Positions 1 to 64,000 of a DNA stretch of 64,000 bases are shown here, piece by piece. The notes below the pieces were generated by a model that did no database searches, had not been told where the DNA came from, and worked only from the letters and a program-made list of their open reading frames with translations. Every line of letters starts with the position of its first letter. Within the stretch, counting starts at the first letter, position 1. The position numbers and the translations under genes were made by a program. This stretch comes from Lunularia cruciata (lineage: Eukaryota > Streptophyta > Marchantiopsida > Lunulariales > Lunulariaceae), in assembly GCA_948567375.1 (NCBI GenBank), contig OX419761.1, positions 60,363,089 to 60,427,088 on the forward strand, written 5' to 3'.

Positions 1-1486
1 ACGAATCTTTGCCAGGGAGAGGAACGTAACTTCCCTGGACAAAGTACTCAAACATGTCGCTCGTTATGAAGCGGCCCACTCTCACTCTACTGGTAACCGG
101 AGAAATCGGGAGAAGAAGGGCAAGAAGCCCAAAAGGAGAGCTTCACACAGCACCTCCCCTTCTTCGGACAAATCCTCTACGTCTTCGAGCTCTTCTTTGG
201 AATCCGAAGAAGAATCAAAGCCAAGACGAGTCAGAAGACGTGGAGGCAAGAAACCAGTGACTCCTCCAGCCAAGAGTGTACATAAGGCGGATACGAAGCT
301 GGATGCCCTCATCAAGGAGTTTTTGGATTTCAAGATCCAGATGATTGGGGCTAAGGACCAAAGAAAGGCCCTAGCATTTGGATTATCCAATGTGTGGTGC
401 ACCGCATGTGGCAAATCCGGCCATGCCAACACAGAATGCAATACTCGTAATGCATTCCCGGTGTAGCAGATTGATTGGGTTCCGGGATGGAACCAAGATG
501 AGGATAAAGAGGCGGTGTACCAAACTCAGGAGGTACAGCCTCAACCGAGCACATTGTATCAAGGTCCGAGGTTTGGACCCAAGGAGTATAACCCCAATGC
601 TCCTTCACGAAGACCACCGATGAGCAACCAAAACTGCCCTCAGAATGTTGCACCCGGAGCTTGTTATAATTGTGGCTCGATGGGACATTGGTCTCCAAAT
701 TGTCCCGAGCCAAGAAGGCAAATTGGGTACGTTCCCCTGTGTGGAAATTGTAAAGGATCGGGGCATACGGGCAACCAATGCCCTCACCCTCCACTGAACC
801 TGAAGCCGCCTATAAAATATGTACAGACCCCCGCTGAGCATGCAGCACTCCAGCCAAAGGGGGATACAAATGTAAATTGTATTACGCTTGAGGAAGAAAG
901 ACCTCAAGAAGGGAGTCCGGCCTCAGAAGGAGAATGGCCAGAGCTTGAAGTTTTGAAAGTTGAGACACGCTCTAGCAAGAAGAAGCGTGATCCCAAAGAA
1001 CTGAGTACAACCTTGTCGTCTTCCCGAAAGGCAAAGAGATAGCGCCCAAAAGCCATTCTTTCGGCCAAGGAGGAAAAGATCCTCGCGAAAGCTAAAGCTA
1101 AAGCCTTGCAGAAAGAATTAACAAAGGCATTACTCAAGACTCGGGAACTGAGTTTGGAAGAAGAGACGAAGACGAAGTCTCCAATTTTTCCGGCGGACAT
1201 CCGATCCGAAGTAAAGGGTCTGATCCAAGCCGAGGTGGGCCAACCCGAGGAAGCTCGGGTTAAGGCCATCAGCAAGCCCGTCACCATTTTGAAGCGTCCC
1301 GAAGTCAAGAGGGAACATGGAGAGTCCTTGGACCCAAAGCCAAAGACAAAGACGGTCAAATTGGGAGGAGTTCCCCAATATGATATTGTAGCCGATTTGG
1401 CCACCACAAATGCCAATGTTACATTTAAGCAATTGTAGGAAGATAACAAGCTATACAAGAGACAACTAAATTCGGCCCTCAAGAAG
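1..1486 (+). pseudogene. gag: Element A gag (C-terminal half) with three CCHC zinc knuckles
   Basis: This is the structural nucleocapsid/capsid part of the polyprotein, which packages element RNA in the virus-like particle. It begins inside the capsid-like region (IFARERNVTSLDKVLKH in the related copy B) and runs through a basic, serine-rich stretch. Three CX2CX4HX4C knuckles follow: CTACGKSGHANTEC (398-439), CYNCGSMGHWSPNC (662-703) and CGNCKGSGHTGNQC (740-781). All knuckle cysteines and histidines are kept. A Lys/Glu-rich linker follows up to the protease. In-frame stops at 464 (CAG to TAG), 1040 (CAG to TAG) and 1436 (TGG to TAG), judged against copy B, make it a pseudogene. The gag/protease border is only approximate because they share one frame. 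Confidence 0.88.
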
Positions 1487-2155
1487 GTGAGGTCGATGTC
1501 AAAGAAGGACCTGCCTGCTATCGATTGTATTGAACAAGAAGATTTGGGATCTCCCGATGTAGACGCGGAGATTGCAGGGTGCATGATCACATCGATACCC
1601 ATTGACTCTGGGTCCGGTGTGAATGTCATGACCAAAGATATTGCGAATCGACTCGGGTATCATATGTTTGAACCAACACCTCGAGTTTTGAAGTTTGCAG
1701 ACCAAACCAGGAGACGGCCCTTGGGCATGCTGTCGAACATTACCACGATCATTGGAGGGGTACCCTTCAAGTTGAATTACATCGTGTTGCGGCCAGTGAC
1801 AAAAACTGGTTACCCTCTGTTGATTGGCAGACCCTGGTTGTATAGTGCCCAAGTTGTAGTGGATTGGCATCAACAGAAGTTAAGATTCAAGGACATTTTG
1901 TCCGAAGATCAGAAGCTGGTGATTGTGAGTTGGACAAAGGTTCCCCATCTTGGGGAAACAAGTTTGTCAGAAGAGGAGGACAAATCCAAAGATTCATCGT
2001 CTTCGTCTTCAGACGAATCCGCAGAAGAAGTCCAAGTTAATTACTTGGAATGCTACAAGGTAGAGGTTGACGATGAAGATCCATATGACCTCGCCTTGGG
2101 TGAACCTGACTTGGAGGAAGGGGGTTTGATGGCCGCTTGCCTCGGGTTAAGCTGA
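1487..2155 (+). pseudogene. pro: Element A aspartic protease
   Basis: Retropepsin-like protease that would cut the Gag-Pol polyprotein. The catalytic triad is DSG in the context PIDSGSGVNVM, with the Asp codon at 1604-1606. A hydrophobic flap-like segment and the conserved LLIGRPWLYSAQ near 1819-1854 follow, as in plant gypsy proteases. After the protease comes an acidic Ser/Glu/Asp-rich linker. The frame is the same as gag and RT, so a single Gag-Pol is implied. It ends at a TGA (2153-2155) where copy B has CGA. Confidence 0.88.
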
Positions 2156-3880
2156 GTAAGCCACGTTGAAGGAGTCATCAACCCCGATGATTGTCAAGAG
2201 GTGTTACTAACTAAAGGAAAAATTTTAAAAATCTCAAAGACAGTTACTTTGGAGGAGTTGGCAAGATACACTGCCCTGTTTATAGAGTTCCAGGATGTAT
2301 TTGCCTGGTCGATTGATCAAATGCCAGGTATTCCACAAGAATTTGGAGAACACCGGATTGATTTGGTTGAAGGTGCAGTTCCGGTTTGGCAGCGACAATA
2401 CCACCTGAACCCAAAGTACTCGCTTTTGGTGAAAGATGAAATCAACAAGTACTTAGGGGCCGGAATCATCTTCCCTGTCTTAAGCAGTGAATGGGTCTCC
2501 CCCATTGTCATTGTCCCGAAGAAGAAAACAGGGAAGATCCGAGTGTGCCAAGACTTCCAAAAATTGAACACAATTACAAGGAAAGATCATCATCCCTTGT
2601 CTTTTACCGATACAATTTTAGATCAGGTAGCTAGGCATCCTTGTTATAGTTTTCTCGATGGATTTTCAGGGTACAATCAAGTATCCATTCGAGAAGAAGA
2701 CAAGGATAAAACTATATTCACGACTGACTGGGGCACTTTCGCTTACAATAAAATGCCCCTTGGGTTGTGTAATGCTCCCGCTACTTTCCAGCGGATGATG
2801 AATTCGATCTTCAAGGATTTCCTGCGCAAATTTGTGGAAGTTTTTATTGATGACTTTTGTGTGTTTGGGCAAAGAGATGTACATTTAGATTACCTTCACC
2901 AAACATTTGAAAGGTGTCGTTTTGCCGGCTTGTCATTACACCCAGAGAAATGCTTCTTCGCCATGAAGGAGGGAATTCTTCTGGGGCATCAGGTGTCAAG
3001 CCGAGGTATTGAAGTCGATGTTGAGAAGGTTAAGATAATCGTAGCTTTGGAATCCCCAAAGAACATCTGGGAGCTGAGAGCCTTCTTGGGACATGTCGGA
3101 TATTACAGACGCTTCGTGTCAAACTATGCAGTGCTTGCTGCACCACTTACAAAGCTTCTGAAGAAATTCGAAGACTATTTGTGGGAAGCACATCAAGAAG
3201 AAGCTTTCCAGGTGTTGAAGAAGAAATTGGTTGAAGCACCAGTCATGAGGGCCCCGAATTGGGACGTCCCTTTTCATGTGTATTTGGACACTTCGTCCAT
3301 GGCCATCGGGGTTGTCTTAAGTTAGAAGGACAAGAAGAAGAAGGACTACCCGATGTATTATGCCAGCCGACAACTTTCAGTTTCTGAAAAGAACTATTCG
3401 ACGACTGAAAGAGAAGCACTCGGAATGGTGTATGCCTGCAAGAAATTTCGGCATTATTTGTTGGGGTATGAGTTTGTCTTCTATGTTGACCATTATGCAT
3501 TGCAACATCTGGTCAAGAAGGCAGATTTATCGAGACAAATTGCAAGATGGATCTTGTTATTACAAGAGTTCACGTATACTGTACAAGTGAGGAAGGGAGC
3601 TTTGCATTCAAATGCGGACTTCCTGTCCATGTTAGAAACTCAACACCAAGAGTGGGAAATTGACGATTGGTTCCCTAACGAAGAGTTGTATCACTTATCA
3701 GCAATGAGAAGTACGAGGTATGCAGATGAATATAATTATCTGAATACTCTCCATTGTCCTGAGGGGATGGATCCAGAACAGCGGGTAGTCTTTCTCAAGA
3801 AAATGGGGCGTACCAGCTTAAACACAACATTTTATTTAAGATGGGCGAAGACGAAGTACTTCGGTGATGCTTGGAGTCAT
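2156..3880 (+). pseudogene. pol: Element A reverse transcriptase and RNase H
   Basis: Copies element RNA into DNA and degrades the RNA strand. RT fingers/palm signatures in order: WVSPIVIVPKKKTGKIRVCQDF, DGFSGYNQVSIREED, MPLGLCNAPATFQRMMN, and the catalytic FIDDF with the two Asp codons at 2849-2854 (Phe replaces the Tyr of YxDD, as in Athila/Tat-like elements). Then come the thumb and LGHVGYYRRF. RNase H follows: first Asp in VYLDTSS (3287), Glu in TEREALGM, Asp in FYVDHYAL, and Asp in the NADFLS motif. Defects are TAG at 3323 in place of the CAG of copy B, and loss of one C near 3808 (GGGGCG against GGGGCCG in B), which shifts the frame before integrase. Confidence 0.92.
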
Positions 3881-4995
3881 ACAAAGTAGGAGGAGTAATT
3901 GAATCTTTACACTCCGAGGCATCGGGAGGACACTATGCTCTGAAGAATATGGTAAAGAAAATTCTTTTGGCAGGGTATTGGTGGCCTACAATGTACAAAG
4001 ATGTACATGCTCATATCCGAAGCTGTGATGTGTGTCAGAGAACGGGGAAGCCAACGGCTACTTCTCAATGGCCTTTGAGACCAATTTTACCTTTGGCCCC
4101 ATTTGAGAAATGGGGGATTGATTTTGTGGGTCCCATTCAACCAGTGACCCAAGTCACAAGAAAGCGCTACATTTTGGTTTGCACTGACTATGCTACCAAG
4201 ATGGTGGAAGCGGAAGCAACTCGCAAAGATGATGCTGAAACTGTGGCGGAATTTTTCTTTCGAAACATCATCTCCCGATATGGGTGTCCTCTGGAATTGG
4301 TCAGTGACCGAGGAACACATTTTTTGAACTCGGTAATGGAGGCGTTAACCAAGTATTTTCAGATTAAACATTGGAAGATGACTCCTTATAACCCAAAAGC
4401 AAATGGCTTAACGGAAAAAGCGAATGGGTTACTTTGTAAAATTTTGAATAAGGTGATTGTCAATTATGCCTATGACTGGGATACAAAATTACCAGCCGCA
4501 TTGTGGGCATATCAAACAATAGAGAAGATTACAACCAAACAAACCCCATACTTCTTGACATATGGCTTGCATCCCATACTGCCAGTTGAATTTGAAGTTC
4601 CGACATATCAGGTTCTGTGCGAAGAACGAATGTCGGAAAAGGAAAGTCAAGATCTTCGGATTCATCAACTGATGTGGTTAGAAGAGAAAAGAGACAATGC
4701 AATGCAGACCACGAAAGACGTACAAGCACAGAGGAAAGTCAAGCACGATCAGAGAATCAAGCCTGTGACTGTACGAGAAGGGGATTTGGTTTTGTTATAT
4801 GACAATCGCCGAATATCTTTTCCAGGCAAGTTGTATTTGAGATGGATGGGTCCCTATCGAGTTCTTCATCTTTACAAAAATGGATCCATGCAACTCGTCA
4901 ATTTGGAAGGTAATCCTTTTGCCACTCGAGTAAACGGGTGGAGAGTTCGGAGATATTGGACCATAGACTCGGAAGTTTCTAAGCCACCCGAGGTC
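3871..4995 (+). pseudogene. int: Element A integrase, 3' end fused to LTR sequence by a deletion
   Basis: Inserts the DNA copy into the genome. The HHCC zinc-binding region is present (LHSEASGGHYAL, then CDVCQRTGKPT). The catalytic core has Asp in WGIDFVGPIQP, Asp in VSDRGTHFLN and Glu in NGLTEKANGLL. The C-terminal segment GDLVLLYDNRRISFPGKL through WRVRRYW resembles Athila/Tat integrase tails; no chromodomain follows. In copy B the protein ends GDAHI-stop just before the polypurine tract. Here that end, the tract and the first ~57 bases of the LTR are missing, so the open frame runs on to 5064 through LTR sequence. The frame is offset from RT by the frameshift near 3808. Confidence 0.9.
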
Positions 4996-5051
4996 GGATT
5001 GTGCCTGTATTTGCCAAAGAAGGCAAAGAAAATTGTCTTCCGGATGAAACC

Positions 5052-5121
5052 CAAAGTAAAGTGACTTCAGGTCATAAGGCAAAGTACTCGGAAATGCCGT
5101 GTCAGCATACAATACAAAGTA
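5052..5121 (+). promoter_or_regulatory. Three CAAAGTA motifs in U3 of the A LTR
   Basis: CAAAGTA occurs at 5052-5058, 5080-5086 and 5115-5121, upstream of the TATA box. The same words recur in the U3 of the other long LTRs, usually as CAAAGTAAAGTGACTT then CAAAGTACT then CAAAGTAAA. The AAAG core is what plant Dof factors bind, so these are candidate promoter elements. That role is inference from position and repetition only. Confidence 0.4.
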
Positions 5122-5322
5122 AATTGTCTTTGGATTGGGGGGAGCTCAACGTGAGGCGAAGACAGTCTAACAACCTTTCGTCGGGGCAAGAAATTCAAGA
5201 AGGGGCCGTTTCAAAACTGGCGGCTCATACGCGCGAAGGTTGATTGACAGTGACAAGTGCATGCACGAGGTGTGATTTCTTGGTAGAAACTCAAAGCGAC
5301 GGAAGATGAAGAAGTGCAACTC

Positions 5323-5329
5323 TATAAAA
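5323..5329 (+). promoter_or_regulatory. TATA box of the A LTR
   Basis: TATAAAA in CTCTATAAAACTC. A TATAAAA-type box sits at the same LTR position in B (both LTRs), C (left), F, G and J, with CATAAAA in C right. Transcription would start near 5350-5360, so bases before this are U3. Confidence 0.6.
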
Positions 5330-5349
5330 CTCAAAACTACAATGACAAA

Positions 5350-7923
5350 ATGTCAAGCAATTTTCCTTCGCCGTTGAGAAGTCATCTTGCAGGTGATCGG
5401 GGAAAGGGAAATAGAGTTGTACTCGGGTTAGTGCGCAAGGGAGAAGTCGCGAGAGAGAAATCAAGAGACAATAAGAAAGCAGAAGAGATGGGAAGAGGGA
5501 CGAAAAACTTTGAATTTGCAGTGAGAAATCATGCGATTTGGAGAATAGATGTAGTAGCAAGGATCGAAGTCTTGAGCCAACTTTGGATCACTTTTTTGGC
5601 ATGGAACTGGAACGTAAGTTTTCCAGGATTCATGACAGAAATCATCGAGAGTAAATGTCTCAATGGTCCCGAGGAAGAAGGGAAGAGAGGAAATCCGGCT
5701 CGCTGGACAGAGTCGGATTGGAGACTTGTACTCGGGAAGGAGGCGGGTTCGGAGCAGGGAGCCACATTCTTGGGGAAAGGAGAGATAGCCTAAGAAACAC
5801 AAGAGGTGAGAGATGCCTTCTCGTCAAAGAGGACAAAGAATGGGTACAAAGTTGAGAGCTACAAAGACCCTGTGAGGAGAGGAATTGTGAGTGCACTAAT
5901 GGCCATCCTGAAGCCGGAGAGAACCACTTATGTGATGAAGCACCAAGCGGTGTTCTTTCACAAGTTATTTGCAGGAGAACCGATCAATTGGGCAAGGTGT
6001 TTTCACGGGAGAACGAGGCAGATGGTGTGGAATCTGCGGGATAAGTCACCTCCACACTACATTGTACCATTTGCAACACATTTCTACCTTGGGTTGAATT
6101 TGATCAATTTGGCGGAGCGCAATAGAATGGTGTCTCATTTCCATCCTGACTTGAGAAGAGAAGTTGACGCAAAGGAGCAGCAATACATTCTCCAAATCCA
6201 GAGCACGGACGACTACTATACGAAGACAGGGAAAAACGTGGAGGTCGTGGTAAGTACCCCGACGAAGAAGAGAACTCGGCAAGCAAAAGCCAAAGAAAAC
6301 AAGAAACCTTGGAAGATGCAGAAAAATAACCCGAGGCGAGGGGTGGTGGTGATTGAGTCAGAAGATGAAGACTCAGAAGGAGAAGCCGAGCTCAAAACGG
6401 AGGACTCGGAACGTGAGGAGGAACCTGAGCTGACACTGCAGAGTGGAGATACTAGCAGTGACAATGAAGACGGTGGAGAAATGACCTCGGCACCAGCGGC
6501 TGAAGAATATAAAGAAGAAGTGCAAGCCGAAGTAGAAGCCAAAGACAATGCGGCGCTGGAAGACAAAGTACCGGTGCTAGAGGAGAAGAAGATTGCAGTA
6601 CAGCGAGGAGTTTGCTCAAGATGTAAGGCAAAGTGTGAAGCGGGGCCGAGTAGAGCGAAGGAAGAGGTAGAAGAAAGCTCGGGTAGTGAGGCGTCGATTC
6701 CGATATGAAGACTCCCGAGAAGAAGGCGAGTATCGGGAGAACACAAAGAGAGAAGAGAGACTACTCCGTGGGTGGAAGAAGTTGCCAGTAATGGAGTAGA
6801 TTACCTGCAAGAAGTAGTGTGCCTGCTGTTGTTGGAGTTGGAACAAAAGAAGAATGAGATGCAGTCTACTTGTCTAGAGGTAAAGACTGTTTTGTAGGTC
6901 TTATCAAGATTAGAAGAAGAGAACTCGGAGTTGAAGAAGAGTGTAACCCGAGGTGAGGAAGAGAGAGAAGTACTACAAGCAGAAGCAGTAGAGCGAAGTC
7001 AGGTAATCAAAGACCTGAAGAGAGAAGTGAGTTATCGAGAGGATCTTGCAAGGAAGAGTGACATCGCAAGGGAGAGACAGGTAGCGGAGCACAAAATCTT
7101 GAAGCAGCAGTTTGCTGATTCAAGAGTAGAGCTTATCCATGCTATGGCAAGGGTAGCATCAAAGGACCAAGAGCTCGATCGAGTGATGGAGAGTATGGAG
7201 GAGAAGAAGCAGCTCTGGCAAAGAGAGTTGTCTGTGCGGTATAGAGAAGAAGAGAGATTACGAGAATTGCTTCGTAATCAGGAAGAGAAAGTTGTACAGA
7301 AGGAGAAAGAGAAGGAGGCGGTGAAGGCCGAGTTCAAAGAAGAGTTGGCGATGTACAGAGAGGAATGGCTTGCAGATCGGGAACAAGAACAAAAGACAAG
7401 ATTGGAGCCATTAAAGGAGATAGTCCTCAGAGTGAACGCAATGTTAAGTACAGAAGCCTGCGTTCGAATTGAAGAAGCACAATTGCACGAGTTGAAGTTG
7501 TTGGTGCAGGAGACGAGGCAAAGACAAGCGAAGGACACTGATTTGAATGCCTTGTTAATTGGTCTCAGAACTCGCGTAGACAGAAAGATTTTAGAGATAG
7601 AGGATAACATTTCAATTAGATTAGACTTAGTGAAAATAGAGTTAGAAAAACTTTGGCAGGATGTTAAGGCAAAACCTGAAGTAGATAACATAGGAATCTA
7701 AATGTCTTTGGAGTTGCCCTCAAAGACATTAGAGAAGAGTGGGTCAAAGGATGAAGAGTTAGATAGATTACCCACTAGTGCAATTTCAGATCAGGAAAGA
7801 GAATTGCTGGATCTGGTAGAAGAAGTAGGAGATGTGAAACCCGAGGAAAATGTAGTAGGAAGTAAGATTACTTCGGGGTCGGGTTTGAAAGCTGAAGAAG
7901 AAGTAGACATTGGATCGGAGTAG
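5350..7923 (+). pseudogene. LTR-embedded ORF of element A (conserved domain plus coiled coil)
   Basis: One frame runs from 5350 to the stop at 7921-7923, broken by four nonsense codons (5791 TAA, 6706 TGA, 6895 TAG, 7699 TAA). Each is sense in a sister copy. The candidate starts are the ATG of MSSNF at 5350, 27 bases after the TATA start, and the better placed conserved ATG at 5488. Layout: a conserved globular region (FLAWNWNVSFPGF; ARWTESDWRLVLG; YVMKHQAVFFHKLFAGEPIN; QMVWNLRDKSPPHY), a Lys/Arg-rich stretch near 6260-6330, an acidic Glu/Asp/Ser region to about 6700, then a long coiled coil (about 6900-7500) rich in Glu, Lys and Leu, and a short acidic tail. Function unknown. It has no zinc knuckle, membrane segment or signal peptide, so it is not a classic env. 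A distant relation to plant transposon ORFs should be tested. Confidence 0.8.
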
Positions 7924-8092
7924 AAACCGATTTGAGATTTGAAGGGGCAGATATGAAGAGGTGCATTGTCATTTTGGATATGCAGGTTAGAACAGTTGTT
8001 GTAGAACGGTATAGTTGTTAGAACTGTCAATTGTTCACTACTTAAGAGTGGCATTCGCAGGAAAATGTTGTTCAGTGCTCATTATTTCTAAG

Positions 8093-8102
8093 AATAGATA
8101 AA
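8093..8102 (+). terminator. Poly(A)-type signal of the A LTR
   Basis: AATAGATAAA lies 170 bases after the LTR ORF stop. At the same place copy G has AATAAA and copy C right has AATAAATAAA, so this is probably a decayed poly(A) signal. A T/G-rich stretch (TTGTGTTTGTGAGTGTTTGG) lies about 60 bases further on, as expected downstream of a cleavage site. Confidence 0.45.
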
Positions 8103-8714
8103 GCAAAGTGCTGTGAAGTAGTGCTCATCGCTTGAGCTTGATTCCGAGTATCAACTTTGCAATTGTGTTTGTGAGTGTTTGGAGAAATTCAAAGTGCAAG
8201 TCAGTGTGCTTGTTGGATGTTGGATTCCACAGCCTTGATCTTCATTCTGTGTGTTTGATCCTGAGTGAAGTGCAATCAAAGCAATGCCTTGACAGATCTG
8301 AGAGGAATTGTAGTGTTGGTAGTATTCTGCTTTTGTGAGTGCAATGCAAAGTTGATGTGAAGCGATTTCAATTGAGGAAGTTGTGCCTTCAGTGGAGGGA
8401 TGGAACACAATTCTGAGGTGAAGTTGTTTTGCAGTGAAGTGCCATTTTCGAGAGAGCCTGAATCATCACAATCAAGATTGTTTGGAAAGAATTGAAGGAT
8501 TTATGATTATGGAGTGTTAATTTGTGAGAAGACTGCGAGTCAGTGTTTGTTACTCTCTTTTGGGTGTGGTTTCTACCTGAGAGATTAAAGACACAACCAA
8601 GAAGAACTACATTGTTACTTTGCTTCGTATTTGACCAATTCTGACTCGTATCTCTGCGGGAACAAACTTTACTTACCCGATTACCGCAAAAGTGATATTT
8701 GCCGGGTTGTCACA

Positions 8715-8985
8715 TCTGTCTTCCTCCCTTGAACAATATTGTGCTTCTTTCTTCACTCAAGTTCACACAAAAAATCTGTGACTTGGCTTGTGGTTCTAAC
8801 ACAATCAGGACAACTACTCAAAGGCATAGGATAGTCTTTTAACATTGCAGACTCTCCTTGACAAAGTCTTGATTTTATACTCTTCTATTTCACAATCATT
8901 CTTCAATTGAACCTAATTAAAGAATCATATCTTATGAATACATTACTCTTGTCACTTTCAAGTTTATCCTCACACAAAGTAACTG
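8715..8985. other. Unassigned A/T-rich spacer after element A
   Basis: No open frame of note, no repeat of the surrounding elements and no RNA gene recognised. It separates the terminal TTGTCACA of element A from the LTR-like remnant of H. Confidence 0.4.
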
Positions 8986-9271
8986 TTCATGTCAAGTGTA
9001 TCTTCTTGGCTGGTAAGGCCTGAGTCAAGGTTCTTAAGGATCCTCGGATTGGGTTCTTCATTCCAATGCAAAGTGTCCTCACTTTGGGTCGTCCATCCTT
9101 CCAAGTCTGGTCCGAGTCTTCATCTCCTTTGATACAAAGTGGACTTCTTTGGATCAGATTGGATCTCATACTTCAGATATAAACACACCAAATCTCTTCA
9201 TCTAACCTCCTTTCCTACCTAAAAATACACTTTTTATCCCTAAAAATTGTCAAAAAAAAGTGGGTACTACA
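8986..9271 (-). repeat. 3' LTR fragment of element H
   Basis: The complement begins TGTAGTACCCAC, directly after a purine tract, and holds short blocks like the U3 of copy F (for example a GGACCAGACTTGGA block against GGATCAGACTTGGC in F). The far end (the TTGTCACA-type terminus) is not present, so the fragment is truncated. The left boundary is approximate. Confidence 0.5.
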
Positions 9272-9284
9272 TACCCCCTCCCTC

Positions 9285-10330
9285 AAGTGTGAGCATCCTG
9301 ATAAATATCAGTTTAGTTTCTTCCTTTGGAGTCCACTATCCAATAATGATATACCCTCCAACCATTTTTCTCTAGTGGCAAATGGGTTTCCTTCCAAGTT
9401 AGTTGAATAGAACCACTCTCAAAAATGTGCATCACTTGGTATGGCCCCATCCACCTTAAGTGCAACTTTCCTAAAAAGAATGTTCTACAATTGTCATATA
9501 ATAGCACTAAGTCACCCATATAAATAGTAGTAGACCGTAACCTCTTATCATGCTTGTCTTTCCTTTGAGCTTGTTTTTCTCTTGTAGTTTGCAATGCATT
9601 GGATCACTTTTCTTCCAGCCACACTAGTTGTTGAATCCAAAGATCATGACTTTCTTCCTCCAACAACCGTTTCTTAGATAAGATATAGTATGACTACACT
9701 GCAAACTCAATTGGTAATATTGGATGCAATCCATATGTTAAGAAATATAGAGTTTGCTTAGCGGTAACCTTTTAAGTCATCTTATATGCCCATAAAGCAT
9801 GCAACCTTGTGTCCCAATCGTAGGTATAATTGACAATTCAAAATTTTACAAAGAAACCAATCAGCGTTCTTTCTCAAACCCGATTTGCTTACAAGTATCA
9901 CAACTTTTGATATGGCTTGCATATCTTTATATATTATAGGCCACCAATATCCTACCATAAGGATTTTCTTAACAATGTTCTTCAATGCATAATGACTTCT
10001 TGTTGCTTCTGAGTGTAGGGATTCTATTACTCCTTCTACCTTATAGGCTTCCAAGCATCTATGAAGCATCTAGTCTTTCCCCATCTTAAACAAAATATTG
10101 TGCTGAAGCTAATACAATTCCATTTTCTTGAGGAAGACTGCTCTTTGTTCCAGATCCAATCCTTCAAGACATTGACATGGGTGTAAATAATAATATTCTG
10201 CTACATATCTTGTACTTTGTACTGCCATCAAATGGTATAGTTCTTCATAATGGAAATGATCATCTATCTCTAGTTCCTGCTCCTGAGTTTCTAACCTGGA
10301 TAGGAAAATTGCATCTACATGCAAAGCTCT
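9285..10330 (-). pseudogene. int: Element H integrase relic
   Basis: Pieces recognisable against copy B: the C-terminal tail (GDLVLLYDNCRTFFLGKLHLRW, 9313-9594), the zinc-finger part (LHSEATRSHYALKNIVKKIL, 9782-10069) and the RNase H-integrase linker (10109-10324). The catalytic core between them is largely lost. The end is DAHT-stop just before the purine tract, matching DAHI-stop in B. Multiple frameshifts make it non-functional. Confidence 0.8.
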
Positions 10331-11834
10331 CTTCCTTACTTACTTACTTGTACAATATATGTGAATTCTTGTACTAATAAAGTCCAACATGCAATTCAAC
10401 TTGACAAGTCGGCTTTCTTCACCAAATGTTGCAGCACATAATGATCCACATAGAACAAAAACTTGCATCCTAACAAGTAGTGTCAAAACTTCTTGCAAGC
10501 ATACACCATTCTAAGTGTTTCATGTTTCATAGTGGTAAACTTCTTCTCTATAATTGACAATTGCCTGCTGGCATAATAAATAGGATAATTCTTCTTCTTT
10601 TCATCCCTTTGGCTGAGGACTACTCCTATTTCTATGGAAAAAATATTCATATATACATGAGAAGGGACATCCCAATTTGGAGCCCTAATAATTAGTGCTT
10701 CCACCAATTTCCTCTTTAATGCCTAGAAGGCATCTTCTTGCTCTATCTCCCATAGATAGTCTTTGGATTTCCTTAACAATTTTGTGAAAGGTACAGCCAA
10801 CACCACATAATTGGCCACATAGTGCATGTAAACTCCAATATGACCCAAGAAGGCTCTTAGCTCCCAAATATTTTTGGGGAGCTTCTAAAGCTATTATAAT
10901 CTTTACCTTTTGAACGTCACTTTCTATTCCTCAGCTTGAAACCCAATGTCCCAACAGAATTCCTTTCTTCATTGCAAAAATAACTATTTTGGGTATAAGG
11001 ACAAGAAGGCAACATGACACCTATCAAATGTTTGATAGAGATACTCCAAATGCACCTCTCTTTGTCTAAGCACATAAAAGTCATCAATAAAGACTTCTAT
11101 AAACTTCCTTGTCTTCTTCTCAAATGAACACTTGATTATAGCTAGAAAATCCATTGAGAAAATTGTAACAAGGGTGACCTACAACTTGATCTAAAATTGT
11201 ATATGTAAATAGCAAAGGATGATTCTCTTTTCTCATGATTGTATTTAGCTTGCAAAAATCTTGGCACTCCCAAATTTTCCTATCTTCTTCTTCAAAAAAA
11301 TGACTGGGAAGACCCATTCACTACTCAAGATTGGAAAGATAATTCTTGCCCCCAAGTACTTATCACTCCAATGCTTCACCAAGAGTGAGTACTTTGGGTT
11401 CAACCAGTTTTGGCATTGCCAAACCGGACTACACCTTTTACCAAATCAATATGATGCTCCTTGATTTGTTTGGGGATACCTAGCATTTGATCAATAGACC
11501 AAGCAACTACATCTTTGTATTTTATAAACAAGGCAATGTAATATGCCAATTCTTTGGGAGTGACTTTCTTGGATATTTTAAGTACTTCTCCTTCTTCCAA
11601 GACAACATCTTGACAATCATTGGCATAGATGACTCCTTCCACATGGTTGAATCGACTCAATCTAAGCCAAGTGGAGTTGAAACCCCCTTCCTCCAAATCA
11701 TTGCTACTCAAGGCCACATTGTACAGGTTGTCACCATAATGATGATGAACTCTAAGGCTCAAGACTACTTTAGCACAATATTCATTCTTTGATCTTGTGC
11801 AAAGTTGCCTTGTAGCAAATGACAAGGTGTACAA
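10331..11834 (-). pseudogene. pol: Element H protease linker, RT and RNase H relic
   Basis: From high to low coordinates: the acidic linker and the segment before RT (SIDQMLGIPKQIKEHHIDLV, 11400-11834), an RT piece (CQDFCKLNTIM, 11120-11317), the catalytic VFIDDF near 11080, and RNase H (PIYYASRQLS, MVYACKKF, 10483-10707). The first RNase H Asp is replaced (VYMNIFS against VYVDTSS in B). Frameshifts and stops separate every block. Confidence 0.8.
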
Positions 11835-11879
11835 TACCTTGCCATCAAGGATGGCCTTTTATTTTGCAAGAATTAAGTT

Positions 11880-13117
11880 TATGTTCCACCTTTAGGAGAC
11901 CTGCAACTTTTATGCCTTCAAATAGGCATGACTTATACACACTACTCACCTAGGTGTGGGTAAAACATTCAGTACCCTACTACTACAATAGTGGTGGCCC
12001 AATATGGCATGCAAAGTTTGAGAATTTGTCTGATCTTGTGAAAGTTGTGACCATAACAAGGTCAGCAACTAAAAACCAAATGTGCTCCTCCAACCATTCC
12101 TCATTCCTTCTACCTATTAGGAACATGTGAGCTTAGATCTCATCATATCCTTGCAAAGGACAGACCAAGGCCATACATCAATTGTTATATTTGTTAAACT
12201 CAGCAAGCAAATCCACTTTGTCCCTACCATAGATAAAATTGATGCTTCAATGTTGGCCTATATCTATTTTGAAACAGTCTTCAAACATCATAGATGCCAA
12301 GGGCTCTCATCCTTGATCATGATCCTTAATTCATTGGTTAATTTTGGCAAGCATTTTTAAGCTACCTAAACCAAACCTTTCCTCATCTGCCATAGATCAT
12401 CCCTAAACTGATGCATAAAAAAACAAGAAAATTACACCTTGGAACATATGCTACATGCCTTTAGTAGGTTCATCACACCAATTGGGATTCTTGTCTTGCG
12501 ACTGCCAAGTTTGCTTACAAGAATTCAAAGTAGGCAAGTATTAGATTCTTTCCTTTTATCCTTAATTTTTAGCATTATGAGCAAGATCCACTTGTTCTTG
12601 AATCTCTTTTGGTTCCACCACCATCTCATGTCCCTCATACTTCCACCTTCTTTTCTATGCTATCTAAATCCTTACACCAATCCAAGTCTCATCTCCTTGT
12701 TGCTCAAAATTGACAAAAAAAAACATATGTTGATCAACATCATCATGATCTTATCTTTTATATAGGTGATAATTTTATGCTCTCCTCAAGTGACATTCCT
12801 CTTCCTCTTGACACCCAAGTTCATTAAATTTCTCCTATTTGGATAAGACCATGTACTATTATTGAAATCATTTCTCCCATTGCTTGGAAACTTGCTCTTC
12901 CTAGTCACATGAAGATCCACCTTGTATTCCATATCTCCAAATTAAAACCCTTTGTTTTTAAACCATCTTCTTTTCCTACTTGTATCCAACCTCCTCCTCC
13001 TCCAATTTTTATTAATGATAATGAAGAATATCAGGTTGATAGGGTACTTGCACATTGAGACATCCAAAATGGCCGCCAATGACACATTGAATATAAGATC
13101 CTTTGGAAATGGTACCC
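11880..13117 (+). pseudogene. int: Chromovirus integrase with chromodomain, degenerate
   Basis: This is a different gypsy lineage. In order: a zinc-binding region (HTTHLGVGKTFSTLL, then WWPNMACKV and a CESCDHNK-like pair, 11930-12055); the core start VSLDLIISLQRTDQGHTSIV (from 12127); KLPKPNLSSSAIDHP, matching the usual KLLGT-LSSSAYHPQTDGQ region, near 12360; the GPF/Y-type region (PIAWKLALPSHMKIHLVFHISKLKP) at 12880-12955; and a C-terminal chromodomain (EEYQVDRVLAH, then HIEYKILWKWYP) at 13018-13117. The chromodomain targets integration to modified histones in this group. Many stops and frameshifts; RT and LTRs are not seen. Confidence 0.8.
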
Positions 13118-13400
13118 TATGGTTACCCCATTTTTCAATTTTTTCAGTTTTTGTTCTATTTTGAAGAAGAAGTGTACAAACAAAGTTGTATTGAACCCAA
13201 ATGGCATTGGAAGGAGAAGAATTGTGTCTTTGGGTTGAAACCCAAATTAATGTGACTCCGGGTCAAAAGAAAAGTACTCGGAACAGACCCGGCCAAAGAA
13301 ACCCAAAGTAAGGGAACTTTGTCTCCGGGTGATCAACCTGATGCAAAGATAGCGTAACAACTTCCCTTTGGATGGATCAATCAAGAAAGGATAGGCAAAG
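13118..13400 (+). repeat. 5' LTR fragment of element F (U3 only)
   Basis: Matches the start of the second F LTR at 14450: GAAGAAGAAGTGTACAAA, AACCCAAATTAATGTGACT, GAAACCCAAAGTAAGGGAACTT and GGGTGATCAACCTGATGCAA occur in the same order. It breaks off before the TATA box and joins integrase sequence near 13400. Confidence 0.6.
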
Positions 13401-14438
13401 AAATGTTTGATGTATAAGGATACTAATGCCTTTATACAAAGTTGTGATGGCTGCCAACAAACAGGAAAGCCGACGGCTACTTCCCAGTGCCCTTTGAGAC
13501 CAATTTGCCATTGGCTCCATTTGAGAAATGAGGCATTGATTTTGTGGGTTTGATTCAACCAATAACCCAATTTAGAAGGAAGAGACACATCTTGGTGTGC
13601 ATTGATTATGATACCAAGATGGTTGAAGTAGAGTCAACTCGGAGAGATGATGCGGAAATAGTTGCAAAAGTTTTCTTTCAAAACACATTTTGTGTTACGG
13701 ATGTTCTCTTGAATTGGTTAGTGATTGAGGGACTCATTTTTTGAACTCCATGGTGAAAGCATTAACCAAGTACTTTCAGATAAAACATCTGAAGATGACT
13801 CCTTATAATCCAAAAGCAAATGGACTAACGGTGAAGGCCAGTGGATCATTATGAAATTTTCTGAATAAGGGGACAATCAATTATGCCTATGATTGGGACA
13901 CAATGTTACTTGCAGCTTTGTCCGCATATAGAACAACTGAAAATATTATCACCAAATAAATGAATTTTTTCTAACATATGGATTGCATCCCATACTACAA
14001 GTTGAATTTGAAGTATCGACATATCAAATTCTCTATGAGGAACAATTGGCGGGAAAAGAAAGCCAAGATCTTCAGATCCATCAACTGATGTGGTTAGAAG
14101 AGAAAAGAGGCAATGCAATGCAAACCATGAAGGAAGTGCAAGAATAGAGGAAGGTTAGGCACAATAAGCAAATCAAGCCTATTGTTGTTTAGGAGGGTGA
14201 TTTGGTGTTGCTATATGACAATCGCTGAATATTTTTTCCTGGCAAGCTGCATCTAAGGTGGATGGGGCCCTACCATGCCATGCACATTTATGATAATGGC
14301 TTTATCTAACTTGCAGACCTAGAGGACAATCCTTTTGCCACTCGAGTAAATAGGTGGAGAGTTATAAAATATTGGACCGCGGACTCAGCCTTGCATAAAG
14401 AACCCAAAGTTGGTGTTTGCGGAGATGCTCACATTTGA
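13401..14438 (+). pseudogene. int: Element F integrase relic
   Basis: Starts at the second zinc-finger pair (QSCDGCQQTGKPTATSQ near 13440) and continues through IQPITQFRRKRHILVCIDYDTKM, the LTYGLHPIL block, GDLVLLYDNR and CGDAHI-stop (14436-14438). The stop is followed at once by GGGAAGGGGTA and the LTR. Numerous stops and frameshifts disrupt it; the second catalytic Asp region (around 13720) is garbled. The ending is the same as in copy B, confirming the family's normal integrase terminus. Confidence 0.75.
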
Positions 14439-14449
14439 GGGAAGGGGTA

Positions 14450-16150
14450 TGTGGTACCCACATTTTTCATAATTTTTTTTTGAAGAAGTGTACAATGAAG
14501 TCATATGCACCCAAATGGCATTTAAAGAAGGAGAATTATGTCTTTGCTTTGCAACCCAAAGTAAAGTGACTTCCTATGAGAACCAAAGTACTTGGATCAG
14601 ACTTGGCCGGAGAAACCCAAAGTAAGGAAACTTCATCCCGGGGTGATCAACCTGATAGAAAGATGGCATATCAACTTTTCTTCAGATTTTTCAATCAAGA
14701 AAGGACAGGTAAGAAAATGGCTAAGGTGCAAACAACTAAATCTTGATAGTACCAAAACTCATGCAAAAGATGTGAGTTTTAGTGAAGACTAATAGAAGAA
14801 TGACCAATCAGCAAAGCACTATAAAATCAAAACTTATTTGAGGGATTTCAAAATGTCACATAAGTATCCTAAGCCACAGAGTAGCAGACCTGAAGGAGTG
14901 CTTGTAGCAAATCCAGTTGATAGCTTGATGTTTAACAATCCTAAGGGAGTTAGGATCTTGAGACCAGGAGAGGAATTATCTTTCAGCTACCATGCGTTAG
15001 AGATCACACAATGCCAAGGAAAAGTGAGAAGAAGAGTCCGTCACTTGCAATGAGAAACCCGGTTATTTGAAGATTAGACATGATAGCCATGATTGAAGTA
15101 ATGAGTAGGCTTTGTATCACATTTCTGGCTTGGAACTTGATCTTGAGTTTTCTTGGGTTCATGGCAAAAGTAGCTGCAAGTGATTGTGAGGAAGGGCCTG
15201 AGACTAAGGGGAAGAGAGAAAATCTGGCTTGATGGATAGAGTTGGATTGAAGATTGGTGTTGGGAAGAGAGGTTGGTGATGAAATTGGGGCAATGATCCT
15301 TGGGAAGGGAGAGCTTGCAGAGGAGACAAAAAAAATTTGCAATTCCTTCACTACATTGTGTATGAAGAATGGGTACAAAGTCAATACTTATTGGGACCCA
15401 GTCAGGAAAAGCATCATTGGGGTGATGATGGCACTCTTCAAGCCGGATTGCTCAAAGTATGTAGTGAATTATTAGGATGTATTTTTCCATCAGATGTTTG
15501 CAAGAACGCCTATGAATTAGGAAAAGTGCTTTCACCAAAGAACACAATAGATGGTGTGGTGTTGGAGAGATCAAGATGCTCCTCACTATTTGGTACCATT
15601 TGCTACACATTTTGACTTTGGACTGAATATGATGAAGAAGATTGAGTGAAGGAAGATGGTGTCTCACTTTCATCCCAACTTATACAAGAGGCTAGAGATG
15701 AGGAGGAATAACAGTATATCCAACACATCCAAAGTATCAATGAACACTATGCAAGAATGGGGCAGCACATGAGGGTAGCAATGAACATCTTGAAGACAAG
15801 GAAGCGCAGTCATCTTGAGCAAAGTATGTCACCAATTCAGTCAAAGAAGACATGGAAGGTGAACCCAAGGCAAGATGTCATGGTAATTGATGAGTCATCA
15901 AGAGCAAAAGAGTCAAAAGGCAAAGCCTATTATAAGTCAAAAGACTTGAAAGAAGAAGAAGAACCGGAGTTGATGCTGCGGAGCAAAGGGTCGAGCAGCA
16001 GAAGTGAAGGTGAGGAAAAGTTCAACAATGGGGCAAAGACAATGCTGACAATGAAGAACAGGAGTCTCATGCGGCAATTGATTGTATGGAGGGAGGAGGA
16101 AACTTATGCCCAACAACACCATACTGCCAAGCAATGCTTTGCATTGACTG
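14450..16150 (+). repeat. 3' LTR of element F, 3'-truncated
   Basis: Begins TGTGGTACCCACATTTTTC right after the purine tract, with a TATAAAA box at 14820-14826 and the first half of the LTR ORF. Similarity to the other LTRs fades near 16080-16150; the coiled-coil part and the TTGTCACA terminus are missing. Confidence 0.7.
14853..16150 (+). pseudogene. LTR-embedded ORF of element F (diverged, partial)
   Basis: The ATG (MSHKYP) at 14853 lies just after the TATA box, as in the other copies. The first ~200 bases differ from them. From about 15050 the conserved blocks reappear: FLAWNLILSFLGFM, LGKGELAEET, YWDPVRKSIIGVMMALFKP, VFFHQMFA, CFHQRT and FHPNL. An acidic region follows. The blocks that match A, B, C, G and J are the same conserved ones, while linkers differ. 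Stops and frameshifts are frequent and the C-terminal coiled coil is absent. Confidence 0.6.
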
Positions 16151-17459
16151 CGGTTTTGATTGCTCTAATAAAGCGATAATCTCTATTCTTTGATGATCAT
16201 TCAAGCATTGCCCCTCACCTTTGCATTTTACTACATATTGTGCGCTCATATTTCCAAATGAGCTTGCATGTCTTAGAGATGGAAAATGACACAATTTTTT
16301 ACTGAAAAACAAACTGTGAAAATTGTGCAACTATATCTTTTCTTGAATTTGACATGTTTCATCTAGTTACCACAACCTCACTCGCTAAGTCCGCATCTCA
16401 ATTAAGTCCGTGCAAACTTTCCAGATCATAATGCGGACTTAAGTGAGTGTATTTTGTAATGCTATATGAGTGTTCTATATCATAAAGATCTTTCTCTCTT
16501 GCTTTCTTAGTTTTCTCTTTGTGCTCATAAATTTTTTCTATAGTTATCACACTTGCTTATATGGGAATTGAGATATCACACTTGAGTTCATACGCATTGA
16601 GTTTCCATTGAGTTTGCTTGACTATTAGACCTTTCTCTCTTTCTGTTTGTAGGTATGCCGGTTCATTTCATGATGTGGCATGCTTGAGGAGGTCTCTTAT
16701 TTTTTCTGTGTAGAATCACCAAGGAGAGTTGTTATTTATTTAACTACACACAACATTTATTTGGGGATTTAGGTTATGTACACATGTGTCATCTTGTACC
16801 CTCTTCCAAACAAGCTATTTTCAACCTATATGTTGCTTGGACCTGAGTGGTCAATACATATCATACAGGAGTTATTGGAAGCCCAATGGCATTTGCTACG
16901 ATAATTAAGAGTCCAATTGAATGACACCTCTAGGAATTCTTTCTTGTTGAAGTGGATTAACTTGTATATAACAAGTGGATTAACTTGTCTACACAACATT
17001 TAAATAAACATGGCAAATATATGGATAGAAGATGATGGCTACTTTGTGGAAGATTTTCATTCAAAGTTTCTAGATGCATGTATTTTTGAGCCACACAGAG
17101 ATTCAAGAGAAAAAACTAGAACTTCAATTGTATATCATTTCTTGCATTCATCTGCCAATTGAATGGTTTCTTGAATCCAAGACAATAAACTTTTTATGCT
17201 ATTGTAATCAATAAAGAAATCTATATCCTTCATATAAAGTCTCTCAATTGTTGAATTTGCATTAACAAAGGTGTTTGGATGGGATGCATGCAAGATGGTA
17301 AGTATAAACCCATGCCAATATGCAAGAGATACTATACTCAAGACTTAAAGAATGTGAGAGTGATAATTCATGGGATGATAGATATAATACTTTAGATGAA
17401 TGAGAGATTGTGAAGAATTATATCAATTATCAAAATCCAATTCAAAGTTGTATCCTCCA
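16151..17459. other. Unassigned region between F and G
   Basis: No convincing coding sequence. It contains an imperfect hairpin at 16377-16449 and a short direct repeat AAGTGGATTAACTTGT at 16950-16965 and 16973-16988. It may include remains of older elements that I cannot name. Confidence 0.4.
16377..16449. repeat. Imperfect inverted repeat (hairpin)
   Basis: The left arm CACTCGCTAAGTCCGCAT (16379-16396) is the near-complement of ATGCGGACTTAAGTGAGTG (16431-16449), with a 34-base loop. It could be a small foldback element or chance; no target duplication is evident. Confidence 0.4.
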
Positions 17460-17627
17460 AAAGCTAGAAAAGCTACATTCTTGTTTTTTTTCGTATTTCT
17501 CAAGAAGAAGTGTACAGATGAAGTTGTATTGTACTTGTATGGCATTGAAAGGCAAAGAATGGTTTCTTCGAGTTGTAACTCAAAGTAAAGTGACTTTGTG
17601 TCAAAAGATGAAGTACCTGTCAGCACA
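17460..17627 (+). repeat. Solo LTR G, first part (before element B)
   Basis: Matches the start of the long LTRs (TTGTTTTTTTTCGTATTTCTCAAG, GAAGAAGTGTACAGATGAAG, CTCAAAGTAAAGTGACTT, CCTGTCAGCA). The first ~15 bases are eroded relative to TGTGGTACCCAC. No integrase or purine tract precedes it. Interrupted by element B at 17628 and resuming at 31357; the two parts sum to 3784 bases, the family's LTR length. Confidence 0.75.
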
Positions 17628-18422
17628 TGTGACAACCCGACAAATATCACTTTTGCGGTAATCGGGTAAGTAAAGTTCGTTCCCGCAGAGATACGAGTCA
17701 GAAATGTCCAAATACAAAGTCAAACAGTAACATGTAGTTCTTCTTGAGTTCTTCTCTAGTCTCTCAGGTAGAAACCACACCCAGAAGAGAGTAACAAGCA
17801 CTGACTCGCAGTCTTGTCACAAATTCACACTCCTTAATCACAACTCCATCAAATCTTTCCAAACAATCTTGATTGTGATGATTTAGGCTCTCCCAAAAAC
17901 GGCACTTCACTGCAAAACAACTTCGCCTCAGAATTGTGTTCCACCCTTCCACTGAAGGCACAACTTCCTCGATCAAAATTGCTTCACATCAACTTCGCAC
18001 TGCACTCACAAATGCAGAATACTACCAACACTACAATTCCTCTCAGATCTGTCAAGGCATTGCTTCGATTGCACTTCACTCAGGATCAAACACACAGAAT
18101 GAAGATCAAGGCTGTGGAATCCAACATCCAACAAACACTCTGATTTGCACTTCAAATTTCTCCAAACACTCACAAACACCAGTACAAAGTTGATACTCGG
18201 AATCAAGCTCAAGCGACAAGCAGTGCTTCACAACACTTTGCTTTATCTATTCTCAGAAATAATGAGCACTGAACAACAATTTCTTGCGAATGCCACTCTT
18301 AAATAGTGAACAAATCGACAGTTCTAACAACTATACCATTTCTACAACAACTGTTCTAACCTGCAGATCCAAAATGACAATGCACCTCTTCATATCTGCC
18401 CCTTCAAATCTCAAATCGGTTA

Positions 18423-20996
18423 CTAATCCGATCCGATGTCTACTTCTTCCTCGGCTTTCAAACCCAAACCCGAAGTAATCTTACTTCCTACTATTTTGTC
18501 CTCGGGTTTCACATCTCCTACATCTTCTACCAGATCCAGCAATTCTCTTTCTTGATCTAAAATTGCACTAGCGGGTAATCTATCTAACTCCTCATCCTTT
18601 GACCCACTCTTCTCTAATGTCTCTGAGGGCAACTCCGAAGACATTTGGATCCCGATGTTATCTACTTCGGGTTTTGCTTTAACATCCTGCCGAAGCTTTT
18701 CTAACTCTATTCTCACTAAGTCTAATCTAATCGTGATATTGTCTTCTACTTCTAAGATCTTCCTATCGACACGAGTTCTCAATTTAATCAACAAGGCATT
18801 CAAATCTGTATCTTTTGCTTGTCTTCGCCTTGTCTCCTGCACCAACAACTTCAACTTGTGCAGACGCACTTCTTCAATTCGAACGCTGGCCTCTGTACTT
18901 AACATCACGTTTACCCTGAGGACTATCTCCTGCAATGGCTCCAATCTTGTCTTCCTTTCTCATTCCCGATCTGCAAGCCATTCTTCTCTGTACATCACCA
19001 ATTCTTCTTTGAATTTGGCCTTCACCGCTTCCTTCTCTTTCTCCTTCTGTGCAACCTTCTCTTCCTGATTACGAAGTAAGTCTCGTAATCTCTCTTCTTC
19101 TCTATATCTCGCAGCCAACTCTCGCTGCCAAAGTTGCTTCTTCTCCTCCATACTCTCCATCACTCAATCGAGCTCTTGATCCTTCGATGGTACCCTCGCC
19201 ATAGCATGGATGAGTTCGACTCTTGAATCAGCAAACTGCTGCTTCAAGATTTCATGCTCCGCTACCTGTCTCTCCCTTGCAATGTCACTCTTCCTTGCAA
19301 GATCTTCTCGATAACTCACTTCTCTCTTCAGGTCTTTGATTACCTGACTCCTCTTGCCTGCTTTTGCTCACAGTAATTCTCTCTCTTCCTCTCCTCGGGT
19401 TATACTCTTCTTTAACTCCGAGTTTTCTTCTTCCAATCTTGATAAGACTTGCAACACAGTTTTTACCTCTGGACAAGTAGACTGCATCTCCTTCTTCTTC
19501 TTCTCCATCTTCACCAACAGCGGGCATACTACCATCTGCAGGTAATCTACTCCATTACTGATACCTTCGTCCTCCCGCGGAGTGGTCTCTCTTCTTTCTT
19601 CGTGTTCTCCCGATACTCGCCTTCTTCTCTGGAGTCTTTGTATCGGAATCGATGCCTCACTGCCCGAGCTTCCTTCTGCCTCTTCCTTCACTCTACTCGG
19701 TCCTGCTTCACACTTTGCCTTACGTCTCGAGCGAATTCCTTGCTGTATAGCGATCTTCTTCTCCTCGCACACTGGTACTTCGTCTTCCAGCGCCGCATTG
19801 TCTTCGGTTTCTACCTCGGCTTGCATTTCTTCTTCGTATTCTTCAGCCGCTGGTACCGATGTCATCTCTCCTCCTTCCTCACTATCAGTGCTCGTATCTC
19901 CACTTTGCAATGTTAGCTCAGGTTCCTCCTCACGGTCCAAGTCCTCCGTCTTGAGCTCAACTTCGCCTTCTGAGTCTTCATCTTCCGACTCAATCACCAC
20001 CATTCCTCGCCTCGGGTTATTTTTCTGCATTTTCCGAGGTTTCTTGTTTTCTTTGGCTTCTGCTTGCTGAGTTCTCTTCTTCGCCGGGGTACTTTCAATG
20101 ACCTCCACTTTCTTCCCTGTCTTCGCGTAGTAATCATCTGTGCTCCGGATTTGGAGAATGTATTGCTGCTCCTCCGCGTCGACTTCTCTTCTCAAATCAG
20201 GATGGAAATGAGACACCATTCGATTACGCTCCGCCACATTGAGCAGATTTAACCCGAGGTAAAAATGGGCTGCAAATGGTACAATGAAGTGTGGAGGCGA
20301 CTTATCCCGCAGATTCCACACCATCTGCCTCGTTCTTCCGTGAAAGCACCTTGCCCAATTTATCGGTTCTCCTGCAAATAACTTGTGAAAGAACACCGCT
20401 TGGTGTTTCATCACATAGGTAGTTCTCTCCGGCTTCAGGAGGGCCATTAGTGCACTCACAATTCCTCTCCTCACTGGGTCCTTATAGCTCTCAACTTTAT
20501 ACCCATTCTTCGTCCTCTTTGATGAGAAGGCATCTCTCACCTCCTGCGTTTCTTGGGCTATCTCTCCTTTCCCCAAGAATGTGGCTCCTTGCTCCGAGCC
20601 TGCCTCCTTCCCGAGTACGAGTCTCCAATCCGACTCTGTCCAGCGAGCCGGATTTCCTCTCTTCCCTTCTTCCTTGGGACCATCGAGACATTTACTCTCG
20701 ATGATTTCTATCATGAATCCTGGAAAACTTACGTTCCAGTTCCATGCCAGAAAAGTGATCCGAAGTCGGCTCAAGACTTCGATCCTTGCTACTATATCTA
20801 ATCTCCGAATTGAATGATTTCTCACTGCAAATTCAGAGTTCTTCTTCCCTCCTCCCATCTCTTCTGCTTTCTTTTGGTCTCTTGATTTCTCTCTCTCGAC
20901 TTCTCCCTTATGCACTAACACGAGTCCAACTCTATTTCCCTTTCCCCGATCACCTGCAAGATGACTCCTCAATGGCGAAGGAAAATTGCTCGACAT
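18423..20996 (-). pseudogene. LTR-embedded ORF in the 3' LTR of B (best preserved copy)
   Basis: One frame from the ATG at 20996 (MSSNF) to the stop at 18423, 857 residues if the three TGA codons at 19370, 19166 and 18962 are ignored. The first 543 codons are uninterrupted. An upstream ATG at 21047 precedes the TATA box and is ACG or ACA in sister copies, so it is unlikely to be the start; the ATG at 20858 (MGGGKKNSEF) is conserved in all full copies. Regions: conserved N-terminal domain (about 20860-20170), basic patch and acidic middle (20100-19650), coiled coil (19540-18700; blocks such as EEKKQLWQREL and RYREEERLRDLL), short acidic tail. The 18962 stop is shared with the 5' LTR copy, so it was present before insertion. 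Function not recognised. Confidence 0.82.
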
Positions 20997-21016
20997 TTTG
21001 TCGTTGCAGTTTCGAT

Positions 21017-21023
21017 TTTTATA
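21017..21023 (-). promoter_or_regulatory. TATA box, 3' LTR of B
   Basis: TATAAAA on the minus strand, 385 bases into the LTR and 21 bases before the conserved ATG at 20996. The same box is at 30964-30970 in the 5' LTR. Confidence 0.6.
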
Positions 21024-21407
21024 GAGTTGCACTTCTTTGTCTTCCATTGCTTCGAGTTTCTACCAAGAAATCACACCTCCGGCATGCACCTGTCACTGTC
21101 ACCCCACCTTTGCACGTATGAGCCGCTAATTTTGAAACGCCCCCTTCTTGAATTTCTCGCCCCGACGAAAGGTTGTTAGACTGTCTTCACCTCGGGTTGA
21201 GCTCCCCCCGAGCCAAAGACAATTTACTTTGTATTGTATGCTGACACGGCATTTCAGAGTACTTTGCTTTATGACCCGAAGTCACTTTACTTCGGGTTTC
21301 ACCCCGAAGACAATTTTCTTCGTCTTCTTTGGCCATACAGGCGCAATCCGACTTCTCTATACACTTCTTCTCCTTTATTTTGGAAAAGGAAAAATGTGGG
21401 CACCACA

Positions 21408-21420
21408 TAACCCCTCCCTC
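21408..21420 (-). other. Polypurine tract of B, overlapping the integrase stop
   Basis: The minus strand reads GAGGGAGGGGTTA immediately before the LTR TGTGG. This is the primer for plus-strand DNA synthesis. The integrase stop TGA (21421-21419) overlaps its first bases, so integrase ends right at the LTR. F and H show the same arrangement. Confidence 0.88.
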
Positions 21421-22600
21421 AAATGTGAGCGTCCCCGCGAACATAGACCTCGGGTGTCTTAGAAACTTCCAAGTCTATGGTCCAATATCTCCAAACTCTC
21501 CACCCGTTTACTCGAGTGGCAAAAGGATTACCTTCCAAATCGACGAGTTGCATGGATCCATTTTTGTAAAGATGACGAACTTGATAGGGACCCATCCATC
21601 TCAAATGCAACTTGCCTGGAAAAAATATTCGGCGATTGTCATATAACAAAACCAAATCCCCTTCTCGTACAGTCACAGGCTTGATTCTCTGATCGTGCCT
21701 GACTTTCCTTTGTGCTTGTACTTCTTTTGTGGTTTGCATTGCATTGTCTCTTTTCTCTTCTAACCACATCAGTTGATGAATCCGAAGATCCTGACTTTCC
21801 TCTTCTGACATTCGTTCTTCGCACAGGACTCGATAAGTCGGAACTTCAAATTCAACTGGCAGTATGGGATGCAAGCCATATGTCAAGAAGTATGGGGTTT
21901 GTTTGTTTGTAATCTTCTCTGTCATCCGATAGGCCCATAACGCGGCTGGTAATTTTGTATCCCAATCATAGGCATAATTGACAGTCACCTTATTCAAAAT
22001 TTTACAAAGTAACCCATTCGCTTTTTCCGTTAAGCCATTCGCTTTTGGGTTATAAGGAGTCATCTTCCGATGTTTAATCTGAAAATACTTGGTTAACTCC
22101 TCCATTACAGAGTTCAAAAAATGTGTTCCTCGGTCATTGACCAATTCCAGAGGACACCCATATCGGGAGATGATGTTTTGAAAGAAAAATTCCGCCACAG
22201 TTTTAGCATCATCTCTGCGAGTTGCTTCCGCTTCAACCATCTTGGTAGCGTAATCAGTGCAAACCAAAATATAGCGCTTTCTTGTGACTCGGGTCACTGG
22301 TTGAATGGGACCTACAAAATCAATCCCCCATTTCTCAAAGGGAGCCAAAGGCAAAATTGGTTTCAAAGGCCATTGAGAAGTGGCCGTCGGCTTCCCCGTT
22401 CTCTGACACGCATCACAGCTTTGAATATGAGCATGTACATCTTTGTACATTGTAGGCCACCAATACCCTACCAAAAGAATTTTCTTTACAGTATTCTTCA
22501 GAGCATAGTGTCCTCCTGATGCCTCGGAGTGTAAAGATTCAATTACTCCTCCTACTTTGTACGACTCCAAACATCGCCAAAGTACTTCGTCTTCGCCCAT
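21419..22600 (-). pseudogene. int: Element B integrase (nearly intact)
   Basis: Open from 22888 to 21419 without interruption (489 codons including the RNase H end). HHCC: HSEASGGHYALKNTVKKIL, then CDACQRTGKPT. Catalytic residues: Asp in GIDFVGPIQP (near 22320), Asp in VNDRGTHFLN (near 22134), Glu in NGLTEKANGLL (near 22026). C-terminal DNA-binding tail with LLYDNRRIFFPGKLHLRWMG and NGWRVWRYW, ending GDAHI-stop. No chromodomain. It shares its frame with RNase H, as part of one Pol. This domain itself shows no inactivating change. Confidence 0.93.
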
Positions 22601-24105
22601 CTTAAATAAAATGTTGTGTTTAAGCTGGTACGGCCCCATTTTCTGGAGAAAGACTGCCCGCTGTTCCGGATCCATCCCCTCAGGACAATGGAGAGTATTC
22701 AGATAATTATATTCATCTGCATACCTCGTACTTCTCATTGCTGATAAGTGATACAACTCTTCGTTAGGGAACCGATTGTCAATTTCCCACTCCTGGTCTT
22801 GAGTGTCTAACCTGGACAAGAAGTCCGCATTCGAATGCGAAGCTCCCTTCCTCACTTGTACAATATACGCGAATTCTTGTAATAACAAGATCCATCTTGC
22901 AATTCATCCCGATAAATCTGCCTTCTTGACCAGATGTTGCAATGCATAATGGTCAACATAGAAGACAAACTCATACCCCAACAAATAATGCCGAAATTTC
23001 TTGCATGCATACACCATTCCGAGTGCTTCTCTTTCAGTCGTCGAATAATTCTTTTCAGAAACTGAAAGTTGTCGGCTGGCATAATACACCGGGTATTCTT
23101 TCTTCTTCTCGTCCTTCTGACTTAAGACAACCCCAATGGCCATGGACGAAGTGTCCACATACACATGAAAAGGGACGTCCCAATTCGGGGCCCTCATGAC
23201 TGGTGCTTCAACCAGTTTCTTCTTCAACACTTGGAAGGCTTCTTCTTGATGTGCTTCCCACAGATAGTCTTTGGATTTCTTCAGAAGCTTTGTAAGTGGT
23301 GCAGCAAGCACTGCATAGTTTGACATGAGGCGTCTGTAATATCCGACATGTCCCAAGAAGGCTCTCAGCTCCCGAATGTTCTTCGGGGATTCCAAAGCTG
23401 TGATTATTTTAACCTTCTCAACATCGACTTCAATACCTCGGCTTGACACCCGATGCCCCAAAAGAATTCCCTCCTTCATTGCGAAGAAGCATTTCTCCGG
23501 GTGTAATGACAAGCCGGCAAAACGACACCTTTCAAACGTTTGGCAAAGATAATCTCTATGTACATCCCGTCGTCCAAACACACAAAAGTCATCAATAAAA
23601 ACTTTGACAAATTTGCACAGGAAATCTTTGAAGATCAAATTCATCATCCGCTGGAAAGTGCGGGAGCATTACACAACCCAAAGGGCATTTGATTGTAAGC
23701 GAAAGTGCCCCAATCGGTCGTGAATGTAGTTTTATCCTTGTCTTCTTCTCGAATGGATACTTGATTGTACCTTGAAAATCCATCGAGAAAACTATAGCAA
23801 GGATGCCCAGCTACCTGATCTAAGATTGTATCGGTAAAAGGCAAGGGATGATGATCTTTCCTTGTGACTGCGTTCAATTTTTGGAAGTCTTGGCACACTC
23901 GGATCTTCCCTGTTTTCTTCTTCGAGACAATGACAATGGGGGAGACCCATTCATTGCTTAAGACAAGGAAGATGATTCCGGCCCCTAAGTACTTGTTGAT
24001 TTCATCTTTTACCAAGAGCAAGTACTTCGGGTTCAGGCGGTATTGTCGCTGCCGAACCGGAACTGCACCTTCAATCAAATCAATCCGGTGTTCTCCAAAT
24101 TCTCA
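22601..24105 (-). pseudogene. pol: Element B reverse transcriptase and RNase H
   Basis: RT blocks WVSPIVIVSKKKTGKIRVCQDF, DGFSRYNQVSI, MPFGLCNAPA and FIDDF (Asp pair at 23593-23588), then LGHVGYYRRL. RNase H has Asp in VYVDTSS, Glu in EREALGM, Asp in FYVDHYAL and Asp in NADFLSRL. Defects: TGA at 24105-24103 (IP-stop-EFG; A has IPQEFG), a one-base loss in the codons after NAPA near 23667 that shifts the frame, and TGA at 22906-22904 in LSG-stop-IARW. Confidence 0.92.
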
Positions 24106-24299
24106 TGGAATACCCGGCATTTGATCAATCGACCAGGCGAATACATCCTGGAATTCTATAAACAGGGCAGTGTATCCTGCCAACTCCTCCGAAGTAATTG
24201 TCTTCGAGATTTTTAAAATTTTTCCTTCAGTGAGTAACACCTCTTGACAGTCATCGGGGTTGATGACTCCTTCAACGTGGCTTACTCGGCTTATCCCGA

Positions 24300-24960
24300 G
24301 GTGAGCGGCCATCAAACCCCCTCCCTCCAAGTCAGGTTCACCCGAGGCGAGGTCATATGGATCTTCGTCGTCAGCCTCTACCTCGTAGCATTCCAAGTAA
24401 TTAACTTGGACTTCTTCTTCGGATTCGTCTGAAGACGAAGACAATGAATCTCCGGACTCGTCCTCTTCTTCTGACGAACTTGTTTCCCTGAGATGGGGAA
24501 CCTTCGTCCAACTCACAGTCACCAGCTTCTGATCCTCGGACGAAATGTCCTTGAATCTTAACTTCTGCTGATGCCAATCCACTACAACTTGGGCACTATA
24601 CAACCAGGGTCTGCCGATCAACAGAGGGTAACCAGTTTTTGTCACTGGCCGCAACACGATGTAATTCAACTTGAAGGGTACCCCTCCAATAATCGTGGTA
24701 ATGTTCGACAACATGCCCAAGGGCCGTCTCCTGGTTTGATATGCAAACTTCAAAACTCGGGATGTTGGTTCAAACGTATGATACCCGAGTCGATTCGTAG
24801 TATCTTCAGTCATGACATTCACACCGGACCCAGAGTCAATGGGTATCGATGTGATCATGCAACCTGCAATCTCCGCGTCTACCTCGGGAGATCCCAAATC
24901 TTCTTGTTCAATATGATAGATAGCAGGCAGGTCCTTCTTTGACATCGACCTCACCTTCTT
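24300..24960 (-). pseudogene. pro: Element B aspartic protease and acidic linker
   Basis: Inside a 571-codon open frame (25818-24103) that also holds two zinc knuckles. The catalytic motif is IDSGSGVNVM, Asp near 24837, with LLIGRPWLYSAQVVVDW further on. The acidic linker (SSSDESEEEVQVNYLECYEVEADDEDP) leads to RT. The protease coding itself is intact. Confidence 0.9.
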
Positions 24961-27374
24961 GAGGGCCAAATTAAGCTGTCTCTTGTACAGCTTGTTATCT
25001 TCCCACAATTGCTTAAATGTAACATTGGCATTTGTGGTGGCCAAGTCGGCTACAATATCATATTGGGGAACTCCTCCCAATTTGACCGTCTTTGTCTTTG
25101 GCTTTGAGTCCGAGGACTCTCCATGCTCCCTCTTGACTTTGGGACGCTTCAAAATGGTGACGGGCTTGCTGATGGCCTTAACCCGAGCTTCCTCGGGTTG
25201 GCCTACCTCGGCTTGAATCAGACCCTTTACTTTGGATCGGATGTCCGCCGGAAAAATTGGAGACTTTGTCTTCGTCTCTTCTTCCAAACTCAGTTCCCGA
25301 GTCCTAAGTAATGCCTCCGTTAATTCTTTCTGCAAGGCTTTAGCTTTAGCTTTTGCAAGGATCTTTTCCTCCTTGGCCGAAAGAATTGCTTTTGGGCGCT
25401 GTCTCTTCGCCTTTTGAGAAGACGACGAGGTCGTACTCAGTTCTTCGGTATCACGCTTCTTCTTGGTGGAGCGTGTCTCAACTTTCAAAATTTCAAGGTC
25501 TGGCCATTCTCCTTCTGAGACCGGACTCACTTCGTGAGGTCTTTCTTCCTCAAGAGTTATACAATTTACATTCGTATCCCCCTTCGGCTGAAGTGCTGCA
25601 CGCTCAGCGGGGGTCTGTACATATTTTACAAGAGGCTTTGGGTTCGGCGGGTGAGGGCATTGGTTGCCCGTATGCCCCAATCCTTTACAATTTCCACATA
25701 GGGGAACGTACTCAATTTGCCTTCTTGGCTCGAGACAATTTGGAGACCAATGTCCCATCGAGCCACAATTATAACAGGCTCTGGGCGCAACATTCTGAGG
25801 GCGATTTTGGTTGCTCATCGGTGGTCTTCATGCAGGAGCATTGGGGTTATACTCCCTGGGTCCAAACCTCGGACCTTGATACGATGTGCTCGCTTGAGGC
25901 TGTACCTCCTGAGTTTGATACACCGCCTCTTCGTCATCGTCTTGGTTCCATCCCGGAACCCAATCAATTTGCTGCACCGGGAATGCATTACAAGTATTGC
26001 ATTCTGTGTTGGTGTGGCCGGATTTGCCACATGCGGTGCACCACACATTAGATCGTCCAAATGCTGGGGCCTTTCTTTGGTCCTTAGCCCCAATCATCTG
26101 GATCTTGAAATCCGAAAAATCCTTGATGAGGGCATCCAGCTTCATATCCGCCTTTGTACACTCTTGGCTGGTGGAGTCACTGGTTTCTTGCCTCCACATC
26201 TTCTGACTCGTCTTGGCTTTGATTCTTCTTTGGATTCCAAAGAAGAGCTTGAAGATGTAAAGGATTCGTCCGAAGAAGGGGAGGTACTGCGCGAAGCTCT
26301 TCTTCTGGGTTTCTTGCCCTTCTTCTCCCGATTTCTCCGGTTACCGGCAAAGTGAGAGTGGGCCGCTTCATAACGAGCGACATGTTTGAGTACTTTATCA
26401 AGGGAAGTTACGTTCCTCTCCCTGGCAAAGATTTGTATCTCTGGTGACAGGCCCCCGAGGAACCAAGTAATGGCTTGGGCATCGGAGTATCCCACCACCC
26501 CCGATTGCTTGGGAACTTGGTTCAATAATGCCATGAACCGCTCAGAGTAGTCTCTCAACTTCTCCTTCTTGCCCTGGTCCAAATCGTTTGGTGCCGTGAA
26601 GACACTTGTATCATAGTCAACCTCCCGAAATCATTCCAGGAAGTTGTTTCTCAAGTCTGCCCAGTCCGATGGTACAAACCCCTTCTGAGTCACATGAGTG
26701 TACCAGCTCCGAGCTTTCTTGCGAAGCAGACTTGGAAAAATTCTTAGTCAATCCGCCGAGTCATGCTCCTTGTTAGCAAAGGAGATGACTTCGAATTCTT
26801 CGATGAATTCATCGGGGTCTTTGTCTTGTTCCGTCCCCTTATACTTCTGATAGGCGTGTCGGGTGACAGGAAGCAAAGTCATCGTTCGATGCACTGGGAT
26901 CGGCTGAGGTAATGTAGAACTTGACGGAACGGAAGAATTGGCTAGAATTGACGCCGTGTTGTCAGCCCAGGGATTCCAATTCGTCAAATTCAATGCAGGG
27001 TCTTCTTCGATAATTTCTACTCTGAGAGGGTAGACTTCAACCCGAGTGGAAGATTCAGGATCAACACCTTCAATAGGTTCTTCCAAATTCCTTCGGGACA
27101 ACCGAGAAATCGTTCGTAGAAGATGTTGACACTCGTCTTCAGTAAGTGTGCCCGCTGTCTTTTCTCAAACAAAGGTCTTCAAGGAAACAACTTCCTTTAC
27201 AGCTTTAGGGGAAGTTGGTGTACTGGGCCGTAATGCATATGTTTGCCCACTCGATTCTTTCTTCTTCTTGGAAGAAGAGGGAGATGTGAAGTAGCCTTGC
27301 CAACCGCCTTTGCGTTTCTTGTGATCAAGTTCTCGCAGGGCTTCTTGCACTTCATGAAGGAGTTGAAACTCCAA
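24961..27374 (-). pseudogene. gag: Element B gag with three zinc knuckles
   Basis: The N-terminal part (from about 27374, MEFQLLHEVQEALRELDHKK) leads to a retrotransposon gag domain (YKGTEQDKDPDEFIEEFEV; ARSWYTHVTQKGF; LRDYSERFMALLNQVP; ITWFLGGLSPEIQIF). A basic, Ser-rich stretch follows, then knuckles at 26040-25999 (CTACGKSGHTNTEC), 25776-25735 (CYNCGSMGHWSPNC) and 25698-25657 (CGNCKGLGHTGNQC). Stops at 27167, 26750, near 26634 and near 25830, and a one-base deletion near 26152 (TACAAAGG; A has TACATAAGG), break it. The true start is uncertain because no copy here is intact. Confidence 0.88.
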
Positions 27375-27551
27375 CGCCTCTCGCTCAGTTTCGTCAACGA
27401 TGGATGGGACGTTTAGACGTTTGTCTTCTTCACGCTGAAGTGCTCGTCTTCAAGCTCTCTCTTCCCGTTGTTCTTTCAATCCAGACATTCATATTGCCTT
27501 CATACCCAGTGTTCAATTTGGCTTCGTATTCTTCCACTTCTGAGATTTGTA

Positions 27552-27569
27552 TCCCTGGCAGCGGCGCCA
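27552..27569 (-). other. Primer-binding site of B (tRNA-Asp type)
   Basis: The minus strand reads TGGCGCCGCTGCCAGGGA, 7 bases after the end of the 5' LTR. It matches the complement of the plant tRNA-Asp 3' end (TGGCGCCGTTGCCGGGGA) at 16 of 18 positions. tRNA-Asp priming is typical of Athila/Tat-like elements. Confidence 0.88.
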
Positions 27570-27576
27570 AAAATCA

Positions 27577-30500
27577 TGTGACAACCCGGCAAATATCACT
27601 TTTGCGGTAATTGGGTAAGTAAAGTTCGTTCCCGCAGAGATACGAGTCAGAAATGTCCAAATACAAAGTCAAACAGTAACATGTAGTTCTTCTTGAGTTC
27701 TTCTTTAGTCTCTCAGGTAGAAACCACACCCAGAAGAGAGTAACAAGCATTGACTCACAATCTTGTCACAAATTCACACTCCTTAATCACAACTCCATCA
27801 AATCTTTCCAAACAATCTTGATTGTGATGATTCAAGCTCTCCCGAAAACGGCACTTGACTGCAAAACGACTTCGCCTCAGAATTGTGTTCCACCCTTCCA
27901 CTGAAGGCACAACTTCCTCGATCAAAATTGCTTCACATCAACTTCGCACTGCACTCACAAATGTAGAATACTACCAACACTACAATTCCTCTCAGATCTG
28001 TCAAGGCATTGCTTTGATTGCACTTCACTCAGGATCAAACACACAGAATGAAGATCAAGGCTGTGGAATCCAACATCCAACAAACACTCTGATTTGCACT
28101 TCAAATTTCTCCAAACACTCACAAACACCAGTACAAAGTTGATACTCGGAATCAAGCTCAAGCGACGAGCACTGCTTCATAGCACTTCGCTTTATCTATT
28201 CTCAGAAATAATGAGCACTGAACAACAATTTCTTGCGAATGCCACTCTTAAATAGTGAACAAATCGACAGTTCTAACAACTATACCGTTTCTACAACAAC
28301 TGTCCTAACCTGCAGATCCGAAATGACAATGCACCTCTTCATATCTGCCCCTTCAAATCTCAAATCGGTTACTAATCCGATCCGATGTCTACTTCTTCCT
28401 CGGCTTTCAAACCCAAACCCAAAGTAATCTTACTTCCTACTATTCTGTCCTCGGGTTTCACATCTCCTACATCTTCTACTAGATCCAGCAATTCTCTTTC
28501 CTGATCTAAAATTGCACTAGCGGGTAATCTATCTAACTCCTCATCCTTTGACCCACTCTTCTCTAATGTCTCTGAGTGCAATTCCGAAGACATTTGGATC
28601 CCGATGTTATCTACTTCGGGTTTTGCTTTAACATCCTGCCGAAGCTTTTCTAACTCTATTCTCACTAAGTCTAATCTAATCGCGATATTGTCTTCTACTT
28701 CTAAGGTCTTCCTATCTACACGAGTTCTCAATTTAATCAACAAGGCAGTCAAATCTGTATCTTTCTCTTGTCTTTGCCTCGTCTCCTGCACCAACAACTT
28801 CAACTCGTGCAGACGCGCTTCTTCAATTCGAACGTTGGCCTCTGTACTTAACATTGCGTTTACCCTGAGGACTATCTCCTGCGATGGCTCCAATCTTGTC
28901 TTCCTTTCTCATTCCCGATCTACAAGCCATTCTTCTCTGTACATCGCCAATTCTTCTTCAAATTCGGCCTTCACCGCTTCCTTCTCTTTCTCCTTCTGTG
29001 CAACCTTCTCTTCCTGATTACAAAGTAAGTCTCGTAATCTCTCTTCTTCTCTATATCTCGCAGCCAACTCTTGCTGCCAAAGTTGCTTCTTCTCCTCCAT
29101 ACTCTCCATCACTCGATTGAGCTCTTGATCCTTCGATGCTACCCTCGCCATAGCATGGATGAGTTCGACTCTTGAATCAACAAACTGCTGCTTCAAGATT
29201 TCATGCTCCGCTACCTGTCTCTCCCTTGCAATGTCACTCTTCCTCGCAAGATCTTCTCGATAACTCACTTCTCTCTTCAGGTCTTTGAGTACCTGACTCC
29301 TCTCGACTGCTTCTGCTCGCAGTACTTCTCTCTCTTCCTCTCCTTGGGTTATACTCTTCTTTAACTCCGAGTTTTCTTCTTCCAATCTTGATAAGACCTG
29401 CAACACAGTTTTTACCTCTGGACAAGTAGACTGCATCTCCTTCTTCTTCTTCTCCATCTTCACCAACAGCGGGTATACTACCATCTGTAGGTAATCTACT
29501 CCATTACTGATACCTTCGTCCTCCCGCGGAGTGGTCTCTCTTCTTTCTTCGTGTTCTCCCGATACTCGCCTTCTTCTCTGGAGTCTTTGTATCGGAATTG
29601 ATGCCTCACTGCCCGAGCTTCCTTCTACCTCTTCCTTCACTCTACTCGGTCCCGCTTCACACTTCGCCTTACGTCTTGAGCGAATTCCTTGCTATACTGC
29701 AATCTTCTTCTCCTTGCACACTGGTACTTCATCTTCTAGCGCCGCATTGTCTTTGGTTTCTACCTCGGCTTGCATTTCTTCTCGTATTCTTCAGCCGCTG
29801 GTACCGATGTCATCTCTCCTCCTTCCTCACTATCACTGCTCGTATCTCCACTTTGCAATGTCAACTCAGGTTCCTCCTCACGGTCCGAGTCCTCCGTCTT
29901 GAGCTCGGCTTTGCCTTCTGAGTCTTCATCTTCCAACTCAATCACCACCATTCCTCGCCTCGGGTTATTTTTCTGCATTTTTCGAGGTTTCTTGTTTTCT
30001 TCGGCTTCTGCTTGCCGAGTTCTCTTCTTTGTCGGGGTACTTTTAATGACCTCCACGTTCTTCCCTATCTTCACGTAGTAATCGTCTGTGCTCCGGATTT
30101 GGAGAATGTATTGCTGCTCCTCCGTGTCGACTTCTCTTCTCAAATCAGGATGGAAATAAGACACCATTCGATTATGCTCCGCCACATTGAGCAGATTTAA
30201 CCTGAGGTAAAAATGGGCTGCAAATGGTATGATGTAGTGTGGAGGCGACTTATCCCGCAGATTCCACACCATTTGCCTCATTCTTCCGTGAAAGCACCTT
30301 GCCCAATTTATCGGTTCTCCTGCAAATAACTTGTGAAAGAACACCGCTTGGTGTTTCATCACATAGGTAGTTCTCTCCGGCTTCAAGAGGGCCATTAGTG
30401 CACTCACAATTCCTCTCCTCACTGGGTCCTTATAGCTCTCAACTTTATACCCATTCTTTGTCCTCTTCGACAAGAAGGCATCTCTCACCTCCTGCGTTTC

Positions 30501-31356
30501 TTGGGCTATCTCTCCTTTCCCCAAGAACGTGGCTCCTTGCTCCGAGCCTACCTCCTTCCCGAGTACAAGTCTCCAATCCGACTCTGTCTAGCGAGCCGGA
30601 TTTCCTCTCTTCCCTTCTTCCTTGGGACCATCGAGACATTTACTCTCGATGATTTCTGTCATGAATCCTGGAAACTTACGTTCCAGTTCCATGCCAGAAA
30701 AGTGATCTGAAGTCGGCTCAAGACTTTGATCCTCGCTTCTATATCTAATCTCCAAATTGCATGATTTCTCACTGCAAATTCAGAGTTCTTCTTCCCTCCT
30801 CCCATCTCTTCTGCTTTCTTTCGGTCTCTTAATTTCTCTCTCTCGACTTCTCCCTTATGCACTAACATGAGTCCAACTCTATTTCCCTTTCCCCGATCAC
30901 CTGCACGACGACTCCTCAACGGCAAAGGAAAATTGCTTGACATTTTGTCGTTGCAGTTTTGATTTTTATAGAGTTGCACTTCTTTGTCTTCCGTCGCTTT
31001 GAGTTTCTACCGAGAAATCACACCTCCGGCATGCACCTGTCACTGTCACCCCACCTTCGCGCGTATGAGCCGCCAATTTTGAAACGGCCCCTTCTTGAAT
31101 TTCTCGCCCCGACAAAAGGTTGTTAGACTGTCTTTGCCTCGGGTTGAGCTCCCCCCGAGCCGAAGACAATTTACTTCGTATTGTATGCTGACACGGCATT
31201 TCAGAGTACTTTGCCTTATGACCCAAAGTCACTTTACTGCGGGTTTCATCCCGAAGACAATTTTCTTTGTCTTCTTTGGCCATACAGGCGCAATCCAACT
31301 TCTCTATACACTTCTTCTCCTTTATTTTGGAAAAAACAAAAAATGTGGGCACCACA
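27577..31356 (-). repeat. 5' LTR of element B
   Basis: 3780 bp, same termini and contents as 17628-21407, with scattered substitutions and compensating small indels. Ends at the primer-binding site side with GGGTTGTCACA. If its TATA box is used, the genomic RNA begins near 30935 and reads through the LTR ORF before reaching gag. Confidence 0.97.
28372..30943 (-). pseudogene. LTR-embedded ORF in the 5' LTR of B
   Basis: Same protein as at 18423-20996 but more broken: a one-base loss near 30672 (CCTGGAAACTTACG against CCTGGAAAACTTACG), TAG in place of TGG near 30590, another one-base loss near 29782, and the TGA shared with the 3' LTR near 28908. The coiled-coil half is open (29640-28909), as is the tail (28893-28372). 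It differs from its sister in the position of most stops, so most damage came after insertion. Confidence 0.8.
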
Positions 31357-31573
31357 GCATTCAACCCAAAGTAAGGAAACTTCATCTCGGGGTGCTCAAC
31401 CCAAGGCAAGGACAATGTAACAACTTTCCTTTGGGGTTGGATATTCAAGAATATACCGCACAAACAAATGGCTAGCCTATGAGCGAGGGAAAATTGACAT
31501 TGATAAGAGCATGCAAAAGGTGTGATTTCTTGGTTGAAGCTCAAAATGAAGAAAGACTGAGGAGATATACCAC

Positions 31574-31580
31574 TATAAAA
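31574..31580 (+). promoter_or_regulatory. TATA box of solo LTR G
   Basis: TATAAAA in CCACTATAAAATTTGG, 21 bases before the ATG at 31601. Same place as in the other long LTRs. Confidence 0.6.
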
Positions 31581-31600
31581 TTTGGGATTGAGACAAAGAG

Positions 31601-34175
31601 ATGACAAGTAATTTCCCATCGCCATTAAGGAGTCATCTTGAGGGAGATTGGGGAAAAAGGATTGTAGTAAGAGACACACTTGTGCATCAAGAGGAGGTCA
31701 AGATCATTAGTCCGGGAGTCGGGCACAAGAATAATCACCAACCTAGAGTAGAGGAGAGTAAGATGGGAGGTGGAAAGAAGAACTCAGAATTTTTAGTGAG
31801 AAATCTTGCAGTTCAGAAGTTAGATGTGATCACAAGAATCAAATACCTGAGCAGGCTTCAGATCACATTTTTGGCATGGAATTGGAATTCGAGTTTTCTA
31901 GGCTTCAGGACCAAAATAGTAGAGAGTAAGTGTCTGGATGGACCCAAGGCAAAGGGTAAGAGAGGAAATACGGCTCCATGGACAAAGTCAGATTGGAGGT
32001 TAGTACTTGGAAGAGAGGCGGGTGAGGAGCAAGGAGCCACATTTTTAGGGAAAGGAGAGGTAGCTGAGGAAACCTAGGAAGTACAAGACACCTTTTCTTC
32101 AAAATGCACAAAGAATGGATATAAGGTTGAGAGTTATAAGGACCTATGAGGAGAGGCATCATAGGAGCAATGATGGCCATCTTTAAGCCGGAGCAAACCA
32201 CTTATATGATGAAATATCAAGCAATGTTTTTCCATAAGATGTTTGCAGGGGAACCAATCAATTGGTCAAAGTGCTTCCATCAGCTCATGAGACAAATGGT
32301 GTGGAATTTGCAGGATAAGTCACCTCCATACTACATTGTGCCATTTGTAATCCATTTTTACTTGGGATTGAATCTATTGAATATAGCGGAATGACACAAG
32401 ATGGTGTTGCACTTCCATCTTGACTTAAGGAGAGATGTTGATGCGGATGAGCAGCAATACATTCTTTAGATCAGAAGTAGTGACAAGTACTACACACAGA
32501 CAGGGCAGAGCATGAGATTGGTGGTGAATGCTCCAAAGTCAAAGAAGAGGAGTCAACCTGAAGAAGAAGTAGTGGCGACAAGACCACAGAGGACTAGGAA
32601 AGTGAACCTGAAGAAAGACCTGGTGGTAATAACGTCATCGAGAGAGGAATCAAAAGGAGAAGCCAAGTACAAGTCAGAAGACTTGAAGAGAGAAGAATCT
32701 AAACTCATGTTGTAGAGTGGTGAAGCAAGTAGTGAGAGTGAGGATAGAGTAGAGATGCAACCGGTACCAAAGGAAGAGAGAGGAAAGCTAGAGATGGTAG
32801 ACGAAGATAACTAGAAGGAAGAAGAAGAAGTTCCAAAGAAAGAGGAGAAGAAGGTTATCATTCAAAGATGTATCCAATCCAGAAGAAACATGACGTATGA
32901 GGTGGGGCCAAGATGAAGAAGAAAAATGGAAATTGAAAGTTTGGGGAGTGAGGAATCAATTCCAATTAGGTGACTTTGGCTGAGGAGAAGAGTGTCAAGC
33001 AAAGAAGAAGCAAAGAAGGAGAAAAGCCCACAAGCAAAAGGGAACCAAACCGGAGGAGTGAAGTATCTACGGGAGATTGTCTATCTGTTGCTGATGAAGC
33101 AGGAGGAGAAGAAGAAAGAAATGAAATCAGAGAATCTGGATGTAAAGATGGTGGTGCAAGTGTTGGTGCGGTTAGAAGAAGAGAACTTGTAATTGAAGGA
33201 GAGTATAACCTTGGGAGAGGAGCAAAAGGAGGTACTAAGAGTAGATGCAGTAGTCCAAAATCAGGTGATTGAGAATTTAAAGAGAAAATTAGGGAGTAGA
33301 GAGAGAATAATAGAGCAAAATGTCATAGCCATAGAAAGATAGATAGTTGAGTATGAAATCTTGAAATAGAAGTTTGCTGATTCTTGATTAGAAATCATCC
33401 ATGGTATGGCAAGGGTAGAAGAGAAGGAGCAAGAGCTCAATAGAGTGATGGAGAGTGTAGAAGAGAAGAAGCAGCTATGGCAAAGAGAATTAATAGTGAG
33501 GTACAAAGAAGAAGAAAGATTGAGGGAGTTACTTCATAATCTAGAAGAGAAGATAGTGCAGAAAGAGAAGGAGAAGGAGAATATGAAGGCAGAATTTGAG
33601 GCAGAGCTGGCAATGTACTGAGAAGATTGGCAAGCAGATTGAGAAGTGAGAGAAGAATGAGGCTTGAGCTGTTGAAGGAGATAGTAGTGAAGATGAATGC
33701 AATGTTGAGTACTGAAGCCATTGTAATAATTCAAGAAACGAGGTTGCATGAGTTAAGATTGTTGGTGCAGAAGACAAGGAGAATACATGCAAAGGATAAG
33801 GATTTGAATGCTCTATTGATTAGCCTTAAAACTTGTGTAAATAGGAAGATATTGGAAGTGGAAGATAATATCACAATTAGATTAGATTTAGTTTAGTTAG
33901 AAATAGATAAACTTTGGAAGGATGTAAGAGCAAAACCCAAAGTAAAAGAGACAGGAGTACAAATATCTTTGGAGTTGCCATTGGAGGTATTAGAGAAAGA
34001 TGGGTTGCATGGAGAAGATGTATTTAGATTGCACATGATGGGAATTGCAAACCTGGAAGAAGAAATGTTAAAATTGGTAGAAGAGTTAGTAGTTGGGAAA
34101 CCCGAGGAGAGAGTAGTATGTGAGGTTCCTCCAAGATTGGAAGCCAAGGAAGAAGTAGACATTGAATCGGAGTAG
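31601..34175 (+). pseudogene. LTR-embedded ORF of solo LTR G
   Basis: The ATG at 31601 (MTSNF) follows the TATA box; the stop is at 34173-34175. The conserved N-terminal domain (FLAWNWNSSFLGF; APWTKSDWRLVLG; MKYQAMFFHKMFAGEPINW; QMVWNLQDKSPPYY) is 31840-32400. The basic/acidic middle (32510-32930) differs strongly in sequence from A and B but keeps the composition. The coiled coil (33060-33850) keeps blocks such as EEKKQLWQREL and RYKEEERLRELL. Two frameshifts (near 32145 and 33620) and about a dozen stops; long decayed. Confidence 0.75.
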
Positions 34176-34352
34176 TAACAATTTTGGGATTTGAAGGGGC
34201 AAATATGAAGAGGTGCATTGTCATTTCAGATCTGCAAGTTGGTAAAGTTGTTGTAGAATGGTATAGTTGTTAGATAACTGCTAAAGAGCTCTACCTATTT
34301 AAAGGTGGCATTTGTAGTAGGTTGTTGTTCAATATTCATTATTCCTAAGAAC

Positions 34353-34358
34353 AATAAA
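34353..34358 (+). terminator. Poly(A) signal of solo LTR G
   Basis: AATAAA about 180 bases after the ORF stop, followed by a T/G-rich stretch (GTGTTTGTGTTTGTGAGTG). Lies 2.78 kb from the TATA box. Confidence 0.55.
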
Positions 34359-34972
34359 GCAAAGTATTGATTTTAGTGCTCATTGCTTGAGCTTAATTCC
34401 GAGTCTCAACTCTGTGTTTGTGTTTGTGAGTGTTTGGAGAAATTTGAAGTGCAAATTATGTGTTTGTTGGATGTTTGATTCAACAGCCTTGGTCTTTATT
34501 CTATGTGTTTGATCTTGAGTGAAGTGCAATCAGAGCAATGCCTTGATAGATCAGAGAGGAATTGTAGTGTTAGTAGTATTTTGCAGTTGTAAGTGCAGCA
34601 TAGTGTTGATGTAAAGCAATTTTGATAAGGAAGTTATGCTTTCAGTGGAGGGATGGAACAAAATTTTGAGGCAAAGTTGTTTTGTAGTGAAGTGCCATTT
34701 TTGGGAGTGACTGAATCATCACAATCAAGATTGTTTGGAAAGATTTGATGGAGTTGTGATTAAGTGTGACAAATTGTTGTGACGAGACTGCAAATTAGTG
34801 CTTGTTGCTCTCTTTTGGGTGTAGTTTCTACCTAAGAGATTAAAGATGCAACCAAGAAGAACTACTTGTTATTATTTAGACTTTGTATTTAGACATTTTT
34901 GACCAATATCTTTGCAGGAAGAAACTTTACTTACCTGATTACCGCAAAAGTGATATTTGCCGGGTTGTCACA

Positions 34973-35272
34973 AAATTGAATATTTTGTTTGGTTGTTAGG
35001 AAGTATATATGGGATGCACTAGTGAGAACGGCAATAGATTTTATGGTGGATTTGCAAGATTGAAGAGGTATCAATATCTATGGCAAGAAGTCTCTATCAA
35101 GTAAATTAATCACATTTATATTTGTAGGTATGTTTAAATATAAATTCTAGACATGTTTAATCACATAAATGAAGGATAATGGTTTCAACCTCATAAGAGT
35201 CTTATAAGATTTAAACCTTAGGAGAGAGTTAGAGTGATATAGAGAAAATGAAAGGAGTATAACAAGGAGTGG
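34973..35272. other. Unassigned spacer between solo LTRs G and J
   Basis: A/T-rich, no open frame of note and no similarity that I see to the flanking elements. Confidence 0.4.
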
Positions 35273-38200
35273 TGTGACAACCCGGCAAATATCACTTTTG
35301 CATAATCAAGTAAGTAAAGTTTGTTCCCATAGAGATACAAGTCAAAATTGGTCAAATACGAAGCAAAGTAACAATTTCAGTTCTTCTTGGTTGCATCTTT
35401 AATCTCTCAGGTAGAAACCACACCTAAAAGAAAGTAACAAGCACTGATTCACAGTCTTGTCATAAATTTACACTCCTTAATCACAATTCCTTCAATTCGT
35501 TCCAAACAATCTTGATTGTGATGATTCAGGCTCTCCCAAAAACGGCACTTCATTACAAAACAACTTTGCCCTAGAATTGTGTTCCACCCCTCCACTGAAG
35601 GCACAACTTCCTCGATCAAAATTGCTTCACATCAACTTCGCACTGCACTCACTAATGCAGAATACTACCAACACTACAATTCCTCTCAGATCTGTCAAGG
35701 CATTGCTCCGATTGCACTTCACTCAAGATCAAACACACAAAATGAAGATCAAGGCTGTGGAATCCAACATTCAACAAACACATTGACTTGCACTTCGAAT
35801 TTCTTCACACACTCACAAACACAATTGCAAAGTTGATACTCGAAATCAAGCTCAAGCGACGAGCACTGCTTCATAACACTTCGCTTTATCTATTCTCAGA
35901 AATAATGAGCATTGAACAACATTATATTGCGAATGCCACTCTTAAGTAGTGAATCAAATCGACAGTTCTAACAACTATACCGTTCTATAACAACTTTTCT
36001 AACCTGCAGATCCAAAATGACAATGCACTTCTTCATATTTGCCTCTTCAAATCTAAAAGATGTTACTAATCCAATCCGATGTCTACTTCTTCTTCGGCTT
36101 TCAATCCTGAACCCAAAGTAATCTTACTTCCTACTACTGTTTCCTCGGGTTTCAGATCATCTACTTCTTCTACCAGATCCAGCAATTCTCTTTCCTGATC
36201 TGAAATTTCACTAGTGGGCAATCTATCTAACTCCTTATCTCCCGACCCACTCTTCTTTAATGTCTCTGATGGTAAGTTCGAAGACATTTGGACTCCTATG
36301 TTATCTACTTTGGGTTTAACTCTAACATCTTTCCGAAGTTTTTCTAGCTCTATTTTCACTAAGTCTAATCTAATTGAAATGTTATCCTCTACCTCTAAAA
36401 CCTTTCTGTCTACACAAGTTCTTAATTTGATTAACAAGACATTCATCTTGGTGTCTTTTGCTTGTCTGCGCCTCGTCTCCTGCACCAACAGTTTTAACTC
36501 GTGCAGTCGTGCTTCTTCAATTCAAACATTGGCTTCTGTACTTAACATCGCGTTCACCCTGAGGACTATCTCCTTCAATGGTTCCAATCTTGTCTTCCTT
36601 TCTTGTTCCCGATCTGCAAGCCATTCCTCTCGGTAAATTGCCAACTCTGCCTCAAACTTAGCTTTCATCATCTCCTTCTCCTTCTCCTTCTATACAACTT
36701 TCTCTTCCTGATTAGGAAGTAACTCTCGTAATCTTTCTTCTTCTCTATACCGTGCAGCCAACTCTCTTTGCCAGAGTTGCTTCTTCTCCTCCATACTCTC
36801 CATCACTCTATCGAGCTCTTCATCCTTTGATGCTACCCTCGCCATAGCATGGTTTACTTCTACTCTTGAATCAACAAACTGCTGGTTCAAGATTTTGTAT
36901 TCAGCTACGTGTCTCTCTCTTGCTATGTCACTCTTCCTCGCAAGATCCTCTCGATAGCTCACTTCCCACTTCAGGTCTTCAATTACCTGACTTCTCTCTA
37001 CTGCCTCCGCTCATAGTACTTCTCTATCCTCATCACCTCGGGTTACACCTCTCTTTCAACTCCGAGTTTTCTTCTTCTAATCTTGATAAGACCTGCAAAA
37101 CAGTCTTCACCTCTGGACAAATCGACTGCATCTCCTTCTTCTTGTACTCCAGTTTCACCAACAGCGGACACACCACCTCTCGCAGGTACTCGACTCCATC
37201 ACTGGCAACTACTTCCTCCCACGGAGTGGTCTCTCTTCTCTCCTTGTGTTCTCCTGATACTCACCTTCTTCTCTGGAGTCTTTGTATTGGGATTGATGCC
37301 TCACTACCCGAGCTTTCTCCTGCCTCTTCCTTCACGTTACTCGGCCCCGCTTCACACTTTGCCTTACGTCTCGAGCAAACCCCTCGCTGCACTGCAATCT
37401 TCCTTTCCTCGGGCACCGAGACTTCCTTTCCAACGACGAGTTGTCTTCAGCCTCCACCTCGGCTTGCACTTCTTCTTCTTCTTCATTAGCCGCTGGCACC
37501 GATGTCATCTCTCCTCATTCTTCACTATCACTACTTGTATCTCCACTCTGCAATGTCAGCTCAGGTTCCTCCTCATGTTCCGAGTCATCCGTCTTCAGCT
37601 CGGCCTTGCCTTCTGAGTCTTCATCTTCCGACTCAATCACCACCATACTTCGCCTCGGGTTACTTCTCTGCATCTTCCAAGGTTTCTTGCTTTCTTTAGC
37701 TTCTCCTTGCCGACTCCTCTTCTTTGCGGGGTACTCACTATGACCTCCACGTTCTTCCCTGTCTTTGCGTAGTAGTCGTCAGTGCTCCGGATTTGGAGAA
37801 TGTACTGCTACTCCTTGACGTCGACCTCCTTTCCCAAATCAGGATGGAAGTGTGACACTATCCGAGTCCGCTCTGCCGAGTTCAATAAATTGAGCCCAAG
37901 GTCAAAGTGTGCTACAAACGGCACAATGTAGTATGGAGGCGACTTATCCCAAAAATTCCACACCATCTGCCTCGTTCTCCCGTGAAAACACCTCGCCCAA
38001 TTTATAGGTTCTCCTGCAAACAACTTATGGAAGAACACCGCTTGGTGTTTCATCACATAAGTCGTTCTCTCAGGCTTCAAGATCGCCATGAGAGCACTCA
38101 CGATCCCTCTCTTCACTGGATCCTTGTAACTCTCAACTTTGTACCCATTCTTTGTTCTTTTCAACGAGAAGGCATCTCTCACCTCCTGCGTCTCCTGAGC

Positions 38201-39048
38201 TATCTCTCCTTTCCCCAAGAATGTGGCTCCCTGCTCCGAGCCTGCCTCCTTCCTGAGTACAAGTCTCCAATCCGACTATGTCCAACAAGCCGGATTTCCT
38301 CTCTTCCCTTCTTCCTTGGGTCCATCGAGACACTTACTCTCGATGATTTCTGTCATGAATCCTGGAAAACTCATGTCCAGTTCCATGCCAGAAATGTGAT
38401 CCGAAGTCGGCTCAAGACTTCAATCCTTGCTACACATCTAATCTCCAAATCACATGATTTCTCACTACAAATTCGGAGTTCTTCTTCCCTCCTCCCATCT
38501 CTTCTACTTTCTCACTTTCTCTTGATTTCACTCTCGCGACTTCTCCCTTGTGCACTAACACGAGTCCAACTCTATTTCCCTTTCCCTGATCACCTGCAAG
38601 ATGACTCCTCAACGGTGAAGGAAAATTGCTTGACATTTCGTCGTCGCAGTTTTGATTTTTATAGAGTTGTGCTTTTTGTCTTCTGTCACTTCGAGTTCCT
38701 ACCAAGAAATCATACCTCCAACATGCACCTATCACTGTCAATCAACCTTTGCGCGTATGAGCCGCCAGTTTTCAAATGGCCCCTTCTTGAATTTCTCGCC
38801 CCGACGAAAGGTTGTTAGACTATCTTCACCTCGGGTTGAGCTCCCTCCAATCCAAAGACAATTTACTTTGGGTTGTATGCTGACAGGGCATTTCCGAGTA
38901 CTTCGCCTTATGACCTGAAGTCACTTTACTTCAGGTTTCATCCTGAAGACTCCTTTCTTTGCTTTCTTTGGCCATACAAGCGCAATCTGACTTCTCTATA
39001 CAACTTCTTCTCCTTTATTTTGAAAAAACAAAAAATGTGGGCACCACA
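35273..39048 (-). repeat. Solo LTR J
   Basis: A 3776-bp long LTR on the minus strand, from TGTGGTGCCCAC (39048) to GTTGTCACA (35273), with no primer site, gag or pol attached. It is flanked by AGTGG (35268-35272) and TGTGG (39049-39053), a 5-bp target duplication with one mismatch. That indicates a true solo LTR formed by recombination between the two LTRs of one insertion. Confidence 0.92.
36066..38636 (-). pseudogene. LTR-embedded ORF of solo LTR J
   Basis: The ATG of MSSNF is at 38636, with TATAAAA at 38663-38657 before it. The conserved MGGGKKNSEF start is present. The conserved domain is split by one-base losses (for example near 38430 and 37735). The acidic middle is at 37650-37300, the coiled coil at 37130-36560 (open 36962-36690) and the tail (VEVDDLKPEETVVGSKI region) ends at 36066. 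It keeps a sense codon (GAACAAGAA) where B has a TGA at 18962. Closest to A and B. Confidence 0.78.
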
Positions 39049-39787
39049 TGTGGCTACTTCTTGTAAGAGGAGTATCAAAGATTATAACTTCATGGAATGT
39101 CCAAGTCCAACCTCTCCTTCAATTGCTCTTTGAGGCTCCTTGGAAGAGCATCCATTGGTGCAAGAAGCCTAGTGGATTCCATGTCTCTAACATAAGTTAT
39201 TGGAGGCATAGGTCCTTGGGTTCTAACGGATAGCTAACATAATGCGTTGTTGGTTGGCACCATCACCCATGTATGGTTTTCAAAGCAAATGGCTGCATGA
39301 GGAATCATATTTGGTCTGTGTGCATATCACAAATCCTCATGGACAATTATAGGAATTATTGGGTTTCTTACTCCCAATCCATGCAATAAGGCACATGCAA
39401 TCCTTTAACTATGTGCTTCTTGGACTCTAGGATGTAAGCTAGAGCTCAAGGGCCATTAGGGTTACTAGAGTCTTCTTCCTTGTTGTTGAGATCCACATCT
39501 CACTTCTTGTCAAAGCATTTGATCATGCAACTACTCAGTGTGTCATAATACAATGAATACTTGAAGGGCTAAGTGTGGACATGCATCACTTGTTTCTCCA
39601 AGATTGTCAAAGGAACCTCAAATGTAAGAACAAAATTGGTACAAGTTCTTTGTCCAATTGCTTGGACATAATCCTTAACTCCCAGACTATGGTATTGATT
39701 GGTATGCCTTGGGACACAAGATGTGTATGATAGGGGCATTATATGAAGCTTGCAACTTCATAACCTTGTTTCGGTGACCAAGCTTCA
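39049..39787 (+). other. Spacer with possible LINE endonuclease relic
   Basis: Around 39070-39240 one frame gives IITSWNVQVQ, and then SNISYWRHRSLGSNG after 120 bases. This faintly resembles the start of a LINE apurinic endonuclease (the usual W-N-V-R-G block). Stops are frequent, and no reverse transcriptase or poly(A) tail is seen. The rest shows nothing recognisable. Confidence 0.25.
39783..39787. repeat. Target-site duplication of element C, left copy
   Basis: CTTCA, repeated exactly at 60193-60197 on the other side of element C. The 5-bp length is normal for gypsy integrases. Confidence 0.85.
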
Positions 39788-42388
39788 TATGACAACCCGG
39801 AAAATATCACTTTTGCGGTAATCAGGTAAGTAAAGTTCATTCCCACAAAGATAAGAGTCAGAAATGTCCAAATACAAAGCAAAGTAACAATCTTAAACTA
39901 AACCCTAAAATCTTAAATAGTGAAGCAAATGACAATTACTAACAACTATACCGTTCTACAACAACTTTCCTAACCTACAGATCCAAAATGACAATCCACC
40001 TCTTCATATCTACCTCTTCAAATCTCAAATCTATTACTACTCCAATCCGATGTCTATCTTGACTTTGGCTTCCAACCCAAAGTAACTTCACTTACTACTC
40101 TATCTTTGGGTTTCAAAACTACTAATTCCTCTTCCAATTCCACCACTTCTTCTTTCTGATCTACAATTACTTTGGTGTGTAATCTATCTAACTCTTTATC
40201 TTCAGACCCACTCTTCTCTAATATCTCCACTGGTTACTCCAAAGATATCTTTACTCCTATGTCATCTACTTTTGGTTTTGCTCTTACATCCCACTTCTCT
40301 CTTCAAGCTCTCAATAACTTGATTTTGCACTATTGCATCTACTCGTAGCAGTTCCATTTCCTCTTCACTTCGGATTATACTCTTCTTCAATTTTGAGTTC
40401 TCTTCTTCCAATCAAGCTAACACCTGCAATATAGTCTTCACCTCCGAACACGTCAACTGCATCTCCTTCTTCTTGTGCTCTAACTTGACTAACAATGGGC
40501 ACACAATCTCCCTCAGATATTCTACTCCTTCATTCGGAGTTATCTTGGCTTGCGGACTTATCTCTTTCTTTGCCTCTTCCTCACTCAACACTTGCCTTCT
40601 TAGCCGCAATTGCCTTATGGGAATGGATTCTTTGCTCCCCAAACTTCCACTCTCCACTTCTCTTACCTTACTTGGCCCCGCTTCATTCTTTGCCTTATGT
40701 CTGGAACGGACTCCGCTCTAAATTGTAACTCTCTTTTCCTCGTACTCTAGAACTTCATCTTCATGTTTCAAGTTACTTTTCTCCTCCGTCTCCGTCTTGG
40801 CTTCCTCCTCTTTGGGTACTGATTGCATCTCTACTCTGTAATCACTAGCACTACTTGTGTCCCCACTCTAAAGTGTGAACTCGGGTTCTTCCTCCTTCTC
40901 TGAGTCTTTGGACTTGCACTTAGCCTCCCCTTCCAACTCTTCATTTGATGATGCAATTACCACCGGTTCTCTCCTCAGGTTCACCTTTCTAGCTTTCTGA
41001 GGTTGTGCCTTCTCTACTTCTTCTTCTTCTCCTTGTGGACTCCTCTTCTTTGACTTTGGAGTACTCACCTTCAATTGCACACTCTCCCCCGTCGGCTCGT
41101 AGTACTCGTCGCTACTCCTGATTTGTAGGATGTATTGCTGCTCCTCCACATCAACATCTCTTCTCAAGTTGGGGTGGAAATGGGATACCATCTTATGTCT
41201 CTCCGCCGCATTGAGCAAGTTCAGCTTGAGATAGGAGTGGGATGCAAATGGCACAATGTAATGTAGAGGCAACTTGTCTCACAAATTCCACATCATTTAT
41301 TGAGTCCTCTGATGGAAACACTTTGCCCAATTAATTGGCTCTCCTGCAAACATCTTATGGAAGAACACTGCTTGGTGCTTCATCACATAGGTTGTTCTCT
41401 CCAGCTTCAAGATTGCCATTAGAGCACTCACAATCCTCCTCTTCATAGGATCCTTATAGCTCTCCACTTTGTAGCATTCTTTGTGCGCTTTGAAGAGAAC
41501 GTTTCTCTCACTTCTTGGTTTTCTTTGGCTAATTATCCTTTCCCCAAGAACGTGGCCCCATGCTCTGTGCCTACTTCTCTCTCGAGTACTAATCTCCAAT
41601 CCGACTCTGTCCATTGAGATGGATTTCCTCTCTTCCCTTCTTCTTGAAGGCCATCGAGACACTTACTCTTGATGATCTCAGTCATGAAACTTGGAAAACT
41701 AACATTCCAGTTCCATGCCAAGATGTGATCTGAAGCCTACTCACGACCTCGATTCTCACAATCACATTAACCTCCAAATTGCATGATTTCTCAATGCAAA
41801 TTTGGAGTTTTTCTTCCCACCTCCCATCTTTCTCTCTTCCACTCTAGGTTGGAGACTATGCTTCCTACTAATTCCTGGATTAACTTTCTTGACACACCAG
41901 TGCATCTTTGACTACACTTCCCTTCCCATGATCTCTTGCATGACAACTTCTTAATGGCGATGGAAAATTGCTTGTCATTGCTTCATCTTTAGCCCAAATT
42001 TTATAGTGGCACACCTCCTCTGTCTTTCTTCACTTCAAGTTTCTACCAAGAACTCACACCTCTTGCATGCTCCTATCACTGTCAATTGTCCCTCACGCGT
42101 ATGACCACCATTTTTGTGAAAAATACCTTCTTGAATATCTCATCCCAAAGGAAAGTTGTTACATTGTCCTCAAGTCAGGTTGAGCGCCCACGAGACAAAG
42201 TCTCCTTACTTTGGGTTGCATGCTCACAGTGCAATTTCAAGTACCTTGCCTTCTAACACAAAGTCACTTTACCTTGGGTTACACCTCGAGGAGACTTTTC
42301 TTTGCCTTCTTCTGCCATACATGCGCAATTCAACTTCTTCTGTACACTTCTTCTTCAGAAATAAGGAAAACAAAATGTGGGTACTACA
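39788..42388 (-). repeat. 3' LTR of element C, with two large deletions
   Basis: Runs from TGTAGTACCCAC (42388) to a mutated terminus (TATGACAACCC, complement of GGGTTGTCATA). At 2601 bp it is about 1.2 kb shorter than its 5' partner. One gap is near 39898 (partner 48605-49190; the U5 and poly(A) part is lost) and another near 40290 (most of the coiled-coil coding is lost). At the first gap about 20 bases of filler repeat the AAATCTTA found at the edge. TATAAAA at 41999-42005. Confidence 0.9.
40037..41978 (-). pseudogene. LTR-embedded ORF in the 3' LTR of C (deleted)
   Basis: The ATG of MTSNF is at 41978. Conserved blocks include YKDPMKRRIVSALMAILK, YVMKHQAVFFHKMFAGEPIN, FHPNLRRDVDVEEQQYILQI (41662-41100), an acidic segment near 40930, and the SEGVEYLREIVCPLLVKLEH-like start of the coil (40657-40412). 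Most of the coil is deleted; stops and frameshifts are common. Confidence 0.7.
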
Positions 42389-43730
42389 TACCCCTTCCCT
42401 CAAATGTGAGCATCCCCACAAACATAGACCTTGAGTGTCTTAGAGACTTCCAAGTCTATGGTCCAATATCTCCAGACTCTCCACTCATTCACTTGAGTGG
42501 CAAATGGTTGCCCTTTCAAGTTTGCAAGTTAAATGGACCCATTGTCATAAAGATGAAGAACTCAATAAGGCTCCATCCATCTCAAATGCAGTTTCCCTAG
42601 AAAAAATATTTGGCAATTGTCGTATAACAAAACCAAATCTCCTTCACAAACAGTCATAGGCTTGATGTGCTTATCATGCTATACTTTTTGTTGTTCTTGT
42701 ACTTCTTTCATGGTTTGCATTGCATCGTCTCTTTTCTCTTCTAACCACATCAGTTGATGGATTCGAAGCTCCTAACTTTCTTTGTCCAAAAATTGTTCTT
42801 TGCAAAGAATCCGATATGTCGGGACTTCAAATTCAATTGGTAGTATGGGGTGCAAGCCGTAAATCAAGAAGTATGGATTTTGCTTGGTTGTGATGTTTTA
42901 TGTTGTTCAATATGCCCACAATGCGGCTGGTAATTTTGTATCCTAGTCATAGGCATAATTGACAATCACCTTATTTAGAATTTTGCAAAGTAACCCATTT
43001 GCCTTTTCCGTTAAGCCATTTGCTTTTGGATTATAAGGAGTCGCCTTCCAATGTTAATCTGCAAGTATTTTTTTAACACCTCTATCACATGGTTCAAGAA
43101 ATATGTCCCTCTGTCACTGACCAATTCCAGAGGACATCAGTATCAAGAGATGATGTTTCAAAAGAAAAATTCCGCCACTGTTTTTGCATCATCTTTGTGA
43201 GTTGTTTCAGCTTTGACCATCTTGGTAGCATAGTCAGTACAAACCAAAATGTAGCATTTTCTCGTGACTTGGGTTATCGGTTGTATTGGTCCTACATAAT
43301 CAATTCCTCATTTCTCAAATGGGACCAAGGGTAATATTGGTCTCAAAGGCCATTGGGAAGTAGCCGTCGGCTTTCCTGTTCTTTGACAAGCATCATAGCT
43401 TTGAATATGGGCATGTGTGTCTTTGTACATCATAGGCCACCAGTACCCTAAAGAAAGAATCTTCTTTACAGTATCCTTCAAAGCATAGTGTCCCCCTGAT
43501 GCTTTGGAGTGTAAAGACTCAATTACGCCTCCAAGTTCGTGTGACTCCAAGCATCGCCAAAGTACTTTGTCTTTGCCTATCTTGAATAAAATGTTGTGTT
43601 TTAGCTGATATGGCCCCATTTTCCTAAGAAAGACTGCCCTTTGCTCCGGGTCCAGCCCTTCAAGATAGTGGATAGTATGCACATAATGATATTTGGCTGC
43701 ATACCTCGTACTTTGCATTGCTGTTCATTG
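42389..43730 (-). pseudogene. int: Element C integrase relic
   Basis: The N-terminal part is readable (LHSKASGGHYALKDTVKKIL; 43718-43308), but the first zinc cysteine is Tyr (QSYDACQRTGKPT). The catalytic core is broken by frameshifts: PVSDRG/NGLTEKANGLL-equivalent stretches are visible near 43120 and 43010. The C-terminal tail (GKLHLRW-equivalent) is near 42600. It ends at the purine tract 42389-42401. Confidence 0.82.
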
Positions 43731-45069
43731 ATATAACTCTTCATCAAGGAACCAATTGTTGATCTCCCGTTCCTAGTCTTGAGTTTCTAACCAGGATAGG
43801 TAGTCCACATTTGAATGCAAAGCTCCCTTCCTTACTTGTACAGTATATGTGAATTCTTGTAACAACAAGATCCATCTTGCAATTTGCCTGGACAAACCTT
43901 CCTTCTTAACCAAATGTTGTAATGTGTAATGGTCAACATAGAAGACAAACTTGTATCCAAGCAGGTAGTGGCAAAATTTCTTGCAGGCATACACCATTCC
44001 AAGTGCTTCTTCTTTCAGTCATTGAATAGTTCTTTTCTGAAACTGAAAGTTGTCTATTGGCGTAATAGATGGGGTAATCTTTCTTCTTGTCATCCTTCTG
44101 ACTCAAGACTACTCCAATTGCCATGGACAAAGTATCCACATATACATGAAAAGGGACATCCCAATTTGGGGGCCCTCATGACTGGTGCTTCAACCAGTTT
44201 CTTCTTCAATACTTGGAAAGCTTCTTCTTGATTTACTTCCCATAGGTAGTCTTCGGATTTCTTTAAAAGCTTTGTAAGGGGTGCAACAAGCACCACATAG
44301 TTTGAAACAAAACATATGTAGTATCCAACATGTCCCAAGAAGGCTTGCAGCTCCCTAATGTTCTTCAGAGCTTCCAAAGCTGAGATTACTTTGACATTCT
44401 TGACATCAACTTCAATACCTTGGCTTGACACCCGATGCTCCAAAAGAATTCCCTCCTTTATTACAAAGAAGCATTTCTCCGGGTGTAATGACAAACCGGC
44501 AAAATGACACCTTTCAAAAGTTTAGCAAAGGTAATCCAAATGTACATCTCTTTGCCCAAACACACAAAAATCATCAATGAAGACTTCCATAAATTTGCGC
44601 ATGAAATCCTTGAAGATCAAATTCATCATCCTCTGGAAAGGGGTCAAGTGCCACAATCAGTCATGAATGTGGTCTTATATTTCTCCTCTTCTTGGATGGA
44701 CACTTGATTATACCCTAAAAATCCATTAAGAAAACTATAACAAGGGTGACCAACTACTTGGTCCAAAATTGTATCGATAAAAGGCAAGATATGATGATCC
44801 TTCCTTGTGACTGCATTTAACTTGCAGAAATCTTGGCACACTCGGATCTTCCCCATTTTCTTCTTTGGGACAATGACAATGGGGGAGACCCACTCACTAC
44901 TTAAGACAAGAAAGATTATTTCTGCCCGTAAGTACTTGTTGATTTTGTCTTTCACCAAGAGAGAGTACTTTGGGTTCAAACAGTTGTCTTTGCCAAATCT
45001 GAACTGCACCTTCAATATGATCAATTCGGTGTTCTTTGAATTCTTGTGGAATAACCAACATTTGATCAA
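43731..45069 (-). pseudogene. pol: Element C RT and RNase H relic, RT core motif deleted
   Basis: RT blocks WVSPIVIVPKKKMGKIRVCQDF and NGFLGYNQVSIQEEE are present. Then a deletion near 44640 removes the stretch equal to FAYNKMPLGLCNAPAT in A, a core part of the palm. FIDDF survives (44575-44570), as do YY-CFVSNY and the RNase H blocks (PIYYANRQLSVSEKNYS; MVYACKKFCHYLLG; FYVDHYTLQHL). Several frameshifts separate the pieces. Confidence 0.85.
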
Positions 45070-45226
45070 TAGACTAGGTGAATATATCCTTGAATTCTAT
45101 AAACAAGGCAATGTATCCTGCCAACTCCTCCAAAGTGACTGTCTTCAAAATTTTCAAAAATTTTCCTTCAGTCAAGACAACATCTTGACAGTCATCGGGG
45201 TTGATGACTCCTTCGACATGGCTTAC

Positions 45227-45830
45227 TCAGCTTAATCCAAGCTGAGCTGCCATCAAACTCCCTTCCTCCAAGTCAAGTTCACAAGAGGGGAGGTCATATG
45301 GGTCTTTGTCTTCTACATCCACCTCGTAACATTCCAAGTAATAGACTTTGACTTTGTCTTTGGAGTCTTCTGAGGATGAAGACAATGAGTCTTTAGATTT
45401 GTCCTCGTCTTCTAATGAACTCATTTCCTTGAGATGGGGAACCTTCGTCCAATTCACAGTCACCAACTTCTGGTCTTTGGACAAAATGTCCTTGAACCGT
45501 AGCTTTTGTTGGTGCCAATCCACCACAACTTGGGCATTGTACAACCAGGGTTTTCCAATCAACAATAGGTAACCAATGGTCATTGGTTATTGGTTGCAAT
45601 ACAATGTAGTTCAACTTGAAGGGCACTCCTCCAATAATTGTGGTAATGTTTGACAACATGCCCAATGGCCATCTCCTAGTTTGGTTTGCAAATTTCAAGA
45701 CTCGGGATGTTGGCTCAAACATATGATACCCCAGTATCCTCAGTCATAACATTCACATTGGAACCCAAATCAGTGGGTATCGATGTGATCATGCATCTTG
45801 CAATCTCCGCATCAACCTTGGGAGATCCTA
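45227..45830 (-). pseudogene. pro: Element C protease relic
   Basis: The catalytic DSGSG of B is TDLGSN here (serine to leucine, consistent with TCG to TTG), then a small deletion and frameshift near 45735. The downstream LLIGKPWLYNAQVVVDWHQQ block and the acidic linker are recognisable (45583-45227). Not functional. Confidence 0.82.
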
Positions 45831-48400
45831 GATCCTCTTGTTCAATATGATGTATAGCAGGTAGGTCTTTCTTAGACATTGCTCTTACTTTCTTGAGGGC
45901 TAAATTAAGTTGCCTCTTGTACAACTTATTGTCTTCCCACAATTGCTTAAATGTGACGTTTGCATTTGTGGCTGCCAAATCTGCTATAATATCATATTGG
46001 GGAACTCTCCCCAATATCATTATCTTTGCCTTCGGCTTTGGGTTCAAAGTCTCTCCATGTTCAAATTTGACTTTGGGATGCTTCATGATGGTGATGGAGG
46101 TACTAGTGGTCTTGACTTGAGGTTCCTCAAGTTGGCCCACCTTGACTTGGATCAGATCCTTAACTTTGGATTGGGTGTCCGCCGGAAAAATTGGAGGCTT
46201 TGTCTTTGTTTCCTCCTCCAAACTCAGTTTCCGAGTCTTGAGTATCGCTTCCTTGAGTTCTTTTTGCAAGGCTTTAGCTTTGGCTTTTGCAAGGATCTTT
46301 TCCTCCTTGGCAGAAAGGATTGCCTTTGGGTGCAGCCTCTTTACCTTTCTTGAAGATGATGAGGTCATACTCAATTCTTTGGGATCACGCTTCTTCTTAC
46401 TTGTGCGTGTCTCAACCTTCAAAATTTCAAGCTCCGGCCAGTCTCCTTCCGAGGCCGGGCTTCCTTCCTGAGGTCTCTCCTCCTCAAGTGTTACACAATT
46501 TATAGTTGTATCACCCTTCGCCTGAAGTGCTGCACGCTCAGCTAGGATCTGTACATATTTTACAGGTGGCTTTGGGTTCAGGGGGTGAGGACATTGGTTG
46601 CCCATATGACCCGATCCTTTGCAATTTCCGCACAAGGGAACGTACCTAATTTGCCTTCTTGGCTCCGGACAGTTTGGAGACCAATGTCCCATTGAGCCAC
46701 AATTGTAACATGCCCCGAGTGCAACATTTTGAGGTTGATTTTGGTTGCTCATTGGTGGTCTTCATGGAGGAGCATTGGAGTTATACTCCCTTGGTCTGTA
46801 CCTCGGACCTTGATACAATGTACTCACCTGAGGCGGTACCTCTTGGGTTTGGTACACCGCCTCCTCTTCCTCTTCCTGGTTCCATCCCGGAAGCCAATCA
46901 ATCTACTGTAGTAGGAATGCATCACAAGTATTTCATTTTGTATTTGCATGGCCTGACTTGCCACACGTGGTGCACCACACATCAGATCTGCCAAATGATA
47001 GAGGCTTCCTTTGATCCTTTGCCCCAATCATCTGGATCTTAAAATCCAAAAACTCTTTTATAAGAGCATCCAGCTTGGTATCCGCCTTATGTACACTCTT
47101 TGCTGCTGGGTGTCAATCATTTCTTACCCCCATGTCTTTGTACTTGTCTTGGCTTTGATTCTTCTTTGGATTCCAAGAAGAGCTTGAAGACGTGGAGGAT
47201 TCTTCCAAAGAAGTGGATGTATTGCGAGAAGCTCTCTTTTTGGGCTTCTTGCCTTTCTTCTCCCGGTTTCTTTGATGAGAATGAGCCACATCATAGCAGG
47301 TGACATGTTTGAGTACCTTGTATAGGGAAGTTACATTCCTCTCCTTGGCAAAGATCCAAATGGTGAGAGTCCTCCTAGGAACCATGTGATGGCTTGGGCA
47401 TCAGAGTAATCCACCACACCCGATTGCTTTGGGACTTGGTTCAAGAGCACCATGAACCACTCAGAGTAGTCTCTCAACTTCTCCTTCTTACCTTTGTCTG
47501 AATTGTTGAGTGCCACAAAGACACTTGTGTCGTAATCAACTTCTCAGAAGTGTTCTAGGACATTGTTTCTCAAGTCTGCCCAGTCTGCCGATACAAACCA
47601 CTTCTGCGTTACATGGGTGTACCAGCTCCGAGCTTTCTTTTGGAGCAGACTTGGGAAAATTTGCAGTTGATCCGCCAAGTCATGTTCCTTGTTGGCAAAG
47701 GAGATGACTTTGAATTCTTTGATGAATTCATGAGGGTCTTTGTCTTGTTCTGTCCCCTTGTATTTTTGATAGGTGTGTTGGGTGACAAGCAACGAAGTTA
47801 TCGTTTGACTTGGTGGAATTGGCTGGGGTAAATTTGAACTTGATGGGACCAAGGAGCTGGCTGGTATTGATGCCATGTTGATAGCCCAGGGGTTCCAATT
47901 GATCAAGTTCAAAGTCGGGTCTTCTTTCACAATTTCTTCTTTGAGGGTGTTGACTTCAACCCGAGCGGAAGAATCAGGCTCAACACCTTTGGAGTGTTCT
48001 TTGAAATTCCTTTGAGACAATCAAGGAATCTTATGTAAAAGGTGTTGACACTCTTATTCCATTAGTGTCCATATTGTATTTTCTTTGACAAAATTCTTTA
48101 GAGATGCAACTTCCTTTACAGCTATAGGGGAAGTCGGTGTACTGGGCCGTAATGAATATGTCTGCCCGCTCAAGTCTTTCTTCTTCTTGGAAGATGGAGA
48201 CGAGAAGTAGCCTTGTCAACGGCCTTTGCGTTTCTTTTGGTCAAGTTCTCGCAAGGCTTCTTGCACTTTGTCAAGAAGTTGAAAGTCCAACACCTCTTGT
48301 TTGGTTTTGTCAAAAGTAGATTAGATCTTCAAGCATTTGTCTTCTTCATGATGCAACGTTCATCTTCAAACTCTCTCTTCCCATTGTTCTCTTGATGCAA
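45831..48400 (-). pseudogene. gag: Element C gag relic
   Basis: N-terminal segment (VLDFQLLDKVQEALRELDQKK near 48290), gag domain (YKGTEQDKDPHEFIKEFKV; ARSWYTHVTQKWF; 48020-47544), LRDYSEWFMVLLNQVP (47516-47331) and a basic stretch. Knuckle 1 has lost its last cysteine to a stop (CTTCGKSGHANTK-stop, near 46945). Knuckles 2 and 3 are intact in the open frame 46752-45715 (CYNCGSMGHWSPNC, CGNCKGSGHMGNQC). Confidence 0.83.
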
Positions 48401-48467
48401 ACATTCATATTGCTTTGACACCTAGTTTTGAGTTTAGCTTTGTATTCTTCTACTTCTGCAATTTGTA

Positions 48468-48485
48468 TCCCCGGCAACGGCACCA
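48468..48485 (-). other. Primer-binding site of C (tRNA-Asp)
   Basis: The minus strand reads TGGTGCCGTTGCCGGGGA, matching the tRNA-Asp complement at 17 of 18 positions, and lies 7 bases from the LTR end, the same spacing as in B. Confidence 0.9.
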
Positions 48486-49113
48486 AAAATCATGGGACAA
48501 CCTAACAAATATCACTTTTGTGGTAATCAGGTAAGTAAAGTTTGTTCCTTCAAAGATACAAGTCAAAAATGTCCAAATACAAAGCAAAGTAAAAATCTTA
48601 GTTCTTCTTGGTTGCGTCTTTAGTCTCTCAGGTAGAAACCACACCGAGAAGAGAGTAACAAGCACTGACTCGCAATCTCGCAGTCTCGTCACAAATTAAC
48701 ACTTCTTAATCACAACTCCATCAAATCTTTCCAAACAATCTTGATTGTGATGATTCAGGCTCTCCCAAAAACAGCACTTCATTGCAAAATGACTTTGCCT
48801 GAGAACTATGTTCCACCCTTCCACTAAAGGCACAACTTCCTTGATTGAAATTGCTTCACATCAACTTTGTGTTGCACTCACAAATGTAGAATACTACCAA
48901 CACTACAATTCCTCTCAGATCTTTCAAGGCATTTCTCTGATTGCACTTAACTCAGGATCAAACACATAGAATGAAGATCAAGGTTGCGGAATCTAACATC
49001 CAACAAACACACTAATTTGCACTTCAGAATTCTCCAAACACTCACAAACACAAACAAAAAATTGATACTTGGAATTAAGCTCAAACGATGAGCATTGCTT
49101 CACAACACTTTGC

Positions 49114-49123
49114 TTTATTTATT
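49114..49123 (-). terminator. Poly(A) signal in the 5' LTR of C
   Basis: AATAAATAAA on the minus strand, 180 bases beyond the LTR ORF stop; the clearest consensus among the copies. Confidence 0.55.
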
Positions 49124-49303
49124 CTCAAAAATAATGAGCACTGAACAACATATGATTGCAAATGCCACTCTTAAATAGTGAGGCAAATGACAATTACTAG
49201 CAACTATACCGTTCTACAACAACTTTCCTAACCTGAAGATCAAAAATGACAATCCACCTCTTCATATCTACCTCTTCAAATCTCAAATCTATTACTGCTC
49301 CAA

Positions 49304-50014
49304 TCAGATGTTTGTCTCGACTTTGGCTTCCAAACCGGAAGTAACTTTACTTACTACTTTGTCTTTGGGTTTCACAACTACTAATTCTCCTACCAATTCT
49401 AACACTTCTTCTTTTTGATCTACAATTACTCTAGTGGGTAATCTATCTAACTCTTTATCTTCCAACCCACTTTTCTCTAATATCTCCACTAGTAACTCCA
49501 AAGATATTTACACTCCTATGTCATCTACTTTGGGTTTTGCTCTTACATCCTTCCGAAGTTTATCTATCTCTAATTTCACTAAGTCTAATCTAATCGTGAT
49601 ATTGTCTTCCACTTCCAATATCTTCTTATCTACATGAGTTCTGAGACTGATAAGTAAAGCATGCAAGTCTTTATCCTTTGCATTTCTCCTCCTCGTCTCT
49701 TGCACCAAAAACTTCAACTTGTGCAGCCTCCTCTCTTCAATTCACACGCTGGCTTTTGTACTCAGCATCACCTTCATCTTTGTTACTATCTCCTTCAATG
49801 GCTCCAGTCTCATTCTTCTCTCCCGTTCTTGATTTGCAAGCCAATCTTCTCTATACATTGCCAATTCCGCTTCAAACTTGGCTTTCACCTTCTCCTCCAG
49901 ATTGCAAAGTAACTCTCTTAATCTTTCTTCCTCTCTATATCTCATTGTCAACTCTCTTTGCCAGAGCTGCTTCTTCTCTTCTACATGCTCCATCACTCTA
50001 TCAACCTCTTGCTC
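49304..50014 (-). pseudogene. LTR-embedded ORF in the 5' LTR of C, C-terminal part
   Basis: Continues from 57847 across the D insertion. Coiled-coil blocks VEEKKQLWQREL and RYREEERLRELL (49996-49742), then RTHVDKKILEVEDNITIRLDL and an acidic tail to the stop at 49304. A few stops separate the blocks. Fits the same protein as B 18423-20996. Confidence 0.75.
50011..50014. repeat. Target-site duplication of element D, left copy
   Basis: GCTC, repeated at 57847-57850. Joining the flanks restores an uninterrupted coil-coding stretch of the C LTR, which proves D is nested. Confidence 0.75.
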
Positions 50015-50707
50015 TGTGAGCCGGCCTGTCTCTCACTCAGGATGAACCTCTAATGGCTATTATGGTAGCGCACCATGGACTAAGAAGGCAAGGAACCCCA
50101 ACTCCATCATACTCCTCCAAGGCTAACACTCCAAGACTCAAAACATTGCTCACTAGAGAACTCAATGAGAGAGAGATAGTTGCAAATGAAAGAATGATGA
50201 GTACCTCCTCACCCCTTGTTTATATTCTTGTGAAATAGTTACGTACCAAAGTTACTAATTACCGTAGTAACTCAAGTTACTAGACTAAAAGTCAAGTAAA
50301 GTCAAAAAGTAGAAAGGAATATCCATTTTACATGGGCATATTCCCCTAACCATGTGGTCTTATGTTGACCCAACCACTAAGTCAAGGATTCCTTCACATG
50401 GGCTATCCTTGGACTAAAGAAGAATCCAAAACAAAAAGGCTTGCGGGCCCAAGAGTTCTCAACTCTTTCCTCAAAGCCAAACACCTAGGAATAATACCAA
50501 GTCAACACACTAAAATCCAAAATAGTGGTGCTCATCTTTTCTACTTCCTCTAAAGTAAGGTCCTCTCTATCTTAGCTATGACTAACTTTAGCTAACCATG
50601 ACTAATATAGAACCATCCTTTATCTCTATATAAATAATATCTCTTAAGTACTTGTAATACCAAGCTAAATATCACAATACCACACACATGCACAAATGGG
50701 TGTTACA
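50015..50707 (-). repeat. 3' LTR of element D
   Basis: 693 bp, identical in length to 57154-57846 and nearly identical in sequence. Followed at 50708 by TTTACCCCCGGAC, whose complement GTCCGGGGGTAAA is the polypurine tract. Confidence 0.96.
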
Positions 50708-50724
50708 TTTACCCCCGGACTAAG

Positions 50725-51860
50725 TTTTCACTTTGTCCTCAAAGTGAAGGTCTCTCTACCTTTTATGGTACATCTTCAACTTATCATGGTTAATCCTATC
50801 AAAGTGTCTTCCTCCCAACTCCTTGAGATCATAGGTGTAATTGCCCCACACCTTCTCCACTATGAAAGGTCCAAAGTACTTAGGCAAAAACTTCTTTTGC
50901 ACTCTCTTGAATCAAATGGAATCAAACAACATTACCCAATCACCTTCTTTGAAAGTCTCCACCTTCTTCTTGCCTTGCCTCTTGTCATAGCTCTCCTTTT
51001 GTTTCCTTTGGGCTTGCTCCACTCAAACCATAGCAACTGCTCTTGCCTCTTCCAACTCCATGAGTTGATCCTTCCTTGACTTCTCTGCATCACCTCCTTG
51101 TGCTTTCTTCAATCTCTTATGAATGCTTTGGAAGGTAGGAAGATCAAAGTGAATATGTAAGGTAGACTCAATACCATACACCAATTGAAATGGAGAATAT
51201 CCGGTGGAAGTCTTCATGGTTGTCCTATACTCCCACAAAACTGTATGAATCCTCTTGTCCCAATGATGTTTAGCCCCCTCCATTTCTGCATCTCTGGCCA
51301 ACATCATGCACAAGGTCTGATTGGTTCTCCTACCAAGCCATTGGAATTTGGCTTATAGGATGTAGTTACTCTATGTGTGATAGAGAAATGTCGTAGCATG
51401 GCTGTAGTAATACTTCTTGTAAACTCTCCTCCTCTATTAGAAACCAACTCCAAAGGCATCCAAACCTAGTGATAATGCGTTCATAAAGAAATCTACCCAC
51501 TTCATCTTCATTCTTGTCCCTCAATGGTCTAGCCTCAACCCACTTGGTAAGGTAATCAGTAACTACCACAATGTACTGATTGTTCCTTGGGGTTCTATTG
51601 AGAGGACCTACAAAATCAATTCCCAACTTCTCAAAAGGTCCTAGCAATGGAATTGATCTAAGTGGTGGAGTGGATGTAGAATTTCTATCAAAAGCTTGAC
51701 AACACATGACAAGTTTTGCAATAATCAAGACAATCCTTGAAAATCCCTCTCCAATGGTAACCTGCATCTAGAATCTTGAAAGTAGTCACCTTTCCTGCAA
51801 AGTGTTCTCCACATACTAAACCTTCATGAAACTCCTTTATGAGTAGGATAGACTCTTCCT
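50725..51860 (-). pseudogene. int: Element D integrase
   Basis: HEGLVCGEHFAGKVTTFKIL and KTCHVLSSF are a decayed HHCC (near 51850-51690). The core has GIDFVGPLNRTPRNNQYIVV (Asp, near 51610), then a frameshifted second-Asp region near 51440, and SYKPNSNGLVG near 51340. The later part reads HWDKRIHTVLWEYRTTMKT and STGYSPFQLVYG (51313-51023). The C-terminal tail ends KFLPKYFGPFIVEKVWGNY and RINHDKLKMYHKR near 50750. Three or more frameshifts. Confidence 0.85.
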
Positions 51861-51873
51861 TACCCACTGCTCT

Positions 51874-53340
51874 TCAAAGTAGACCATCTGCTCCTTGGTG
51901 AAAAAGAATATCCTCCACCATTGTGTAAGGTCTAGATCTTGCTGCAAGGGCCTTCCTCTCCCTAGCATGCATCCCTTCTGGATAGTTACCTCTTGTCACA
52001 AAATCCACAATCTCCTTGTACTCCATAGGAACCTCTTGAGTGATTGAGATTTTCATGAGTTCCTCATCCGGGAAGGAATCATCCACTGGCTCATCTCCAT
52101 CATGATCATAGGCTCTAGATAACAAATAAACATTTGCATGTTTCTTTCCTGGCCTATCCTCAATGGTGTAGTCATACTCAGACAAGAGTATCATCCACCT
52201 TGCTAGTCTCCCTTCAACATTAGGCTTGTTGAAGATGTACTTCAAAGCCTTGTGATCCATGACAATGGTGGCTTTCCCTCCAATCAAGTAGTGTCTAAAC
52301 TTCTTGAGACCAAAGATCACTGCCAACCCTTCTCTCTACGTGACAGAGTAGTTTTTCTCTGCTGAAACCATCTGCCTACTAGCATAAGTTATTGGATGAT
52401 CATGCCCATCTTGGTCTAATTGACTAAGAGTGCATCCTATAGCTACATTAGAAGCATCAGTGTAGAGGATGAAAGGCTTACTCCAATCAGGTTTAGCAAG
52501 AATTGGAGCTACAACAAGGGATTGCTTGAGCTCCTCAAAAGCTTTGAGACCCTCCTTGTCCTCCAAAATCACCATGTAATCTACACCCTTCTTCATGTAG
52601 ATGGTCAATGCATAAGCCTTGTTGGAAAATGAGAAGATGAACCTCCTATAGTATCCAACCATCCCCAAGAATTGGCGTAACTTTGTCAAGCTTGAAGGGA
52701 ATGGAAGGTCTGAGATTTTCCTCACCTTTTCAAGATCAATTGCTATTCCATCCTTGGAGATAATGTGCCCCAAAATTAGACCTTCTTCACATCCAAAAAT
52801 GCACTTCTTTGGGTTGAGTGATGCATTTGCCTCATCCAAGCATTGCAAGACTTTGATTAGGTGCTCAAAGTGCTCCTCCTTGCTTCCATAGACACAAAAG
52901 TCATCAATGAAGTCTCTCACAAATTTCCCAATGAAAGGTTCAAATACCTTGTTCTTGAACCGTTGGAATGTGGCTGGAGCATTGCAAAGCCCAAAAGGCA
53001 TGACCTTGAAAGCGTAAGTTCCCCAAGGTGTGGTGAATGTAGTGAGTTGTTGATGCTCTGGTGCAATCTTGATTTGGTTATATCCACTATAACCATCTCC
53101 AAAACTGTACCTCTCATGACCTACAACCTCCTCTAAGATCTCATCAATGAATGGCAATGGGTAGTAGTCCTTCTTGGTAACAGCATTGAGCTTCTTGTAA
53201 TCCACACATATACAAAGCTTGCCATTCTTTTTCTTCATAATGACAATTGGAGACACCCATTTGAATTCTCTACCTCAAAGATAAATCCAACCTCCTTGAG
53301 CTTATCAATCTCCTCCTTCACAACCAAAGATATTGGTGGG
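51874..53340 (-). pseudogene. pol: Element D reverse transcriptase and RNase H
   Basis: RT: MSPIVIMKKKNGKLCICVDY, DGYSGYNQIKIAPEH, MPFGLCNAPATFQR, DFIDDFCVYG (Asp pair near 52910-52902) and LGMVGYYRRF, open from 53256 to 52336. RNase H: ILYTDASNVAIG, ITYASRQMVSAEKNYS, stop TAG at 52335, then VIFGLKKFRHYLIGG, IVMDHKALKYIF and the NVYLLSR end motif, where the final catalytic Asp is Val/Tyr. A frameshift near 53262 separates RT from the upstream linker. Confidence 0.9.
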
Positions 53341-53825
53341 CTCATGCAATGTTTTTTTTGGCGGATTGGTCTTGCATGTGACTCCACCTCTATCTTGTGC
53401 TCCTCCAATGTGACTTCCTTCAAATCCTTGTAACTAAAAGCAAACACATGGATGAACTTGCGGAAAATCTCCTCAAACCTCACCTTCTCCTCCTTGGTAA
53501 CATTTGGGCCATACTTGAGGGTAGATAACCTTCTCTCTACCTCCTCAAGTGTCAATGGTGATTTGTCTGGGTCCTTCAAAACCTCTGGCTTAGGTGCAAA
53601 ATCCATATCACACAAAGGATACACATTTGAATCAGATTCAGATTCATTCTCCTCCGTGGAAGTCTCCTCTTCCATGCTTGTGTCCACACTTGAAGCTCCT
53701 TCTTCAGAATCTGATTCCCAATAATCAGAAGATGGTGTTTCTAAATGTGAAGTGTTGGTGGTGTTAGTCATAGGAACTATGACTCTATGGTTTGATGGCC
53801 CAATCCTCAAGTACCCTTTGTGCCA

Positions 53826-54180
53826 TCAATCAGTTGTGCGTGTTGCTCTCAACCATGGCCTCCCAAGAAGTAAGTCATAGCTTGAATCCTTCAAGATTTG
53901 GAAAGTCATGAGATTTTGAACTCCCATAACTGAAACTACCACTTTATCCATCACCCCTACTGGTCGAACTTGTTGCTTGTTTGCCATGCTCACCACAAAT
54001 GTTGAAGGTCTTGAGGGTATCATACCTAACTTCTTCATCAACCTTTCTGACATGGCATTTACTGCTGATCCTCCATCAACCAATGCATCCTTGATGTTGT
54101 GACCATTCACTCTCACATCAATCTTGGAGGTATATTCACAAGCCTCCCATGGTGTTTGCTTGGCATCCACCACCCCCATT
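53826..54180 (-). pseudogene. pro: Element D protease, with DGG in place of DSG/DTG
   Basis: Open in the frame 54854-53826. The active-site block reads ALVDGGSAVNAM (Asp-Gly-Gly at 54078-54070), followed by MANKQQVRPVGVMDKV and LLLGRPWLRA. Ser/Thr in the second position is usual for retropepsins. The DGG form occurs in some plant gypsy proteases as far as I recall, so it may be native rather than damage. An acidic linker (53810-53235) follows. Confidence 0.82.
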
Positions 54181-55581
54181 GATACTAGAACTTTTGCCTT
54201 CTTCTTCCTCTTGCTCCTTGTAGAACTCAAACCACCTCTAAGCTCCTTTCTCAAGGTAGGGTTCAAAGCAATTAATTGGCCCATTGTGATGTTAGCCTTG
54301 TGACTACCAACATCCTCCAACACATTGTAGTTCCATTGTTGCTTTGAGATCAAGAAGTCCTCCATCCCCAACTTCTTTCTTGGAGTCTTTGTTGTTGATG
54401 GTGTTGAGGTGCAAGTGCTCCTAGTAGACATAGGAGTATCCTTGCTTGGAGTGAATCCTTGAGAAGAGTGAACATCCTCTGCAAAATGAGCTCTCTTCTT
54501 CTCTTGTGCCAAAAGCTCCAAATTAAGACCCTTGGAGTTTGAGCACTCTCCCTTCTCATACTTGCTCTCAACCACATCTATGGATGCTATCCCCTTACCT
54601 TTGTTTGGATTAGGAGCCACTTGGGTTTCACTACCTCCCTCTTTCCCTCTATTGGCTCCCTCATAACCCCTTCTTCCATGGTAAGTGGAATTTGGGCAAT
54701 TCCTTTGGATATGGCCTCTTCCTCCACAACCAAAAAAATTTATATCATTGAAATTGTTGGTTGGTTGGCCTCCTCTATATGGATAGTTTCTATAACTCCT
54801 AGGCCCTCTCCCTACATTCTGATCCACCTCTCTCTTCTCCCATAGTTGCACCACATTGATCTTGAGATCCGCAAGTTGTTCTGTGATGGTTTGAAGTGGA
54901 TCTTTGGTGGAGGTGCAAGAACTGGAGCAACCACTACTTGTGGTGCAATCCTTGCCACCAAAGTATCAGAAGTTCCACCATACTTGTAGCCTTGAGGAGG
55001 ATGCACAACCTCCTTCACCACCAAATCACTCTCATCCCCTTCCAAACTCTCCTCCATACGAATTGCGATCTTGATAGCTTCAACCTTGGAAGAAGGTTTC
55101 TCATATCGCACCTTGCTTCTAATTTGTGGTCTCAACCCTCGCACAAAATTCTTGGTGAGCATGGCTCCTATGCCAATCATTGTAGTCTCCACATCATCCC
55201 CACCCTTCCTCAACACTATGCAAAATCTGGACTCTAACTTTTCCACTCTTTCCACATAGACTCTCACTTTCTCTCCTTCTCCTTGCTTGAGAAATGTAAC
55301 CTCACTCTCATCAATCTCTCATAACTCTCATCAGGAAGGAAGTTCTCAATGAGTGCTGAATTCAAAGTCTCCCAAGACTCCTCTTCCCCATCTCTCCCTT
55401 CTCTCTTTTGGTATTCTGACTCATACCATGTAAGCGCTGCATCCTCAAAGAAATCTGGTAATAATGAGGCCCACTCATTCTTCCTCCTCTCATTGTTTCC
55501 TATGCAAGCTCTTTTGAAGTCTCTCACAAAGGCCTCCACATCTTCTCTATCCTTGCCAAAGAAAACCGGAAGTTTCCCCAT
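54181..55581 (-). pseudogene. gag: Element D gag
   Basis: Start MGKLPVFFGKDREDVEAFVR at 55581, with DAALTWYESEYQK and LIENFLPDESYERLMRVRL typical of retrotransposon gag capsids. Continues as VYVERVEKLESRF and FVRGLRPQIRSKVRYEKP (55267-54880). A single knuckle near 54740 reads FFGCGGRGHIQRNC, its first Cys replaced by Phe. A Ser/Thr-rich linker leads to protease. Frameshifts near 55270 and 54880 break the frame; domains are otherwise well kept. Confidence 0.85.
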
Positions 55582-55815
55582 CTTAACCCCTCACTATCTT
55601 TCTTTTCTCTCATCTTTTTTTTCTCTTTTCTTTTCTCTCACTCTATTACTAATAGAGTATATACATGACTAACACCATTTGAGAATAATCCACTCTAGGG
55701 AACACAAAAGGTTCAGGTTGCTCCAAGATTTCTATAGCAACATCAAATCCTAGAGTGCATATTAATCTAACTCTCATGGATAGTTTATCCATAAGTTGAA
55801 AGATTATCTCCATCA

Positions 55816-56449
55816 CTAATCTTGAGAACTAGATGATGAAGGTGGTAGTATTTCTGTAGCTATACTAAGACTCTCTTCAAGATCCTTCACCAAAGTCTCC
55901 AAAAGTGATTTTACTCCACTACACTCATGTCCTTTTGGAAGTCCTTCAACTCCACAAACCTCACACAACTCCTTGGTCTTAGATCTTCTCCCTCCCAATC
56001 TTGGTGAAGAAGGTCCAACATGCAAACCCAAGTCAAGTAAGCCTCTCCTTTTCCTCAATCTCTTGCTCTCAAAGGTCAATGGACATGAACTTGCCTTATG
56101 TCCCTTCTCTCCACATAGAAAGCACTTAGACTCACTATTTCCTCCAAGTGGTGTAGGTTTTTGGATCCTCTCAACACTCTCTTCAAATTCTATTTTAAAC
56201 TCTCTTTTTCTCAAATCCACCCCTACAATCACCTCAAACCCTTGGAGAACCTTGCATAATCTCAATTTCCACTCTTGATGACCCTCCATGTTCCAAAGAT
56301 GAATCTAAACACTCAAACATGCTTTTTGTTGATCTCAAACTCCTCATGCATGAGATCTCCACTCTGCAAAATTGACCCTTCCTCACAATGTCACTCAAAT
56401 CTCCCAACCAGTATGTGACAGTCCTTTGAAAATTTTTAAACTTGATCAC
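55816..56449 (-). pseudogene. Element D extra ORF upstream of gag, zinc-knuckle protein
   Basis: Two overlapping frames (56449-56234 and 56289-55816) look like one gene with a frameshift near 56240. The second part has CFLCGEKGHKASSC, a full CX2CX4HX4C knuckle, a basic RLRKRRG patch, and a second Cys/His cluster CEVCGVEGLPKGHEC. It ends in a Ser-rich tail (PPSSSSSQD-stop). It lies between the primer site and gag, where Ogre-type plant gypsy elements carry their extra ORF1. Function unknown; RNA binding is a reasonable guess from the knuckle. Confidence 0.6.
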
Positions 56450-57132
56450 AACTTTAGGGCGTCCCTCCCTGCAAAATTTCAGATCTTTTTATTGAGCCAT
56501 TTGGCCTACACACCTTTCTATTCAGCACACATATTTCAGATTTGGTCTCAAAACCACCCCCCCCCCTCACTTCAAAAACTCATAACTCCATGCGCAAGAA
56601 CAATCTCTCTCTAATTTTTGTAGCAACAGGTAGGATACAATGCACTAAAGTTTCTTGGAAATTTTCAGGAGAATTCACTAAAAATTGAAGAAATGGAAGA
56701 CTATGTACAATTTTCCAGAGAGCATGCAGTTGAGGGAGCACTTTACCCTATCAACTTTCAAAAATTCTAGCCCAGTGCGCATAGTAGCTCTCACAATAAT
56801 TTCAAGTGTGCTAACTGAAAGATAACCCAAGCTATCATGTGTAGAAATTTCAAGTCCAGATCTCAAACTTGAGACTTTGCCCAAAAATCACCTTAATCCC
56901 CAAAATCTGCAATCCACCTCACACAATCTCTCCAATTCCTCTCATGTGTACAAGATGTACAAAATCACCTCAAAGACACCATAATGAACTATAGGGTATA
57001 CAAATGGATCTTGGTTCTCTAACATAAGTTCAGCCCTCTCCTCTCCTAATGTCCTCTCCAAGTGAGCTCTCATAGCCTCCGTCTGCCTAATGTAGAATTG
57101 AACGTGGAACATTATCTTGCCTTCTAGAGAGG
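56450..57132 (-). other. Element D leader between primer site and extra ORF
   Basis: No convincing frame apart from short pieces. Includes a run of ten C (56560-56569 region). Probably untranslated leader. Confidence 0.45.
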
Positions 57133-57149
57133 TCCCGGCAACGGAACCA
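57133..57149 (-). other. Primer-binding site of D (tRNA-Asp-like)
   Basis: The minus strand reads TGGTTCCGTTGCCGGGA, 4 bases from the LTR. It agrees with the tRNA-Asp complement except for two bases near the CCA end and one fewer G. A different tRNA is possible. Confidence 0.7.
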
Positions 57150-57153
57150 AAAA

Positions 57154-57846
57154 TGTGAGCCGGCATGTCTCTCACTCAGGATGAACCTCTGATGGTTATT
57201 ATGGTCGTGTACCATGGACTAAGAAGGCAAGGAACCCCAACTCCATCATACTCCTCCAAGGCTAACACTCCAAGACTCAAGACATTGCTCACTAGAGAAC
57301 TCAATGAGAGAGAGATAGTTGCAAATGAAAGGATGATGAGTACCTCCTCACCCCTTGTTTATATACTTGTGAAATAGTTACATACCAAAGTTACCAATTA
57401 CCGCAGTAACTCAAGTTACTAGACTAAAAGTCAAGTAAAGTCAAAAAGTAGAAAGGAATATCCATTTTACATGGGCATATTCCCCTAACCATGTGGTCTT
57501 ATCTTGACCCAACCACTAAGTCAAGGATTCCTTCACATGGGCTATCCTTGGACTAAAGAAGAATCCAAAACAAAAAGGCTTGCGGGCCCAAGAGTTCTCA
57601 ACTCTTTCCTCAAAGCCAAACACCTAGGAATAATACCAAGTCAACACACTAAACTCCAAAATAGTGGTGCTCATTTTTTCTACTTCCTCTAAAGTAAGGT
57701 CCCCTCTATCTTAGCTATGACTAACTTTAGCTAACCATGACTAATATAGAACCATCCTTTATCTCTATATAAATAATATCTCTTAAGTACTTGTAATACC
57801 AAGCTAAATATCACAATACCACACACATGCACAAATGGGTGTTACA
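57154..57846 (-). repeat. 5' LTR of element D
   Basis: 693-bp partner of 50015-50707, same TG...CA termini. Confidence 0.96.
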
Positions 57847-59779
57847 GCTCCTTCTCTGCTACTCTTGCCATAGCATGGATAATCTCTAATCTTGAATCAG
57901 CAAACTGCTATTTCAAGATTTCATACTCAGTTACTTGTCTTTCCCTTGCTATGTCATTTTGCACTTTGGTTCTCTCTCTACTCCCCACTTCTTTCTTCAA
58001 GTTCTTGATTACTTGATTTTGCACTACTGCATCTACTCGTAGCACTTCCCTTTCCTCCTCACCTTGGATTATACTCTTCTTCAATTCCAAGTTCTCTTCT
58101 TTCAATCAAGCTAACACCTGCAATATAGTCTTCACCTCCAGACACGTCCTTCTTCTTGTGCTCTAACTTCACTAACAACGAGCACACAATCTCCCTCAAA
58201 TATTCTACTCCTTCACTTGGGGTTACCTTGGCTTGCGGACTTATCTCCTTCTTTGCCTCTTCCTCACCCAACGCTTGCCTTCTTAGCCACAATTGCCTTA
58301 TAGGAATGGATTCTTTGCTCCCCAAACTTCTACTCTCCACTTCTCTTACCTTACTTGGCCCCACTTCATACTTTGCCTTACGTCTGGAACGGACTCGCCT
58401 CTAAATTGTAACTCTCTTTTCCTCCTACTCTGGAACTTTGTCTTCAAGTTTTGAGTTACCTTCCTCCTTTGTCTCCATCTTGGCTTCCTCCTCTTTGGGT
58501 ACCAAGTGCATCTCTACTCTATCATCACTGACACTACTTGTGTTCCCACTCTGAAGCATGAACTCGGGTTCTTCCTCCTTCTCTGACTCTTTGGACTTGC
58601 ACTCAACCTCCCCTTCCAACTTTTTGTCCGATGATGCGATTACTACCAGTTCTCTCCTCGGGTTTACCTTTCTAGCTTTCCAAGGTCACACCTTCTCTAC
58701 TTCTTCTTCTTCTCCTTGTGTACTCCTCTTCTTTGACTTTGGAGTACTCACCTTCAATTGCACACTCTGCTCCTTCTGCTTGTAGTACTCATCACTACTC
58801 CTGATTTGCAGGATGTACTACTGCTCCTCCATATCAACATCTCTTCTCAAGTCGGGGTGAAAATGGGACACCATCTTATGTCTCTCCGCCACATTGAGCA
58901 AGTTCAGCCTCAGATAGAAGTGGGATGCAAATGGCACAATATAATGTAGAGGCAACTTGTCTCGCAGATTCCACATCATCTATCAAGTCCTCTGATGGAA
59001 ACACTTTGCCCAATTAATTGGCTCTCTTGCAAACATCTTATGGAAGAACACCGCTTGGTGCTTCATCACATAGCTCATTCTCTCTGGCTTTAAGATTGCC
59101 ATTAGAGCACTCACAATCCCCCTCTTGATAGGATCCTTATAGCTCTCCACTTTGTAGCCATTCTTTGTGCGCTTCAAAGAGAAGGCATTTCTCACTTCTT
59201 GGATTTCTTTGCCTTCTTCTCCCTTCCCCAAGAACGTGGCCCCATGTTCTATGCATGCTTCTCGCCTGAGTACTAATCTCCTATTTGACTCTGTCCATTG
59301 AGCCGGATTTCCTATCTTCCCTTCTTCTTGAGGGTCATCAAGACACTTACTCTTGATGATCTAAGTCATGAAACCTAGAAAACTAACATTCCAATTCCAT
59401 GCCAAGAATGTGATTTGAAGCTTGCTGAAGACCTCAATTCTTGTGATCACATCAAACCTCCAAATCGCATGATTCTCACTATGAATTTGGAGTTCTTCTT
59501 CCCACCTCCCATCTTTCTCTCTTCCACTCTAGGTTGAGGACTATTCTTCCCACTGATTCCCGGATTTACTCTCTTGACTTCTGAGTACCTCGTCTTCTGA
59601 CACAAAGTCACTTTACCTTGGGTTACACCCCAAGGACGTAATGCCAATGACGACTTTTACTACTATCATCACTTTACCTTGGGTTACACCCTCAGAACTA
59701 GTGCGTCTTCAACTACACTTCCCTTCCCATGATCTCTTGCAGGATGACTTCTTAATGGCAATGGAAAATTGCTTGTCAT
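57847..59779 (-). pseudogene. LTR-embedded ORF in the 5' LTR of C, N-terminal part
   Basis: The ATG of MTSNF is at 59779. Blocks: MGGGKKNSKF (59510 region), NGYKVESYKDPIKRGIVSALMAILK, YVMKHQAVFFHKMFAREPIN (59231-58983), an acidic middle (58619-58425), the coil start SEGVEYLREIVCSLLVKLEH (58364-58059) and the next coil piece (58105-57908). The frame is disturbed by the 59579-59700 insertion and several frameshifts. The rest of the protein is at 49304-50014. Confidence 0.75.
59581..59637 (-). repeat. 57-bp copy of U3 sequence inside the C LTR ORF region
   Basis: Matches 60038-60094 at 55 of 57 positions in the same orientation. A second partial copy (TCACTTTACCTTGGGTTACACCC, 59669-59691) follows. 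Confidence 0.85.
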
Positions 59780-60192
59780 TGCTTTGTCTTTAGCCCAAAT
59801 TTTATGGTGGCACGCCTCCTTCATCTTTCTTCACTTCAAGTTTCTACCAAGAAATCACACCTCTTGCATGCTTTTGTCACTGTCAATTGTTCCTCATGCG
59901 TATGACCGCCATTTTTGTGAACGGTACCTTCTTGAATGTCTTGCCCCAGAGGAAAGTTGTTAAACTGTCCTCACCTTGAGTTGAGCACCCTCGAGACAAA
60001 GTCTCCTTACTTTGGGTTGCATGCTGACAGGGCAATTCTGAGTACCTTGCCTTCTGACACAAAGTCACTTTACCTTGGGTTACACCCCAAGGACACTTTT
60101 CTTTGCCTTCTTCTGCCTCATAGGTGCAATTTAACTTCTTTGGTACACTTCTTCTTCAGAAATAAGAAAAAACAAAAAATGTGGGTACCACA

Positions 60193-60197
60193 CTTCA
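60193..60197. repeat. Target-site duplication of element C, right copy
   Basis: CTTCA, exact match to 39783-39787. Confidence 0.85.
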
Positions 60198-61380
60198 TTT
60201 CACATACTCCTATCAAGGATAGAGATGTGGTTCAATGCCAGACCTTGGTTAAGCAATTTCTAATAGTCCACTATGTACCTCAAGAAAAGTATAGGAGAGT
60301 TACTCTACAAAGGCTAACTCATAGGAGTGCTTTAATAAAAGATCCCTCCTTAGTATTCCTTCTACCAATACATACTAATTCTTGACAAGATCCCAAAACT
60401 TGATTCCTCAAGTCCATAATATGTAAAATTTCTTTGTACTAACAATTGCCTATAGCAAGATATGGTTGTTTAGTGCTATTCTTGTAATGAAGAGTGCCAA
60501 ATCAAAGTGGCAGACTTGTTCTATTGAGGTAAAGATTAAGGTTCCCTATTGCAATAGTCTAAAAGTAGCGAGAACATCTACTTGTATGTCTTGTGTCAGA
60601 GTAGCTTGTGGTAGGAAAGGATACCATGCAAATTGCTCCTTGTCTTCTCAGCAATGAATATGGGTGGCTTTCTCTACCTAGTGGACATTGATGATGCTTG
60701 GAGCTTGAAACAACACAAACAACAAGTGAGTGATGACAACAATGGAATTAAAGCTTGACCTATAATATTGTAGAATAACCAACTTGAGCCATTCTTGGAA
60801 CTCTCAAGACTCAAACCTGACTCTCTTTATATCTTTTAGTGACATAGAGTTGTCTTGCAAGGTTGCCTGTATTGCATTCACATCCCCACATTTAGTGTTC
60901 AAGTCTTGGGATCTCTTGCATTCTTGGTGCCACTCTAGCTGGCTTGATTGGCCTTAGGAACTCCGGAGCCTATGAGACACTCAATCACCCACTCTCTCCA
61001 AGTTGGTGTGCTGACCTTTATGGTACTCTAGGAATGAGGTTGGACCACACCCATAGTGGTGACCATCTCTTTGATAAAAAACTTCCCTTCTTTGAGTCCC
61101 TTGTCTTTAGGATTGCTCTTTAGATGCTAGTTATCTTTTAGGGCCAACTTTAGACTCACTCTATTTGTAGTATTCTTACCATACCCCCATTGAGTTCCTA
61201 CACCATCTCTAGGGGTATCGGAATGGAAGAAATTGATGTAGAGGAACAACTACTTGCAAGATTACCCTTATGCACCCCACTTGAGGAACCCGCCTTATCA
61301 TTGTCAAGCTTGTCCTTCTTGGATCCTCCTCTTGTTGATCCATCTAGCCATCTTCCTTAGGGTTTTCCTTGTTGTCTTGT
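60198..61380. other. Unassigned region right of element C
   Basis: Only short, unconvincing frames and no LTR or pol similarity. It is the continuation of the sequence interrupted by C at 39787. I see no clear gene. Confidence 0.4.
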
Positions 61381-63700
61381 GCTTTAGAATCATTGGCCTG
61401 TATTGGCTCTTCTAGCTTCTATTGATTGCTTAATAAATTGGAGCACTTGGTTTACTCTCTACTCCAACTTCCAATTTTGAATGGTGAGGTTGTTTCAAGA
61501 TTTTTGTAGTACCTTGACCTCAACTTGTTCTTCCATCCTCTTCTCCTTGTAGTAGATGAGGTCCTTTTGGTACCTGGTTTTCTTTGCCACTAAACCATCC
61601 GTGGTGAAATGCAAAGAAGCCAACTCTCTTTGGAGCATCTTGGACCTCTTGTGCAAGGGTCTTCTCCTTCTTTAAAGTTGCAATTTCTACTTCTAATGCA
61701 AAACATACTACCTTCAGCTCTATTATTTCTTTATAGGAAGCATCAATAGCTCCTCATAACTCCTATATCTTGATTTTGGAGTCCTCTTTCTCATTGGAGA
61801 TTTGGACTAAGAGCTCACTGATTTCTCCTCTATCTTTTGGTTGTCCACAAAAATTCTACTGAATTGTTATGTAGGAGTTTAAACTATGACTATATAGTCA
61901 TTGCCTTTGCATCCTAGATGGTCTCTACTTCCCATATTTTGCAGTTGTGCTCCTTGGCAAGCACTTCTAGCTCCTACCGCAACTCAACAATATGGGTGTG
62001 GGCTAATGTCTTGCATATAATCTATGTCAACATAAAGTTTAGACCTTACTTCCATTTCTTGCTTGGGTTATTTACCCATTGTGGGAATTATTCCTTAGAC
62101 ACCAAGTTGTGCACCATAGTGTCTAACATGAAGGCAAACACCCTTGACTTATGATGATTGCAGGATTGGCTTCCTACAATTGCTTGGCCAATACATTGGC
62201 TTTTGTTGACACTTAGGGTGCCATTTGTCCTTGGATATTGAGAGGTGGGATTTTCTTTGATACATGAAATAGCCTTTTCCTTGATGCTATTGTGGGTGAG
62301 CTAGGTTCTAGTTCCAACAACTTTGGGCAGTCTTGCACCATCAACATTAGACTGACTCCTTGATCTCCATCTTTTTGGGGAGATTCACCAAAAGTTCTCC
62401 TTGGCTCCAATAGGAAAACTAGATTGTTTCAAGATCCACAAGAGTCATTTTTGATGTTGATGACATCTGTGTGTTTGGGTGCCTTCTCTCTAGCAGCCTC
62501 CTTCCCCTTTCATACCAAGCCTCTCATTTTCAAGGGAGCCAGCTTTGCTTGCTCACTATCATTGGTTGGTTTCCTACAGATTATCTTCACCTTATTTTCC
62601 TTAATTGGGATTGATGAGACAATGAATCCCTTATCCAAGCTCATGGTCTTTTTTCTCTTATTGCCCTTTGCCTTAGTCATTATGGGCTCCCATAGCTCAA
62701 TCTCTTGGGATCTTGGAATTGTGCTCATTTGTAATCTTAGGATATACTCCTACTCTTTCTTGGTCCACTTGGTGAAGTGTAAGACAAATTGTGTTGTTAC
62801 ATGTGGGCTCATGTATTGCCTACCAATCCACTTGGTCATTCTTGGTAGCTTTTCTTGAAAATCTGCATTTGTGATTTTAGAGCTACCGCTTAAACCAAAT
62901 TCTCCTTTAGCTCAGAGGCTCCCAAAGACAAAAGTTCTACATAGGACATATAAATGAGACCCATAATGAAAGGCTTTCAGTTTTTGTTTTCTCTATGGGG
63001 ATTGCTCTCTTAAACCTCAAATAACATTCCTATAGTTTTGTAAAGATTACAAGAGCTAATCTAAATCCTCCCCATGGAACTATGCTTTTGATAATAGCAT
63101 TGGCTAGGGATGGGTTTAAATATGATACATTTCCCTAACCTCCAATCAGCAAGTGGAAGTTCTTCATTGCAAAATACAATGGCAGGTATGTTACTACCGC
63201 CATGGAAACCCATTCTTGTGCATAGGTCTTGACATATTATTGGATGGCTTAAAAAAAAGCCTAGGTAAGAGGTCTGAGCTAAACTGAAATTCGTTCCAAG
63301 CTAAAGGGACATGAACTAACTTCTTGGGCAAGGAGTACACCTTGCAAATCATTTCCTCTATCACAAGAAATGGTTTTTGCTCTAGATTAGCTATAAGAAT
63401 CAACAAGTGAATCATTGTCAAATCCACTTAGATTCCCTCCACCATCCTATGTACTCTATTGATCCTTGTAAATTGGGAGATAGAATCCATAGCCCCGCTA
63501 GTTCCATGTTCCTCCTTGTTTTTGCATCCACATTGCTGAAGTAGCATAAGTGGCCTACTTGTATATAAATGGGTGCCATGGATCTTTCTTTAAGTAGGAC
63601 TTCTTGGCTAATTGTGGGGATTATCATGTCAATATGTTTGGCCAACTTTCCCAACTCTTTGGAGGCTTTCTACAAACTTGACGTTGGCAAAATCTTATCA
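61381..63700 (-). pseudogene. Decayed coding region with coiled coil, unknown family
   Basis: On the minus strand, long stretches read as protein with few stops. Upstream: MNGLV-type blocks at 63654-63418 (DAKTRRNMELAGLWILSP) and 63427-63194 (VIEEMICKVYSLPKKLVHVP). Middle: LPRMTKWIGRQYMSPHV and QFVLHFTKWTKKE (62860-62730), then a Lys-rich stretch (62728-62510). Downstream: a Glu/Lys/Leu-rich likely coiled coil (KKEKTLAQEVQDAP, LQRELASLHF; 61760-61500). Stops and frameshifts make it a pseudogene, perhaps of an uncharacterised transposon or host family. I do not recognise it; codon-like continuity is the main evidence. Confidence 0.45.
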
Positions 63701-64000
63701 ACTTGATAACTCTCCACTTGTTGATAAAATTCTCATACTGCTGGGATGATAGCTCCTTAACCTGTTTGATCTAACCTGTCCAAGACTGCTCTTGCAATCA
63801 CTTTGGCAGTTAAGCACTATTTTTCTTGCATAACAATATGAGTTTCTTGCTAATTTCTTGAAATTCTTGGCACAATTTGGTCTGTTTGCTTGTAATTTCT
63901 TCCTAATAATGAAGTGTCATAGCTCTTGTCAAAGCTACTTTTTGCAAGTGTCATAACTTTTAGTTTGTAAAGTAAAGAGTGCACAAAATCCCCCAAGGTA
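63701..64000. other. Unassigned right edge
   Basis: A/T-rich sequence with no recognisable gene or repeat; it may be the upstream continuation of the decayed region to its left. Confidence 0.3.

What the first reader, a model, noticed from the sequence alone, without database searches (positions are those of the whole stretch)
17628..21407. A ~3.8-kb LTR that encodes an ~810-860-residue protein in sense orientation
Seen: both LTRs of B, and those of A, C, F, G and J, contain the same long coding region, with a conserved N-terminal domain, an acidic/basic middle and a coiled coil (the last lost or partly deleted in F and in the 3' LTR of C). In B's 3' LTR the first 543 codons are open. Known: plant gypsy elements normally place extra ORFs between LTR and gag or between pol and LTR; protein genes within LTRs are known from some animal retroviruses but are unusual in plant elements. 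Inference: this is a family-specific accessory protein kept in the LTR.
Basis: partly seen in the sequence, partly recalled or inferred. Interest (0 to 1): 0.9.

Follow-up and report, generated by a model that had tools for sequence, protein, structure and literature searches.

The report
Conserved gene hidden inside retrotransposon LTRs
In what looks like a liverwort genome, a family of jumping genes carries a complete extra protein gene, apparently with its own promoter, inside the repeats at its ends, so even stray single repeats can keep the gene; what the protein does is unknown.

Summary
Both 3,780-bp LTRs of element B (17628-21407, 27577-31356) contain one long sense frame, 811 codons from MGGG. 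It is a real gene: between diverged families dN/dS is 0.15 (0.08 in the N-terminal domain), comparable to pol (0.13-0.31), while the two LTRs of B differ neutrally (0.92 against a mutation-spectrum null). Constraint starts at MGGG and fades after about codon 820. Nearly all fetched copies are broken; 1 of 30 is open throughout. TATA boxes are conserved before the frame (38 of 40 rows) and after it (42 of 47), and the best conserved of the non-coding windows I could score lies just upstream of the first. I infer a U3 gene with its own promoter. Ten of 13 resolved copies are solo LTRs, the open one among them. No homologue, Pfam family or solved structure was found; the integrase points to liverworts. 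I found no plant precedent in the papers I could search. The function (nuclear self-regulator?) is inference.

The parts
17628..21407 (-). 3' LTR of element B (3,780 bp)
   Evidence: 95.96% identical to the 5' LTR over 3,782 columns; TG...CA ends, PPT-like GAGGGAGGGG before it
27577..31356 (-). 5' LTR of element B (3,780 bp)
   Evidence: followed by PBS-like TTTGGCGCCGCTGCC
18423..20858 (-). LTR gene in B's 3' LTR, from MGGG to the end of the frame; three in-frame stops here
   Evidence: constraint begins at MGGG
28372..30805 (-). Same gene in B's 5' LTR; two frameshifts and three stops in the aligned frame
20100..20798 (-). Conserved N-terminal domain (alignment codons 88-320), dN/dS about 0.08 between B and J families
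   Evidence: no Pfam or PDB relative found
19260..19559 (-). Helical stretch with heptad periodicity (alignment codons 501-600)
   Evidence: tested on the A copy: heptad power reached by 2 of 500 shuffles; codons 601-700 50 of 500, 701-800 190 of 500, 501-800 as a whole 213 of 500
21055..21079 (-). 25-bp conserved block upstream of TATA 1
   Evidence: highest of 732 scored non-coding 9-bp windows, of 1,327 possible; at most 3 mismatches in 40 of 40 rows; its 22-bp core occurs 5,134 times in the genome at up to 2 mismatches, reversed control 0
21018..21023 (-). TATA box 1, LTR position 385, upstream of the gene
   Evidence: CTATAAA in 38 of 40 rows across families; CTATAAAA 150-280 bp upstream of the frame match in 20 of 30 copies of the distant D family
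18299..18305 (-). TATA-like box 2, LTR position 3103, downstream of the gene; candidate promoter of the genomic RNA
   Evidence: CTATTTAA in 42 of 47 rows; two LTRs are counted twice in these rows, so 40 of 45 distinct
21408..27576 (-). Internal region of B with gag, protease, RT-RNase H and integrase
   Evidence: Pfam zf-CCHC, RT_RNaseH, Integrase_H2C2, rve; RVT_1 and protease models only below their cut-offs; a gag capsid-like stretch upstream of the zinc knuckles, recognised by eye
5287..7920 (+). LTR gene copy in element A
   Evidence: 86% protein identity to a genome copy over 886 codons, 4 stops
15029..16116 (+).
   Evidence: 51% and 33% protein identity in two pieces; begins about 580 bp after the LTR start at 14450
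31559..34172 (+). LTR gene copy G (diverged)
36069..38678 (-). LTR gene copy C
40075..42020 (-). LTR gene copy F, in the 3' LTR of the F-J/E element; codons 582-785 missing from the match
57848..59779 (-). LTR gene copy J, first part of the gene in the 5' LTR of the F-J/E element
49307..50014 (-). LTR gene copy E, last part of the gene in the same 5' LTR, cut off from J by a later insertion
   Evidence: match ends at codon 627 in J and resumes at codon 627 in E; insertion boundaries with GCTC on both sides

Best explanation
The frame is a conserved accessory gene of a Ty3/gypsy retrotransposon lineage, about 811 codons, lying wholly inside the LTR. SHOWN: it is under purifying selection comparable to pol, in several diverged families; a TATA box with a near-invariant upstream block precedes it and a second TATA-like box follows it; solo LTRs carry it. 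INFERRED (about 0.75): the second box starts the genomic RNA, so the gene is in U3 and has its own promoter, and each LTR is a self-contained expression unit. INFERRED (about 0.3): the protein is nuclear (recurrent basic clusters after the N-terminal domain), oligomerises through its helical C-terminal part, and acts on the element's own LTRs as an activator or anti-silencer; being in the LTR keeps gene and target sites linked and leaves a possible source of protein in every solo LTR.
For: dN/dS between B-family and J-family copies: median 0.15 over 240 pairs, 0.08 in the N-terminal domain; third-position share of changes 0.515 and 0.60. The other two forward frames of the five diverged pairs give 0.79-1.51. 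Against a null that keeps the mutation spectrum, the LTR pair B3/B5 is neutral (0.92), and A, C, L073 and G against B give 0.33-0.47. pol control 0.13-0.18 (B against the 42389-48492 internal region) and 0.25-0.31 (B-A). Constraint begins at MGGG and fades after codon 820. Promoter features. Solo LTRs: 10 of 13 resolved of 14 tested, 7 with perfect 5-bp TSD and 3 with one mismatch. Basic clusters recur in B, F, G, J and D; acidic stretch net -23 in 60 residues of B.
Against: No transcript, start site, poly(A) site or protein was observed. TATA boxes are judged by sequence alone; as 9-bp windows TATA 1 ranks at the 84th and TATA 2 at the 93rd percentile of the 732 scored. Stop depletion is no independent support: observed/expected stops are 7/11.4 (A), 10/16.5 (C), 10/30.3 (L073), 20/40.9 (G), but also 2/4.1 in the neutral pair. 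Heptad periodicity is significant only for codons 501-600, not for 501-800 as a whole. Nothing ties the protein to LTR binding. Nearly all fetched copies are broken. The antisense -1 frame is also low (0.26-0.35 in the diverged pairs), which I take as a shadow of the sense frame. Synonymous divergence in the LTR gene is about twice that in pol of the same elements (A-B 0.34 against 0.13-0.15; B-F 0.85-1.5 in four segments against 0.59-0.62), which I can explain only by LTR/internal recombination or unequal rates.
Confidence: 0.5

Rival explanations
1. Same gene, but it is a particle or pre-integration-complex component (nuclear import, packaging, integration targeting) rather than a regulator of transcription or silencing.
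For: Basic clusters and helical region fit import or assembly equally well; the review of plant aORFs (PMC7264820, parts 1 and 2 of 3 read) discusses such roles for nuclear aORF proteins.
Against: A position in the LTR with an own promoter is not needed for a particle protein; no direct evidence either way.
Confidence: 0.25
2. Only one promoter matters: TATA 1 starts the genomic RNA, the gene lies in R-U5 and is the first cistron of the genomic RNA; TATA 2 is irrelevant.
For: TATA 1 and the block above it are very well conserved.
Against: TATA 2 is conserved too, 42 of 47 rows; gag would then lie more than 3 kb downstream of the start, behind a long cistron.
Confidence: 0.2
3. An env-like protein.
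For: Sense orientation; in a genomic RNA ending in the 3' LTR it would be the last gene, as env is.
Against: In B's copy no 19-residue window reaches a mean Kyte-Doolittle value of 1.6 (best 1.49); strongly charged middle and C-terminal parts. Other copies and signal peptides were not tested.
Confidence: 0.04
4. A captured host gene, or an open frame kept open by chance or base composition.
For: No homologue in any database searched leaves the origin open.
Against: Chance is excluded by dN/dS and codon-position bias. For capture, no host homologue was found, but remote or repeat-masked genes could be missed.
Confidence: 0.05

Closest known systems
Sense aORF/eORF of plant Ty3/gypsy elements (Athila env-like, Bagy2; review PMC7264820, parts 1-2 of 3 read; survey PMC6317226, passages)
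   Same: Conserved extra gene in gag-pol orientation in a gypsy family
   Different: Those described in what I read lie in the internal region (mostly between pol and 3' LTR); this one lies wholly inside both LTRs and persists in solo LTRs
Antisense aORFs of Grande, RIRE2, Retand, PvRetro13 (PMC7264820; PMC11963269, passages)
   Same: Accessory protein gene with, for Grande, its own promoter and a nuclear product; an SMC-like domain in PvRetro13
   Different: Opposite orientation and internal position; no sequence relation shown here
MMTV sag and other U3-encoded genes of animal retroviruses (position recalled; sag seen only in search listings)
   Same: Protein gene in the LTR, duplicated by every integration
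   Different: Plant retrotransposon; no sequence relation known; the plant gene is much longer (recalled)
VANC anti-silencing proteins of Arabidopsis VANDAL transposons (PMC10398659, PMC5735166; starts of abstracts in the listing)
   Same: Proposed mode of action: element-encoded protein that counteracts silencing of its own family
   Different: DNA transposons; the action is reported there and only hypothesised here

Membership tests
Ty3/gypsy LTR retrotransposon | Paired LTRs, PBS, PPT, order RT-RNase H-integrase | tested here: met
   (RVT_1 itself below its cut-off)
Ty3/gypsy LTR retrotransposon | 5-bp target-site duplication | tested here: met
   perfect in 7 and one mismatch in 3 of 10 solo LTRs; perfect for the F-J/E element; not perfect for B itself
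Tat lineage (additional RNase H) | additional RNase H domain | tested here: inconclusive
   no such Pfam hit in the three pol-region ORFs scanned; the rest of the internal region was not scanned; no tree was built. Marchantia Tat members without it are reported (PMC10508981, passages)
Plant aORF/eORF-bearing elements | extra ORF of at least 250 codons conserved across copies | tested here: met
   the 250-codon limit is that of PMC6317226
Plant aORF/eORF-bearing elements | position in the internal region | tested here: not met
   frame lies within LTR coordinates of both LTRs
env-like proteins | transmembrane segments | tested here: not met
   best 19-residue mean hydropathy 1.49 in B's copy
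MMTV sag-like U3 gene | sense gene inside U3 | tested here: inconclusive
   inside the LTR: met; U3 rests on the inferred start site at TATA 2
VANC-like anti-silencing protein | binds family-specific motifs and removes silencing in trans | not testable with these tools
   no expression or binding data

The most novel reading that the evidence does not exclude
The LTR is a stand-alone gene cassette: a U3 gene with its own promoter encodes a nuclear, oligomeric protein that recognises motifs in its own LTRs and keeps the family active or unsilenced. Because it sits in the LTR, every insertion doubles it and a solo LTR can keep it, so large numbers of 'dead' solo LTRs would form a trans-acting reservoir that sustains repeated bursts of these elements.
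Probability: 0.2. Interest if true: 0.92.

Novelty: new variant of a known kind. Interest (0 to 1): 0.74.

Why it matters
The plant accessory genes described in the papers I read lie between the LTRs. A selected gene of about 811 codons inside the LTR changes what a solo LTR is: not only a promoter relic but possibly a coding locus. It makes a clear question testable: do solo LTRs supply proteins in trans to their family? It also suggests that repeat-masked annotation can hide a conserved orphan protein family; the promoter block of this one occurs 5,134 times in the genome.

Tried and rejected
Homologue searches: the 497-aa N-terminal part (8,000 candidates scored) and residues 84-316 of the 559-aa frame (1,087 candidates) found nothing among 5.8 billion proteins; repeat masking and the word-based first look make this weak evidence of absence. 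Pfam scans at E up to 1 or 10 gave only hits far below cut-off for pieces of the LTR frame, and neither the 559-aa frame nor a profile of window fragments found anything in the PDB. By eye the N-terminal domain reminded me of plant transposon-associated domains (PF20167, ATHILA ORF1; recalled names); no search supported that, so I drop it.

The 25-bp block is not recognisable in the distant D family (best 9-12 mismatches in 30 of 30 copies); only the TATA box is (20 of 30). An inverted repeat at LTR position 111-134 (arm positions complementary in 241 of 272 cells) was seen as a possible binding site but not tested against a control. The in-frame ATGs before MGGG were rejected as starts: that at 21047 lies upstream of TATA 1, that at 20996 (LTR position 412) only 27 bp after it, and codons 22-54 are weakly constrained (0.34). 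Stop depletion was dropped as evidence because the neutral LTR pair shows it as well.

Literature: phrases for an ORF within LTRs gave 3 and 6 papers and a U3/superantigen query 4; I saw listings only, and none describes a plant case. Only open-licence PMC papers are searched, so a precedent elsewhere cannot be excluded. One notebook line misread the 'open_frame' column; corrected.
Full report
What is there. Element B lies on the minus strand: 5' LTR 31356-27577, internal region 27576-21408, 3' LTR 21407-17628. The LTRs are 3,780 bp each and 95.96% identical. They begin TG and end CA, with a PPT-like tract before the 3' LTR and a PBS-like tract (TTTGGCGCCGCTGCC) after the 5' LTR; the flanking 5-mers agree in 3 of 5 positions only. 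Pfam finds zinc knuckles, RNase H and integrase above cut-off, and RT and protease models only below it; a gag capsid-like stretch upstream I recognised by eye in the printed frames. So gag and pol are in their ordinary place and the LTR frame is extra.

The LTR frame. In both LTRs of B a sense frame runs to LTR position 2982, with in-frame ATGs in the 3' LTR at alignment codons 5, 22 and 68 (MGGG, LTR position 550). From MGGG it has 811 codons. It is broken in B: three in-frame stops in the 3' LTR; two frameshifts and three stops in the 5' LTR. tblastn finds it also in A, C, E, F, G and J and, more distantly, at 15029-16116. E and J are the two halves of one 5' LTR: the match stops at codon 627 in J and resumes at codon 627 in E, and the stretch between them starts TGTG and ends TACA with GCTC on either side. 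F is the partner 3' LTR: PPT before it, PBS after E, TGAAG on both outer sides, F-J 89.2% identical over 2,125 columns. So two elements of the window have the gene in both LTRs.

Copies elsewhere. The window lies in an assembly of 565.8 Mb in 74 contigs; the eight large contigs among my loci measure 60-85 Mb. A search with the N-terminal 497 codons scored 86 of 28,113 first-look candidates, all at 90% identity or more; 15 of 86 have no stop in the matched part. Of the 30 fetched (B itself included) one is open over all 878 aligned codons without an indel. These copies were picked for similarity in the N-terminal part, so they over-represent good copies. The D family (40 scored of 5,853 candidates) and the J family (40 scored of 8,691) agree with their queries at only 78-83% and 84-89%, apart from the queries themselves.

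Selection. Copies were aligned to B by column. B-family (30 rows) against J-family (8 rows, J and F being one LTR pair): median dN/dS 0.15 over 240 pairs; 0.08 in codons 88-320; third positions hold 0.515 and 0.60 of changes. B against G: 0.17 over 30 pairs. D against B: 0.22 over 840 pairs in codons 88-250; D against J: 0.16 over 224 pairs, with synonymous sites saturated in many. Within families it is higher (B 0.31 over 435 pairs, J 0.425 over 28, D 0.28 over 378), as expected if decay after insertion is added. The rearranged copy L026 was left out of the B-family counts. In six-frame controls the other two forward frames of A, C, G, L073 and L069 against B give 0.79-1.51; the antisense -1 frame is low too (0.26-0.35), which I read as a shadow of the sense frame. 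A null that keeps each pair's mutation spectrum gives 0.92 for the two LTRs of B (neutral, as it should be), 0.74 for one B-family copy, and 0.33-0.47 for A, C, L073 and G. Stops fall below that null in all six pairs tried, but also in the neutral one (2 against 4.1), so I do not use them. pol gives 0.13-0.18 between B and the internal region of the F-J/E element and 0.25-0.31 between B and A. Windowed values are 0.05-0.27 for codons 68-820, 0.75 for 821-878, 0.34 for 22-54 and 0.66 for 1-21: constraint starts at MGGG. Of 95 stop cells in 29 B-family rows, 85 are CGA-to-TGA, CAG-to-TAG or TGG-to-TAG, the pattern of cytosine deamination; the most frequent stop column is hit in 10 of 29 rows.

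Promoters. TATA 1 (LTR 385) reads CTATAAA in 38 of 40 rows and TATA 2 (LTR 3103) reads CTATTTAA in 42 of 47 rows (45 distinct LTRs, 40 of them with the motif, since two LTRs were fetched twice); the rows span families with dS near or above 1. Of 1,327 possible non-coding 9-bp windows, 732 were covered by at least four of ten diverged copies; the top ones lie at LTR 329-353, ending about 30 bp upstream of TATA 1. The 25-bp block has at most 3 mismatches in 40 of 40 rows. A second high block at 418-428 lies where transcription from TATA 1 would start. The TATA windows themselves rank at the 84th and 93rd percentile. In D the TATA box is kept in 20 of 30 copies but the block is not recognisable. 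The 22-bp core of the block occurs 5,134 times in the genome at up to 2 mismatches, against 0 for the reversed control. From this I infer two promoters: one for the LTR gene and one, downstream of it, for the genomic RNA. The gene would then be U3-encoded. No RNA evidence was available.

Solo LTRs. For 14 B-family copies I could look at both ends; 13 were resolved: 10 have no match to B's internal region on either side (7 with a perfect 5-bp target-site duplication, 3 with one mismatch), 2 are 5' LTRs and 1 is a 3' LTR. Only about 260 bp were available downstream in most. The copy that is open throughout is one of the perfect solo LTRs. Among the upstream flanks of 27 of 29 copies only those of three 3' LTRs share sequence next to the LTR, so no alternative internal region shows up there.

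The protein. An N-terminal domain of about 230 residues, then basic clusters, an acidic stretch (net -23 in 60 residues of B), and a C-terminal part without proline over codons 501-700 in A, with heptad periodicity significant only in codons 501-600 (2 of 500 shuffles; 501-800 as a whole 213 of 500). The basic clusters recur in B, F, G, J and D and look like nuclear localisation signals, which I did not test further. No hydrophobic window of transmembrane strength in B's copy. No Pfam, PDB or protein-database relative.

Host and lineage. Among the 120 listed of 465 integrase matches the best named records are liverworts: Calypogeia fissa, Riccia sorocarpa (76% over 60% of the query), Marchantia polymorpha, Riccia fluitans. 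A paper on Marchantiopsida genomes (PMC9985172, passages) reports for Lunularia cruciata an enlarged genome with bursts of Ty3/gypsy families; this would fit, but the species is not shown. The PBS resembles that of Athila/Tat elements (recalled).

Comparison. The review of additional ORFs in plant LTR elements (PMC7264820, parts 1 and 2 of 3 read) places them in the internal region. [quoted passage not shown] from the passages I cannot tell whether any of its ORFs lie inside LTRs. Phrase searches found no plant case (listings only). Genes in LTRs of animal retroviruses such as MMTV sag are the nearest in position (recalled).

Open problem. Synonymous divergence of the LTR gene is about twice that of pol between the same elements (A-B 0.34 against 0.13-0.15; B-F 0.85-1.5 in four segments against 0.59-0.62). 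LTRs and internal regions may have different histories through recombination.

Verdict. A real, selected gene inside the LTR: about 0.97. Own promoter and U3 position: about 0.75. Nuclear self-regulation: about 0.3.

Noticed in passing
window 1-8714 and 17628-31356: Elements A and B are about twice as diverged at synonymous sites in the LTR gene (0.34) as in pol (0.13-0.15), suggesting exchange between LTRs and internal regions.
   Followed up: partly
window 21274-21297 (LTR position 111-134 of B): Inverted repeat ACCCGAAG...CTTCGGGT in B; its AAGTAAAGTGACTT core is kept, with one change, in F and J and recurs in D; possible dyad binding site, no control run.
   Followed up: partly
window 50015-57846: A later LTR element (direct repeats at 50015 and 57154, TGTG...TACA ends, GCTC on both sides) splits the 5' LTR of the F-J/E element.
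   Followed up: partly
window 31355-31356: Copy G begins, in opposite orientation, right at the 5' end of element B, and B lacks a perfect target-site duplication; a nested or rearranged junction.
   Followed up: no
window 13410-16116: Distant family D keeps the LTR gene and TATA box 1 but not the 25-bp upstream block.
   Followed up: yes
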